From: Thermoplasmatales archaeon SW_10_69_26
Lineage (GTDB): Archaea; Thermoplasmatota; SW-10-69-26
Direction of reading: 5' to 3'
DNA: 51,676 nt
Assembly: GCA_003009755.1 (NCBI GenBank)
Contig: PXUB01000019.1
Coordinates: 22,986-74,661, forward strand
The notes beneath the pieces were generated by a model. That model was not told the DNA's origin, ran no database searches, and saw only the letters and a list, made by a program, of their open reading frames with translations. Positions within the stretch are counted from its first letter, which is position 1, and every line of letters begins with the position of its first letter. The position numbers and the translations under genes are program-made. Positions 1-51,676 of this stretch are shown here, piece after piece.

Positions 1-2
1 TG

Positions 3-1376
3 GGGTTCCTGCTTGATCAAGCCGGCAACGACACCTACAACGCCGGCAGCGGTGGCACGAACGGCGGCGGCGACGGGGGCGTGGGGTTCCTGCTCGATCA
101 AGCCGGCAACGACACCTACACCGCCGGCAGCTCTAGCACGAACGGCGGCGGCTACCGCGGCGTTGGGTTGTTGCTCGACGCGGCTGGCACGGACCAATAC
201 GAGGATCCCGAGGTCCCCGGCGGCTCGTGCCAGGACTGCTCCCTCGTGCCCAAGGGCACCCTCGGCGCGCAGGTGGACAGCGACGACCTGCCCGACCCAT
301 CTGCCGCGGATTGCGTCCCCCACCCGCCGATTCGGATCACCGAGAACCAGGGCCTCAACGGGTTCATCCTCGGCCTCGAACCGGCCACCGGCGAACCCAT
401 CTATCGACCCGGCAGCGGCGTCACGGCTGGCGAGGGCACCCAGGAGGACCCGTACGTGATCGAAGGATGGTGCATCGCGGCCGGCTCCTCGGGAATTGGT
501 ATCAGTGGAACGAGCGCGCACGTTGTCATCCAAGACAACGTCATCACAGGACACGATCTCGGGGTGGAGCTGGATGGAGCCGAGAACGTAACCATCCACA
601 ACAACGCCATCACCGACAACGGCGACGGCGTGGTCCTGTCGGGGTCCAGCGACTACGTGGTGGAGAACAACGCCATCACCGACAACAGCTACGGCGTGCG
701 CCTGTCCGAGTCCAGCGACAACGCGGTGCAAGACAATACCATCACCGACAACGGCGACGACGGCGTGCGCCTGTCCGACTCCAGCGACAACGCGGTGCAG
801 GACAACACCATCACCAACAACGGCTTGGACGGCTTGGTCCTGTCCGACTCCGGCGACAACGCGGTGCAGGACAACACCATCACCCACAACGGCTTGGACG
901 GCTTGGTCCTGTCGGGGTCCAGCGACAACGCGGTGCGGCACAACACCATCACCAACAACGACGACGGCGTGCGCCTGTCCGACTCCAGCGACAGCAACGT
1001 GGTGGAGAACAACACCCTCACCGACAACGGCGACGGCGTGCGCCTGTCCGAGTCCAGCGACAACGCGGTGCAGGACAACACCATCGCCGACAACTACGAC
1101 GACGGCGTGGACATGTTCGGCTCCGGCGACAACGCGGTACGGGACAACACCATCACCAACAACGAGGACACCGGCCTCTACGCCGTGAACCTCGACGAGC
1201 CCGTGGACGCCACCGACAACTGGTGGGGCCACGAGACCGGGCCCAGCGGCGGCGAAGAGGACTGCACGACCGGCGAAACCGCCGACGGGCAAGGCGACAC
1301 GATCACGACAAGCAACGCCGAGGTGTGCTTTGCCCCGTGGCGAACCAGCCCGAACCCCGACGCGGGCGCAGGCTAA
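3..1376 (+). CDS. Secreted-type right-handed beta-helix (NosD-like) repeat protein, 5' end outside window
   Basis: The frame is open from the first bases, so the gene starts before the window; 457 codons are seen. The N-terminal part has short repeats of the type GFLLDQAGNDTY followed by a Gly/Asn/Thr-rich linker, three times. From about residue 160 to 420 there are some ten repeats of about 23 residues with the pattern NAVQDNTITDNGDGVRLS, typical of PbH1/NosD parallel beta-helices. These usually sit on cell-surface or secreted proteins that bind carbohydrates or other surface ligands. A short Cys-containing C-terminal segment follows and no C-terminal membrane anchor is visible. The substrate cannot be told. 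Strong repeat identity at DNA level suggests recent repeat expansion. Confidence 0.8.
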   Translation, partial: GFLLDQAGNDTYNAGSGGTNGGGDGGVGFLLDQAGNDTYTAGSSSTNGGGYRGVGLLLDAAGTDQYEDPEVPGGSCQDCSLVPKGTLGAQVDSDDLPDPSAADCVPHPPIRITENQGLNGFILGLEPATGEPIYRPGSGVTAGEGTQEDPYVIEGWCIAAGSSGIGISGTSAHVVIQDNVITGHDLGVELDGAENVTIHNNAITDNGDGVVLSGSSDYVVENNAITDNSYGVRLSESSDNAVQDNTITDNGDDGVRLSDSSDNAVQDNTITNNGLDGLVLSDSGDNAVQDNTITHNGLDGLVLSGSSDNAVRHNTITNNDDGVRLSDSSDSNVVENNTLTDNGDGVRLSESSDNAVQDNTIADNYDDGVDMFGSGDNAVRDNTITNNEDTGLYAVNLDEPVDATDNWWGHETGPSGGEEDCTTGETADGQGDTITTSNAEVCFAPWRTSPNPDAGAG

Positions 1377-1643
1377 CCCGACCCGGGCCGGCAACGAACA
1401 CGGCTCCCGTCTGCGTCCGGCGCAGCCGATGGGCTCGGGTGCTCCCCGAGGCCAACGGTCGGGCAGCTGAATCCGCCCCCAGGCCGCGGGCGCACCCGTA
1501 CCCGCACGTGCCACGTTCTGGATCGCGCGGTGACCGGCTTCGATCACCGCCCCCTGGAGCACCGGGAACAGTCCAGTCGAAGGTTCGAACCACGAACGAC
1601 GACCCCCATCGTTTGCTCCCGGCCATATGCGCTCGCCGCGAGG

Positions 1644-1880
1644 GTGCACCTGGACGTGTTCACGCCGTTCCGGAACGGGTGGGTGAACGAGGTGGGCTCG
1701 GTCCCGCTCCGCGTCGACAGCCACTACGCTCCCGACCGCAGCATCGAGGGGGACAGCGCACAGGTCAGCGTGCGGGCGAAGGCCAAGGGGTTGCACGTGC
1801 CCGGGCCGGGGCTGGGGCTGGCGGGGCTGGCGCTCCTCGCGACGGCGGCCGCCGTGCATCGACGCGCCCGACCGCGGGGT
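1644..1880 (+). pseudogene. Remnant of a surface-protein C-terminus with a sorting-tail-like anchor
   Basis: In one plus frame this stretch reads like real protein: a beta-rich segment (roughly VHLDVFTPFRNGW then VRAKAKGLH), followed by VPGPGLGLAGLALLATAAA and a basic HRRARPR end. That is the layout of an archaeal cell-surface C-terminal anchor: Pro/Gly motif, one hydrophobic helix, Arg cluster. No stop follows; the frame runs on antisense to the kinase gene, and no complete gene lies upstream in the 1377-1643 gap. I read it as the tail of a decayed gene, perhaps once part of the beta-helix protein or a neighbour. Chance similarity in high-GC DNA is possible. Confidence 0.35.
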
Positions 1881-1937
1881 CGGGCGGGCTCGATGGGGTC
1901 CACCCGAGCGGCGATCGTCGCCTGGATCGCCCAGCGC

Positions 1938-2954
1938 TCAGGCGGCGCCGGGATCCCCGGATGCGTCGCCGGCCGTGGGCGATGCAGGCAACGCGATCGT
2001 GAACGTGGCCCCGCCGCCGGGCGTCTCCTCGTAGCCGAGCTGGCCGTCGGCCTCCGCGACGATGCGCCGGGTGATCGCCAGGCCCAGCCCCGTGCCGGAG
2101 GCCTCGGCTCGGGCCGGCGAGAAGCGGTCGAACAGTTCCCCGCGTCGGTCGGCGGGCAGGCCGGGGCCGTGGTCGACGACGGCCACGCGAACGGGGTCCC
2201 CGTCACGGAGTCGGACCGTGACGGTTCCCCCGCTGGGGCTGAACTTGATGGCGTTGTCGACGAGGTTCTCGAGGGCGCGGTCGACGAGGGGCGAGGTTCG
2301 CACGGACAGCGTTTCCGGGGCCTCGACATCGGCCTCGACATCGACGTCGACCCCATGGTGCGCGCGGTGGGCCGCGAGGCCGTCCACGACCCGGCGGGCG
2401 GTGGCGACGAGGTCGACGGCCTCGGCTTCGCGGTCTTCGCCGTCGAGCCGGGAGTACAACAGGGTCGTGTCGATCAGCTCGTCGGCCTGATCGAGCGCGG
2501 TCTCGGCGCTCGTCACGTGGTCGGCTTGGCCCTCCTCGTGCTCGTGCAGCTGGAGGTGGCCGCGGGCCACGGTCAGGTGGTTGCGGACGTCGTGGGAGAG
2601 GACGTCGAGCATGAGCTCTTGCGTGGCCAGCGAGTTCCGCAGACGCTCGCTGGCCTGCGAGAGCTGACGTGATTGGTGGGCGAAGAGGCCCGAGGTCCAC
2701 GCGAAGACGCCGCCGGCGAGCGCTAGCACGAAGGCCAGCTCGGGGATCTCCACCCACAGCGGATGGTGCTGACGGACGCCGGCCTCCCGTAGGACCCGCC
2801 AGACGATCATGAGCAGGCCGCCCAGCGCCAGTAGGAGGGCGACCGAGAACCGCAGCGAGCCTTTCCGGAGATAGGCGGCTGACGATCCCATCAGTCCCAG
2901 GCCGCCGACGACGTACAGGCCGGTTTCCACGAGGCTGAGCACGGCCGGGTTCAT
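1938..2954 (-). CDS. Membrane histidine kinase
   Basis: 338 residues. Three hydrophobic segments fill about residues 5-90, with no clear sensor domain after them. A dimerisation/phosphoacceptor helix follows with H121 in the motif LSHDVRNHL. The ATPase domain is complete: N box ENLVDNAIKF near residue 230, G1 DHGPGLP, G2 GTGLGLAI. It should autophosphorylate and pass phosphate to a receiver protein, but no receiver gene lies directly beside it; the nearest are the N-terminal receiver of the 1514-residue protein and the small regulators near 9-10.7 kb. It begins inside the last codons of the upstream membrane gene (4-nt overlap), so the two are translated together. Confidence 0.9.
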   Translation of the reverse strand: MNPAVLSLVETGLYVVGGLGLMGSSAAYLRKGSLRFSVALLLALGGLLMIVWRVLREAGVRQHHPLWVEIPELAFVLALAGGVFAWTSGLFAHQSRQLSQASERLRNSLATQELMLDVLSHDVRNHLTVARGHLQLHEHEEGQADHVTSAETALDQADELIDTTLLYSRLDGEDREAEAVDLVATARRVVDGLAAHRAHHGVDVDVEADVEAPETLSVRTSPLVDRALENLVDNAIKFSPSGGTVTVRLRDGDPVRVAVVDHGPGLPADRRGELFDRFSPARAEASGTGLGLAITRRIVAEADGQLGYEETPGGGATFTIALPASPTAGDASGDPGAA

Positions 2955-3274
2955 CCTTGGGCCTCCTCGAGGGGGGTCTCCGCGTCCGGCATGCCGCGGG
3001 CGATGCCCCAGACGCTCAGGGGGAACAAGAGCGCGGCGACGCCGCCGACGGTCAGTTGGATCAGGCGGGCGCCGGATCCGAGGAGATCGGTGAGGTTCAT
3101 GGTCAACCGGCCGGCGAACAACAGGAAGGCCAGGCTCAGCCCCAGCCAGCCCAGCCGGGAGCCGAGCAGCCGCGAGTCGGCCTCGATGAAAAGCAGGAAG
3201 ACGATCAGGGCCGCGACGACGCTGGTGGAGATGCAGGCAACGACGAGACCGTGGACGAGTTGCGTCAGCGCCAT
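2951..3274 (-). CDS. Small multi-pass membrane protein, partner of the histidine kinase
   Basis: 107 residues with three or four hydrophobic segments and a short acidic tail. No family is recognised with certainty. The stop overlaps the start of the downstream histidine kinase by 4 nt. Archaeal kinases are often paired with small membrane proteins like this, and a second such pairing is seen at 11472-12012 in this window. A role as sensory or membrane partner of the kinase is inferred from position only. Confidence 0.7.
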   Translation of the reverse strand: MALTQLVHGLVVACISTSVVAALIVFLLFIEADSRLLGSRLGWLGLSLAFLLFAGRLTMNLTDLLGSGARLIQLTVGGVAALLFPLSVWGIARGMPDAETPLEEAQG

Positions 3275-3344
3275 CCGCCGGGCGTTCCTCGGGAAGGTGT
3301 TGATGAGGCTTTGGAAGTTGGAGGGTTGGCCTCGTCCTGCGCGT

Positions 3345-4085
3345 TCACCCCATGTACAACCCGCCGTTGACGTGGATCGTCTCCCCGGTCACATAGCTGG
3401 CTTGCTCGCTGGCGAGGAATCCGATCACGTCGGCGATCTCCTCGGGTTGACCCACGCGCCCCATCGGGATCGCCTCGCGGCGCTGTTGGCGTTTCTCCTC
3501 GGTATCGGAGGCGATCATGTCGGTCTCGATCGCGCCGGGACAGATCGCGTTCACCGTGACCCCGTGGGGACCCAGCTCGCGGGCCAGCGACTTCGTGAAC
3601 CCGAGCACGGCGGCCTTCGAGGAGCTGTAGTGGGTGCCGTGCTTGCTGCCGCGGACGCCCAGGATCGAGGAGAGGTTGACGATGCGGGCCGGCTGCTGGT
3701 CGACGAGGTGGTCGACGAGCGGCTTGGTGACGTTGAACGCGCCTTGCGCGTTGACCTCGACCACGCGTTCGTAGTCCTCGGGCTCGACCTCGTCGATCGT
3801 GGACCGGGGGTACATGCCGGCGTTGTTGACGAGCGTGTCGAGGTGCCCGAAGGCCTCCAGCGCGGCCTCGACCAGCTGGCGGGCCTGGTCGGGGTCGGCG
3901 ATGTCGGCCTGGTACAGCAGGGCTCGGCCGCCGGCGTCCTCGACGGCCTCGACGGTGGACCGGGCTCGGTCCTCGGCTTCGTGGTAGTGGACGACGACGT
4001 CGAACCCGTCCTCGGCCAGGCGGCGGGCGCTGGCGGCTCCGATGCCTCGGCTCGATCCCGTGACGAGGGCGGCGCGCGAACGCAT
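3345..4085 (-). CDS. Short-chain dehydrogenase/reductase (FabG-like)
   Basis: 246 residues from the ATG at 4085. The NAD(P)-binding motif TGSSRGIG lies near residue 10, NNAG near 88, the catalytic Ser in NLSS near 140, and the catalytic pair in YSSSK near 153-157. The C-terminus VTGETIHVNGG is typical of 3-oxoacyl-ACP reductase/glucose-dehydrogenase-type SDRs. It reduces a carbonyl or oxidises an alcohol with NAD(P); the substrate cannot be told. The upstream extension of this frame is antisense to the large sensor gene and is not coding. An A/T-rich TATA-like stretch (GCGTTTTTGCC, 4109-4119) lies about 25-30 nt before the ATG. Confidence 0.92.
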   Translation of the reverse strand: MRSRAALVTGSSRGIGAASARRLAEDGFDVVVHYHEAEDRARSTVEAVEDAGGRALLYQADIADPDQARQLVEAALEAFGHLDTLVNNAGMYPRSTIDEVEPEDYERVVEVNAQGAFNVTKPLVDHLVDQQPARIVNLSSILGVRGSKHGTHYSSSKAAVLGFTKSLARELGPHGVTVNAICPGAIETDMIASDTEEKRQQRREAIPMGRVGQPEEIADVIGFLASEQASYVTGETIHVNGGLYMG

Positions 4086-4151
4086 CGGGTCGACCAGTCC
4101 GCGGCGAGGCAAAAACGCCTTCGCTCGGGGGCGGCGCCGCGCCCGCGTGTG

Positions 4152-4173
4152 AAGGGACGAAGGCACGTCCCTT
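4152..4173. promoter_or_regulatory. Inverted repeat in the divergent SDR/sensor-kinase promoter region
   Basis: Arms AAGGGACG (4152-4159) and CGTCCCTT (4166-4173) form a perfect 8-bp inverted repeat with a 6-nt spacer. It lies between the divergent starts at 4085 and 4209, about 40 nt before the sensor kinase ATG, where its CCCTTTT end could be part of the promoter. An operator for a dimeric regulator is a reasonable guess; nothing proves it. Confidence 0.35.
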
Positions 4174-4208
4174 TTCAACGGTGAGCGAGGGAGGACGGTC
4201 AGGCGCCT

Positions 4209-7200
4209 ATGCCCTGGACGGAAGACGAGATCCGCGTCCTCCACATCGAGGACGATCCGAACTTCGCCGATCTGACGCAGGACTTCCTCGAGCGGGTGGC
4301 AGAGGACATCTCCGTGGTTTCCGTTCACCGGGGCCAGGATGGCTTCGAGGCGCTCGACGACAGCGTCGATTGCGTCGTCTGCGATTACGATCTGCCCGGC
4401 CTCACCGGGATCGAGGTGCTGGAGACGATCCGCGAGGCCCGGCCCGATCTGCCGTTCATCCTGTTCACGGGCAAGGGCAGCGAGGAGGTGGCCAGCGACG
4501 CGATCTCCTCGGGTGTGACCGACTACCTGCGCAAGGGGGGAGGCTCGGACCAGTTCGAGGTGCTCGAGAACCGGATCCGGAACGCCGTCGAGGCCCGACG
4601 GGCCGAGAAGGAGCTGGGCCATCGCAAGCAGGCGTTGGCTCGCGAGCGGTCGTTCATCGACCAGGCGCTCGACACGCTCGAGGACGTCTTCTACGTGGTG
4701 AACGAGGACGGCTCCCTCCGCCGGTGGAACGATCGCCTCCTCGAGGTGACCGGCTACACGGACGAGGAGATCGCCGACATGCACGTCGGCGACTTCTTCC
4801 CCGACGAGCACCGCAAGCGCGCGATGGCGGCCGTCGAGGAGGTCTTCGAGGTGGGCGAAGCCAGCCTCGAGGCGCCGTTGTTGACGAAGGACGGCGAGCA
4901 GATCCCGCACGAGTTCTCCGGAGCCTTGTTCGTGGGTCCCGAGGAGGAGGCCAAGGGGCTGGTCGGCGTCGGTCGCGACATCACCGAGCGCAAGCGTCGC
5001 GAGGAGGAGCTGGCGTCGTTCCAGCGCGCCGTCGAGCAGGCCGCCGACGGGATCGCTCTCCTCGAGAACGGCGAGTACATCTACGTGGACAAGACCCACG
5101 TCGAGATGTACGGCTTCGACGAGAAGGAGGACCTGCTGGGCGACACGTGGCGGCAGCTGTACGACGAGGAGGAGATCCGACGCCTCGAGGAGGAGGTGTT
5201 CCCGGTGCTGGCCGAGGAGGGCCGCTGGCGGGGCGACGTCGAGGGCACCCGGCCCGACGGGTCGACGTTCCCGGCCGAGCTCCAGTTGACGATCGTCGAC
5301 GACGGTCGGCTGGTGTGCGCCTGCCGGGACATGACCGAGCGTAAGGAGCAGGAGCGGCGCCTGCAGCGCCGGACGCGCCGGCTGGAGACCCTGATCAGCA
5401 ACCTGCCAGGCGTCGTGTACCGGTGCCGCAACGAGCGCGAGTGGCCGATGGTGCACGTCGGTGGCGAGTGCGAGGAGCTGACCGGCTACGAGGCCGAGGC
5501 CTTCGTCGACGGGGGGAAGCCGTGGAGCGCGATCATCCACGAAGAGGACCGCGAGCGGGTGTGGGAGGAGGTCCAGGCCAGCCTGGAGGCCGGCGAGCCC
5601 TTCGAGATCGAGTACCGCATCGTGACCGCCTCGGGAGAGACGCGCTGGGTCTGGGAGCGAGGCCGCGGCCTCGAGGACGAGGGCGGGTCCGTGGTAGCGC
5701 TGGAGGGGTTCGTGACCGACGTCACCGAGCGCAGGCGCGACAAGCGCCGGATCCAGCGACAGTCCCGTCGCTTCCAGGCCACGCTCGAGGATCCCAACAT
5801 CCTGGCTGGGCGCCTCGACGAGCGCGGCCACCTCAGGGAGGTCAACCAGAAGGCGCTCGAGTACATCGAGGCCGACCGCCACGAGGTCGTCGGTGAACCG
5901 ATCTGGGAGACCCCTTGGTGGGACGACGAAGAGACCCGTCGGGAGGTCGAGGCGCTGATCGCCAGTGCTGCCGAGGGCAACTTCGAGGAGTACGAGGCGT
6001 CCTCGACGAAGCCGAACGGCGAGACCTACCACGTGGAAGGCTTCGTGCGACCGGTCGAGAACGACGATGGCGAGGTCGTCTCGATCGTGATCTCGGCGCG
6101 CGACGTCACCGGGCGCAAGCAGCGAGCTCGGGCCCTGGAGGAGACCCAGCGGCGGTTGAAGCAGATCACCGCCCACATCGACGCGGCGGTCTGGTTGATG
6201 GAGACGGACACCGAGGCCTCCGGTCGGCCCGAGGTCCTCTACCTGGACGGCGCCGAGGAGGTCCTGGGCGTACCATCCGAGGAGGTCGAGGACCTCTCCA
6301 GCGTCCTCGGTCCCGTGCATCCCGACGACCGCGAGCGCGTGAGGCAAGCGTTGCAGGACAACTTCCCCGCCGAGGGCGAGTTCTCGATCGAGTACCGGGT
6401 CCTGGATGACGATGGGACGGTCAGGCACTTGCGGACGAAGGGCGCAAGAGCCGCGGAGGGCGAGGACCGGGTCCGGACCGCCGGGTTCACCTACGACGTC
6501 ACCGACATGCGAGAGACGCAGGCCGAGCTGGAGGAACGGCAGGTCCAACTGACCACGCTGTTGGAGACGGCTCCGACCATCCTGTTCTCGCTCGACGAGG
6601 AGGGCCGGTTTACGATGAGCACGGGCCAGGCCCTCGAAGCGCTGGGGCTCGAGCCCGGTGACATCGTGGGCGCCCACATCGAGGACGTGTACGGCGACGA
6701 TCCCCAGATCATGTCCAGCGTGGAGCGGGCGATGGCGGGCGAGAGGGTCGAAAAGCGTCTCGAATCCGGTGGCCGCTGGTGGGAGGTCCGCTGCCGTCCC
6801 ACCTACGACGACGGGGAGGTCGACGGTGTCGTCGGTGTCGCGGTCGACGTGACGCAAAGCCACCGCCAAGCCGAGGAGCTGGCGGAGACGAACCGCCGCC
6901 TGGAGGCGGTGTTGAACAGCGTCGACGCGGGGATCTTCATCAAGGACACCGAGGGGCGCTACCGGCTGATGAACGAGTCCGCTCGGGAGAAGTTCGACGT
7001 CGACGAGAGCCCGGTGGGTCGCAGCGACGAGGAACTGCTGTCCGAGGAGCTGGCCGAGCAGTGCCGTGCCAGCGACGAGCGGGTGATGGAGGACCGCGAG
7101 CAGGTGCAGGAGGAGGAGACGTTCCCGGGCCCGGATGGCCAGACGCGGACGCTGTTGACGACGAAGACGCCGCTCATCGACGAGGAGGGGGACCTGCAGG

Positions 7201-8753
7201 GCCTTTGCGGCATCTCCACGGAGATCACGGGCCGCCGGGAACGCCAGGAGGAGCTGGAGCTGAAGACCCGCGCCATGGAGGAGGCCCCGCTCGGTATCGT
7301 GCTGACCGATACGGAGGACGAGGACAACCCGATCCTCTACACGAACGAGCATTTCCAACAGATCACCGGCTTCACCGGGGAGGAGATCCTCGGGCGCGAT
7401 TGTCGGTTCCTCCAAGGCGAGAACACCGACCCGGACAAGGTGGAACGCATCCGCGAAGCGATCGAAGCGGGGGAACCGATCACCGTCGAGCTGAAGAACT
7501 ACCGAGCGGACGGCTCCAAGTTCTGGAACCGGGTCAGCATCGCTCCGGTGCACTCCCCCGACGGTGAGGCGACGAGCTTCATCGGGTTCCAACAGGACGT
7601 CACCGACCGCCGGGAGGCCGAGGAGCAGCTCCGTCGCAGCGAGCGGTCGCTTCGGGAGCTGTACGACACCACCTCCGATGCCGACCGCGATTTCGAGGAG
7701 AAGCTCGATGCGCTGTTGGCGATCGGCAACCGGCGGCTGGATCTGCCGTTCGGTTACCTAGCCGAGATCGATGTCGACGGCGGCTTGCACCGCATCCGCG
7801 CGGCCCACGGCGACCACGAAGGGTTGCAAGAGGGCGCCACCAACCCCCTGACCGAGACCTACTGCCGCAAGACGGTGGAACGAGGGGAGCTGGTGGCGCT
7901 TGCGGACGCCGGCGAGGATTACCGCGATGACCCGGCCGAGGAACGGTTCGGGTTGGGAGCCTACGCTGGCGCGCCCGTCCACGTCGACGGCGAGCTGTGG
8001 GGCACGGTCTGCTTCGCGGCCGACGAGCCGCGGGAGACCTCCTTCTCGGACGCCGAGCGCGTGTTCATGGACCTGGTCGCCCAGTGGATCAGCCACGAGC
8101 TCGAGCGCCGGCAACGCGAGGTCGAGCTGCGGGAGAAGAACGAGCGGCTCGACCAGTTCGCTTCGATCGTCAGCCACGACCTGCGGAACCCGTTGAACGT
8201 GGCCTCGGGCAACCTGGCGTTGGCTCAAGACGTCGATGACCTGGAGAGCCCCCGGCTGGAGACCGTCGAGGAGGCCCACGATCGGATGGCCACCCTCATC
8301 GAGGAGGTGTTGACGCTGGCGCGGGAAGGGGAGGACGCCGCCGAGCTGGAGGAGACCTCGCTTTCCGGGGCCGCGCAGACCGCCTGGGGGAACGTGGAGA
8401 CGAACGGAGGCCAGCTCGCCGTGCAGGGCGACCTCACCCTGGACGCCGACGAGAGCCGCCTGGTGCAGCTGCTGGAGAACCTCCACCGCAACGCGATCGA
8501 CCACGCCGGCCCGGCCCCGACCGTCGAGGTCGGTCTCACCGAGGACGGGTTCTACGTGGAGGACGACGGGCCAGGCATCCCCGAGGCCGAGCGCTCGAAC
8601 GTGATGGAGACCGGCTACTCGACCTTGGACGGGGGCACGGGCTTCGGGCTGGGCATCGTCCACCAGATCGCGGAGGCCCACGGCTGGTCGGTCGACATCG
8701 TCGAGGGACGAGACGGCGGCGCTCGCTTCGAGTTCACCGTCGACGAGGGCTGA
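4209..8753 (+). CDS. Giant hybrid sensor: receiver, eight PAS (last is LOV), GAF, histidine kinase
   Basis: 1514 residues, no membrane segments, so cytoplasmic. Residues 8-130 are a response-regulator receiver with acidic pocket E14-D16 and phospho-acceptor D59. Eight PAS domains start near 148, 268, 385, 515, 644, 782, 892 and 1020, most ending in the usual D(I/V)TxR motif. PAS8 has the LOV signature GRDCRFLQG with flavin-reactive C1065, followed by NYRADG, FWN and the Gln-containing FIGFQQD, so it should bind flavin and respond to blue light. A GAF domain spans about 1146-1305. The kinase has H1323 in VSHDLRNPL, N box NLHRNAIDH, G1 DDGPGIP and G2 GTGFGLG. The receiver at the front suggests it also takes phosphate from, or is controlled by, another kinase. 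The architecture resembles haloarchaeal bacterio-opsin-activator-type sensors. Confidence 0.93.
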   Translation: MPWTEDEIRVLHIEDDPNFADLTQDFLERVAEDISVVSVHRGQDGFEALDDSVDCVVCDYDLPGLTGIEVLETIREARPDLPFILFTGKGSEEVASDAISSGVTDYLRKGGGSDQFEVLENRIRNAVEARRAEKELGHRKQALARERSFIDQALDTLEDVFYVVNEDGSLRRWNDRLLEVTGYTDEEIADMHVGDFFPDEHRKRAMAAVEEVFEVGEASLEAPLLTKDGEQIPHEFSGALFVGPEEEAKGLVGVGRDITERKRREEELASFQRAVEQAADGIALLENGEYIYVDKTHVEMYGFDEKEDLLGDTWRQLYDEEEIRRLEEEVFPVLAEEGRWRGDVEGTRPDGSTFPAELQLTIVDDGRLVCACRDMTERKEQERRLQRRTRRLETLISNLPGVVYRCRNEREWPMVHVGGECEELTGYEAEAFVDGGKPWSAIIHEEDRERVWEEVQASLEAGEPFEIEYRIVTASGETRWVWERGRGLEDEGGSVVALEGFVTDVTERRRDKRRIQRQSRRFQATLEDPNILAGRLDERGHLREVNQKALEYIEADRHEVVGEPIWETPWWDDEETRREVEALIASAAEGNFEEYEASSTKPNGETYHVEGFVRPVENDDGEVVSIVISARDVTGRKQRARALEETQRRLKQITAHIDAAVWLMETDTEASGRPEVLYLDGAEEVLGVPSEEVEDLSSVLGPVHPDDRERVRQALQDNFPAEGEFSIEYRVLDDDGTVRHLRTKGARAAEGEDRVRTAGFTYDVTDMRETQAELEERQVQLTTLLETAPTILFSLDEEGRFTMSTGQALEALGLEPGDIVGAHIEDVYGDDPQIMSSVERAMAGERVEKRLESGGRWWEVRCRPTYDDGEVDGVVGVAVDVTQSHRQAEELAETNRRLEAVLNSVDAGIFIKDTEGRYRLMNESAREKFDVDESPVGRSDEELLSEELAEQCRASDERVMEDREQVQEEETFPGPDGQTRTLLTTKTPLIDEEGDLQGLCGISTEITGRRERQEELELKTRAMEEAPLGIVLTDTEDEDNPILYTNEHFQQITGFTGEEILGRDCRFLQGENTDPDKVERIREAIEAGEPITVELKNYRADGSKFWNRVSIAPVHSPDGEATSFIGFQQDVTDRREAEEQLRRSERSLRELYDTTSDADRDFEEKLDALLAIGNRRLDLPFGYLAEIDVDGGLHRIRAAHGDHEGLQEGATNPLTETYCRKTVERGELVALADAGEDYRDDPAEERFGLGAYAGAPVHVDGELWGTVCFAADEPRETSFSDAERVFMDLVAQWISHELERRQREVELREKNERLDQFASIVSHDLRNPLNVASGNLALAQDVDDLESPRLETVEEAHDRMATLIEEVLTLAREGEDAAELEETSLSGAAQTAWGNVETNGGQLAVQGDLTLDADESRLVQLLENLHRNAIDHAGPAPTVEVGLTEDGFYVEDDGPGIPEAERSNVMETGYSTLDGGTGFGLGIVHQIAEAHGWSVDIVEGRDGGARFEFTVDEG

Positions 8754-9207
8754 GACCGGCTGGCCGGCGGGGCCCGTTCAGTCCGCGCTGTAAGGACAAG
8801 AAACGGGGGGAACCACCAAGTACGCGAAGGGACGCCAGGGCACAACGGGGAGCAGCTGCCGTGACAACGCCGCCCGGCGGCGAGTCACAGGCCCTTCGTG
8901 GCCTTGGCGATCCTTCGTGTCCTTCGCACTTGCGGACGCTGCGACCGCCGCGAGCGGTGACCGCGATGACAGTGGGATCGAGATCGCCTCGCTTGGCCAT
9001 CGTCTCCTGGACCTCCCACCCGTTCATCCCGGGCATGTTGATATCGAGGAAGACGAGATCGGGCGGATCGGCGTCGGCCGCGTCGAGGAAGCTCTCTCCA
9101 TCCGGGTACGTTGCGACACGGTAGCCCTCCCCCTCGAGGGCTTGCCCGATCAGCGATCGGATGCCCTCTTCGTCGTCGACAACGCACACGAGGGGATCGT
9201 TGTTCAT
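8734..9207 (-). pseudogene. Truncated response-regulator receiver fused to repeat DNA
   Basis: Starts at the ATG at 9207 with a good ribosome site (GGAGATC). Residues 1-87 are a normal receiver: DD at 11-12, D55 in VFLDINMPG, and the Thr of IAVTARG. Then all similarity stops at about 8947; the alpha4-beta5-alpha5 part with the conserved Lys is missing. The rest of the 157-codon frame runs through degenerate repeat DNA and overlaps the end of the sensor kinase gene by 20 nt. It was probably once the partner of the decayed kinase at 9335-10221. It is unlikely to fold as a working receiver. Confidence 0.7.
8811..8933. repeat. Degenerate ACGAAGG-type inverted repeat
   Basis: The left part (8811-8843, plus strand) and the right part (8891-8933, minus strand) are both built from loose copies of (A/G)CGAAGG, CCAAGG and GACACGAAGG, in opposite orientation, with about 47 nt between. 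The right arm abuts the place where receiver homology ends. Similar short GAAGG-rich repeat sequences occur in the intergenic DNA of many environmental genomes. Its arrival probably truncated the receiver gene. Confidence 0.45.
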
Positions 9208-9334
9208 GGGAGATCTCCGCTGACCGCAGACAGCATCCCTTCTTCTCCCATTCCCCTCCGGATAAGCCTACCGCTAGGCCCACACCACTCCTGCCCGCGG
9301 CTCCGCTGTCCGATGGTCGTCCGGCAGAGGTCCC

Positions 9335-10221
9335 TCACCCGCGAGACCGGGTGGGGGTCGAGGCCTCGAGCGCGGGGAACACGCAGCGGAGACCGACGGC
9401 GCCGTCGGCGGTCCTGTGGACGAGCACGTCGCCGTCCTGGGCTTCGATCATCGCCTGGGCCAGCGGGACGTCGAGGCCGGGATCGCGGATGGAGGCGGGC
9501 TGGTTGAGCCGCTCCTGCAACGCGTGGCGGGGTTCGACGGGCGGACGGGCGCCGATGGAGACCGCCACGTCGTCCCCTTGCCAGCGGCACGTGACGATCG
9601 ATTGCTCGTCCTCGGCGCGCTCGACGAGGGAGTCCACGAGGACGAGCAGCGATTCGCCGAACCGCTCGTCGTCGACCTGGGTCGGGGCCGCCGCGAGATC
9701 GGTCTCGACGGTGCCGTCCATGCCGGCGCGGGACAGGTGAGCTTCCATCTTGTCCGACAGCTCCACCGGCTGAGGGTCGACGTCGAGGAAGGAGCGCGTG
9801 ATCTCGTCGCGGGACAGCTGGGCGTCGAGCAGCCTGCCTCCCTCTTGGATGGCTTCCAACAGTCGGCGGGCTTCCTCCCGCGCGAGGGGAGGTTCGTCGG
9901 GGTCGGTCTGCATCAGCTTGAGCTCGATGCGGTGCTGGACCGTCGTCAGCACCTGTCGAAGCTCCTGGTTCGCGCCTTACCTGATGGCCTCGAACGCGGC
10001 CCAGGTCACCTCGCGGAACGAGGCCATCTCGTCGAAGCAGGCTTGCTTGACGTGCGAGAGGACGCCGTCGGCGCGGTCCTCCTCCAGCGGGGACACGAGC
10101 TCGGAGAGCCGCTCCCAGGTCCCTCCCGGTCGTCGTCGGCGTCCTCCTCGAGCTCCTCGCCGTCCGGTCGGAAGTTGCGGATCTCGGGGCGCCGCGGTTG
10201 GACGCGCGGATCGCGTTTCAC
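9335..10221 (-). pseudogene. Decayed histidine-kinase-like gene (frameshift plus in-frame stop)
   Basis: A paralogue of the kinase-like protein at 10678-11475 is visible in pieces. It starts at GTG 10221 and continues in that frame for about 34 residues. It then needs a frameshift near 10118 to continue into WERLSELVSP and ASFREV. An in-frame TAA at 9977-9979 follows, and the same frame resumes as ANQELRQVLTTVQHRIELK through to 9335. The intact paralogue has NHELRQ at this place; here the phosphoacceptor His is Gln. The C-terminal half is a degenerate ATPase fold without the N and G boxes. Three independent lesions (frameshift, stop, lost His) make this a pseudogene; a sequencing error could explain one of them but hardly all. 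Internal re-initiation at GTG 9952 could still make a 205-residue fragment. Confidence 0.72.
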
Positions 10222-10315
10222 GGGTCCCCTTCCCGGCTGCTGGGATCACCGGCGTCGGGGGCGGGGGACCCCGGCATCGTGAGGTTCCCACCTCTCCGGT
10301 CGCGACGGGGGCCGG

Positions 10316-10681
10316 TCATCCCAGATGCTTCCGGACGATCTCGTTGAGCTCGTCGAGCCCGAAGGGTTTGCCGAGCACGTCGTCGAAGTGCGGTTCCAGA
10401 TCGCTCGACGAGCGGATCTTCGAGCCGAAGATCGCCGTGATCGCGAGGAGCGGCGGAGCAGGATCGGTTCGCTCGCGGACGTGTTCGGCGACGGCCCAGC
10501 CGTCCATCTCGGGCATCTTGAGGTCGACGAACACGATGTCGGGTTGCGCCGTTTCGAGGTCCGACAGGAGCGCCGGGCCGTCGGCGTAGGTCTCGACGTC
10601 GTGCCCGTCCCGCTCCAGGGCATCCTTGACGAGGCGGCGGATCTCGGGTTCGTCGTCGACGACGTGGACGAGGGCGCTCAC
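10316..10681 (-). CDS. Single-domain response regulator
   Basis: 121 residues from the GTG at 10681, which overlaps the stop of the upstream kinase-like gene by 4 nt (GTGA). Acidic pocket DDE at 9-11, phospho-acceptor D53 in VFVDLKMPEMDGW, Thr in LAITA, and Lys in VLGKPFG. There is no output domain, so it acts as a phosphate shuttle or by protein-protein contact, as CheY and Spo0F do. Its operon partner is the kinase-like protein with a degenerate ATPase domain, which fits a phosphorelay better than a simple two-component pair. Confidence 0.9.
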   Translation of the reverse strand: MSALVHVVDDEPEIRRLVKDALERDGHDVETYADGPALLSDLETAQPDIVFVDLKMPEMDGWAVAEHVRERTDPAPPLLAITAIFGSKIRSSSDLEPHFDDVLGKPFGLDELNEIVRKHLG

Positions 10682-11475
10682 GATCGATCGGCCCCCGTGG
10701 GGATCTCCAGCTCGTACCCGAGGTATCCCGGTTGGCGTTCGGCCACGTAGATCGCGCCGCCGTGGCGCTCGACGACCGCGCGAACGTAGGGGAGGTCGAT
10801 GGACAGGGCCTCGAGGCTGAACCGCTGCGCGAGGCGTTCCACCATGTCCTTGCGATCGAGCGAGCAGGGCTCGACCCCGACGAACACGCAGGCTTCCTCG
10901 GGACCGCCGTCCACGTGGACGGCCAGGCGGCCGTCGTCGGTGGTCGTCCGTAGCAGCCACGTGACGAGGTAGTCGAGCACGCGGGCGATCTTCTCCCGGT
11001 CGGCCTCGACCTGGGCGGGTTGCATGTCGGTGTCGACGGCCTCCCGGTCGGGGTCGAGGCCGTTGCGTTGGAACAGGCCGGTGAGCAACTGGGCGAGGTC
11101 GACGTCGCGGGTTTCCAGCCGGATCAAGGCCTTGGCGATCTCCTGACGGTCGAGGTAGGTCTCGGCGATCGCGCTGCCGCGATCGATCTCGCCCAGCATG
11201 CGGTCGACGGTGTCGGCGTCGAGCCGGGCTCCGGGTTCATCGCTGCGGTAGGAGGCCAGCTCGATCTGCGTGTACAGCATCGTGAAGATCTGCCGGAGCT
11301 CGTGGTTGGCTTGCTCGGTGAGGGGGCCCGTCACGTAGTCGAGAAGCCGACCCATGCCGCCATCGCGGTGGTCCCAGCCGCGGCTGAGCTCCTCGACGCG
11401 TTCCTGGAGCTTGTCGGGGTCGGTGCTCGCGTCGGCCGTCGACGCGGGCTCGATCGCGGACTCGTCGTCGTTCAC
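10678..11475 (-). CDS. Histidine-kinase-like protein with degenerate ATPase (possible phosphotransferase)
   Basis: 265 residues from the GTG at 11475, which overlaps the upstream stop by 4 nt; a longer frame upstream is antisense noise. The acidic N-terminus is probably disordered. A helical region near 75-130 contains NHELRQIFTMLYTQIELA, which looks like a dimerisation/phosphoacceptor helix with a candidate phospho-His. The C-terminal half has the overall shape of a kinase ATPase domain but no N-box Asn and no DxGxG or GxGxG boxes. Such proteins (Spo0B, ChpT) do not use ATP; they pass phosphate between receivers. The adjacent single-domain regulator and the nearby receiver-fronted sensor kinase support that role, but it is inferred. 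Confidence 0.7.
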   Translation of the reverse strand: MNDDESAIEPASTADASTDPDKLQERVEELSRGWDHRDGGMGRLLDYVTGPLTEQANHELRQIFTMLYTQIELASYRSDEPGARLDADTVDRMLGEIDRGSAIAETYLDRQEIAKALIRLETRDVDLAQLLTGLFQRNGLDPDREAVDTDMQPAQVEADREKIARVLDYLVTWLLRTTTDDGRLAVHVDGGPEEACVFVGVEPCSLDRKDMVERLAQRFSLEALSIDLPYVRAVVERHGGAIYVAERQPGYLGYELEIPTGADRS

Positions 11476-11849
11476 CTCGCTTGCCCACCTCCCTCGGCTG
11501 CGGCCGACGGCTGCGGGCCTTCCGGCGTTGTCCTCTGATCGGCCAGGCCCAGCTCCTCGGGCGCGGCCTCCCGCTGCTCTCCGTGGCGTTCGAACAGCCA
11601 CAGGAAGATCGCGCCGGCGAGGAGGAACCCGACCACGAGCTGGGCGATGGCGACGGACAGCTCCTCGCCGATCCCCAGCCGGGTCGGCTGTCGCCAGAGG
11701 ATCGCACAGGCGCCGGCCAGGGCGATCAGGACGGCCCAGACGCGGTCGACGGTACTGGGGTCGAGCAGGAAGGCGCCGGTGAGCACGATCGACCAGCCGC
11801 CCATCGCGACGAGGAGCACGGCCTCGAGCGTGGCCAGGTCAACCGGCAT
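11472..11849 (-). CDS. Three-helix membrane protein in the phosphorelay operon
   Basis: 125 residues. Three hydrophobic segments near residues 8-28, 36-52 and 66-86, then a charged, Pro/Glu-rich cytoplasmic tail of about 35 residues. No family recognised. It overlaps the gene upstream by 11 nt and the kinase-like gene downstream by 4 nt, so all four genes 12012 to 10316 are one translationally coupled operon. It may supply the membrane or sensory part that the soluble kinase-like protein lacks. Confidence 0.7.
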   Translation of the reverse strand: MPVDLATLEAVLLVAMGGWSIVLTGAFLLDPSTVDRVWAVLIALAGACAILWRQPTRLGIGEELSVAIAQLVVGFLLAGAIFLWLFERHGEQREAAPEELGLADQRTTPEGPQPSAAAEGGGQAR

Positions 11850-12012
11850 CCGTCGTCACCTCGTCGGCGGCCCCCGCGACGGGCCGCCAGCCGACCGGCG
11901 AGCCGAGCACGTCCTCGCGAGCCCGGGAGGTGAGGGCCAAGAGCAGGAGAGCGCTGAACAAGGCCATGGCGAGGGCCGACGCCTCGACCAGGTCCACGCC
12001 GCTCCACGCCAT
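11839..12012 (-). CDS. Single-pass membrane microprotein heading the phosphorelay operon
   Basis: 57 residues from the ATG at 12012, with one hydrophobic helix at about residues 12-28 and a polar tail. The stop lies inside the next gene (11-nt overlap), which supports translation. No family recognised. The first gene of a coupled operon with a kinase-like protein and a receiver; a small membrane partner of the three-helix protein is likely. Codon third positions are GC-rich like its neighbours. Confidence 0.6.
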   Translation of the reverse strand: MAWSGVDLVEASALAMALFSALLLLALTSRAREDVLGSPVGWRPVAGAADEVTTDAG

Positions 12013-12134
12013 CCTTGGATCAGTCCCCGCCTACCGACCTGGTTGCGGTTGGGCGCCCTCCCGTACATAACCCCTTGCCCATCACACCCTGACCCCCTCC
12101 GGCCGTCGGGAACGGGTCGAGCCAGGCGGCGAAA

Positions 12135-12142
12135 ACCCTTAG
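12135..12142 (+). promoter_or_regulatory. TATA-like box for the E1alpha gene
   Basis: CCCTTAGG lies 23-30 nt before the GTG start at 12165, the spacing expected for an archaeal TATA box on a leaderless mRNA. No ribosome-binding site is seen before the start. Confidence 0.45.
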
Positions 12143-12164
12143 GTCGACGCCTGGTTGGGGGTTC

Positions 12165-13241
12165 GTGGCGGTCGCCGACCTCGAGCAGCGTCTGGACCCG
12201 CAGGGCGAGCCGACCGGGGACCCTCCCTCGCTCGACGAGGACGAGCTGCTCCGCATCTACCGTGCGATGGCGGCCACGCGACGCGTCGACGAGCGCTGCA
12301 TGAAGTTGCAGCGTCAGGGACGCATCGGCTTCTACGGCGCCTCGACCGGCGAGGAGGCAGCCGCGGTCGGATCCGCGGCCGCGCTCGACGAGGAGGATTG
12401 GGTGTTCCCGGCGCTCCGCCAAGGCGGCGTCATGTTGTACCGCGGCTGGTCGCTGGAGAAGTGGTTCCACCACCTGTTCGGCAACGAGGAGGCGGCCGAG
12501 AAGGGTCGCTCGATGCCGTGCCACTTCTCCGATCGCGACGTCAACCAGGTGAGCTGGTCCTCGTGCATGGCGACCCAGCTCCCGCACGCCGTCGGCATGG
12601 CCTACGCCGCCGACTACCAAGGCGACGACACGGTGGCGGCCGCCTACCTCGGCGACGGCGCCACGAGCGAGGGCGATTTCCACACGGCGATGAACTTCGC
12701 CGGCGTGTGGGACGCCCCGGTCGTGTTCATCTGCAACAACAACCACTGGGCGATCAGCGTCCCCTCCGAGAAGCAGACGGCCTCGGAGACGTTCGCGCAG
12801 AAGGCCGAAGCCTACGGGTTCGAGGGGCACCGCGTCGACGGGAACGACGTGTTGGCCATGTACGAAGCCACGCGCGAGGCCGTGGAGAAGGCTCGCCGAG
12901 GCGAGGGTCCGACGATGATCGAGGCGGTCACCTACCGCATCCGCGGCCACAGCACCTCCGACGATCCCAGCCGGTACCGGGACGAGGAGGAGGTCGAGGA
13001 CTGGCGGCGCAAGGACCCCTTGCACCGGTACCAGAAGTACCTCGTCATGCAGGACGTGGCCGCGCCGGACGACTTCGAGGCCATCCACGAGGAGATCGAG
13101 GCCGAGATCGAGGAGGCGCTCGCGGCTGCCGAGGAGGGCAGCCCGCCCGACCTCGAGTCGACGGTCGAGGACGTGTACGACGAGGTGCCGCCGCACCTGG
13201 CCGATCAGATGGCCGCGTTGAAGAACCAGCTGGAGGAGTGA
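12165..13241 (+). CDS. 2-oxoacid (pyruvate/branched-chain) dehydrogenase E1 alpha subunit
   Basis: 358 residues from GTG 12165. The thiamine diphosphate motif runs from GDGATSEGDFH (about residues 163-173) to NNNHWAIS (about 190). Other E1alpha marks are YGASTGEEA near 50 and YRIRGHSTSDDPSRYR near 260. It decarboxylates a 2-oxoacid and passes the acyl group to lipoyl-E2, but needs E1beta to form the alpha2beta2 enzyme. The next gene, 4 bp on, is E2; the E1beta gene that normally lies between is absent from the window. The sequence resembles branched-chain-type E1alpha, but the substrate is not certain. Confidence 0.92.
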   Translation: MAVADLEQRLDPQGEPTGDPPSLDEDELLRIYRAMAATRRVDERCMKLQRQGRIGFYGASTGEEAAAVGSAAALDEEDWVFPALRQGGVMLYRGWSLEKWFHHLFGNEEAAEKGRSMPCHFSDRDVNQVSWSSCMATQLPHAVGMAYAADYQGDDTVAAAYLGDGATSEGDFHTAMNFAGVWDAPVVFICNNNHWAISVPSEKQTASETFAQKAEAYGFEGHRVDGNDVLAMYEATREAVEKARRGEGPTMIEAVTYRIRGHSTSDDPSRYRDEEEVEDWRRKDPLHRYQKYLVMQDVAAPDDFEAIHEEIEAEIEEALAAAEEGSPPDLESTVEDVYDEVPPHLADQMAALKNQLEE

Positions 13242-13245
13242 AGGC

Positions 13246-14511
13246 TTGGCGTTCGATTTCGAGCTCCCGGACGTAGGGGAAGGCATCCACGAGGGCGAGA
13301 TCGTCAACTGGCTCGTCGGCGAGGGCGACCCGGTGGCCGAGGACGAGGACATCGTCGAGGTGATGACCGACAAGGCCACCGTCCAGATCTCGGCGCCCGT
13401 CGCCGGCACGATCGCCGAGCTGCGGTTCGACGAGGGCGACGTGGTCGAGGTCGGCGAGATCTTCGTCGTCATCGAGCCCAGCGGAGACGTCGACACCGAA
13501 CCCCAGCCGTCCGACGAGACCGAGCCCGAGACCGCCCGGGCCGACCCCGAGCCGGCGCCATCGCCGACGGGAACCAACGGCCACCAGCCCCAACGCACGC
13601 CCGAGGGCATCCTGGCGCCGCCCTCGGTCCGCATCGAGGCCCGCAAGCGCGGCATCGACATCGCCGACGTCGAGGGCACCGGCCCGGCCGGGCGCATCTC
13701 GATGGAGGATCTCGAAGCCCACGCGAGCACCGAGCCGGCCGGCGAGGCCACCCCCGAGCCGACCGCGGAACCGACGAGCGCAACCGGCGGCGCCGGCGGC
13801 GTGGCCCAGGCGCTACCCTACGACATCGAGCCGGGCAGCGTGGACCGCGAGACGGCGCGTGCGGTCGAGCCGATCCAGGCTGCCACGGTCAGCCCCAGCG
13901 CCCACGCGGCCCGAGCGACGAGCCTGCAGTCGCACTTCACCCACGCCGTCCAGATCGATGCCGACGAGCTCGTCGAGGACGTGCAAGCAGCGGGGCAAGA
14001 GGACCTCGGCGAGGACACGCTCGTGACGGCGTTCGTCGTGAAGGCGATCGCGCGCGGCCTGCAGGATCACGAGCGCTGCAACGCCTGGGTCGACGAGGAC
14101 AGCCGCGACCTGGTCGTGGCCGACCCGATCAACGTCGGCGTCGCGACGCCGACCGAGGACGGGCTCGAGCTGCGCACCGTCGCCGACGCCGACGAGCGCG
14201 GCGTCCTGTCGATCGCTGGCACCATCGCGGACGGCGGCGACGACGCCGAGGCGACGTTCACCGTGACCAGCTACGAGGGCAACGGTGGCCTCGTGGCGAC
14301 CCCGATCCTGGTGCACCCGCAGATGGCGGGCGCCTCGATCGGCCGCATCCGCGACGTGGCTCGACTGGATGAGGGCGACGTCGTGCCCGGCAAGCAGCTG
14401 TCCCTGGCGTTCACGTTCGACCACCGCTACATCGACGGGTACGACGGGGCGCTGCTGGCCGACGACGTCGAGGAGCTGTTGTCCTCGCCGGGCTCGATGC
14501 TTCTGGGGTGA
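13246..14511 (+). CDS. Dihydrolipoamide acyltransferase (E2) of a 2-oxoacid dehydrogenase complex
   Basis: 421 residues from a TTG start. A lipoyl domain occupies residues 1-80 with K43 in MTDKATV as the lipoylation site. A Pro/Glu/Thr-rich linker (82-120) leads to a peripheral-subunit-binding domain (about 122-160, APPSVRIEARKRGI), a second linker, then the catalytic domain with FDHRYIDG near the C-terminus carrying the active His and Asp. It transfers acyl groups from lipoate to CoA. A 4-bp gap from E1alpha shows one transcription unit. The catalytic domain looks shorter and more divergent than usual in its middle part. Confidence 0.92.
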   Translation: MAFDFELPDVGEGIHEGEIVNWLVGEGDPVAEDEDIVEVMTDKATVQISAPVAGTIAELRFDEGDVVEVGEIFVVIEPSGDVDTEPQPSDETEPETARADPEPAPSPTGTNGHQPQRTPEGILAPPSVRIEARKRGIDIADVEGTGPAGRISMEDLEAHASTEPAGEATPEPTAEPTSATGGAGGVAQALPYDIEPGSVDRETARAVEPIQAATVSPSAHAARATSLQSHFTHAVQIDADELVEDVQAAGQEDLGEDTLVTAFVVKAIARGLQDHERCNAWVDEDSRDLVVADPINVGVATPTEDGLELRTVADADERGVLSIAGTIADGGDDAEATFTVTSYEGNGGLVATPILVHPQMAGASIGRIRDVARLDEGDVVPGKQLSLAFTFDHRYIDGYDGALLADDVEELLSSPGSMLLG

Positions 14512-14551
14512 GCAGACCAGGGGCGTTGTTCCGAGAGGGTGGTAGGGCAAG

Positions 14552-14558
14552 CTTTATG
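14552..14558 (+). promoter_or_regulatory. TATA-like box before the 59-residue gene
   Basis: CTTTATG, preceded by a purine-rich GGGCAAG like a BRE, centred about 30 nt before the ATG at 14585. The mRNA would have almost no leader. Confidence 0.55.
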
Positions 14559-14584
14559 CTCCAGCAGTCGGACCGTGGCACTGT

Positions 14585-14764
14585 ATGACAGAGGGCTCCG
14601 ACGTGACCGTCGCCGGCAAGCGCTACGAGAACGCGGCCGCCTACCTCCAGAGCTTCCTGGGCTCGATCCGTTCCCAGGCCACGCAGCATGGAACACGGCC
14701 TGTGCAGGTGACGGTGGAGCCCGACGCGGACCTGGACGAGGACGACCTGGACGCGCTCCAGTAG
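14585..14764 (+). CDS. Small acidic protein of unknown function
   Basis: 59 residues from the ATG at 14585 to TAG. The first half is basic to neutral with an aromatic/Ala helix (RYENAAAYLQSFLG). The second half is a short beta-like stretch (PVQVTVEP) and a very acidic tail (DADLDEDDLDAL). It has its own TATA-like box at the right distance, which is the main support for expression. No family recognised. It stands between the dehydrogenase genes and the transporter, with no overlap to either. Confidence 0.6.
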   Translation: MTEGSDVTVAGKRYENAAAYLQSFLGSIRSQATQHGTRPVQVTVEPDADLDEDDLDALQ

Positions 14765-14854
14765 CTGGGCTCGCGGCTGCGAGGCTGGAGGCCGGGGATC
14801 GACCCGTCGGTCGAACCCCTAAGCGTTGAAACCCCAGCAGGGCGTTGGCTCGTC

Positions 14855-16087
14855 GTGCTGGATCGCCGCGACGTCGCGGCGTGGTCGGCCTTCGACCTCG
14901 CGAACACGATCTTCTCCTTCAACATCCTCAGTTTCTACTTCCCCGTTTGGGCGAAGGAGACGCTGGGGGCGGCCGACAGCCACCTCTCGATCGCGTTCAG
15001 CACCTCGATGGTACTGGTCGCCGTCGCCTCGCCGCTCGCCGGCGCGCTGTCGGATCGGCTGGGTCGGCGGATCCCGTTGCTGGCGGCCTCGACCTTGGTG
15101 TGCGTGGCCGCCACGATGGCGCTGGGGTTGGCCCAGTTGCCGGCGGCCTTGATTCTCTACGCTCTCGCGAACCTCGCCTTCCAGCTGGGGCTGGTGTTCT
15201 ACGATGCCCTGTTGCCCGAGGTGGCTGAGGACGGGGACGTCGGTCGCGTCGGTGGGGTCGGCATCTCGGCGGGCTACGTCGGCTCGTTCCTGGGGCTGGG
15301 CGTCGGGGCGGTGTTGCTGGAGACGCTGGCCAACCCGCACCCGTGGATCTTCGCCGCGACCGGTCTGATGTTCCTCGGGTTCGCGTTGCCCTGCTTCGTG
15401 TGGGTGCCCGACACCGGCACCGGGCCCTCGCCGGAGGGCACGCTCGTCAGCGAGGCGCGCCGCACGATCGCCGACCTGCGGACGCGGCCGAGCCTGGCGC
15501 GGTTCCTGGCGGCTCGGTTCGTGTACACGGATGCCGCGAACACGATGATCGTGTTCATGGGGATCTATGCGACGCGATCCGTCGGCTTCAGCGAGGCCGC
15601 CAGCCAGGGCGTGCTCGCCGTCGGGATCGCGGCCGCCGTCCTGGCCGGCGTGGCCGTCGGCTACGCCGTCGATCGGGTCGGCGCCAAGCGAGCGCTCGGC
15701 TCCGTGCTCGTGGCCTGGGTGGCCGCGCTCGCGCTGGCCGCTGCCGTCCCGTTGGCGACGTGGCCCACCTGGACGTTCTGGCCGGTGGCCGCGGCAGCCG
15801 GCGCCTGCCTGGGTGGGACCTGGGCGGCCGATCGCCCCCTGATGCTGGAGCTGACCCCGGAGGGGCGGGTCGGCGAGTTCTACGGGCTGTACGGCATGGT
15901 CGGCCGGTTCGCGGCCGTCGTCGGCCCCCTGATGTGGGGAGCCGTGGTGGACGGACCCGACTGGGACCAGGTGCCGGGCGTGGCCGAGGGCCGACCGATC
16001 GCGGTGCTGGTGCTGGCGGCCACGATGGTGATCGCCGGCGCGCTGCTGCGCGGTGTCGACATCGGCGCCGGACCGGTGGAGGGGTGA
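14855..16087 (+). CDS. MFS transporter, UMF1/Atg22-like
   Basis: 410 residues with about twelve hydrophobic segments. The N-terminus AWSAFDLANTIFSFNILSFYF is the mark of the UMF1/Atg22-like branch of the major facilitator superfamily; the loop GALSDRLGRRIP between helices 2 and 3 is the MFS signature. Characterised relatives export amino acids or other small molecules; the substrate here is unknown. Starts at GTG 14855. A CCCCTAAG box about 33-40 nt upstream (near 14816) is a possible promoter. The protein is full length for the family. Confidence 0.87.
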   Translation: MLDRRDVAAWSAFDLANTIFSFNILSFYFPVWAKETLGAADSHLSIAFSTSMVLVAVASPLAGALSDRLGRRIPLLAASTLVCVAATMALGLAQLPAALILYALANLAFQLGLVFYDALLPEVAEDGDVGRVGGVGISAGYVGSFLGLGVGAVLLETLANPHPWIFAATGLMFLGFALPCFVWVPDTGTGPSPEGTLVSEARRTIADLRTRPSLARFLAARFVYTDAANTMIVFMGIYATRSVGFSEAASQGVLAVGIAAAVLAGVAVGYAVDRVGAKRALGSVLVAWVAALALAAAVPLATWPTWTFWPVAAAAGACLGGTWAADRPLMLELTPEGRVGEFYGLYGMVGRFAAVVGPLMWGAVVDGPDWDQVPGVAEGRPIAVLVLAATMVIAGALLRGVDIGAGPVEG

Positions 16088-16195
16088 TTAGCAGGGTGTT
16101 CCTCCCGGTGGACTAGGCCGGTTCGGCACGAGCCACCAACGTTACCGCACCAGCCCGTAGCAGCGAAGAAAGGACGAAGGGAGCCGCGTGAGATT

Positions 16196-16243
16196 AAAGA
16201 GGAGCCGGCCAGTCCAACGGTACGGACTGACGGGCTCCTCTTA
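16196..16243 (-). terminator. Strong stem-loop terminator after the 16264-17472 gene
   Basis: Outer arms AAGAGGAGCC and GGCTCCTCTT pair perfectly and inner arms CAGTCC and GGACTG extend the stem around an 8-nt loop. On the minus strand the hairpin is followed by TTTAATCTC. It sits 20 nt past the stop of the minus-strand gene, and also in the convergent space after the transporter gene, so it may serve both. Confidence 0.6.
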
Positions 16244-16263
16244 GCATATGACGATGGGTCGTG

Positions 16264-17472
16264 CTAACGCATAAACTCTGTGGCTCGGCCCCAACCCCGG
16301 CTCAGGAGAACAAGGACCTCTTTTCCTGCGAGCGCCAAACCAGCTATTGTCGCGTACCACGCAGTAGGATTGATGACCGCTAACCCAAACCACGCCAACG
16401 CCAATACCGCTAGAAAGGCCGCGTTCCATCCGACGTACCGGAAAGGGAGAGGATTCCGGAATTCTGCCAGGAACACGGGCACGAGGACCCCTCCTGCTAG
16501 CACAAAGAGATTCAGGAGTTCGCCAGTCCGAATACAAGGTTCACCCCCACATACACCGACTAAGAGCCGGGGAGCCAACGCTAGAAGACTGAAAAGGAAG
16601 AGGAAGACGAAATGGAGTGCCGAAGGCGTCTGAAATGAGCAGACTGCCTTCCACTCAGGGTCATCGGGATCAAGGTTCTCGGCTGCGTCCCATATCGGAG
16701 GCTTGTCTCGGAAGGGAAGATATATTCGCCAGGACGCCCCGGATTCGGTCGCTTTGCCTGTTCCATCTGGCCAATGATCGGGCGGACTACAGGCCTTGAT
16801 GTCAGTCCCTGCCGGCGCGTGAATACGCAGATGAGTAGAGTGGAGACGTCCGATGGAAAATCGTTGCCTACTCTCAAAATGACCCAACAGCGGCCCTAAA
16901 ATTATGGAGGAAGTTTTCCTCCCAGAACTCTTCATCCTCTCAAACTGAAGGGACACGAATCCTCCAGGCTCCAGAGGCGAAGGCAATGAGATGAAGGGCA
17001 CATACTTCCCCTCATCCGCAGACGAAACGAGGTCATCGAAGAAATCTCGCTCGTTGTGTCGAAGGGAGCAATTTCGGAGACCATTTCTGGCCTGCCGAAT
17101 CGTTTCCTCGCCGGGTGAATCCCCAGCCGAGAATTCTTGGCCTCCTTGGAGCAGAGAGTCGATAGCTTCCCTACCCTCGTCACTAATCCCGCGCGAGGCT
17201 AAGAGACCGACAAGCCTCCGCCGAACCTCCCCCGATGGGATAATCGTCGCCTTCCCCTCTCCATCAACCCGCGCCTCCATGTCCACCTGTATTTCCATGA
17301 GACGCGGCGGTAATCCGAGGACGTCTAGAGGCTTCTCGCTATTATTGAAGAGAAGAAACGTGGCCGATTCCTGAATGAGAGTGTCCGTTACGTAACGGTA
17401 GTCAATTTGGATTCGTTCAACTTTGGTCCCGTGGAGAGCTTCTACGAATAGTCCTGCATCTTGCCGGACCAC
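16264..17472 (-). CDS. Unknown membrane protein of foreign base composition
   Basis: 402 residues. The first 260 form a soluble, mixed alpha/beta region with many charged residues (contains IQVDMEARVDG and TIIPSGEVRRRL). Then at least four hydrophobic segments lie near 277-300, 318-337, 345-365 and 370-390. No family recognised. Codon third positions are clearly more A/T-rich than in all host genes around it, and rare codons such as AGA, ATA and TTA are frequent, as in the element genes beyond 38.8 kb. It starts 7 bp after the end of the dehydrogenase gene, in the same direction, and ends at a strong terminator; it looks like a foreign gene inserted behind a host gene. Confidence 0.72.
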   Translation of the reverse strand: MVRQDAGLFVEALHGTKVERIQIDYRYVTDTLIQESATFLLFNNSEKPLDVLGLPPRLMEIQVDMEARVDGEGKATIIPSGEVRRRLVGLLASRGISDEGREAIDSLLQGGQEFSAGDSPGEETIRQARNGLRNCSLRHNERDFFDDLVSSADEGKYVPFISLPSPLEPGGFVSLQFERMKSSGRKTSSIILGPLLGHFESRQRFSIGRLHSTHLRIHAPAGTDIKACSPPDHWPDGTGKATESGASWRIYLPFRDKPPIWDAAENLDPDDPEWKAVCSFQTPSALHFVFLFLFSLLALAPRLLVGVCGGEPCIRTGELLNLFVLAGGVLVPVFLAEFRNPLPFRYVGWNAAFLAVLALAWFGLAVINPTAWYATIAGLALAGKEVLVLLSRGWGRATEFMR

Positions 17473-17479
17473 CTCTACT

Positions 17480-18613
17480 TCACCCAGACGCCCGTCCTAT
17501 CCGCTCGGCCACGGCCTCGCCGACCTCGCTGGTGCGAGCTTGCCCGCCGAGATCGTAGGTGCGCGGGCCCTCGGCCAAGGTCTCGGCGACGGCCTGCTCG
17601 ATGCCCTGAGCGGCCCGGCGCAGCCGGTCGTCGCCGTGTTGGCGGCCCAGCCAGTCGACCATCATGCCGGCCGCGAGGATCGCGGCCGTCGGGTTGACCT
17701 CGTCCTTGCCGGCGTGCTTGGGGCTGGATCCGTGCACCGGCTCGAACATCGCCTGGTCCTCGCCGACGTTGCCCGCCGGCGCCATGCCCATGCCGCCCTG
17801 GAGGACGGCGGCCAGGTCGGTCACGATGTCGCCGAGCATGTTCGTGGTGACGCAGACGTCGTAGTACTCGGGCTCGCGCACGAGCCACTGCGTGAACGCG
17901 TCGACGTAGGCGAAGTCGGTCTCGATCGCGGGGAAGTCCTCGGCGACCTCCTCGAACACCTCGCGGAACAGGCGCGAGCCGTCGAGGACGTTGGCCTTGT
18001 CGACGCAGGTGACGCGCGAGGTGCCGTCCTGAGCGCAACCATCGCGGTCCTGGGCGCGCTCGAAGGCCCGCCGGGCGACGCGCTGGGCCCCTTTGCGCGT
18101 GATCGCGTTGTTGTCGACGGCGACCTCGCTTGTGCCGCCGCGATCGAGCATCCCGCGAGCCGGCGTGTAGAGGCCCTCGGTGTTCTCGCGCAGGATCTCG
18201 AGGTCGACCAGGTCGGCCTCCCACACCTGGTCGAACTCGCCGTGGACCTTGTGCGGCACGCCCTCGAAGAGCTTGGTCGGGCGCACGTTGGCGTACAGGT
18301 CGAGCCCGAAGCGCAGCCCGAACACGACGCCTGCGCCCGCGATCTCGCCGTCGTCGCGTTCGACGCCCGGCCAACCGATCGCGCCGAGGAAGATGGCGTC
18401 GGCCTCCTCGGCCGCCTGCTCGGCGCCGGGCGCCCACTCCTCGCCGGTGCGCTCGTAGTGCTTGGCTCCGCACTCGTGCTCCTCCAGCGAGAGGTGCACG
18501 TCGTGGGCTTGCTGGGCCGCCTCGAGCACGGTCGTGGCGGCCTCGGTGACCTCGGGACCGATCCCGTCGCCGGGCAGGACGGTGACGTCGTAGGTGTGCG
18601 CGCCCGTGGGCAT
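17480..18613 (-). CDS. Isopropylmalate/isocitrate dehydrogenase family enzyme
   Basis: 377 residues from the ATG at 18613; the frame stays open to 18679 but that extension is Pro/Thr-rich and unlike the family. The N-terminus VTVLPGDGIGPEV is the family mark. GLDLYANVRP carries the substrate-binding Arg residues, LRENTEGLY follows, the Lys/Asp pair lies in DKANVL and NMLGDIVTD, and the NAD-site region is EPVHGSSPKHAGK. It oxidatively decarboxylates a 2-hydroxy-3-carboxy acid. A 3-isopropylmalate dehydrogenase (leucine synthesis) or related homoisocitrate/tartrate-type enzyme fits best; NAD-isocitrate dehydrogenase cannot be excluded. No other leucine genes are near. Confidence 0.85.
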   Translation of the reverse strand: MPTGAHTYDVTVLPGDGIGPEVTEAATTVLEAAQQAHDVHLSLEEHECGAKHYERTGEEWAPGAEQAAEEADAIFLGAIGWPGVERDDGEIAGAGVVFGLRFGLDLYANVRPTKLFEGVPHKVHGEFDQVWEADLVDLEILRENTEGLYTPARGMLDRGGTSEVAVDNNAITRKGAQRVARRAFERAQDRDGCAQDGTSRVTCVDKANVLDGSRLFREVFEEVAEDFPAIETDFAYVDAFTQWLVREPEYYDVCVTTNMLGDIVTDLAAVLQGGMGMAPAGNVGEDQAMFEPVHGSSPKHAGKDEVNPTAAILAAGMMVDWLGRQHGDDRLRRAAQGIEQAVAETLAEGPRTYDLGGQARTSEVGEAVAERIGRASG

Positions 18614-18777
18614 CGTCGGGGCAGCGGTGGACGGGGATTTGAGCGTTGGCGTGGGGGTGTCCGTGACCTCCCGTGACAACCGACCGATGAACCGGCCCGC
18701 CTCCCTTGGGGGGTCGATGCCCGACCCGGGAGCCGGTCACGATGGACGGGTGGCCCAGCCCTTCGTCGTGCCACAAA

Positions 18778-18784
18778 CTTTAAG
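18778..18784 (+). promoter_or_regulatory. TATA-like box before the membrane winged-helix gene
   Basis: CTTTAAG, preceded by CACAAA. It lies 59 nt before the ATG at 18843, giving a leader of about 30-35 nt, longer than for most genes here. Confidence 0.5.
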
Positions 18785-18842
18785 CTCAGATAATCGGACC
18801 GGCGGTCAAGCGGGGTCGGGTAGCCCCGATCGGTGGTCGTCT

Positions 18843-19967
18843 ATGCGAGGCACGTCACTGCTCGTCGGTATCGCCCTGGCCGTGGGACTGCTTGTCACTT
18901 CCGCGGCGTCGGCAGCCGTCCAGGTCGACGACCCGGGCGACACGCTGGACGACCAGATGCGCGACTCGCAGGCCACGATCGACAGGCTGTTGCCCAGACC
19001 CGTCGAGACCCCCGCCGCCACGGCCTTCGACGCTTCGCTGCCCGGCGAGGGGGCTCCCTTGACCGTGGACGAGGGCTTGATGGCGACGGCACCGGTGGCC
19101 CCGCAGTTGGCCGTCGACCAGGCCACGGGTTCCCCGGATGCGCCGTCCCTCGACGGCGGCGACAGCGGATCCCCGACGACGGCCGTGGGCGCGATCGAGC
19201 CGGCCGAAGCCACCGACGAGCGCCTCCCGGACTACGTCACCAGCGATGCCTCGGTGGACGAGGGCAGCTCCGGGGACGAGAGCGCCGCGACGCAAAGCCA
19301 GGCCGCCAGCTCGGCCGACACGCGCTCGAGCGCGGCCGAGGCCTGGGACAGCCTCGACAAGGAAGAAAAAGCCGCCGCCACCGCCGGCGCGCTGGGCCTG
19401 CTGTTGCTGGGCCCGCTCACGATGTACTCGCGCATCCAGCGCGACGACGCGCTCGAGAACGACACCCGGCGCGAGATCTACGAGATCGTCGAGGACAACC
19501 CCGGCGTGTGCATCCAGGAGGCCGCCGACCAAGCCGACGTCTCCTACTCCACCGCCTCCTACCACCTCAAGCGGCTCGTCAAGATGGACTACGTGACGCG
19601 GTGCGAGGACGGGAACAAGGTGCTGTACTACAAGAACGGCGGCACGTTCACCGCCGAGGAGCGCGACCTGATCCCGATCCTCCAGAACGAGGAGGCGATG
19701 CGCGTGTTCCACCACATCGTCGAGAACCCCTGGTGCTACCGCGCCCAGGTCGCCGAAGCGCTGGACGTCTCCCACACGACGGTGAACTGGCACCTGGACC
19801 GCCTGCAGGACGCCGACCTCGTCGAGGAACACCGCGAGGGCCGCAGCTGCCACCTCAACGTGAACGAGGACGCCCTCGACCGCGTCGTCTCGACGATGGA
19901 GAAGCTCGAGACCGAGGCCGGGACGCCCGTCACGGTCGAGCCCACCGCCCAGGCCGCCCCAGCTTAG
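18843..19967 (+). CDS. Membrane-anchored double winged-helix transcription regulator with outside domain
   Basis: 374 residues from the ATG at 18843, chosen because a signal-peptide-like segment follows at once (about residues 4-23, ending ASAA). Residues 24-175 are a low-complexity, acidic, Ser/Thr-rich outer region. One membrane helix follows near 180-197 (AAATAGALGLLLLGPLTMY). The inside part holds two winged-helix domains, about 205-270 (REIYEIVEDNPGVCIQEAA, then a recognition helix STASYHLKRL) and about 285-350 (VAEALDVSHTTVNWHLDRL). It could sense something outside and act on DNA at the membrane. Targets are unknown. Confidence 0.8.
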   Translation: MRGTSLLVGIALAVGLLVTSAASAAVQVDDPGDTLDDQMRDSQATIDRLLPRPVETPAATAFDASLPGEGAPLTVDEGLMATAPVAPQLAVDQATGSPDAPSLDGGDSGSPTTAVGAIEPAEATDERLPDYVTSDASVDEGSSGDESAATQSQAASSADTRSSAAEAWDSLDKEEKAAATAGALGLLLLGPLTMYSRIQRDDALENDTRREIYEIVEDNPGVCIQEAADQADVSYSTASYHLKRLVKMDYVTRCEDGNKVLYYKNGGTFTAEERDLIPILQNEEAMRVFHHIVENPWCYRAQVAEALDVSHTTVNWHLDRLQDADLVEEHREGRSCHLNVNEDALDRVVSTMEKLETEAGTPVTVEPTAQAAPA

Positions 19968-20180
19968 GCAACGCCCCAACCGCGGCGGACAAGGCGACCC
20001 CCCACGGGCCTCCTCCATCCATCGCCTCACGGTTCCGCTGTGGACGGCCCGAGGCGCTGCGATCGCCCTTGGCTGGGTGAGGAATCCCGCTTGTTCCCCG
20101 CAAGCCTGCCCAACCCGGCGACCGAGCACCCGTTCGGTGTCTTTCCCCCAGCTCCTCGGCTCCTCTGCGCGTCCTCCCGC

Positions 20181-20756
20181 TCAGGCTTGGACCTCGTCGC
20201 GGATCTCGCGCACCGCCTTGACGACGTTGATGCCGCGGTGGACGAGGTCGGCGGCCCCGAACAGGGCCGGAGCCATCAACAGCCAGCCGACGTAGCCGAC
20301 CCCGATGTAGTAGAAGGCCGTCAGCACGAGGGCGGTGCCGGCGGCGCGGGAGAGGGGCGCGTGCTCGGCGATCGTGCGCCGGAACACGAAGCCGAGCCCG
20401 ATCATGACGGCGTAGGCGGAGAAGAACGCCACGATGACGCCGACGACCGCTCGGAAGTCGGGCACGAGCAGGTACGTCCAGACGAGCAACAGCGTGTAGA
20501 AGAAGAAGTCCGCCAGCGAGTCGAAGTTCGAGCCCCACTCGGTCTCGACCTGCCAGCGGCGAGCCAGGATGCCGTCGGCGATGTCGGTCGCGACCGCGGT
20601 GGCGCCGAACGTGACCGTGGCCAGGCTGTTCCCGTCGAGCGCCGCCCACGTGGCCAACAGGACGAACGGCAGCCGCAACGTGGTCAGGCCGTCGACGATC
20701 AGCCGCCGCACGCGGGCCTCCGCCGGGAGCTGGCGGGGGTGAGCGGGCCCGCTCAC
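20181..20756 (-). CDS. CDP-alcohol phosphatidyltransferase family membrane enzyme
   Basis: 191 residues with about six hydrophobic segments. The family motif is present: DIADGILAR near residue 58, then GSNFDSLAD, giving the DGxxAR-G-xxxD-xxxD metal-binding pattern. It joins a CDP-activated lipid to an alcohol such as inositol phosphate, serine or glycerol phosphate; the acceptor cannot be told. Its start overlaps the stop of the nitrilase gene by 4 nt, so it is the last gene of the 24715-20181 operon. Confidence 0.87.
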   Translation of the reverse strand: MSGPAHPRQLPAEARVRRLIVDGLTTLRLPFVLLATWAALDGNSLATVTFGATAVATDIADGILARRWQVETEWGSNFDSLADFFFYTLLLVWTYLLVPDFRAVVGVIVAFFSAYAVMIGLGFVFRRTIAEHAPLSRAAGTALVLTAFYYIGVGYVGWLLMAPALFGAADLVHRGINVVKAVREIRDEVQA

Positions 20757-21526
20757 GGCGATCCCCCCGCAGGCTCGCGCAGCGGATCGAAGGGTCGGCG
20801 AGCCTTTTCGAGCCGGTCACCTTGGTACCCCGAGCTGAGGCGTGCGTCGGCGAACGGGTCCCCGGCCCGCGCCTCGACGCCCCAGGGCGCCGTGAGCAAC
20901 GAGCGTCCGACGATGTCGGGCTCGCGGTAGCCGCCGGCCTTCACGACGTAGGCGCCCAGATCCCAGGCCCGGGCGACGAACACGCTCGTCCGCGCTTGCT
21001 GGGTCCGATCGGACTCGCGGTTGGGGGAGACGACGGGCACGGCCACCACGTCCGGGCCCTGGCGCGCCATGCGGGCCAACAGGTCGAGCGAGAGCACGTC
21101 GGCGCACACGAGCACGCCCAGCTCGAGGCCTTGGATCGTGGCGGTGGACAGCCTCTGGCCGGCCGACACGCCGCGTTCGCGTTCGCCCTCGGTCGGCAAC
21201 AACTTGCGCTGGCGGAGCACGACGTCCCCGTCCTGGGCGACGAGCGCGGTGTTGTACACCTCCTCGCCATCGATCTCGGGCACGGTGGCGACGATGGCGC
21301 CCTCGGTGGAGCCGCTGGCCTCGCGGATTGCGTCCGCGACGAAGGTAGCTTCGTCGGCGACGTCGGCGCTGATGGGTTCGCCGGTGGAGCGGTAGAAGTA
21401 CTCCGGCAGCACGGCGATGCCACCCTCGGCGACGCTGTCGGCGGCCTCGTCCAGGATCGCGGGCACGTCCTTGCGCGGCTCGTCGGGATGCTCGTGCTGG
21501 ACGGCGACGAGCTCGGGCGGGCTCAC
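20753..21526 (-). CDS. Carbon-nitrogen hydrolase (nitrilase superfamily)
   Basis: 257 residues from GTG 21526. The catalytic triad is recognisable: Glu in VLPEYFY near residue 42, Lys in RQRKLLPTEGER near 107, Cys in VCADVLS near 142. It hydrolyses a non-peptide C-N bond (amide or nitrile); the substrate is unknown. The start codon overlaps the stop of the last 90-bp repeat unit upstream (GTGA), and its own stop overlaps the next gene, so it is fully coupled. Confidence 0.87.
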   Translation of the reverse strand: MSPPELVAVQHEHPDEPRKDVPAILDEAADSVAEGGIAVLPEYFYRSTGEPISADVADEATFVADAIREASGSTEGAIVATVPEIDGEEVYNTALVAQDGDVVLRQRKLLPTEGERERGVSAGQRLSTATIQGLELGVLVCADVLSLDLLARMARQGPDVVAVPVVSPNRESDRTQQARTSVFVARAWDLGAYVVKAGGYREPDIVGRSLLTAPWGVEARAGDPFADARLSSGYQGDRLEKARRPFDPLREPAGGSP

Positions 21527-21985
21527 CCGCTCACCTCCTCGAGATCTGGGCGGCCATGCCGCTGGTCCGCGGCCGTCCGCTCATCGAGGAGGTTCGCTTC
21601 CGCTGCGGTCGTCACGCGCTCACCTCCTCGAGATTCGCACGTCCACAACGCGTACTCACGGACGGGCTCTCATCGAAGAGGTTCGCTTTTGCTGCGGTCA
21701 TCACGCGCTCACCTCCTCGAGATTCAGACGGCCATGCCGCGGTGCCTGCGGCCGTCTTCTCATCGAAGAGGCTCGCTTCCCCTGCGGTCGTCACGCGCTC
21801 ACCTCTTCGAGATCTGGGCGGCCATGCCGCGGTGCCTGCGGCCGTCTTCTCATCGAAGAGGATCGCTCTCAGCGCGATGGTCACGCGCTCACCTCTTCGA
21901 GATTCACCCGTCCACGACGCGGTCCTAGCGGACGGGCTCTCATCGAAGAGGTTCGCTTCCGCTGCAGTCATCACGCGCTCACCTC
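21523..21985 (-). repeat. Five tandem 89-90-bp repeats carrying a ribosome site and start/stop overlap
   Basis: The anchor sequence GAGGTGAGC(G)CGTGA recurs with its plus-strand left end at 21523, 21612, 21701, 21791, 21881 and 21971, a period of 89, 89, 90, 90 and 90 bp. The first instance (21971) is the natural end of the hydrolase gene and the last (21523) touches the nitrilase start. Each unit also carries the core CTCTTCGATGAG followed by a variable middle. Each therefore brings a Shine-Dalgarno-like GAGGTGA and a GTGA stop/start. The array looks like repeated duplication of the gene junction itself. Confidence 0.85.
21612..21971 (-). CDS. Repeat-encoded small protein (four 30-residue repeats)
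   Basis: An open frame of 119 residues starts at ATG 21971, overlapping the hydrolase stop, and passes through four of the five 90-bp repeats. Each gives a 30-residue unit with core LFDE, then Ala/Thr/Trp and a basic SRRGER end. An 89-bp spacing (21612-21701) changes the frame and ends the protein as NLEEVSA, the same tail as the hydrolase. The fifth unit alone (21615-21523) encodes 30 more residues ending LEEVSG. No known family. It may be a true small protein or a by-product of junction duplication. Confidence 0.4.
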   Translation of the reverse strand: MTAAEANLFDESPSARTASWTGESRRGERVTIALRAILFDEKTAAGTAAWPPRSRRGERVTTAGEASLFDEKTAAGTAAWPSESRGGERVMTAAKANLFDESPSVSTRCGRANLEEVSA

Positions 21986-23026
21986 TTCGATGAACCCAAC
22001 GACGGTCTCCCAGTACCAATCCTGGTCGACGAGGTCGAAGCTCGCGTGGCCGCCCATCTCGGTCATGTGAACCTCGACGTTCGGGTTGCCGCGGGCCGCG
22101 CGAGCGAGGACGTGGGCGTGGAAGGCCGGGATCACGGGATCGTCGACGGCGTGCAGCACGAGCGTCGGCACGCGCGTGCCGACGACGTGGTTGCGGGGGC
22201 TGGCCTCGTGCACGAGCTCGAGCGGCGAGATGCCGATCGTGGCGGCGCTGGCCAGGAGGTAGTCCTCGAACGTGGTCGCCTCGTCGCCGGTCACGTGCCG
22301 CAGGAACGTCGCGAACGCGTGGTGGATGAACCGAGCCGGCGCCCATCCAGGCGGCTCGTGGGCCAGGCGGCGGATCATCCAGCCGAGGTCGGCGAACGGG
22401 TTCAACGCGATCACGCCGTCGATGGCGTCGGGCTCGTGCCGGGAGGCGCCCAGCACGGTCGAGGCGCCCAGGGACTCGCCGACGAGCACGACGTCGGTGA
22501 TGCGGTCGTTGGCCTGGAAGCCCCGCGCGATCTCGGCGACGTCCATCGCCTCGAGGTACCCGGCCGTCGAGTGCAGCTCGGAGGAGTGGCCGAACCCGCG
22601 CAGGTCGATCGCGCAGGTGTGCACGTCCATCGCCTCGAAGAGGCCGACGACCTTCGTGCGCGTGTTGCCGGCGTCCTTGGTGGCGAACGTGCCCGGCGCG
22701 AAGACGACCATCGGAGCCTGTTGGTCGAGGATGCCGGTCCAGCAGCCGAGCTCGGCCCCAGCGTGCCCCTCGAGGTGGCTGAACACGAAGGGGTCGGGGT
22801 AGGGCTTGGCCTTGACCATCATCTCGCGCCCGGTCTCGGTGTTCAGCGCGAGGTAGTCGACGGCGGCTCGCAGCACGCGCCAGAGGTGGCGCGGGTGCTC
22901 GTCGAGCCGGCCGCCGGTGGGTTGGCCGATGCCCTCGTCCTCGGCCTCGTCCTCGTCCACGTCGGCCGTTAGGACGGCCAGGGTCTTGAAGGACGCGGAT
23001 GGTGTTGCGATGGCCGGCGGGCACAA
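21971..23026 (-). CDS. Alpha/beta-fold hydrolase
   Basis: 351 residues if the TTG at 23026 is the start; the first 35 residues are acidic and poorly conserved-looking, so a later start (for example the GTG near 22960) is possible. Core marks: nucleophile Ser in GESLGAS near 195, acid in HAVDDPVIP near 300, His in GGHASF near 328, and DLRGFGHS near 145. A lipase/esterase-like enzyme or thioesterase is likely; no substrate can be named. It follows the beta-propeller gene by 15 bp and its stop is the first copy of the repeat junction. Confidence 0.82.
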   Translation of the reverse strand: MCPPAIATPSASFKTLAVLTADVDEDEAEDEGIGQPTGGRLDEHPRHLWRVLRAAVDYLALNTETGREMMVKAKPYPDPFVFSHLEGHAGAELGCWTGILDQQAPMVVFAPGTFATKDAGNTRTKVVGLFEAMDVHTCAIDLRGFGHSSELHSTAGYLEAMDVAEIARGFQANDRITDVVLVGESLGASTVLGASRHEPDAIDGVIALNPFADLGWMIRRLAHEPPGWAPARFIHHAFATFLRHVTGDEATTFEDYLLASAATIGISPLELVHEASPRNHVVGTRVPTLVLHAVDDPVIPAFHAHVLARAARGNPNVEVHMTEMGGHASFDLVDQDWYWETVVGFIEEVSA

Positions 23027-23041
23027 CGCCCAGGCTGTATC

Positions 23042-24715
23042 TCACGGGCGGCGGCCTTCGGCCAGCGGGGCGAGGACGGTCGCGAGGAGCGCCGCCGCAA
23101 GCGCGGCCTCGAGCCCTACCGGTGTCGACGAGCGCGGCTCGTCGGTCCGCGGGGAACCGTTCTCCTCGCTCTCGGCGGTGTCGTTTTCCTCGGGCGTTGG
23201 CTCTTGCGTCTGCGCTGGTTCGACGGTCAGCCGGCTGTCCGCGCTTCCGAGGTCCGTTCGGGCGGTGAGGCGGTACTCGCCGGGTTGAGAGGGGGCCGTC
23301 AGGTTCTCGGCTCGGAGGGTGGTGCTCTCGCCGGGGTACAGGGAGACGTTCCAGCGATCGATGACCTCGCCGTCGACGAGCAGGCTCGCCTGCCCCTCGC
23401 CGTGGATCGTCCCGGTGTTGGAGATCGCGAACGTGAGGTCGAACGTGGCGTTCGCGGTCACCGTCGTCGGGGAGAGGGGACTGGGAGCGATCCTTGCTTC
23501 GGCGTCCGCGGGCGGACCGACGCCGGCGTCGATAGCGTAGGCTTCGCCCTTCGCGGTGGCGAAGGCCAGGATCCCGTCCTCGATCGTCGGCGGGGCGTTG
23601 ACGCCGCCGGTGAACACGTGCCAGGCGGCCTCGCCCGCGTCGAGGTCGTAGGCGTGCATGCCGCCCGTGCCTGCGGTTCCTGAGGGTGATGTTTCCGTCA
23701 CGGGGTCGTAGCGGCTGGGGGCAACCAAGACCGAGTCCTCACGGACCGGCGGGGCTCCGTAGGGGTGGGGAATCGGGAGGCTCGTCCGCGTCTCGTTGCC
23801 GCCGGGTCGGATCAGCGTCAGCTCCTCCTCGTCCTCGGCGGTGAAGATATCCCCGTCCCCGGCGACGAAGAGATCGCCGTCGCCGCCGACGGGTTCCAGC
23901 GAAGCGTTGGGAACCGTGCCCGAGCTGAGGGTTCCCAGCGTGTCGGCCGCGAGCACGTGGTAGCTCGACTCCGTCGCCAGGTAGAGCTGTCCCGACGCGA
24001 GGACGGGTTGGCCGACGGGTCGACCCTCGGTCAGGTTGCGACGCACGATGTCGCCCTCGGGTCCGATCGAGACCACGTGCGTCCAGACCTCGTCGGCGTT
24101 CCAGTGCTCGTCTGCATCGCTCCACTCCTGGTGGACGGCCACCACGCGTTCGGGGCTGGCGGCCAGACGGGCGCGGGGGCCGGTCTCGGTCGTGTCGGTG
24201 ACCTCGCCGGTCCCGGGATCGAGGAGGTGGACGGTCCCGCTCTCGTCGGAGACGGCGAGGAGATCGTCCCTCGCGACCGGGGCCGACCGGTAGCCGAGCG
24301 AGCCCAGCGTGGTGTTCCAGCGGACCTGGCCGGTGGCCGGGTCGAGTGCTCGCGTGTCGTTGGCGTCCCCGCGAGTCGTGAGGACGATCGAGCCCTCGGG
24401 GCCCTCCACGATGCCGGCGACGTCGGCGGTGGTGTTCATCTGCCAGGTTCGCTGGCCCTCGGCCCGGTCGTAGGCGAGCACCGCGCCGGGGCCGTTCGTC
24501 GTCACGTCGCCGATGAAGCGCTGGAACGCGTAGACGATCGCGTCGTCTGTCACGATCGGAGCATCGGAGGCGGCCATGGCCGGGCCGATCCGGTCCTCGA
24601 GGAGGATCGCCCCGGATCCAGCCCTCGTGTGGTTCCCGCTCCAAGCCGGCAGCGCCAGGACGAGCAGGGCCGCGATGGCGGCGAGGACGAGCAGGTGGCG
24701 GTGCGGGAAGCCCAC
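23042..24715 (-). CDS. Secreted PQQ-type beta-propeller protein with C-terminal anchor
   Basis: 557 residues. A signal peptide is clear (hydrophobic run at about 8-26, ending PAWSGN). Residues 30-400 hold repeated propeller blades of the PQQ/WD-like type (AVLAYDRAEGQRTW, ALDPATGQVRWNT, MHAYDLDAGEAAW). A CARDB-like adhesion domain spans about 410-500, then an acidic Thr/Glu/Asn linker, and a tail TPVGLEAALAAALLATVLAP ending in GRR. The tail is a membrane anchor or sorting signal. It acts outside the cell, perhaps binding a ligand or scaffold; enzyme activity is not implied. First gene of a four-gene operon. Confidence 0.83.
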   Translation of the reverse strand: MGFPHRHLLVLAAIAALLVLALPAWSGNHTRAGSGAILLEDRIGPAMAASDAPIVTDDAIVYAFQRFIGDVTTNGPGAVLAYDRAEGQRTWQMNTTADVAGIVEGPEGSIVLTTRGDANDTRALDPATGQVRWNTTLGSLGYRSAPVARDDLLAVSDESGTVHLLDPGTGEVTDTTETGPRARLAASPERVVAVHQEWSDADEHWNADEVWTHVVSIGPEGDIVRRNLTEGRPVGQPVLASGQLYLATESSYHVLAADTLGTLSSGTVPNASLEPVGGDGDLFVAGDGDIFTAEDEEELTLIRPGGNETRTSLPIPHPYGAPPVREDSVLVAPSRYDPVTETSPSGTAGTGGMHAYDLDAGEAAWHVFTGGVNAPPTIEDGILAFATAKGEAYAIDAGVGPPADAEARIAPSPLSPTTVTANATFDLTFAISNTGTIHGEGQASLLVDGEVIDRWNVSLYPGESTTLRAENLTAPSQPGEYRLTARTDLGSADSRLTVEPAQTQEPTPEENDTAESEENGSPRTDEPRSSTPVGLEAALAAALLATVLAPLAEGRRP

Positions 24716-24824
24716 GCTGGGGCATCGATCCGGAGGGGGATGAAGGCAGCGAAGGCGTTCGGCTCACGCCGACGATCCAGCCGACGAAAGCCTATGGAGA
24801 GTGCCTGCGGCCTCACTAGCCGCC

Positions 24825-25946
24825 TCAGCGGTCCTCGATGTCCTGCCAGGCGCGGTCGAGGTCGCCGACGTACTCGGCGCGGGGGCGGATCAGCCTGTTG
24901 CCGTCGTACTGCTCGGCGACGTGGGCGATCCACCCGGCACAGCGGCTCATCGCGAAGATGGGCGTGTAGTACTCGATGTCGATACCCATGCAGCGGTACA
25001 CCGAGCCGGAGTAGAGGTCGACGTTCGGCGGCAGCTCCTTCTCTTCGCGGATGAAGTCCTCGATGGCTCGGATCGTCTCGTACCAGCGCGTCTCGCCGGT
25101 GGCCTCGCCCAGGCGCCGGGACCAGTCCTTGAGGTGGACGGCGCGGGGGTCCATCGTGCGGTAGACGCGGTGGCCGAACCCGGGGATCTTCTCGCCAGCG
25201 TCGAGGCGGCGTTTCACGTGCTGCACGGGGTCGTCGCCTTGCTCCTCGATCGTCTCGAGGACCCTCATCACGTTGGCGTTGGCGCCGCCGTGCAGGTCGC
25301 CCTTGAGCGACCCGATGGCGCTCGTGACCGCGCTGTAGGCGTCGGACAGCGTGCTGGCGGTGACTCGGGCGCTGAACGTCGAGGCGTTCAGGCCGTGGTC
25401 GGCGTGGAGGACGAGCGCCAGATCCATCGCGCGCTCGGCTTCCTCGCTGGGGCGCTCGCCGGTGAGCTGTTGCAGGAAGGAGCCGGCGTGGCTGAGATCC
25501 TCGTCGGGCTCGACCGGGTCCAGGCCTCGCCGAGCCCGGGCGTGGGCGCCCACGATCGTCGGCATCTTGGCCAGGATGTCGGCGCCGGCAGCCAGGACGC
25601 CCTCCGGCGTGGCGGCCGGCTCGGGGCCCTCGCTGGCCAGGGCCGACACCGCGGTCCGCAGGGCGGCCATCGGGTGGGCCTCGGCCAGCGGGCCGGCGAC
25701 GAGGTCGAGCACGTCGTCGGGGAGCCGACGGCGCGAGGCCAGCTCGTCTTCGAAGGCCTGCAGCTCCTTCTCGTCGGGCAGCTCACCGTGCCAGAGGAGG
25801 TGGGCGGTCTCCTCGAACGAGGCCCCCTCGGCGAGATCGTCGATGTCGTACCCGCGGTAGATCAGCCGTCCCTCTTCCCCGAACACCTTGGAGATGCGGG
25901 ACTGCGCGACGACGACGCCAGCCAAACCTTCCTTGAGCTCCGGCAT
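24825..25946 (-). CDS. gltA: Citrate synthase
   Basis: 373 residues, the usual length for the short archaeal/Bacillus-type enzyme. It condenses acetyl-CoA and oxaloacetate to citrate. Active-site regions seen: HADHGLNASTF near 183, GSLKGDLHGGAN near 212, GFGHRVYRTMDPRA near 253 (catalytic His and Arg), YSGSVYRCMGI near 315 and RPRAEY near 355. A 2-methylcitrate synthase of the same family cannot be excluded from sequence alone. It is monocistronic with a TATA-like box upstream and a GGAGGTG site about 30 nt before the ATG. Confidence 0.93.
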   Translation of the reverse strand: MPELKEGLAGVVVAQSRISKVFGEEGRLIYRGYDIDDLAEGASFEETAHLLWHGELPDEKELQAFEDELASRRRLPDDVLDLVAGPLAEAHPMAALRTAVSALASEGPEPAATPEGVLAAGADILAKMPTIVGAHARARRGLDPVEPDEDLSHAGSFLQQLTGERPSEEAERAMDLALVLHADHGLNASTFSARVTASTLSDAYSAVTSAIGSLKGDLHGGANANVMRVLETIEEQGDDPVQHVKRRLDAGEKIPGFGHRVYRTMDPRAVHLKDWSRRLGEATGETRWYETIRAIEDFIREEKELPPNVDLYSGSVYRCMGIDIEYYTPIFAMSRCAGWIAHVAEQYDGNRLIRPRAEYVGDLDRAWQDIEDR

Positions 25947-25983
25947 TCGTGCACCTCGACGTCACCGGCCATACGACACCTCC

Positions 25984-25992
25984 GGTTTAAGG
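25984..25992 (-). promoter_or_regulatory. TATA-like box for citrate synthase
   Basis: On the minus strand CCTTAAACC, 38-46 nt before the ATG at 25946, followed by GGAGGTG. The leader would be short, 10-20 nt. Confidence 0.45.
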
Positions 25993-26016
25993 TGTACCGG
26001 TCCGAGAGGTGCTCCC

Positions 26017-28293
26017 TCATGCCCGTCGCGTCAGGCGGGCCCCCAGACCGACGCCGGCGAGCACGGCGGTCAGCCCCAACGGGGTCTCCTGGGCGTCGGC
26101 GGTCCCGTTGGTCGCGGTCTCGGGTTCCTGTTCTCCCCCCTCACGGCTCGGCTCCGAGCGCTCCTCGCTGGCTTGCTCCTCGTCGTCGGGGTTCGACGTG
26201 GCCCGCGGCGGGTTGGATCCGACCTCCTCGTCCCCCTCGTCGGCGCTGGATCGCTCGAGGGACTCCTCCTCAGCGACCGTCACGTTGACGCGCTCGACGT
26301 CGGTCCCGCCGGGTCCGTTGGCTTGCACCGCGATCGTGGCGTCCTCCTCGGTGAGGCGGACCTCGAGGAACGTGTTCCGCGTCTCGTCGACGGCGACCTC
26401 GTCGACGGAGACGCCGAACGTGTCGACCGGGCCGCCGCTGGCGAGCCAGGTGACGTTCACCGTACCGGGCTCGACGACGTCGCCCTCCTGGGGGTTCGTG
26501 ATCGCAACCTCGGGTGGCTCGGGCGGGGGCTCCTCGACGGTGAGGGTGACCGTGCCGCGGCTGGTGGCATCGGTCTCGTCGGTGACCTCGACCTGGAGAT
26601 TGCGCTCTCCCGCCTCCTCGAACGTCCACGTCGTGTTCGCGGCCTCGGTCTCGCGGTCGGGCTCGAAGCTCCCGTTGGCCTGGAAATCCCAGGCGAAGCT
26701 CACGAGCTCGTGGCCGTCGGGGTCGGTCGAGTTCGCCAGATCGAACCAGGCCTCCTCGCCCACGCGGACGGGCTGGGCGTGCGTGAGCTCGACGTCGGGG
26801 GCCTGCGTGGAGGCCTCCTCGTCCCCGGATTCGGAGACGTGGATCGTGCGGACGAACGGCTCCGTCGAGGTTCGACCGTGGGAGTCGACGGCGACGAGCT
26901 CGATCTCGTGGCTACCGGTCTCGTTGAACACGCGGTAGAGGCGAGGCTGCTCGCGCGTCATCTCCTCCCTCTCGCCGTCGATCGTCCAGATGTAGCGCTC
27001 GATGCGGTCCCGACGGTCGGGATCGCGGCTGTCGGATGCATCGAGGGTGACCTCCTCGCCGGCCTCGGGGTCGGCGGGCACGGTCTCGAAGTACGGGTCC
27101 GGCGGCGTGTTCGTGGCCTCGACGACGGCCTCGTAGCCGTCGACGTAGCCGTACCCGGCCGCCTTGTCCCAGCCCTCCTCGCCGAGGTCGCTGGCGGTCT
27201 GGGTGAGCAGATCCTTGACACGCTCGGGCGTGGGTTGCTCCTCGGTGGCGCGGTCGAGGGCCTGCCAGACGATCATGGCCAGACCGCCGACGTGGGGAGC
27301 GGCCATGCTGGTGCCGGTCCTCGTGCAGTCGGTGTCGTAGCCGTCGACCGCCTCGGGGCAGGCGGCGGTGATGTTCGTGCCGGGGGCGACGACGTCGGGC
27401 TTGCGCCACGTCTCGTCGTCGGCGGAGTCGGCCGGGTTCGGGCCGCGGCTGGAGTACCCGGCGACGGTGTGCTGGGTGCGGCGCACGGTGTCGTTGCCGT
27501 CCACGGCGCCGACGGCCAGGGCTTCGGGGGTGGCGGCCGGGGCGGGGATGCGGTCCGCCTCGCCGCCGCCCTCCGTGCAGCCCCCGCTGACGTTGCCCGA
27601 GTCCGGGCCGCAGTTGCCGGCAGCGGGGACGACGAGGATGCCGGCCTCGGTGGCCTCCCGGACCTTCTCCATGAGCGGGGTGTACTCGCGCTCGTCTTGG
27701 GGTTCGACGTCGGCGAACGAGACCACGATCGTGCGGACCTTCGTGTTGCCCGTCCAGTTCGTGTCGCCCTCGTTGTAGTCCATCACCCAGTCGATCCCCT
27801 TCGTGAGACCGTTCACGGAGAAGCCGACGTCGTTGGAGATCTTGACGTCGACGAGCGCGGCCCCGGGCGCGACGCCGCGGGGGCCGGCGTCCCCCCCGCC
27901 GCGGCCGAGCGCGGTCGAGGCCACGTGGGTCCCGTGGCCGTCGCGGTCGTCGGGGTCGATCTTCTCCCGGCTGAGGGGCTCCTTGTCGCGGATGCACTGG
28001 CAGTCGCTGTCGTAGCGGGCGCCGGCGACGAACGCGTTCTTGAACGTGGGGTGGTCGTCGTCGACGCCGGTGTCGAGCACAGCGATAGCGCCGCCGCGCC
28101 CGTCGAGCTTGTTCACGTCCTCGAGCTGCTCGGCGTAGGATTGGACGTTGTCGGGGTAGGTGTCGCTGCCGACGGCTTTGATCGCCTTCGTCGAGACGTC
28201 CAGCGCGCTGGCGGCCGGGACCAGGGCCACGAGCACGATCAGGCCCAGGCCGAGGAGGCCGAGAGCAACACGCTTGGGACGCCTCACCGTCAT
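26017..28293 (-). CDS. Secreted subtilisin-like serine protease with PKD domains and C-terminal anchor
   Basis: 758 residues from the ATG at 28293; the upstream GTG at 28317 would lie before the expected transcription start. Signal peptide at about 8-30. The S8 catalytic domain covers about 40-400: Asp in AVLDTGVDD, His in DGHGTHVAST, the oxyanion Asn in AAGN and Ser in GTSMAAPH. No separate pro-domain is obvious beyond a short stretch. Two PKD-like domains follow (about 405-500 and 520-635), then an Ig-like domain with NVTWLASGG, an acidic Ser/Glu linker, and the tail TPLGLTAVLAGVGLGARL ending in RRA. It acts on the cell surface, probably degrading extracellular protein. Confidence 0.9.
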   Translation of the reverse strand: MTVRRPKRVALGLLGLGLIVLVALVPAASALDVSTKAIKAVGSDTYPDNVQSYAEQLEDVNKLDGRGGAIAVLDTGVDDDHPTFKNAFVAGARYDSDCQCIRDKEPLSREKIDPDDRDGHGTHVASTALGRGGGDAGPRGVAPGAALVDVKISNDVGFSVNGLTKGIDWVMDYNEGDTNWTGNTKVRTIVVSFADVEPQDEREYTPLMEKVREATEAGILVVPAAGNCGPDSGNVSGGCTEGGGEADRIPAPAATPEALAVGAVDGNDTVRRTQHTVAGYSSRGPNPADSADDETWRKPDVVAPGTNITAACPEAVDGYDTDCTRTGTSMAAPHVGGLAMIVWQALDRATEEQPTPERVKDLLTQTASDLGEEGWDKAAGYGYVDGYEAVVEATNTPPDPYFETVPADPEAGEEVTLDASDSRDPDRRDRIERYIWTIDGEREEMTREQPRLYRVFNETGSHEIELVAVDSHGRTSTEPFVRTIHVSESGDEEASTQAPDVELTHAQPVRVGEEAWFDLANSTDPDGHELVSFAWDFQANGSFEPDRETEAANTTWTFEEAGERNLQVEVTDETDATSRGTVTLTVEEPPPEPPEVAITNPQEGDVVEPGTVNVTWLASGGPVDTFGVSVDEVAVDETRNTFLEVRLTEEDATIAVQANGPGGTDVERVNVTVAEEESLERSSADEGDEEVGSNPPRATSNPDDEEQASEERSEPSREGGEQEPETATNGTADAQETPLGLTAVLAGVGLGARLTRRA

Positions 28294-28319
28294 CTCATCG
28301 TCTGGCACCCTAGGCACAA

Positions 28320-28327
28320 CTTAAACC
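28320..28327 (-). promoter_or_regulatory. TATA-like box for the subtilase
   Basis: On the minus strand GGTTTAAG, centred 30 nt before the ATG at 28293. It decides the start, because a GTG at 28317 would fall between the box and the transcription start. Confidence 0.55.
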
Positions 28328-28342
28328 TTCCCGCACGCCGGT

Positions 28343-28765
28343 TCACCGGTCGACCGATCGAGGGGGCCACCACCGCCACGAGCCGGCGTCGTCGGGGATC
28401 TGCGGAGGCTCGAGCTCGTCCGCGAGATCGGCCCACTCGTCCTTGAGGGCCGCCATCGCCAAGCCCGCCTCGTGGGTCCGCGCCAGGCGAGCGATCGCGA
28501 GCTGCAGCTCGACCGGCGGACGACGGGCCACCAAGAGATCCGCGCCGCGGTAGAGGGCCCTGTGGGGATCGTGGACGTCGTCGACGTGGGCGTGGACGTC
28601 CCTGGGGGCACCCTCCAGGGCGTGAGGGTCGACGTCTACAGCGACCAGGTGAGCCTTGGGGAACCGCTCCGCCACGGTGGCGAGGAGGTCGAAGCGGCCT
28701 CCGACCCCGATCTCGACGACGCGGGGAGCCGGGGGCAGGGAGGCCAAGATGGCGGCCGGCAGCAC
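28343..28765 (-). CDS. UPF0146 family protein (methyltransferase-like fold)
   Basis: 140 residues from GTG 28765; a TTG at 28747 is an alternative and would fit a leaderless start. Near the N-terminus PRVVEIGVGGRFDLL matches the degenerate SAM-binding motif of the archaeal UPF0146 family, followed by VAVDVDP and YRGADLLVARRPPVELQ, the conserved family core. Biochemical function is unknown. It is divergent from the GNAT gene with only 36 bp between starts, so the two promoters overlap. Confidence 0.8.
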   Translation of the reverse strand: MLPAAILASLPPAPRVVEIGVGGRFDLLATVAERFPKAHLVAVDVDPHALEGAPRDVHAHVDDVHDPHRALYRGADLLVARRPPVELQLAIARLARTHEAGLAMAALKDEWADLADELEPPQIPDDAGSWRWWPPRSVDR

Positions 28766-28771
28766 AGGTAC

Positions 28772-28778
28772 CTTTAGG
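28772..28778 (+). promoter_or_regulatory. TATA-like box for the GNAT gene
   Basis: CTTTAGG, 24-30 nt before the GTG at 28802, inside the divergent start region. Its reverse complement could also serve the opposite gene if that starts at TTG 28747. Confidence 0.45.
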
Positions 28779-28801
28779 GTGGGCGACCGGTTGAAGGCTT
28801 C

Positions 28802-29248
28802 GTGCGTCCCCCGGTCCAGTACCGGTTGTTCGACGACGAGGACCTCCACGAGGTCCTTCGGCTGGCCAACGACGCGTTGGACGAGGACTACGATGGAGGT
28901 CTGTTCCTTCATTTCGCACGCCTGCACCCGGAGGCCTTCCACGTGGCCGAGGCCGGCGACGAGATCCTCGGGTTCGTCATGGGCACCGTGCAGCGGGCCT
29001 ACCAGGCCCGGATCCTGGCGTTGGCGGTCGCCGACGGTTGGCGTCGTCAGGGTGTCGGCACCCGGCTGACCCAGCGGTTCCTGACGGCGTTCCGCCAGCA
29101 CGGCGTCAAACGGGTCACGCTCGAGGTGCGCGTGTCGAACGACGGCGCCAAGGAGCTGTACCGCTCGATGGGGTTCGAGACGGACGACGTCATCGAGGAG
29201 TACTACAACGACGGGGAAGACGCCTACGTCATGGTGCGGACGCTGTAG
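28802..29248 (+). CDS. GNAT acetyltransferase (RimI/Ard1-like)
   Basis: 148 residues from GTG 28802. The acetyl-CoA motif is RRQGVG near residue 80, in the context ILALAVADGWRRQGVGTRL. The C-terminal half has LEVRVSND..AKELYRSMGF and EEYYNDGEDAYVM, which are the marks of RimI/Naa10 N-terminal protein acetyltransferases, where the YY and Y residues line the peptide site. It probably acetylates protein N-termini. Full length. It has its own leaderless-type promoter. Confidence 0.88.
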   Translation: MRPPVQYRLFDDEDLHEVLRLANDALDEDYDGGLFLHFARLHPEAFHVAEAGDEILGFVMGTVQRAYQARILALAVADGWRRQGVGTRLTQRFLTAFRQHGVKRVTLEVRVSNDGAKELYRSMGFETDDVIEEYYNDGEDAYVMVRTL

Positions 29249-29322
29249 AAGAAAGGAAGACCGGGAGCGAGGGCAAGCCCTCGTAGGCGGCCAAGGCCGC
29301 AGGACCGTCGGCTTCGGCAGCC

Positions 29323-29604
29323 CTACGGTGTGGCTTTGGGCTTCTCGTGGTTGGTCGCGATCTCCTCGAGGCGGTTGGAAACCTGCGAGGGTTCGGAGAA
29401 CTCCTCGTCAGACAGGCTCGACGCCAGCTCCTTGCCGAGCGTGAAGATCGCCTTCTTGTGGTCGGACTTCGACCGGTGGACGTGCGTGGGCTCGACCCCG
29501 ACGTCCTCGTATTCGTCGAAGGCGGGAGCTTGCTCCTCGCCTTCCATGTGGTGCTTGATCTGGGCCAGCAATGTGTGCAACTGGATCAGTTCGTTCTTGT
29601 GCAC
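29323..29604 (-). CDS. UPF0058 family protein
   Basis: 93 residues. The N-terminus MHKNELIQLHTLLAQIKHHME matches the archaeal UPF0058 family, a small helical protein with conserved His residues at 2, 10, 18 and 19 and a later VHRSKSDHKKAIFTL motif. Function unknown; metal binding by the His residues has been suggested for relatives. Monocistronic, with a strong TATA box upstream. Confidence 0.82.
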   Translation of the reverse strand: MHKNELIQLHTLLAQIKHHMEGEEQAPAFDEYEDVGVEPTHVHRSKSDHKKAIFTLGKELASSLSDEEFSEPSQVSNRLEEIATNHEKPKATP

Positions 29605-29643
29605 AGGTCATCCCCTCCTGCATGACCGGAAACACGTCACCCC

Positions 29644-29651
29644 AATATAAA
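29644..29651 (-). promoter_or_regulatory. TATA box for the UPF0058 gene
   Basis: On the minus strand TTTATATT, one of the clearest boxes in the window, 40-47 nt before the ATG at 29604. The leader carries GGAGGGGATGA close to the start, a good ribosome site. Confidence 0.6.
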
Positions 29652-29799
29652 CGTTTGTCAAGCTGACCCACCTGCGTTCGGCGATGCGACGGACGAGCCG
29701 GGCCGGAGCCGGATGCCCCGGCCCGGGTCCGCTGGAGAAGAAGGCCCCCGTCGGAGGGTCTGAAGGTGTCGGGATCTCGACGCGTTGACGAACGCGACG

Positions 29800-31101
29800 T
29801 CAGAGGTCGTCGCGGGTGTAGACGTCGACCCCGTCGGGCTTCTGGGTCACGTTGCCCATCTTCATCCCGACGACGGTCTGGATGCCCTTGTCCTGGGCGA
29901 TCTCGAGCAGACGCTGCGTGATGACGCCGTCGAAGACGACGGCCTGCTGACCCTGGCCCTCCTCGCGCAGGGTCTCGGCGAGGTCGCGGACCGGGATCGG
30001 ACCGTGGGTCACGTCGCCGGAGGGATCGAAGAGGACGCCCTCGAGATCACCGGAGAGCTCGCTCAGCTTGTCGCTGTACGTGGACAGCTGGGCCTTGGCG
30101 GTGTCGGCCGTGGAGGGGTCCTCCTTCTCGGGGGGCTCCTGGTAGCGCTCCTCCTCATCCTCGGCTTCCTCTTCGGCTTCCGGCTCCTCCTCTTCCTCGG
30201 GCTCGGGTTCGGGCTCCTTGGTCTGGGGCTCGGCGGTCTCCTGCGTCGTCTCCGGGCCTAGCTGCTGGAGGTCCCATTCCTCGAGGAACTGCTGGGTCGG
30301 CAGCTTGGCGCGGATCGCCTTCATGACCTGCTTCTGGGTCAGCTCCTCGACCTCGTGGGACTGGGGAGCTTTGGCGATGAAGTCGAGGTCGGCGACCTGT
30401 AGAAGCTCCTTGAGCAGCAGCTTGCCGCCGCGGTCGCCGTCGACGAACGCGGTCGTCACGCGCTCCTGCGTGAGCTCCTTGATCGTGTCCGGGATGCTGG
30501 TGCCCTCGGTGGCGATGGCGTTCTTGATGCCGTTCTCGAGGAGGTTGGAGACGTCGTTGCGGCCTTCGACGACGATGATGGCGTCGGAGGAGGAGACGTT
30601 GGGGCCGGCGGGGAGGTGCTCGGAGCCGTAGGCGACGAGCTCCTCGACCTTGACGTCCTTCTTGACCTCGGAGACGATGTCGCCGCCGGAGGCGGTGGCT
30701 TCGCCTTCGCCGATCGTGTCCAACAGTTCCTTGGCGCGTTCGCGGACGCGAGCCCGCTTGGACTCGCGGACGTCGTCGATGGCGTCGACCTCGACCTCGG
30801 CTTCGCAGGGACCGATGCGATCGATGGACTCCAGCGCGGCGGCGAGGATCGAGGTCTCGACCTTGTCGAGGCTGGACGGGAGCGTGATCTGGCCCTCCGT
30901 CTGGCCTCCTTCCGAGTCGGTGCTAACCTCGATCCGGCCGATCCGGCCGCTCTTCTGTAGATCGCGGAGATCCAGCTCGTCGCCGAGCAGGCCCTCCGTT
31001 TGGCCGAAGATCGCGCCGATGACGTCGGGTTTCTCCACGACGCCATTCGCGTTCATCCGGGCCTTGATCAGGTACTTCGTGGTGGTGGGATCGATGTCCA
31101 T
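29800..31101 (-). CDS. dnaG: Archaeal DnaG primase-like protein
   Basis: 433 residues. The N-terminus TTTKYLIKARMNANGVVEKPDVIGAIFGQTEGLLG is broken here only in part but its family is plain: archaeal DnaG. The TOPRIM domain spans about 170-260 with the catalytic Glu in VVEGRNDVSNLL and DxD in AFVDGDRGG, followed by KAPQSHEVEELTQ. An acidic Glu/Pro-rich linker (about 295-350) precedes a C-terminal domain found in this family. It makes RNA primers in some archaea and is also associated with the exosome. The ATG at 31101 has no good box close by; the upstream 268 bp hold no gene. Confidence 0.93.
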   Translation of the reverse strand: MDIDPTTTKYLIKARMNANGVVEKPDVIGAIFGQTEGLLGDELDLRDLQKSGRIGRIEVSTDSEGGQTEGQITLPSSLDKVETSILAAALESIDRIGPCEAEVEVDAIDDVRESKRARVRERAKELLDTIGEGEATASGGDIVSEVKKDVKVEELVAYGSEHLPAGPNVSSSDAIIVVEGRNDVSNLLENGIKNAIATEGTSIPDTIKELTQERVTTAFVDGDRGGKLLLKELLQVADLDFIAKAPQSHEVEELTQKQVMKAIRAKLPTQQFLEEWDLQQLGPETTQETAEPQTKEPEPEPEEEEEPEAEEEAEDEEERYQEPPEKEDPSTADTAKAQLSTYSDKLSELSGDLEGVLFDPSGDVTHGPIPVRDLAETLREEGQGQQAVVFDGVITQRLLEIAQDKGIQTVVGMKMGNVTQKPDGVDVYTRDDL

Positions 31102-31332
31102 TGGGGGAGCTCCTGGACGTCACATAGCAGCCGGCATCGACCCCATCGAGGGGAGGAAGGGCCCCCGTTGGCGGAACCAGCCCCCCGCGAGAGGGTGCCT
31201 ACCCAACGGAGGGAGGGAACGCGGGTGAAGGGTGAACGTGGACGGCGGGTGACGCGGGAACGGACGCCCTCCCCGTCGCCGATGGGGCCGGCCCGCTCCT
31301 ATGTGGATGCCGAGAACATGCCGAGCCGGTAG

Positions 31333-31361
31333 AAAAAGGTTGAGGCCGACGCGTCTCGGCC
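31333..31361 (-). terminator. Intrinsic terminator after the TOPRIM gene
   Basis: On the minus strand a 6-bp perfect hairpin (GGCCGA/TCGGCC, 6-nt loop) is followed after seven bases by TTTTT. It starts 8 nt past the stop at 31370. Confidence 0.55.
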
Positions 31362-31369
31362 CTGGGGCG

Positions 31370-31774
31370 TCATCGGACGCGGCCGGCGCGCTCCCGAAGC
31401 CGCTGGAGGACGCTGGGCATCTCCTCGATCGTCTTCGCCTCCGAGCGGGCCAGCCGGGCCATCTCCTGGCGGAAGTGCTCGTCGACGTCGACGGCGTGCG
31501 TCTCGAGCACCTCCTTGACGCGGTGGTGGATCGAGCCGCCGGTTCGGTCCCAGTCCAGCAGCAGGATCAGCGATTGGTGGTTGCGCGCCAGGCGATCGGC
31601 GGTGTCGATCAGGCGCTCTCCGTCGTGGACGAGCAGGATGACCCCGCTGCAGCCCAGGGTCTCGAGAGCTTCGCGGTCGTGGGCGCCTTCGACGAGGATC
31701 GGCGTGTTCGCGTTGGCTCGGCGCAGGTCCTCGATGAGGTTCTCGAGCTGCGTGAGCCGTTCGCGGACGGTCAC
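31370..31774 (-). CDS. Small TOPRIM-domain protein
   Basis: 134 residues from GTG 31774, which overlaps the upstream stop (GTGA). TOPRIM marks: Glu in PILVEGAHDREAL near residue 30 and DxD in LLLDWDRTG near 72. Small stand-alone TOPRIM proteins like this are common in archaea and are related to the nuclease/primase core (RNase M5-like). The reaction is not known. Longer frames upstream are antisense noise. Coupled to the UPF0235 gene. Confidence 0.8.
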   Translation of the reverse strand: MTVRERLTQLENLIEDLRRANANTPILVEGAHDREALETLGCSGVILLVHDGERLIDTADRLARNHQSLILLLDWDRTGGSIHHRVKEVLETHAVDVDEHFRQEMARLARSEAKTIEEMPSVLQRLRERAGRVR

Positions 31775-32085
31775 GGTTGGCCCTCCTGCAGGCGTTCGAG
31801 CGCTTGCTCGGGGGTCAGGCCGCGGGCCAGCACCCGCTTGCGCGTGCTCTTGTGGCCTTGCTGGATGCCGACCTCGGCGGCCTCGATCCCCAGCCGGGCA
31901 GCCACGAGCTCGCAAAGGGCTCGGTTGGCCTCCCCGCCCTCGGCAGGAGCTTGCACGCGAACGTCGATGCGCTCGCGCCACTCGTTGTACCCATCCGGGA
32001 ACACGTCCGACTTGGCGGAGGGGGTCACGTCCACGTCGAGGAGGATCCCGCCGTCGCAGGATCGCACGGCGCCCTGCACACCCAT
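31771..32085 (-). CDS. UPF0235 (DUF167/YggU) family protein
   Basis: 104 residues. The family pattern is complete: VDVTPSAKSD near 18, then VRVQAPAEGGEANRALCELVA near 48 and the conserved GHKSTRKRV near 83. This small, universally spread family has no settled function. The first gene of a two-gene unit with the TOPRIM protein. Full length. Confidence 0.87.
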   Translation of the reverse strand: MGVQGAVRSCDGGILLDVDVTPSAKSDVFPDGYNEWRERIDVRVQAPAEGGEANRALCELVAARLGIEAAEVGIQQGHKSTRKRVLARGLTPEQALERLQEGQP

Positions 32086-32240
32086 CCTGTTAGGTGCCCC
32101 CCTACAAGTCGGTTCCCCCGTCGTTCACCCCGGCCGCCCACGGTCCGTTCGACGCTGGATCTTCTACGCTTCAAGATTTCCCTGTACCTATGTCCCACTT
32201 TTTTCCGAGGGACGGAGGGAGGGGGCCCTCGAGTGGACCG

Positions 32241-32450
32241 ATGCGAACGACGCTACTCGCCTTGACCGTGCTTGCGCTCGCGACGGTCGGTGCCGATCCG
32301 GCCCTCGCGCAGGACCCGTGCGAACCCTCGTGCGACGTCGATACGTCGGAGACGCCGGCAGCGAGCGGGCCGACGCTTGCCCCTGCCCTCCTGGCGATGA
32401 CGGCGCTCGCAGTCGTTCTCCTGCGGGCCCCCTCGTTACGCAGAAGGTAG
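32241..32450 (+). CDS. Tiny secreted, C-terminally anchored protein
   Basis: 69 residues. Signal peptide at 1-23 (hydrophobic run LLALTVLALATVG, ending PALAQ). A 20-residue outer part has two Cys (DPCEPSCDVD), then a second hydrophobic helix (PALLAMTALAVVLL) and a basic end PSLRRR. The tail resembles those of the subtilase and beta-propeller proteins. With so little between signal and anchor it may be a small surface or lipid-linked component, or a remnant. It lies 52 bp before the Ser/Thr kinase gene in the same direction. Confidence 0.6.
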   Translation: MRTTLLALTVLALATVGADPALAQDPCEPSCDVDTSETPAASGPTLAPALLAMTALAVVLLRAPSLRRR

Positions 32451-32467
32451 ATGTTTCGCGTCGGAAA

Positions 32468-32477
32468 GGACTAAAAA
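32468..32477 (+). promoter_or_regulatory. TATA-like box for the Ser/Thr kinase
   Basis: GGACTAAAAA, about 26-35 nt before the ATG at 32503; a leaderless or near-leaderless start. Confidence 0.45.
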
Positions 32478-32502
32478 CCGCCGAGACGATGCCCTCTGAC
32501 GC

Positions 32503-34701
32503 ATGGTCGACCTGGGGGCGCTGGGCATCCTTGCCCAAGCCGGGACGGGCTTCTTCGTCCTGCTGGTAGGCCTAGTCGCTCTGGTCTCCGCGTCCCCCCG
32601 TCGACATACCGTTTCCTTCGCCCTTTTCCTCGTCCTCTGGGGGGGACTCCTGCTGGCCGGGAACTTCGCCACCCTGGCGGTCGACGCGGGGAACCTCGCG
32701 CAGGCCGAGGAGCTGTTGATCCTGCATGCGGTGTTGCAGGGGCTGGCGTTCCTGCCGTTGATCGTGTTCACGTTATCCTACCCTCCCTCGCAGCAGACGG
32801 ACCTCGGCCGGTGGCCGGTGCTGGCCGCCGTCCTCGCACCGCCACTGGCGGTCCTGGCGACGGTCCTCGTCGATCCGGGCCTGTTCCACGAGGGCTTCGC
32901 CACGGACGACGGTGGGCTCGAGGGGTCGTGGGGGATCGGCAAGGCGGGCGTCTTCCTCGCGTTCCGGTTGGCCATCTACGCGACGCTGGCCCGGCTCGTG
33001 CTCGTGCGCGAGCACTTGACGAACGACCTCGAACGCCGGCAGGCGCTGTCCGTCCTGCTCGGCTTCTCCCTGTTCATCGGCTACGAGTCGATGCAGGATC
33101 TGCTGCTGTTCGCCGGGACGGCGACGGACCCGATGAACACCAGCCTGCCCTCGATCGTGTTCGCGGCGACCTCGGCGTTGGGCGTCGGCGTGTTGGCCTG
33201 GGTCGGCGTCCGTCTGCTGGGCCGGCGGGGCTCGGTGGCCGGCGTCTCGCGCGGGCTGACCGTCGGCTGCCTGGCGGGGTCGCTGGCGTTGGGCCTCATC
33301 TCCGGGGCCTCTTCCACGTGGTCGGCGATCCCCGAGATCTCCGGAGCCAGCCTGTGGCGGGTCGGCGCCGTGGCCTTGATCGTGTCGGCGGTGACCTGGT
33401 TCGAGCAAGCCGAGCCCGACCGAATCCTCCCCCGCTTGGCGGCGGTGTTCGGCTGGCTGAGCCTGGCTGCAGCTGTCTTGTTGACGATGCACCTGGGTCT
33501 GGCGAGCCTGCTGGGCTCGTCGCTGTATGCGTTCGTCGCGCTCTGGGGCAGCCTGGTGGCCGGGGCCGCGGCGGTCGCCATCCACCGGCCGGGTACCTTC
33601 GCCGAGGTGCTGCGCCGGCTTCGGCGCAAACGCTCGTCGGTGGGGCAGGCCCGACGCGACCTGGAGCTCTACGAGGCGGCGTTGCTGTCCGGCCGGGAGA
33701 CGCAGACGCTCGACGACCTGCGCCAGCAGATGGGGATCTCGAGCGCCGAGCACCAAGTCATGGAGCGGCTCACGGACCCTCACTCGGCGATGCCGATCCC
33801 CGAGCGGGGACCGTTCCGGACCGGCGACGTCGTCGACGATCGCTACGAGCTCGAGGAGCTGTTGGGAGAGGGCGCCTCCTCGCACGTCTTCCGAGCCCGC
33901 GACCGGCCCGAGGACCGGACGGTGGCCCTCAAGATCCTCGATCGGCGCAACGCGGGAAGCCCGCAGGCGTTGCGGGAGTTCGTCCACGAGTCCCGCGTGT
34001 GCCTGCGGTTGCGGCATCCGCACTTCCTGGATACCTACGACCTCGGCGAGGTCGAGGGCCAGCCCTACCTCTCCTTCGAGCTCGCCGAGAGCGGCAGCCT
34101 GGCCGAGGCCATCGGCGACGACGGCCTCGAGACCGAGCACGCCACGCGGTTGATCGAGGGCGTGTTGGCCGGCCTGCAGCACCTGCACGAGGAAGGCCTC
34201 GTGCATCGCGATCTCAAACCCTCCAACCTTCTGATCGACGAGGACGGCCGGGCGAACATCGGCGATCTGGGCTTGGCCTACTCCTGGGACGCCGAACGCA
34301 CGCAACAACTGGGGCCCGAGACCGGCGGCTTCCGGGAGGGCACGCCGGCGTACATGAGCCCGGAGACGCTGATGGGCCATCCTCCCTCGCCGGCGAGCGA
34401 CGTGTACGCGGTAGGCGCGATCCTCGTCGAGGCGGTCACCGGCGCGCACTACCTCGGGCTCCAGGGGGCGCCCTATGCCACGGTCCGCAAAGCGGTGCTC
34501 GACACCCCGCCGCGCTTGCACAGGATCGACCCCGACCTGGTGCCGATCTGCCGACGAGCGCTGCACAAGGACCCGTCCCGGCGCTACGGGTCGGCCGCCG
34601 AGATGCGAGAGGCGATCCTCGAGACGGTGTCACCGAGGCGCGAGCACACCGACGAGATGATCTGGCGGGAGATCGGTCATCGCGGTTCGGGGCGAACCGC
34701 G
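32503..34701 (+). CDS. Membrane Ser/Thr protein kinase (Hanks type)
   Basis: 733 codons are counted up to the C tract; the reading frame then runs on antisense through the FHA gene to 35403, so the true stop is not seen. Residues 1-370 hold about ten to twelve hydrophobic segments, an unusually large membrane sensor part. A linker of about 70 residues leads to the kinase domain (about 445-700): Gly loop GEGASSHVFRA, Lys in VALKIL, catalytic loop HRDLKPSNLL, DLG in place of DFG, and activation-segment end GTPAYMSPE. It should phosphorylate Ser/Thr on proteins. The converging neighbour has an FHA domain, the standard phospho-Thr reader, which suggests a pair. Confidence 0.87.
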
Positions 34702-35421
34702 TCCCCCCCCCCCCCCCCCCATGTCGCCGTGCTCGAGGGGCTGCTCGTTGCCCGGCTTGAGCCGTTCGTCGTTCAGCCGGGTCCCGTTCGTCGAGACCCG
34801 AAGGTCGACCAGCCGGAACTCGCCGTCCCCCTTGAGGATCTCGGTGTTCTGTGCCGACAGGTAGGGATCGTACTGCAGGCAGATCTGGGCCTCCGTGCTG
34901 CGCCCGATGACCCAGCCGCGCCCCTCCGACGGGTCGGGATCGATGTCGCGCAGGTGGTACACCTGGTCGTCCTGGGCTCCCTGCAAGAGGACGAGCTTGG
35001 GTCCCTCGCGCCATTTCGAGCCCGTCTCGTCGACGGAGCGCTCGGTGTTGAAGGGGTCGATCGCGCCCTCGGTCCCGGGAGCCAGCAGTTGGCGAAGCTC
35101 CTTGAGCAGACCGAAGACGGCCGGCTCGTTGACCATGTACTCACGCCGGTCGCGCCCCTGCTGGTTCGGACGGGTCGAGGACCGGACGAGGTCGGATTCC
35201 TCCAGCCGGGTGAGGTGGTGGCGGACGCCTTGGCGGGTGAGCTTGCGGTCTTCGTTCTCGTCCTCGGCCGACCCAGCCGGTGTGAGGTGGATGTCGTCGA
35301 CCGTTCGCGGTTGCTGCAGCTCGGAGACCAATCGCAGACGGTTCGAGGAAGCCAGGGCCCTGAGTTTCGATCCCATCTCTTCCAAATCCTGAGTCCCAGA
35401 TGAGCTCCCCCGCGACTGCAT
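34630..35421 (-). CDS. Winged-helix transcription factor with C-terminal FHA domain
   Basis: 263 residues from ATG 35421, set by a TATA box 22-28 nt upstream. Residues 10-100 are an ArsR-like winged helix (LRALASSNRLRLVSEL, then KLTRQGVRHHLTRLEESDLV). Residues 160-240 are an FHA domain: WVIGRS, then LSAQNTEIL in the place of SxxH, then STNGTRLNDERL. The last strands of the FHA fold are missing: after LEHGD the frame enters a poly-Gly stretch from the G18 run, and the final 27 residues are antisense to the kinase gene. The intact protein would bind DNA and a phospho-Thr partner, plausibly a target of the convergent kinase. Confidence 0.82.
   Translation of the reverse strand: MQSRGSSSGTQDLEEMGSKLRALASSNRLRLVSELQQPRTVDDIHLTPAGSAEDENEDRKLTRQGVRHHLTRLEESDLVRSSTRPNQQGRDRREYMVNEPAVFGLLKELRQLLAPGTEGAIDPFNTERSVDETGSKWREGPKLVLLQGAQDDQVYHLRDIDPDPSEGRGWVIGRSTEAQICLQYDPYLSAQNTEILKGDGEFRLVDLRVSTNGTRLNDERLKPGNEQPLEHGDMGGGGGGRGSPRTAMTDLPPDHLVGVLAPR
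34681..34720. repeat. Hairpin followed by an 18-C homopolymer
   Basis: CGCGGTTC (34681-34688) pairs with GAACCGCG (34694-34701) around a 5-nt loop. After one T come 18 consecutive C (34703-34720). Both converging genes read into it and neither shows its expected end here. It could be a slippage-prone tract, or a place where reads failed and sequence is missing. One extra C would end the kinase at 34760. Confidence 0.8.
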
Positions 35422-35442
35422 AACTCCGTCAAACGAGCGGCA

Positions 35443-35449
35443 GCATATA
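35443..35449 (-). promoter_or_regulatory. TATA box for the FHA regulator
   Basis: On the minus strand CTATATG with a consensus core, 22-28 nt before the ATG at 35421. A textbook leaderless arrangement. Confidence 0.6.
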
Positions 35450-35933
35450 GGATTTCGCGACGGGAGTCGAACAGCGGTCGAACCAGCCTCGACCCGCTTC
35501 GCCGCCGACCCCGAGATGGACGATCGTGCCCAACCAACGACCGGCCGACGATGCGACGAGGGCGCTCGCGGCTGGCGGTTGTGCAGGTCACGAGAGGCGA
35601 AGGTGGACGCCGCGAGGAAAGGGGAGATGGGTGGGGGAGCGCCGCGGGGGGACGCGGAAAGCCGAGCCGTGGACACGCGAGCAACCACCGGGCGGTGGTC
35701 GCAAGACGAGGGAACACTGAGGGCTCGCTGAAGCGCCCGGTCCCCCCCCGCGACGGGACCATAGAGGAAACGCCCGGTCCTTCATCCAAGCGAACCACCG
35801 GTTTCGCTTCCCAAACGGTCGTTGCGACCCCCTGCCAGGGCAAGGCGAGCCGTGGGTCGACCCCGTTCAGCCTCGAAAGGTATTTGCCCCACGCGCCAAT
35901 CCAAATCCACACACGAAGCCCTCCGCAGCTGAC
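35450..35933. other. 484-bp intergenic stretch without a recognised gene
   Basis: Between the FHA regulator promoter and tRNA-Phe. Short frames exist on both strands but none looks like protein. A direct repeat CGCCCGGTCC occurs at about 35734 and 35771, and there are G-rich runs such as GGGTGGGGGAG. I looked for RNase P and SRP RNA features and saw none I could trust. The 60 bp before the tRNA include AAAGGTATTTGCC, a possible tRNA promoter. Confidence 0.4.
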
Positions 35934-36006
35934 GGGACAGTAGTTCAGTTGGGAGAACGTCCGACTGAAGATCGGAAGGTCGCCGGTTCGAGTCCGGCCT
36001 GTCCCA
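35934..36006 (+). tRNA. tRNA-Phe (GAA)
   Basis: A full cloverleaf can be drawn: acceptor GGGACAG with CTGTCCC, D stem GTTC with GAAC, anticodon stem TCCGA with TCGGA enclosing CTGAAGA (anticodon GAA), T stem GCCGG with CCGGC around TTCGAGT, discriminator A. No CCA is encoded. Its 3' end is the attachment site of the integrated element. Confidence 0.95.
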
Positions 36007-36007
36007 C
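35990..36007 (+). repeat. attL: tRNA-Phe 3' end used as attachment core
   Basis: Eighteen bases (35990-36007), from the T loop through the acceptor 3' strand and one base beyond, are repeated exactly at 49740-49757. A 16-base part (35994-36009) is also present at 49385-49400. Insertion into a tRNA 3' end that leaves the tRNA intact is the classic mode of tyrosine-recombinase elements. Confidence 0.8.
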
Positions 36008-36043
36008 TTAGGACCTGCAGGGGTCCTGCCCATCGATTCTCAC

Positions 36044-37096
36044 CTAGCTTCCCCCCGAAGTTGTGGGGGCGTTCTGCCAAGCGCGAATCAACCAGTCATC
36101 GCCATGCGAGTGGTGCCACACCTCGACGTTCTTCGCGTAGGTGTTCCGTACCCGTTCCGTCGACTTGTGGCCCAGCCAGTTGGCGATTTGATCGAAGTTG
36201 TAGCCCGCCTTCTCGTCGTGTGTCTGGATGAGACGGGCCGTCGCGCACCAGTGTCGGCAGTGCCTGAGATCGAACCACTCGGCGTGGGGTTTCACCCGGC
36301 GCTTGATCGCCTGCCCTAGGGTCTTCTTCGACGCGAACTCCTCCCCCGTCTCGGGGTTGGGGAACATCGCGTCCGTCTTGGGGTCGAGCTTGGGCCGCCA
36401 GGTATCGATCCAGTTCGTCAGGCTGGCGTGCCGCCGACTGGTTGCTAGCCAGTCGGGCTCGACGTAGACGAGGTTCGGGCGTCCGCTCTTCTTGCGCTGG
36501 ATGAACTCCAGCGTCTGCGACTCCGGGTCGAAGTCGTCCACTCGGAGCGTATACAGCTCGTCGGGACACCGTAGCCCGATGCCGTAGGCGAACGCCAGGG
36601 CGTACTTGACGAAGTGGTGCTCCGGATTCCGGTTGGGCTGAGGTGCATACTGAATCTCGCACAACAGCTCGTGCACCTGTTCCGGGCTGGGAACGTCGTT
36701 CATCGAGCCCGACCCCCCGCCCTTGGGGACGGAGGGCCAGATGTTCTCCGGCAACCCCATGAAGGCCGCGAACGCCTTGATCGCCTTGTCGTCGTTCACG
36801 AGGCCTCCACGGCCCGTGGTGTCGTCGTGGTCCCGACGGTACTGGAAGTACAACCGGTAGCTGGTCACGAGCTCCCAGGCCGTAGACCGGAACTCGACCG
36901 GCTGGGGCTCGTAATTCGCCATGAACTCCCAGTGGGCCAGGTACTTGCGGGTCGTACCGGGCTTCAGGTTGCGTTCGTTGCGGAGATACTGTCGGGCTTC
37001 CCATACTTCCCAGTCCGGGTTAAACCACTCTTCGGCAGGTTCGACCTTGGCTCGGAGCCTGTTCTTGTGGGTCGGTCCCCAGGCTCCGTCGTGCAT
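36044..37096 (-). CDS. Tyrosine recombinase (integrase) of the element
   Basis: 350 residues from ATG 37096, preceded by a GGTGA ribosome site; the frame is open to a GTG at 37210 but that part is low-complexity. The N-terminal part is a SAM-like core-binding domain (residues about 20-125, with TRKYLAHWEFM). The catalytic domain has Arg in GLRCPDEL near 180, Lys in RKKSGRP near 205, HxxR-type motif DLRHCRHWCAT near 290, GHKS near 320 and the nucleophile Tyr in RNTYAK near 330. It should integrate and excise the element at the tRNA-Phe site that lies 37 bp beyond its stop. Confidence 0.92.
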   Translation of the reverse strand: MHDGAWGPTHKNRLRAKVEPAEEWFNPDWEVWEARQYLRNERNLKPGTTRKYLAHWEFMANYEPQPVEFRSTAWELVTSYRLYFQYRRDHDDTTGRGGLVNDDKAIKAFAAFMGLPENIWPSVPKGGGSGSMNDVPSPEQVHELLCEIQYAPQPNRNPEHHFVKYALAFAYGIGLRCPDELYTLRVDDFDPESQTLEFIQRKKSGRPNLVYVEPDWLATSRRHASLTNWIDTWRPKLDPKTDAMFPNPETGEEFASKKTLGQAIKRRVKPHAEWFDLRHCRHWCATARLIQTHDEKAGYNFDQIANWLGHKSTERVRNTYAKNVEVWHHSHGDDWLIRAWQNAPTTSGGS

Positions 37097-37281
37097 ACTG
37101 TCACCGTTCGATGGTCTCGTGTCGTGTGGCGCGGGAGTACCCTGGCTAGGGTGACCACCTCGACTGGGGCCAGTGTCGTCCGGAGCCTTGGACCCTTCGT
37201 CGTGACCCACGGAGGTCCCCAGGGTGGAGTTGAACCACCAGCCCCCGATCCAGACCCCAAGCTGGGCCAGCCTGGGGTTGA

Positions 37282-37555
37282 CCAGGCCTAGGCCTGGGCC
37301 GGCCTGCTGGACGAGAGCCGTTCTCGCCTGGCATTCGCCTGGACAATCCAGCTCACCACCCGTGGCACGGACGGCTCTTCGCCTTCCAGGGTACCAGCCT
37401 ACCGAAGGCAGGTAGGTGAGGGCCGTTCTCAGCCTGGAGTGTCAGGCTGAGGCCTGGTGTTCGGGGGTGCGTATGGGGAGGCCCCTATGGCGGGTTGAAC
37501 CGCCTACCTGGGGATAGGGGCGGATAGAGGAGAGCCTCTACCCTGGGAGGGTAGG
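37282..37555. repeat. Cluster of perfect inverted repeats behind the integrase
   Basis: Noncoding 380 bp (37211-37590) between the integrase and the next gene. It contains a 16-bp palindrome CCAGGCCTAGGCCTGG (37282-37297), CGAGA/TCTCG (37312-37326), CTCAGCCTG/CAGGCTGAG (37429-37452), GGCGG/CCGCC (37490-37505) and CTACCCT/AGGGTAG (37539-37555). Possible roles are a replication origin, recombinase/excisionase binding sites, or structured RNA. Confidence 0.6.
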
Positions 37556-37590
37556 CATAGGATCTCTAAGCCGTCGGTTGACGGCCGATA

Positions 37591-37917
37591 TTACGTCTCG
37601 CTCTCAGGGGTCGAGCTGGGAGCCTCCATTTGTTCTGGGGCTTGGGGGTGGTCCAGCTCGCGCAAGGCCTGGCCTACCTCTTCCAGGCCCTCAGCTAGCT
37701 GACGGGGCCGGCCCATGACCCAGAGGGCTTGACCGGTGTCCTCCCAGGTCTCGTTGCCAGCAATGTCGGTTTGCTGGCGGTGTTTCTGGATCGAGTACAC
37801 CAGCCGCTCTTCCTCTGTGGGGTCCTCAGGTGTCACCCGGAAGAGCATCGGGACGAAGCCAACCCGTCCTGACATGTTGATCGGCTCACTCTTGTCGATG
37901 AGGTCGAAATCAGCCAT
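37591..37917 (-). CDS. Small hypothetical protein coupled to the primase
   Basis: 108 residues from ATG 37917, with GGAGGTGA eight bases upstream. It begins 2 nt after the stop of the primase gene. The sequence has a beta-like start (GRVGFVPMLFRV), a charged middle and a helical, Gln/Glu-rich end. No family recognised. The tight coupling to the primase suggests a role in element replication. Confidence 0.65.
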   Translation of the reverse strand: MADFDLIDKSEPINMSGRVGFVPMLFRVTPEDPTEEERLVYSIQKHRQQTDIAGNETWEDTGQALWVMGRPRQLAEGLEEVGQALRELDHPQAPEQMEAPSSTPESET

Positions 37918-37918
37918 C

Positions 37919-38776
37919 TCAGTTCTCACCTCCTCGCCGGTGCCCAGCCGGGGAGCTTAGGGCCGCCTGCCTGGCCCGGGCTATGGTTCGTCGTAGGTAT
38001 GCAGGCGCTCTCTGGGGCGCTTTCTGGCCCCAGGTGAGGAGGATCTGACCGATCTGGTCATCGGAGAAGCCGGCCTCGGCCATCCCCTTGGCCAGCATGA
38101 ACTCGGCTCCGCTCCGGTCCCTCACACGTCCCTCTCGGAGGGCCCGGACCTTCCTCCGGAATTTGGGGGCTTGTTCCCGGACGAACGCCTCGACGCGGCG
38201 GATGAGTTCGGGGGAGGCCCGGCTGTTGGCTTCAACACGGCCGGGGGGCGGCTGTGTTGCAGCCTGGAGGTCGAGATCGACGGTGAGATCGAGGTCAGCC
38301 AGGTCACAGATCCGCTCGGCATCGCCAGCGAAGGCGTACCGGGTGCCCGAGGGATGGATCGAGGGCGGGGCGACCACCAGGCCGCCTTGGCCCTTGAGGT
38401 CGCCTGCGCCGTGGGGGAGTTGACGGTTAGCGACGGGCTGCTCGGTCCGGGTGTAGACGTGGAATCCCCGACTGGTGGTCACCACGAGCGTCCTCTCGGC
38501 GATGGCCTGCGGAGGCTCGTGGAAGATCTCGTCCGTCCGTTCGGGATTGTCGAGGTCGAGGACGAGGAGGTTCTCGGATGGGGCTCCGGTCAGGACGCCC
38601 AGGTTGGCTTTGGGGCCAACGTTGGCCCACCGCTCGGGGTTGGGGTTCTGCCATCCTAGCCGTAGAGGCCTCTTGCTCTGGGCCCGGAGGGGGACCGTGG
38701 TTAGGTCAAGATCCTGATAGAGCCCCCGGAACCGGAGAAGCGTTTTTGATTCTGGAGCCTCGTGGCGTCTCTGCAT
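37919..38776 (-). CDS. Bifunctional DNA primase/polymerase (prim-pol type)
   Basis: 285 residues from ATG 38776. The prim-pol core is complete: TVPLRAQSKRPLRLGWQ near 20, NLGVLTGAPS near 50, metal-binding LLVLDLDNPE near 62, VVTTSRGFHVYTR near 92, and DLKGQGGLVVAPPSIHPSG near 120. A helical C-terminal part (200-280) follows, with no helicase domain. Such enzymes start replication of archaeal plasmids and viruses. It heads a two-gene unit and is divergent from the zinc-ribbon gene, sharing an A/T-rich promoter region at 38822-38850. Confidence 0.87.
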   Translation of the reverse strand: MQRRHEAPESKTLLRFRGLYQDLDLTTVPLRAQSKRPLRLGWQNPNPERWANVGPKANLGVLTGAPSENLLVLDLDNPERTDEIFHEPPQAIAERTLVVTTSRGFHVYTRTEQPVANRQLPHGAGDLKGQGGLVVAPPSIHPSGTRYAFAGDAERICDLADLDLTVDLDLQAATQPPPGRVEANSRASPELIRRVEAFVREQAPKFRRKVRALREGRVRDRSGAEFMLAKGMAEAGFSDDQIGQILLTWGQKAPQRAPAYLRRTIARARQAALSSPAGHRRGGEN

Positions 38777-38821
38777 GACAAGCCCGCTGGCCCAGCCGAG
38801 GGGGGTGGCCCCCGGCTGAGC

Positions 38822-38838
38822 GCATTCTATTCTATGGC
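38822..38838. promoter_or_regulatory. Divergent promoter region, prim-pol and zinc-ribbon genes
   Basis: ATTCTATTCTATGG is A/T-rich in GC-rich surroundings. Read on the plus strand it lies 20-30 nt before GTG 38851; on the minus strand ATAGAATAG lies about 45-60 nt before ATG 38776. One regulator could control both. Confidence 0.35.
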
Positions 38839-38850
38839 CTGTTATGCGGG

Positions 38851-39846
38851 GTGTCAACCTGCAACGGAATCGACCGGGGGGTGCAACAGATAACCGGGGG
38901 GTTTGCTACATCCGACGAATTTGACCTGGAAAATCCGGAGGGAGAAGGCTTCTGCTTAGGGCGTGAGGCGAAACGGCCCGACTTAGAGCGGGACCACTGG
39001 TGGGAGTACAAGAGCCACGATACAGCCAAAGGGTTCTGGAAGGACTGGCTGCGCGGTCGGTTGTCGGGCGGCAAGCGAGCCCGCTATGCTTCTAAACGGG
39101 AACTTTTCGACGGAGCCTACAAGGGAAGTCCAGAGCGGGCACTCTCGGATCTCCAAGACGCGGGGGAGGTCGATAAGACGAGTGAAGGATGGGCTCTCCT
39201 GCTTCGGGGAGGCGAGGAATGCGTATTCTGCCAGGAGAGTCTGGGGGATCATCTACGGTGTGACTCGGCCGATTGCACCTCGCCTGTCCAAAGATTGCCG
39301 TGTCCAAACTGTGACCATAGGTTCCCGATTGACCCCGTTCCACCCCACTCAGGCCCCTTCCAGTGCCCCTCAGGTCAGGCGGTCTACCGCTACCGGCTCC
39401 CAGAGACAGGTCGAGTCGAGAAGAATCTTGACTGCCCAGATCTAGAATGCGAGGGCACCCTTCGTCCGGAAGCCGGGCGGTTCCGATGTTCGGACTGCGG
39501 CAAGTCAGGCAAACCCGTATCAATCGCCTCCGGAACCCTACCGAAATGTCCGGCTTGCTTCACATTGGTCCGGATTCATGGAGACATCTACTGTCCCAGT
39601 TGTGGCCGAGACTTTCATCGGCTTCACGCGGAAGCTCGTGTCCAGTGGGACAGCGGGGGCGAGACCAAACTCTTCGAATATGATCCGTGGACCGCCAAGT
39701 CGACGGACGAGCTACGGGCTGAGGTCCAGGAAACGCTTGATGGGGCGGGGGTCGAAGAGGTTGGGGATGTGGATCTGAGGGTGACCCGATCGATTCGTCG
39801 TCAGAAGTTCTTCCTGCAGCCGGAGAAAATCTCGCCGCAGTTGTAG
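38851..39846 (+). CDS. Multi-zinc-ribbon protein of the element
   Basis: 331 residues from GTG 38851. The N-terminal 110 residues contain a helical, possibly winged-helix part (RELFDGAYKGSPERALSDLQDAG). From about 125 to 260 there are several Cys pairs of the CxxC type (CVFC, CPNC, CPDLEC, CSDCG, CPAC, CPSCG) forming three or four zinc ribbons. The C-terminus is charged. No family recognised; a nucleic-acid-binding role is likely. It sits upstream of the restriction-modification genes with 128 bp between and could regulate them or act in replication. Confidence 0.72.
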   Translation: MSTCNGIDRGVQQITGGFATSDEFDLENPEGEGFCLGREAKRPDLERDHWWEYKSHDTAKGFWKDWLRGRLSGGKRARYASKRELFDGAYKGSPERALSDLQDAGEVDKTSEGWALLLRGGEECVFCQESLGDHLRCDSADCTSPVQRLPCPNCDHRFPIDPVPPHSGPFQCPSGQAVYRYRLPETGRVEKNLDCPDLECEGTLRPEAGRFRCSDCGKSGKPVSIASGTLPKCPACFTLVRIHGDIYCPSCGRDFHRLHAEARVQWDSGGETKLFEYDPWTAKSTDELRAEVQETLDGAGVEEVGDVDLRVTRSIRRQKFFLQPEKISPQL

Positions 39847-39974
39847 TTGGAGGAGACGCGTCGGAGTTCCCGGCCTCTCCAATGGCCGACCCATGGTCGA
39901 CATAGCCAAGTAGGCTTAGGAGGCTGGGCACGGATATCTGGGCTCCTGGTTGAGCGCTACGGTTGGGGAAATGC

Positions 39975-42819
39975 ATGGCTGATGACAGAATAGATCAGTA
40001 CCGCCACGAGGACAAGCAGAGGAAAAACAACCCCCCGGTGGGTCTCGTTTCTCCCGAAACCGACCAAGATGGGGGACCGACCCGCTACGAGTTCGACCCA
40101 CACCTTGACCCCCAACTGATCTGGAGCGGTAAGAAGAGAACCGAGGACCTGGAAATCCCGACCGTCTCGCTGCACACGCATGAACGAATCGATCCGCAGA
40201 CGATTCTCGAGAAGGTCCGGAAGGAGCCACAGGGACCCCAGCAGATCTCACTCTTCGAAAGCGTCGAGGAAGACCTCCCTCTCCGACAGGCGATTGATTT
40301 CTACGAACACGAGCACGGGTGGTCTAACCGGCTAATCGCCGGAGATTCACTGTTAGTCATGAACTCCCTTCTCCAAAAGGAGGGACTGGCCGACAGCATC
40401 CAAATGGTCTACTTCGATCCACCTTACGGGATTGATTACGGTTCCAACTTCCAGCCATTCGTAGGGGATAGAAGCGTCCCTCACGAGGATGACGAGTACC
40501 TGACGAGGGAGCCTGAGATGGTCCAGGCGTACCGAGACACCTGGGAACTGGGAATCCATTCTTATTTGACCTATCTAAGAGAGAGATTGCGGCTCGTTCG
40601 GGAACTTCTGCCGGAATCAGGTGGGATATTCTTCCAGATCGGGGTCGAGAACATGCATTTCGTCCGCTGCATTCTTGACGAAATTTTCGGCCCCGAGAAC
40701 CATATGGCAACCATCATCATAATGAAACAACAAAGATCCAAGAAGGAAACATTCGACCAGGAAAACGACTTTATACTCTGGTACGCCAAGGACAAGGAGG
40801 AGGCTAAGTTCCGTCCCCTCTATAGAGAAAAGGACGAAGAGCAGATCGAGCAGCAATTCACGAAGATTGAGCTTCCCGATAGGTCAGTGGTCAGCAGAAA
40901 GAAATACCTCAAAGAACACGACAAGATACCCGAGGGCGCACGGCTATTCCATCCTCAAAGCATCTTCTCGCGTAGTGGCTCCGAGAGCACTAGCCAGCCC
41001 TACGAATGGGAGGGAGAGACTTACGAGCCTTCGAGCGGCTACTATTGGTCCACCAACCAGGAGGGCCTAGAGCGCCTTGATGAGCAGGATCGTCTGTTCG
41101 TGTCTAAGAGAGGGAGTACCCTTCGACGGAAGGTCTACCTTGATGAGCGTAGATACGAGCGCCTAACCAACGTCTGGGAAGATTCCGCACCTGGAGGTTT
41201 CAATTCAGAACGTATCTATGTTGTCCAGACCGCTTCGAAAGTGGTGGAGCGCTGCATCAACGCGGCGACGGAGCCTGGGGACATAGTATTCGATCCGACG
41301 TGCGGTTCGGGAACGACCGCCTTTGCGGCCGAGAGGCTTGGTCGGAGGTGGATCACCTGTGATACCTCCAGGGTTGCGGTGAACCTTGCGAAGCAGAGAC
41401 TCCTGACTGCCACTTATGGCTACTACAAGCTTGCAAATCCCAAGAAGGGGGTGACGGGAGATTTCGAATATGAGATCTATGAAGAGCTAAACCTCCGCCA
41501 CCTCACGACCGATGAGGAGCCGGAAGGCCAACCCCTCTATGACAAGCCGATTGAGGACAAATCAAAAGGTGCTGACCGTTGGCTCTCAATAGAGGCTGCC
41601 TTCCCCCTCTGGTCGAACTGACGCGATATGAAGCCAGCCAACGCCCGAGCTAGAGGAACTGAAACTCAGTCTCGGAGACCAAGGGGTCCCTTCAGGCCAC
41701 GAGTTCTGACGGGAGTAGCATTGGGGGTGCAGAGGACGAAAAGGACCCTTGTCGTCCGTGACCGGACGGTCGAGCTGCCGATCGGCGGCACCGAGCGCCC
41801 TCCTCGTTCTCGGTCAACCCGCCTCTCCCGGTTGGCTTGATAGGGTAGATGGGCGGGTCACGGCCCGTTGGCCGCACGAAGCCCGATTGAAAGGCCGCGT
41901 TCAGCACCAATCAAAAAGGCGTATCTCTGGGCCCTTCACCGTGGAGGCAGTACCTTCTCCTCTCGTGAAATCCATCGATGAAATCGGAGGGAAGGAAAAC
42001 CGGACAGTCCCCGTGAGTCACACGGAGGCTGAAAGGCAGTCCGAATGGCGTGACCAACTCTTGGCATCGGGTGTGAAAGGTCCGAATGGCCAGGAGATCT
42101 CCTTCTCGCACATCGAACCCGTCGGAGGGACGGACTACGTTCATGCCCGCGCTGAAACAGACGAGGAAGAGCCTAGGCAGGTCGTCGTTTCATTTGGGCC
42201 CCGCCACGCAGCCCTTGAACCCCGACAAGTGGAGCTAGCATGGCAAGAAGCTCGGCAGCTAAATCCTTCACCGGACATGATCGTTTTCGCCGCCTTCCAG
42301 TTCGATCCCGAGGCTGCGAAGGATATCGACGAGCTAACGTCAGAAAAGGCGGGTATGACGTTCCTAAAGGTCCAGATGGACACGGACCTGCTAACCGATG
42401 ATCTCAAGACTGGCGATTCGGGGGGAGAGAGTTTCTGGTTGATTGGCCAGCCTGACGTTGAGCTGTCAAAGAATGAGGAAGGCTCTTACAAGGTTCGCGT
42501 CAAGGGGTTCGATTACTATAACCCGGCAACGGGGGAGATCGAGTCGGGAGGTACGAAGAAGATCGCGATGTGGATGCTTGACCCCGATTATGACGGACGG
42601 AGCCTCTATCCGAGACAGGTTTTCTTCCCGATCCAGTCAAAGAACTTCGGATGGCAAAACTTAGAGAAATCACTGGATGAGGAAGTCGACCCTGAACGAA
42701 TCGAGGCGTACTCTGGAACAGAGTCGCTTGAATTCGAGGAGGGAGAGCACCAGCGGGCAGCGATCAAAATCGTGGATGACCGGGGCGTTGAAAGCCTCAA
42801 GATTTTGGACCTCGATTGA
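39975..42819 (+). pseudogene. mod: Type III DNA methyltransferase (mod), split by a small insertion element
   Basis: The first part (39975-41567) has the adenine-methyltransferase motifs DPPYGIDYGS near residue 150 and DPTCGSGTTAFAAERLG near 440, target region between. It then enters the insertion and stops at 41621. The second part (41917-42819) is the Mod C-terminal domain, beginning RRISGPFTVEAV and ending VDDRGVESLKIL. Removing 41568-41916 joins codons EDKSK to RRISG exactly in frame, giving about 831 residues, normal for this Mod subfamily. As it stands Mod is cut about 100 residues after motif I; the catalytic part might still fold, but the C-terminal domain is separate. A start inside the insertion (for example 41749) could allow its translation. 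Confidence 0.88.
41568..41908. mobile_element. 341-bp non-autonomous insertion (MITE-like) in mod
   Basis: Flanked by the 8-bp direct repeat AATCAAAA (41560-41567 and 41909-41916). Ends are imperfect terminal inverted repeats: both begin GGTGCTGA and 19 of the first 25 positions match. No transposase; the longest frame inside encodes 70 basic residues (41628-41840) with no family. The GGTG-start and 8-bp duplication resemble IS1- or IS1595-like ends, but the family cannot be fixed by eye. Confidence 0.85.
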
Positions 42820-42820
42820 T

Positions 42821-45577
42821 ATGCCTCAGGACGAGATCAAGAACCTAATCATCAATTCTCCATACGAGGAGCCAGACGGACATTGGCACTATCTAAGGGA
42901 GACGAAGCAGTTCGAGAGGAGAGAGGGACGGCGACCTGCGGGTTATCATTACCGTGCTGGGTCAGAATCCTCGGAGGACCCGGGCGATTTCATTCCATTA
43001 GATACGGTGAACGAGCTGCGAGACAAGGTCCGAGACTGGAGGCAACGAGGATATCCCGGATCAACAGCAGTCACCCGCGAGTTGCTTGAGCACTGGCACG
43101 ATGAAAGCCGGAGACCCAATCCGTTCTTCTTCTGTCAGATAGAAGCCATAGAGACTCTAATCTGGCTACGTGAGGCTCCTGAGGCTGAGAGGGAGAGCGT
43201 TCAGGTGCCAGGCGGACCGGGCAACTTCATCCGCAGATGCTGTAAGATGGCCACAGGAAGCGGGAAGACCGTGGTTATGGCGTTGCTAATCGCCTGGCAA
43301 GCTCTCAACAGCGCAAACCATCCCGACGATCCCCGCTATTCGAAGAACGCCTTGATCATCGCCCCGAATCTTACGATCAAGGAGCAATTGAAGCAACTAA
43401 AGCCGTCGGCCGACGAGAGCGTCTACAAGGAATTCCGAATCATCCCCAAGAGCCTGAAAAAACAATTCTATCAGGCCCGCGTGCTTGTCCAGAACTGGCA
43501 CCAGCTAAACCCTGAACCTCCTTCCCCTGAGGCGAAGGTCGTGAAGGTCAATGAATATCCGGAAAGCGGGGAAGCCTTTGCGCGTAGAGTCTTAGGGTCT
43601 CTTGACCGCGCGGACGATTTGATTGTTATCAATGACGAGGCTCACCACGCTTGGCGGCCGGAAGGAGAGGACACCTCCCAGCAGGATGAAGAGGCGACGA
43701 TTTGGATCCAGGCCCTAGACCGGATTGCCTCGTCAATGGGCTTGAAGACCTGCTACGACTTCAGCGCCACCCCCTATCCGGCCAGCAAGGCGTCCGGCGA
43801 CGTTGAGCTCTTCGACTGGATTGTCTCTGATTTCAACCTCAATGACGCCATCGAGGCTGGACTCGTGAAGACGCCCCGAGTGGTCGTGCGGGACGATTTG
43901 GTCCCGGACGCTGACACCTACAAGTCGAAGCTATTCAACCTGTATAACCAGCCAGAGGTTAAAGACGACCTAGGAAGACGTGCCGACCCGGACGAGCCTC
44001 TTCCAGAGCTCGTCCGGAACGCCTACTACCTATTAGGGTTGGATTGGCAGGAAAAGAAGCAAGCCTGGGAGGAGGCCGGATATCCGACACCGCCTGTGAT
44101 GATTACTGTAGCGAACTTAACGAACACTGCAGCCAGAATCTACAACGAGTTCGTGCAAGGGAAAATCCAGATCGAAGAGCTCGGGGACGAGGAACGGGTA
44201 CTACACGTCGATTCCAGAGTCCTGGACGAAGCTGTCGAGGAGAACGATCCCCGTCAGCTACGAGCTCTCCCGACCGAGAGTGAGGCCCTCGAAAACCTCT
44301 CAGAGGATATGACTCGAAAGGAGAAAGCCGAGCTGCTCCGAGAGCTCGTCAACACTATCGGTGAGCCCGATGGCCTCGGAGGTCATATCCATAACGTCAT
44401 CTCTGTCGGGATGTTGTCAGAGGGTTGGGACACGAACACTGTTACTCACATCATGGGCCTCCGTGCGTTCAGTAGCCAGCTCCTATGTGAGCAGGTCGTG
44501 GGCCGTGGACTGCGGAGGCGCTCCTACGAAGTCGATCCCGAAACGGGGCTGATGACGCCCGAATATGTGAATGTCTTCGGAATCCCCTTCACGTTCCTCC
44601 CTCACGAGACACACGAGGGGTCCGCTCCGGTTGAGGAGGAGCCAAAAACTGAGATCCGGCCGGTCCCGGAGAAGGTCGACCGAGAGCTGAGCTGGCCAAA
44701 CGTAACGAGGGTCGAGCGACAGCTTCAGCCGAATCTAGAATTGGATATGGAAGAGATCGGCGAGCTCACCCTGGATGCCACCGAGATACCGAAGGTTGCC
44801 GAGCTTGCGCCGATGTTGGAGGGAAGACCCCACGAGCTGAATCAAGCGAAGATCGAGTTGAAGGAGCTCGGAGCCAAGAAGAGGCTCCAACGGCTCATAT
44901 TCGAGACGTCTAGAGAGGTCTATGAGAGGGTTGACCCGAACTGGAAAGGGAGTAAGGAAGCTCTCCTCGCTCAGATGATCTCCTTCGTCGAGGACTTCAT
45001 CACCTCAGAGCGTCTTGGCGTCAAGCCGGAGGCCTTGGGTAAAGATCCCGAGCTCCGCCGCGCTATCATCACCCTCCAAATCCGGACGGTCGTGGATCAT
45101 CTCTGGCAGGGGATCAAAGAGGCTCATACCGAGGAGTTGATTCCAGTCGTCGACCAAGATGATCCCGTCTCCTCCACCGGGGATATGGACCCGTGGTATA
45201 CGACGAAACCCACTGGAGAAGCGGAGAAGAGCCATATCAACCGGTGTGTCCTGGATAGCGGATGGGAGATGGAACCGGCCTTCATCCTCGATAACGAGGA
45301 TGACGTGCGTGCCTGGGTGAAGATCGACCACCTGGGGTTTGAGATTCCCTATACGTTTGAGGGCGCATTCCACCACTATCGACCTGATTTCCTCATAGAA
45401 CTGGCAGACGGGCGGAAGCTAATCTTGGAGGTTAAGGGCCAGAAAACGGACAAGGATGAAGCGAAGTGGGAGGCTGCACGGGAATGGGTCGAAGCCGTCA
45501 GTTCATCCGATGAGTTCGGGCAATGGGATTTCGTGGTGGCTTCTGAGCCTGGTGAGATTCACAATATCCTCATATAA
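42821..45577 (+). CDS. res: Type III restriction endonuclease subunit (helicase-nuclease)
   Basis: 918 residues from ATG 42821, one base after the mod stop. Superfamily 2 helicase motifs: Walker A ATGSGKTVV near 143, DEAHH near 276, SATPYPAS near 318, motif V SEGWDTNTV near 530 and VI QVVGRGLRR near 555. The C-terminal nuclease of PD-(D/E)xK type is near 850: RPDFLIEL then LILEVKGQ. Res cleaves DNA with unmethylated sites but needs Mod for recognition, so the split mod should make the system inactive or altered. The gene itself looks intact. Confidence 0.92.
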   Translation: MPQDEIKNLIINSPYEEPDGHWHYLRETKQFERREGRRPAGYHYRAGSESSEDPGDFIPLDTVNELRDKVRDWRQRGYPGSTAVTRELLEHWHDESRRPNPFFFCQIEAIETLIWLREAPEAERESVQVPGGPGNFIRRCCKMATGSGKTVVMALLIAWQALNSANHPDDPRYSKNALIIAPNLTIKEQLKQLKPSADESVYKEFRIIPKSLKKQFYQARVLVQNWHQLNPEPPSPEAKVVKVNEYPESGEAFARRVLGSLDRADDLIVINDEAHHAWRPEGEDTSQQDEEATIWIQALDRIASSMGLKTCYDFSATPYPASKASGDVELFDWIVSDFNLNDAIEAGLVKTPRVVVRDDLVPDADTYKSKLFNLYNQPEVKDDLGRRADPDEPLPELVRNAYYLLGLDWQEKKQAWEEAGYPTPPVMITVANLTNTAARIYNEFVQGKIQIEELGDEERVLHVDSRVLDEAVEENDPRQLRALPTESEALENLSEDMTRKEKAELLRELVNTIGEPDGLGGHIHNVISVGMLSEGWDTNTVTHIMGLRAFSSQLLCEQVVGRGLRRRSYEVDPETGLMTPEYVNVFGIPFTFLPHETHEGSAPVEEEPKTEIRPVPEKVDRELSWPNVTRVERQLQPNLELDMEEIGELTLDATEIPKVAELAPMLEGRPHELNQAKIELKELGAKKRLQRLIFETSREVYERVDPNWKGSKEALLAQMISFVEDFITSERLGVKPEALGKDPELRRAIITLQIRTVVDHLWQGIKEAHTEELIPVVDQDDPVSSTGDMDPWYTTKPTGEAEKSHINRCVLDSGWEMEPAFILDNEDDVRAWVKIDHLGFEIPYTFEGAFHHYRPDFLIELADGRKLILEVKGQKTDKDEAKWEAAREWVEAVSSSDEFGQWDFVVASEPGEIHNILI

Positions 45578-45584
45578 GGAGCAG

Positions 45585-45593
45585 GTTTATATG
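45585..45593 (+). promoter_or_regulatory. Orphan TATA box between res and the KTSC gene
   Basis: GTTTATATG, a strong box 8 nt after the res stop. Transcription would begin near 45615 on the plus strand, where no protein gene lies; it would run antisense into the KTSC gene. The sequence between can form an imperfect hairpin (CCACGGGAG with CTCCCCCGTTGG, about 45607-45653). The reverse reading CATATAAAC is also box-like. Confidence 0.5.
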
Positions 45594-45671
45594 CAAGATG
45601 GTTAGCCACGGGAGCTCTAGTTTTGAGTTCGTCGCTGTTCCTCTCCCCCGTTGGAGTGACTCTTGATCAAT

Positions 45672-45881
45672 CTATAGGCGCCGGTACCGGTAGATTCCTT
45701 TCACGTTCTGGTGGAGGAATTCTCCGTGGGATTCAGCCCTCATCAGGCCCTCATAGACGTGCTTAGGGACATCAAAGTACTGGTAGATAGACCCGTCATT
45801 AAATTCAACCTCAAGCGTCATTTGATCGGCATCATAACCTACCGAATCGATATTGCTGGACTGGACACTATCCCGCTTCAT
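45672..45881 (-). CDS. KTSC-domain small protein
   Basis: 69 residues from ATG 45881, chosen for the GGAGGA site 5 nt upstream. The domain pattern is complete: SSNIDSVGYD near 8, LEVEFNDGSIYQYFDVP near 24, then VYEGLMRAESHGEFLHQNVK and the end YRYRRL. KTSC domains occur alone or fused to lysyl-tRNA synthetase and other proteins; the function is not established. It overlaps the herA stop by 14 nt and follows sir2-herA in the same operon, so it may be a third component of that defence module. Confidence 0.85.
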   Translation of the reverse strand: MKRDSVQSSNIDSVGYDADQMTLEVEFNDGSIYQYFDVPKHVYEGLMRAESHGEFLHQNVKGIYRYRRL

Positions 45882-47733
45882 CGTCTCCTCCAATCTCCTG
45901 AGAGGACCCCCGGCCCCTCCACTTTACGAGGACGCGCTCGTAGTCTTCGTCCTCCAAATCGGAATTCCATCCTGAAGTCGCTTTCTCGTTAACGACCAGC
46001 GGATCATCGCTAGTTGGACGCCGATTTTCGGCGGATTGGTGTATTTTGGCACGCATTGGAATCTGAACGATCTCTCCGAGAACAATCGCCTCTCCAACCC
46101 GAAGCGTTGGGAGGAGTTCAACAAGTTGTGAGAGGCTGTCGGTTGCTCGGGATTTAATCTCCCCGACATCCCCGCCTTTCATACGCATTGCAATGACCGA
46201 TCCGCATTGTGAGAGCATGTCGGAATCAATATCCTCAGGTCGTTGGCTCACGAGCAGGACCCCTAGACCATATTTTCGGCCTTCTCGGACCAACCTGGAC
46301 GCTGCCATGGATGCAGGGGACCCCTTCCCCACTCCCAGGTAACGGTGTGCCTCTTCTAGCACGACAGTTAAGGGTCGCTCTCTCCCGCCCTCGGGGAGTT
46401 CCTGCGACCAATAGAGTGCATCGAAGATTAGGTTCAAGACAGCCCCTACGACAGTATCGAGGACCTCGTCGGGAACGTCGGACAGATCCAGAACCGAGAC
46501 CTTCTGTGGCCCACCGAGCCACTGCTCCAACAATGTATCCAAGTCCTCCTCCACCTCACCTTCGGAATCCGGCCCCCAGGGGCCTGGGCGGAACAGGAAC
46601 TCGTATCTCGGATCGCGAAGCTTTCCCGCAAGGGAGTCCACATTCTGGCTGAGGTTCACGCTTGTCTTCGCCAGATATGGACCTTCGCCTCGTGGAGTTG
46701 CGGTGTGAGGTTTGTACTCGGGGGGTTCCACATCCATTGGATCACCTTCAAGCGGATTTCCATGTTGATCCTCTTTGATGGCCTCTGTCTCCCTGGTTTG
46801 GCCCCCAGCAACCGTGTGAGTCGCGTACACGTCTCGATGAAGCTGGTACCAAAGGTCGTGGACACTGAAGGGGACAGCTGAATCAACCGTCAAGGTCGAT
46901 TCATCTATCCCGGCTAAGTCCTGGTTGTTGACGCTATCTTCCTTGAATTGGGCGACGTACTCTCGGACAAATTGGCGCTCTGCCCCCTCCAGATCGCCTA
47001 ACGTTACGTTGAGAAACCGCTCAAACTCCATCGCCCAATATGGAACGTAGAGGGGTTTTGCGTCTTGCTGGCTCTCGTGGCTGATCGAGAAGGTTTCAGC
47101 ACCCTCGATATCCAGGTCTGTATATTCTCCGTGGATATCTATTATAATGACGCGGGAGGAGAGGAACCTCTCATCGCAGGCGATTGACTCAGTAATTCTT
47201 GAGACTGTTGTCGACTTCCCGGATCCTGTGGCCCCTAGTACCGCACAATGGCGTGAGACGAGTTTGTTCAAGTTGATGTAGGCAGGAGTTTCCGGAGAGC
47301 CAGAAAGGTGGCCAATCTCAATCTCATCTTCGTTTCCGCTTGATGAATAGATTTTTGCGAGGTCATCTCTGGTAACGAGATAGGCTTCGTCACCGATTGT
47401 AGGATACTCGGAGACCCCTCTGGAGAACCCTGTGGGCCCCCTCTTCTCACCCAGTAGTTCGATAGACATCCACCGCTCACCGTATTCCTCGGCGTCCACG
47501 TTTTTAGGTGCAGATCCGGCCCCCACGCTGACGACAACTCCAAACAGCTCGTTGAAACCGAGGGGGATCTTTACGAAGCTCCCTGGTTGGCCCAGACGAT
47601 ATCCCCGCCCTTCGACGAACTTGAGTCCACCAGTTACGCTAGGATCTATCCGGATCCGGACTGTTGAGCCCTCAACATCGACGATAGGGCCAATATAGGT
47701 AGGATCGTCAGTTGTCACCCTGTTGACCCCCAT
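45868..47733 (-). CDS. herA: HerA-family hexameric ATPase/DNA translocase (SIR2-HerA defence)
   Basis: 621 residues. An N-terminal beta-barrel HAS domain lies at about 10-120 (IGPIVDVEGSTVRIRI). Walker A GATGSGKST is near 172, IIIDIHGEY near 205, Walker B VVLEEAHRYL near 475, then SQRPEDIDSDML near 510 and a C-terminal arginine-finger region. A large insertion of about 130 residues (270-400) is charged and unlike housekeeping HerA. It overlaps sir2 by 26 nt. SIR2-HerA pairs are known anti-phage systems in which the HerA ring assembles with SIR2 into one complex with NADase and nuclease activity. Confidence 0.9.
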   Translation of the reverse strand: MGVNRVTTDDPTYIGPIVDVEGSTVRIRIDPSVTGGLKFVEGRGYRLGQPGSFVKIPLGFNELFGVVVSVGAGSAPKNVDAEEYGERWMSIELLGEKRGPTGFSRGVSEYPTIGDEAYLVTRDDLAKIYSSSGNEDEIEIGHLSGSPETPAYINLNKLVSRHCAVLGATGSGKSTTVSRITESIACDERFLSSRVIIIDIHGEYTDLDIEGAETFSISHESQQDAKPLYVPYWAMEFERFLNVTLGDLEGAERQFVREYVAQFKEDSVNNQDLAGIDESTLTVDSAVPFSVHDLWYQLHRDVYATHTVAGGQTRETEAIKEDQHGNPLEGDPMDVEPPEYKPHTATPRGEGPYLAKTSVNLSQNVDSLAGKLRDPRYEFLFRPGPWGPDSEGEVEEDLDTLLEQWLGGPQKVSVLDLSDVPDEVLDTVVGAVLNLIFDALYWSQELPEGGRERPLTVVLEEAHRYLGVGKGSPASMAASRLVREGRKYGLGVLLVSQRPEDIDSDMLSQCGSVIAMRMKGGDVGEIKSRATDSLSQLVELLPTLRVGEAIVLGEIVQIPMRAKIHQSAENRRPTSDDPLVVNEKATSGWNSDLEDEDYERVLVKWRGRGSSQEIGGDDEAG

Positions 47734-48883
47734 TATTCGCTATATCGGAAAGGAATCCCCCCAGCTTCTCAAAGTCGCCAAGCGTACAGGTCGGGCCATC
47801 ATCCGGGCTGGCACCTATTCGGATTTCTAAATCGCCATTTTCAGTGTCATCCCATGCTTCGACTTGGCTTCCGAATACGCCGTGTTCCGGTGCAAGGAGA
47901 TTGAAGTTGCTAACATCCGTGGCTAGGTTCTTTGCCCCTGGGTATTCATCCAGGCTGTTGAACAACAGGCCAAATGCATTGGCGTTCTCATTATTCTGAA
48001 GGGCCCTCCGTAGTAGCGAGTTAATATGTTCATCTCCAAATGAGTACCCACAGATTACGAGGATAGCTCCCTTCGCCCTCAGAAAGGATTCCAGTCGATC
48101 GAACATGACCTGGTAGGGTTGTCGTTTACTCTGGTCGTATTTCCTCTCTGACGGGTGAATGACGCCGCTATTCTGGTGGTTAACAGATGTTCTGTAAATT
48201 TCTCCATCAATCTCAGCCCAATTGATAGAGCCGTGGAGCTTCCACAGGCGAGCCCAGTTTGTCGGAAGTGCGTTAAAATCTAGCGAGGTATCATCCAGGA
48301 AAGCCTGTTCCGTTCCCGTGAATCCGGTAAAATAGGGCACCCGTTCGTCTTCTAGGGCCTCCTCTATGAGTAAATCATAGTTCGTCGTGAAGATGGAGGC
48401 TGGATAGGTCCTTCTGGCATCACGCACCCATGCGGCGAGGTCATGATAGGGTGTTTGTTGGTCTGGGAACTCGGCGGCATCAAGTTCCTCAGTAATTTCA
48501 CTAGAGAGAAGGCGCTCAAGAGCAGACAAGTCATCGTGGGAAATGGCCTCTAGGGCAGATCCGGGCGGGAGACTCTGGAGGAGTCGAAGGGTTTCGAGCA
48601 GCTCCTCAAGGTCAGGATTTCCAGCCTCAGCTTCATCTTCTGAGATGACCCCCTCACCCCAATCAAGGAGCTCTAAAACAGCTGTGAGGGCTGGTTCAAG
48701 CTCGGGGACATCCTGGATGGTGTTTATCGCCCCCCGGGTGAGATCCGGAGTAGGGGGGATAACTGGCTCACCATCTTGACGAACGGCCTGTGGACATCCA
48801 GCCCCCAGGAGGAACCCTAACGGGCGGTCCTTTTCCGAAAGAACATCTCTCAGATTATCCAACTTCGTTCCGAGACGGTGCAA
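47708..48883 (-). CDS. SIR2-domain NADase (SIR2-HerA defence)
   Basis: 391 residues from TTG 48883; no better start is in frame nearby. NAD-binding marks: FLLGAGCPQAV near 25, TTNYDLLIEEAL near 168, LHGSINW near 218, and GYSFGDEHINSLLRRAL near 280. This is the SIR2 form found in prokaryotic defence, without the zinc-binding module of deacetylases. It most likely degrades NAD+ when phage DNA is sensed, starving the cell. The C-terminal 80 residues are a beta-rich region of unknown role. It is the first gene of the sir2-herA-KTSC operon; GATATGTAG about 35-40 nt upstream may be its TATA box. Confidence 0.9.
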   Translation of the reverse strand: MHRLGTKLDNLRDVLSEKDRPLGFLLGAGCPQAVRQDGEPVIPPTPDLTRGAINTIQDVPELEPALTAVLELLDWGEGVISEDEAEAGNPDLEELLETLRLLQSLPPGSALEAISHDDLSALERLLSSEITEELDAAEFPDQQTPYHDLAAWVRDARRTYPASIFTTNYDLLIEEALEDERVPYFTGFTGTEQAFLDDTSLDFNALPTNWARLWKLHGSINWAEIDGEIYRTSVNHQNSGVIHPSERKYDQSKRQPYQVMFDRLESFLRAKGAILVICGYSFGDEHINSLLRRALQNNENANAFGLLFNSLDEYPGAKNLATDVSNFNLLAPEHGVFGSQVEAWDDTENGDLEIRIGASPDDGPTCTLGDFEKLGGFLSDIANNGGQQGDN

Positions 48884-48984
48884 CCCTGGTACTCCCCAAG
48901 GAAGTCAAGAACAGGCCGCTACATATCATTGACGGCGTCAACAGCCGTGGCGAACCCTCCGGTTCCACGTGGCCACCGGCCGGC

Positions 48985-49021
48985 TGGGCAAAACCGCGCC
49001 AGGCATGGGCAAAACCGCGCC
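48985..49021 (+). repeat. Tandem 16-bp repeat, start of a duplicated segment
   Basis: TGGGCAAAACCGCGCC occurs at 48985-49000 and again at 49006-49021 (period 21). The same pair, slightly changed, is found at 51262-51298. In both places it is followed after 60-90 bp by the C-terminal codons of the small HTH gene. Confidence 0.75.
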
Positions 49022-49076
49022 GTCACCGCAGGACCCATGGCCTTGACCTCTGCCCGCTCGCCGCTCAGTCGCCATC

Positions 49077-49262
49077 TCAGAGGCCGAGTCTGCGGCGAAG
49101 CGTCCGCCGGCTGATCCCGTGCTTCTTCGCGGCGGCTCGGATGCTCATCCCGGCCTCCAGATCCTCGCGGACAGCCTCGGTGTCCACCTCGACCCTCGGC
49201 CGGCCGCCTCGGCTCTGGCTATCCTCGTCGCTGGTTGTCTCGCTGTCGCTCACGTCGATCAC
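49077..49262 (-). CDS. Small helix-turn-helix DNA-binding protein
   Basis: 61 residues from GTG 49262; longer frames upstream run through the inverted-repeat array and look random. The N-terminus is acidic Ser/Asp-rich; then GRPRVEVD and a helix-turn-helix, AVREDLEAGMSIRAAAKKHGISRRTLRRRLGL, typical of the Hin/resolvase C-terminal DNA-binding domain. Without a recombinase domain it could be a regulator or a leftover of a serine recombinase. It may bind the inverted repeats that begin about 20 bp upstream of it. A second copy of its 3' part lies at 51352-51402. Confidence 0.6.
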   Translation of the reverse strand: MIDVSDSETTSDEDSQSRGGRPRVEVDTEAVREDLEAGMSIRAAAKKHGISRRTLRRRLGL

Positions 49263-49384
49263 CTTGGAGAAAACGGGGGGAGGCCCCGCCACCGAGGGCG
49301 GGGCTACGGGCTCCGAGCCCACCGATACCGGGGGTTCAACCGGCGCAAATCGATGGGCGATTCCCCTTAGGCCGGGAAGCGCAC

Positions 49385-49400
49385 CCGGCCTGTCCCACTT
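49385..49400 (+). repeat. Second partial att copy, with an inverted copy at 49434-49447
   Basis: CCGGCCTGTCCCACTT equals tRNA positions 35994-36009. Its first 14 bases are repeated in inverted orientation at 49434-49447, so the two form the longest hairpin of the array. Confidence 0.7.
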
Positions 49401-49739
49401 CTCCGATAGTCTCCGACTGCCCCACAGCTTAGCGTGGGACAGGCCGGACGAGCACGAACGACCGCAGACACGGTGCCGATGGGCGTTCGTGCGAAGTTCG
49501 AGACCGCCAGGCCCACCACGCCACGGCGGTCTCGAAGGCCCGCAGAACACGACGCCTCCGCGAAGGCCGGACTCGAATGCACACGGCTCGCGCGATCGGT
49601 GTCGAGCCGTGGCAGCTCCAAGGCCGCCCGACCCCGTCGGCCTTGGACCCGAGTACGAACCGGCCAGCGGATGCCGTAGCGAAGGCCGGTTCGTGCGAAG
49701 TTGGAGGTCGCCGCGATGGTCGTGGAGGGCGACCTCCAA

Positions 49740-49757
49740 GAGTCCGGCCTGTCCCAC
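49740..49757 (+). repeat. attR: 18-bp copy of the tRNA-Phe 3' end
   Basis: Exact copy of 35990-36007; the match ends on both sides. It sets the probable right border of the element. Confidence 0.75.
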
Positions 49758-50106
49758 GTCTTCGAGGCCGATACCTCAGGGAATCCCTTCGGCAGACGGC
49801 CCTGAGCGCTCGCGCTGACCGTGTCGGCCTGCATCGGAATCCCGCTTCGGGGATCCCTGCTTCGCCCCCCTTGTCAGCGACCGCTCAGGTTGGGCGGTGG
49901 CTGCGGGCATTCTGCCTCGGTCCGTCCCTGTCGGATCAGCCTCTCGAAGCGTTGAACCGATCGACGTTTGGCTCATCCCGCAGCGATCGCAGGCCTGCTC
50001 GTCGGCCGCCCCGCGAGCTGACGCCGCTGGTCCCCAGCTGGCGCCGGCCCGACACGATCAACCCCCCACTCCTTTCCTCTGCCTTCCCCTTCCGGTGCTT
50101 GCTTCG

Positions 50107-51222
50107 ATGCGAACCGAGCACCGGATCCACGTCAGCGACGCGCGCGAGATGACCGAGCTGGAGGAGGGCTCGGTCCAGCTCGTCGTCACCTCGCCGCCCT
50201 ACCCGATGATCGAGATGTGGGACGAGCTGTTCGCCGACCTGGATCCGGCCATCGGCGAGGCGCTGGCGGCCGAGGACGGCGAGCAGGCGTTCGACCGGAT
50301 GCACGCCCTGTTGGCTCAGACGTGGAGCGAGGTCCACCGCGTGCTGGAGCCGGGCGGGATCGCGTGCATCAACGTGGGCGATGCCACTCGCAGCCTGGCC
50401 GACAGCTTCCGGATGTGGCCCAACCACGTGCGCGTGATCGAGGCGTTCACCGAGCTGGGCTTCCAGCCGCTGCCGGACATCCTGTGGCGCAAACCAGCGA
50501 ACAGCGCGGCGAAGTTCATGGGCTCGGGCATGCTGCCGCCCAACGCCTACGCCACGCTCGAGCACGAGTACATCCTCGTCTTCCGCAAGGGCAGGCGTCG
50601 ATCCTTCGAGCCCAACGCCGACCGCCGCTACGAGGCGGCCTACTTCTGGGAGGAGCGCAACCAGTGGTTCTCGGACGTGTGGATGGACGTCCGCGGGACC
50701 CTGCAGGACTTGGACGACTCTGAGCTACGAGAGCGCTCAGCGGCCTTCCCGTTCGAGCTCCCCTATCGGCTGATTAGCATGTACACAGCCTACGAAGACA
50801 CGGTTCTCGATCCTTTCTGGGGGACCGGGACGACGACGATGGCCGCGATGGCCGCTGGCCGAAGTTCTGTCGGTTACGAGATCGAGGACGAGTTCACGAG
50901 CTACTTCGAGGAGCGCGTAACGGACATCCAGAGGCTTTCGCGCCAAGTCGGGCTCGACCGCCTTCAGCGCCATCGGGAATTCGTGGAGGAACGCCAGGCG
51001 GACAGGAAGTCCTTGAACTACGACGCTGAGAACTACGAGTTCCCTGTGACGACGAAGCAAGAGAAGAACCTGCAACTCTACGCGGCTGACGATGTCCGAG
51101 GATCTTCCGACAGGTACGTTGTAGAGCACACCCCCCTTTCGAGCCAGGATGGAGGGACCGTCCCCTCAGGGCCTAACGGGCGACAAGAGGACGGACAGAC
51201 CTCCCTCTCGAGGTCGTTGTGA
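50107..51222 (+). CDS. Solitary DNA methyltransferase (N4-cytosine/N6-adenine type)
   Basis: 371 residues from ATG 50107. Motif IV TSPPYP near residue 29 comes before motif I DPFWGTGTTTMAAMAAG near 237, the order of the beta class; TSPPY is common in N4-cytosine enzymes. A target-recognition region lies between about 100 and 230. The C-terminal 100 residues are charged and lower in GC than the front of the gene, so the last part may be of other origin. No restriction gene is beside it. It lies 350 bp outside the attR copy and could be host DNA or part of an older insertion. Confidence 0.87.
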   Translation: MRTEHRIHVSDAREMTELEEGSVQLVVTSPPYPMIEMWDELFADLDPAIGEALAAEDGEQAFDRMHALLAQTWSEVHRVLEPGGIACINVGDATRSLADSFRMWPNHVRVIEAFTELGFQPLPDILWRKPANSAAKFMGSGMLPPNAYATLEHEYILVFRKGRRRSFEPNADRRYEAAYFWEERNQWFSDVWMDVRGTLQDLDDSELRERSAAFPFELPYRLISMYTAYEDTVLDPFWGTGTTTMAAMAAGRSSVGYEIEDEFTSYFEERVTDIQRLSRQVGLDRLQRHREFVEERQADRKSLNYDAENYEFPVTTKQEKNLQLYAADDVRGSSDRYVVEHTPLSSQDGGTVPSGPNGRQEDGQTSLSRSL

Positions 51223-51261
51223 TCCACGCCGCGGTTCTGCGAGCGGTCTGGGGCCGAAGAC

Positions 51262-51402
51262 TGGGCGAAACCGCGCCAGGCATAGGCGAAACACCGCGTA
51301 TCTCGCCTGACCTTCCCCTGCCGGCCGGCCGCTCGTTGCTCACTCACCATCTCAGGGTCTGAGCCTCCGCCGCAACGTCCGCCGATCGATCCCGTGCTTC
51401 TT
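51262..51402 (-). repeat. Second copy of the repeat/HTH-gene end
   Basis: Resembles 48985-49140: TGGGCGAAACCGCGCC, AGGCAT, a second decayed copy, then on the minus strand the codons for a helix ending AVKKHGIDRRTLRRRL and a TGA at 51352-51354. The front of the HTH gene is missing: at 51403 the similarity stops and another gene's remnant begins. Confidence 0.7.
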
Positions 51403-51522
51403 CACGGCTACGAGCTCGATCCCGAGCTGGTGGCTTACGTCGACCGGCGCGTGGATGACGTCGACAGCCTCTCGCGCCGGGTGGCGGCCCAGGTCACACC
51501 CAGCCCAGCAGCGTGGCGGTGA
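51403..51522 (+). pseudogene. 3' remnant of a plus-strand gene
   Basis: An open frame of 39 codons plus TGA reads like genuine protein (GYELDPELVAYVDRRVDDVD, then SLSRRVAAQ). It begins exactly where the HTH repeat ends and overlaps the end of the convergent membrane gene by 29 nt, as real convergent genes do. The front of the gene seems replaced by the repeat. Family unknown. Confidence 0.4.
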
Positions 51523-51676
51523 GCAGCCCCAGCCAGAGCGCGCTGCCGGTCACCAGGGTCGCGTTGAAGCGGCTGATGCGGGCGGCCCGCCAGGCGCTGC
51601 CCTCCCGGCGTTGCTGGGTGCCGATCAACGCGAGCCCGGTCGGGAGCGCGAGCGCGAGCTCGATCACGGTGGCCCA
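51494..51676 (-). CDS. Membrane protein, C-terminal 60 residues only
   Basis: The frame enters from beyond the window end. Two hydrophobic segments are seen (about the first 18 residues, and the last 20: LVTGSALWLGLLTATLLGWV), joined by a basic loop with QQRREGSAWRAARISRFN. The layout is that of a polytopic membrane protein end with a positive inside loop. Family cannot be assigned from this fragment. Confidence 0.65.
   Translation of the reverse strand, partial: WATVIELALALPTGLALIGTQQRREGSAWRAARISRFNATLVTGSALWLGLLTATLLGWV

Follow-up and report, generated by a model that had tools for sequence, protein, structure and literature searches.

Hairpin arrays at tRNA and protein gene ends of a Thermoplasmatales archaeon carry direct and inverted copies of the adjoining gene end

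The tRNA-Phe locus and its apparently displaced array

We analysed a window of 51,676 nucleotides from Thermoplasmatales archaeon SW_10_69_26, in which a tRNA-Phe (GAA) gene lies at 35934-36007 on the plus strand (Rfam RF00005, 73.5 bits; ARAGORN). Directly behind it runs a 13.4-kb island (36008-49384, no strand assigned), a tRNA 3'-end attachment-site integrated element bounded by attL in tRNA-Phe and by attR. Its genes encode an integrase, a prim-pol, a type III-like methylase, a BPTD_3080-family restriction enzyme, HerA and SIR2. The integrase (P0004, 36044-37210, minus strand), a tyrosine integrase of PF00589, directly adjoins tRNA-Phe; the whole protein matches this family at an E value of 1.5e-5, just under the curated cut-off, and in the PF00589 search of the genome it matched over the cut-off, at C19:59113-59667. 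Within this archaeal tRNA-integrated island, the BPTD_3080-family restriction enzyme (1003 bits) adjoins the HerA-SIR2 gene pair at 42677-48883. Just upstream of tRNA-Phe, 32503-35403 encodes a 966-aa protein with a serine/threonine kinase domain and weaker matches to the MAD6 and PglW defence kinases.

At the far end of the island, the sequence-only reading had described a dense array of perfect hairpins at 49283-49879, and the hairpins themselves were borne out. Counting arms of at least 8 and loops of 3-40, we found nine perfect inverted repeats at 49261-49900 (640 bp), whereas 300 dinucleotide shuffles averaged 0.66 and never exceeded 5; this is the densest 640-bp stretch for such repeats anywhere in the window. 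The recomputed arms, loops and sites agree with those first described. Folding of 49434-49759 yielded -198.5 kcal/mol, compared with -144.5 +/- 5.2 in 60 shuffles (z -10.4), and DNA parameters gave a z of -10.3; an 18-bp helix, pairing about 49434 with 49759, can enclose some seven arms in one multi-branched fold. The range as first drawn, however, takes in three different things. Positions 49283-49384 are the last part of the integrated island, 49385-49757 make up the tRNA-Phe array itself, and 49801-49889 hold a dispersed long-hairpin repeat (family A, no strand assigned) that is separate from the array.

By sequence comparison, the array copies T, the last 18 nt of tRNA-Phe (GAGTCCGGCCTGTCCCAC, 35990-36007, plus strand). 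It opens with attR, the displaced tRNA-Phe 3' end and first T copy (CCGGCCTGTCCCAC, 49385-49398, plus strand); this 14-mer is present in tRNA-Phe at 35994-36007, at the array start at 49385 and again at 49744. Identity between attR and attL extends by TT past the 14-mer, giving a 16-nt repeat (CCGGCCTGTCCCACTT) at 35994 and 49385. The att copy that had been noticed directly against a hairpin is real, and it is the tRNA-Phe 3' end. An inverted copy of that end, T' (GTGGGACAGGCCGGAC), follows at 49434-49449, and then the first GAG-hairpin-CGAA module, located by inverted-repeat search, with hairpin 1 at 49452-49492 and hairpin 2 (TTCGAGACCGCC/GGCGGTCTCGAA) at 49497-49536. A second inverted copy (GGCCGGACTCGAA, 49565-49577) extends into the tRNA T loop and precedes the hairpins CACGGCTCG/CGAGCCGTG (49582-49611) and TCCAAGGCCG/CGGCCTTGGA (49617-49647). 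The array ends with a second GAG-hairpin-CGAA-hairpin module (49651-49739; stems 49655-49694 and 49701-49739) and T2, which repeats all 18 nt of T exactly and in direct orientation (GAGTCCGGCCTGTCCCAC, 49740-49757, plus strand); the inverted copies, hairpins and modules have no strand assigned. In Rfam, at gathering and relaxed thresholds, only tRNA-Phe reaches threshold and nothing convincing falls in the array.

These repeats show that the array at 49385-49757 belongs to tRNA-Phe, of which it would be the displaced 3' flank. The repeats are read directly, and the simplest history that we infer from them is one of displacement by the island. The array would first have lain directly 3' of tRNA-Phe; an integrase-bearing defence island would then have recombined at the tRNA-Phe 3' end, leaving attL on the tRNA side and attR on the array side, now 13.4 kb apart.

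The small Hin-like HTH gene that had been remarked upon as flanking the array has no demonstrated link with it, lying inside the island and not beside other arrays. Its reading frame (HTH_psq/HTH_28-like) occupies 49077-49259 on the minus strand, and a DNA search placed its only good second copy in the same window. This decayed copy lies at 51237-51410, beyond the methylase gene, with 75% identity over 150 bp, and the HTH pair brackets the array and the methylase at 50107-51222.

Gene-end arrays across the genome and phylum

Between about one third and one half of the tRNA genes, and a few protein genes, are followed by similar arrays in this 2.82-Mb draft genome (49 contigs, about 95% complete, with gaps; gene calls home-made). 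The genome carries archaeal markers, namely an Orc1/Cdc6 protein and an intron-containing tRNA-Tyr, and its 30S S3 protein scores over the archaeal/eukaryotic cut-off and under the bacterial one. A search of the genome with its own array turned up partial copies, dispersed and numbering in the dozens; about thirty matches at E <0.001 came from R1, a model of two hairpins. Across an 851-kb sample, about a third of the genome, perfect inverted repeats with arms of at least 10 number 891 per Mb in intergenic DNA (109 expected) and 181 per Mb in coding DNA (150 expected). Six of the ten densest arrays start at a tRNA 3' end, and hairpins per 300 nt average 2.14 downstream of tRNAs versus 0.52 upstream, among the 42 tRNAs with a canonical T loop that were kept after doubtful ARAGORN tRNAs had been filtered out. 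Since so many tRNA 3' ends carry arrays, the replication origin that had been suggested for the window's hairpins is disfavoured.

The units follow a common order: gene end T, loop, T', hairpin, GAG, hairpin, CGAA and T, repeated. They are gene-free and measure about 65-130 bp. T is formed by the final 16-20 nt of the gene alongside; in tRNAs it most often begins in the T loop and stops at the discriminator base, and among 35 T copies the most frequent start is at tRNA positions 57-58 (12) and the most frequent end at 73-74 (17). The loop after T spans roughly 9-36 nt; T' often extends back to tRNA position 52-53 and is often followed by a short GAACC/GGTTC hairpin, and the linkers read GA(G) and (C)GAA. 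The hairpin module is common to arrays at different genes, for example those of Phe, Met and Thr. Its stems show compensatory changes at 7 pairs in a small alignment of six sequences, with 95.5% of cells paired. Family A, with about 25 partial copies in the genome, has compensatory changes at 13 of its 31 pairs (34 cells; 0 of 500 shuffles). In both the module and family A, compensatory change indicates stems under pairing constraint.

Hairpin loops often read GAGC-NNN-GCGA (loci L111, L206, L209 and L120), as does one in a genome of another class (L248), and such loops could stack as tandem G-A pairs. About seven family A copies appear to sit within elements that have inverted repeats (TAGCCTGCCGGACTCGATG...) at their ends, and several of these begin right at a stop codon; copies of this family were seen at L003, L004, L006, L007, L009, L012, L013, L021 and L022.

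Strong folding (z -10), covariation and the position of arrays directly after tRNAs in several classes could also point to an RNA function for the tRNA 3' trailer, in which T' would pair with the tRNA 3' half or with a downstream T copy and so act as a switch, decoy, terminator or processing element. A palindrome in Methanopyrus kandleri has been proposed as a tRNA maturation signal (PMC5217627), which lends this reading a precedent. We nevertheless consider it improbable: many tRNAs of the same genome have no array, that of tRNA-Phe has survived 13.4 kb away from the gene, arrays occur at CDS ends as well, and folding is equally extreme with DNA parameters. A strand test on G-U versus A-C mismatches gave 3 versus 1, too few to separate RNA from DNA.

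The source of T and T' was examined with a control in which each tRNA's end was sought behind every other tRNA. Inverted copies occur behind 13 of 42 cognate tRNAs, where 0.61 were expected at 12 nt or longer and 0.15 at 14 nt or longer; direct copies of at least 14 nt likewise occur at 13 of 42 cognate tRNAs, against none from other tRNAs. Wherever T' reaches tRNA position 57, the local A or G is matched (10 of 10). This comparison shows that T and T' match the local gene and not other tRNAs.

Protein genes can be served in the same manner. In the window, an alpha/beta-hydrolase gene that ends at 21971 (minus strand) carries at its 3' end a second array of the same grammar (21760-21990, minus strand), in which the gene's last 20 nt recur in two further exact direct copies. 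Each of the three identical 20-nt ends finishes at the stop codon, and the stretches that separate them hold inverted copies and diverged loops. At a peptidase M48 gene (L106), a 17-nt stem arm lies wholly within the last codons. Protein-gene arrays are rare, at 5 of 561 genes (1 and 0 in the controls), and direct gene-end copies at CDSs show no excess (6 versus 6 in the control).

To gauge the breadth of the pattern, we sampled four genomes from the same class and six from other classes; signals there were less strong than in this genome yet exceeded the non-cognate control. In the same class, direct copies of at least 12 nt were found at 9 of 53 tRNAs (0.42 expected from the non-cognate control) and inverted copies of at least 10 nt at 5 of 53 (0.67 expected); in the other classes, inverted copies of at least 12 nt were found at 3 of 33 (0.28 expected). 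Two loci in other classes (L248 and L228) arrange their parts in the same order, with hairpins unrelated in sequence, and the R1 module sequence occurs in none of 292 other genomes of the phylum because, unlike the layout, the hairpin sequence is species-specific. Together, these results suggest that the layout, which seems wider than the sequence, is the more widespread of the two. A pattern search of 84,980 genomes gave nine matches, mostly coding or chance, such as one coding stretch in several Bacteroidota, and viral contigs gave none. The open-access literature searched holds no description of a gene-end hairpin array architecture, and no described family with these array features was found there.

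Possible origins: insertion, fold-back replication or known mobile families

The account that we find best, and hold to be somewhat probable, combines an array anchored at a gene end, its separation from tRNA-Phe by an island, and the insertion of small units that restore the gene. As to how the units arise, we infer a process and favour insertion, with fold-back template switching as the main rival. Small non-coding units would enter a gene at its 3' end, with a gene-end copy remaining on the gene side; the gene would stay intact, and older ends would be pushed outward. By analogy with integron attC, the variable but paired hairpins may represent a folded single strand recognised by the machinery, for which the leading candidate enzyme would be a tyrosine recombinase that works in trans. 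If units were inserted site-specifically at the T loop, both the boundaries and the restoration of the gene would be explained, and T loops are known integrase cores, for example in mycobacteriophage Ms6 (PMC1762012).

Insertion is supported by the direct and inverted tRNA-Phe copies, local templating, the T boundaries and the downstream hairpin excess, as well as by the same module at different tRNAs, the grammar at CDS ends, the compensatory stems and the occurrence in other classes. Against it, no recombinase is linked to the arrays: the genome contains only three tyrosine integrases in a search for PF00589, each adjoining its own tRNA. T' is not accounted for by simple integration, the units are gene-free, many arrays (such as L111 and L206) look like plain tandem duplications, protein-gene arrays are rare, and the signal is weaker elsewhere in the class. 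The two integrases outside the window, L203 (C2:33474) and L205 (C1:122312), lie beside tRNAs (Gly and Glu), and that of L203 is split over two frames.

Replication could produce such units as a by-product, with no dedicated enzyme or function. A fold-back template switch at the T arm would make T' and keep the stems perfect, slippage would multiply the units, and gene conversion through shared T-loop sequence would spread the module. A host polymerase would suffice for this, and many units are plain tandem copies. T' reproduces local sequence exactly in inverted form, two-sided stem changes outnumber one-sided G-U changes (34 versus 3 cells), and template switching is documented to create and mend perfect hairpins (PMC8794818). 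Moreover, no mobile-element enzyme turned up among those searched (reverse transcriptase, Cas1 and Y1). Alone, however, this process does not explain why T copies cluster at tRNA positions 57-58 and 73-74, it leaves the fixed GAG/CGAA linkers at unrelated loci unexplained, and the three CDS-end copies are identical up to the stop codon despite differing adjoining loops. We judge it rather unlikely, although insertion and template switching may act together.

Remains of a known mobile family, whether integron cassettes, REP elements, a casposon/CRISPR-type insertion, a retroelement or a MITE, would fit the variable-stem hairpins, the direct repeats at tRNA ends, the dispersed copies and the presence of family A inside inverted-repeat-bounded elements at several loci. 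We consider such a descent highly improbable, as there is no Y1 transposase, Cas1 or reverse transcriptase, no attC core and no cassette gene. Reverse transcriptase (PF00078), Cas1 (PF01867) and Y1/RAYT transposase (PF01797) each gave no match in the genome, about 95% complete, with control genomes positive. By inspection of the alignments and units, GTTRRRY / RYYYAAC attC cores are not conserved; the conserved unpaired bases are GAG and CGAA. The sequence-only reading had proposed a recombinase-target or integron-like array. Repeated variable-stem units at a recombination site were indeed found, but integron membership fails on the lack of a conserved attC core, the gene-free units and the lack of an array-linked integrase.

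Three specific routes were also rejected. Reverse transcription primed by a tRNA and stopping at m1A58, attractive because T copies start at 57-58, is disfavoured by the lack of a reverse transcriptase match; target duplication by Cas1 or a casposon is disfavoured by the lack of a Cas1 match, and an IS200/605 or REP origin by the lack of a Y1 match.

Significance and comparison with known systems

Insertion of small units at gene ends leads to a broader proposal, which we put forward tentatively as possible but short of probable: the units may constitute a new self-propagating non-coding archaeal DNA, in which each hairpin unit enters a tRNA or protein gene at its 3' end and rebuilds that end from local sequence, direct and inverted, so that arrays grow outward. 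The 3' ends of tRNAs are classic landing sites of mobile DNA, and the sequence just behind them is rarely examined. Because the unit takes its sequence anew, at every locus, from the adjoining gene end, such arrays would escape repeat finders that seek shared sequence. If units truly insert and restore the gene, they would reflect an unrecognised recombination activity; if fold-back replication makes them, they would offer a natural system for how perfect hairpins arise and persist. Additionally, islands landing in between suggest a route by which arrays may come to lie far from their tRNA.

Elements with archaeal integrases of the SSV/pNOB8 type leave attachment-site repeats of tRNA 3' ends. 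The arrays resemble these repeats in their direct copies of the tRNA 3' end, which start near the T loop and stop at the tRNA end, but their units are gene-free, about 65-130 bp long, accompanied by inverted copies and found at many tRNAs and some protein genes. With integron attC/CALIN arrays they share tandem sites that lie next to a recombination point and have stems that vary but remain base-paired, whereas here there is no GTTRRRY core, cassette gene or identified integron integrase, and the units copy the adjacent gene end. REP/BIME/REPIN sequences and MITEs are similar in their dispersed short palindromes, module pairs and tetranucleotide-like linkers; in contrast, the array unit is mostly locus-specific (T and T') and there is no RAYT/Y1 enzyme.

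In mitochondrial double-hairpin and repetitive hairpin-forming elements, we know of no direct and inverted copies of neighbouring gene ends. These elements are nonetheless comparable as gene-free, apparently mobile hairpin modules (PMC2800124). In Methanopyrus kandleri, a palindrome lies about 10 bp downstream of half the tRNAs (PMC5217627); it is likewise an archaeal hairpin shortly 3' of many tRNA genes, but it is single and short, with a shared sequence, and not an array of copies of each tRNA. Hairpins formed by template switching reflect a mutation process that predicts neither fixed linkers nor gene-end boundaries, yet this process accounts for the origin and upkeep of perfect inverted copies (PMC8794818).
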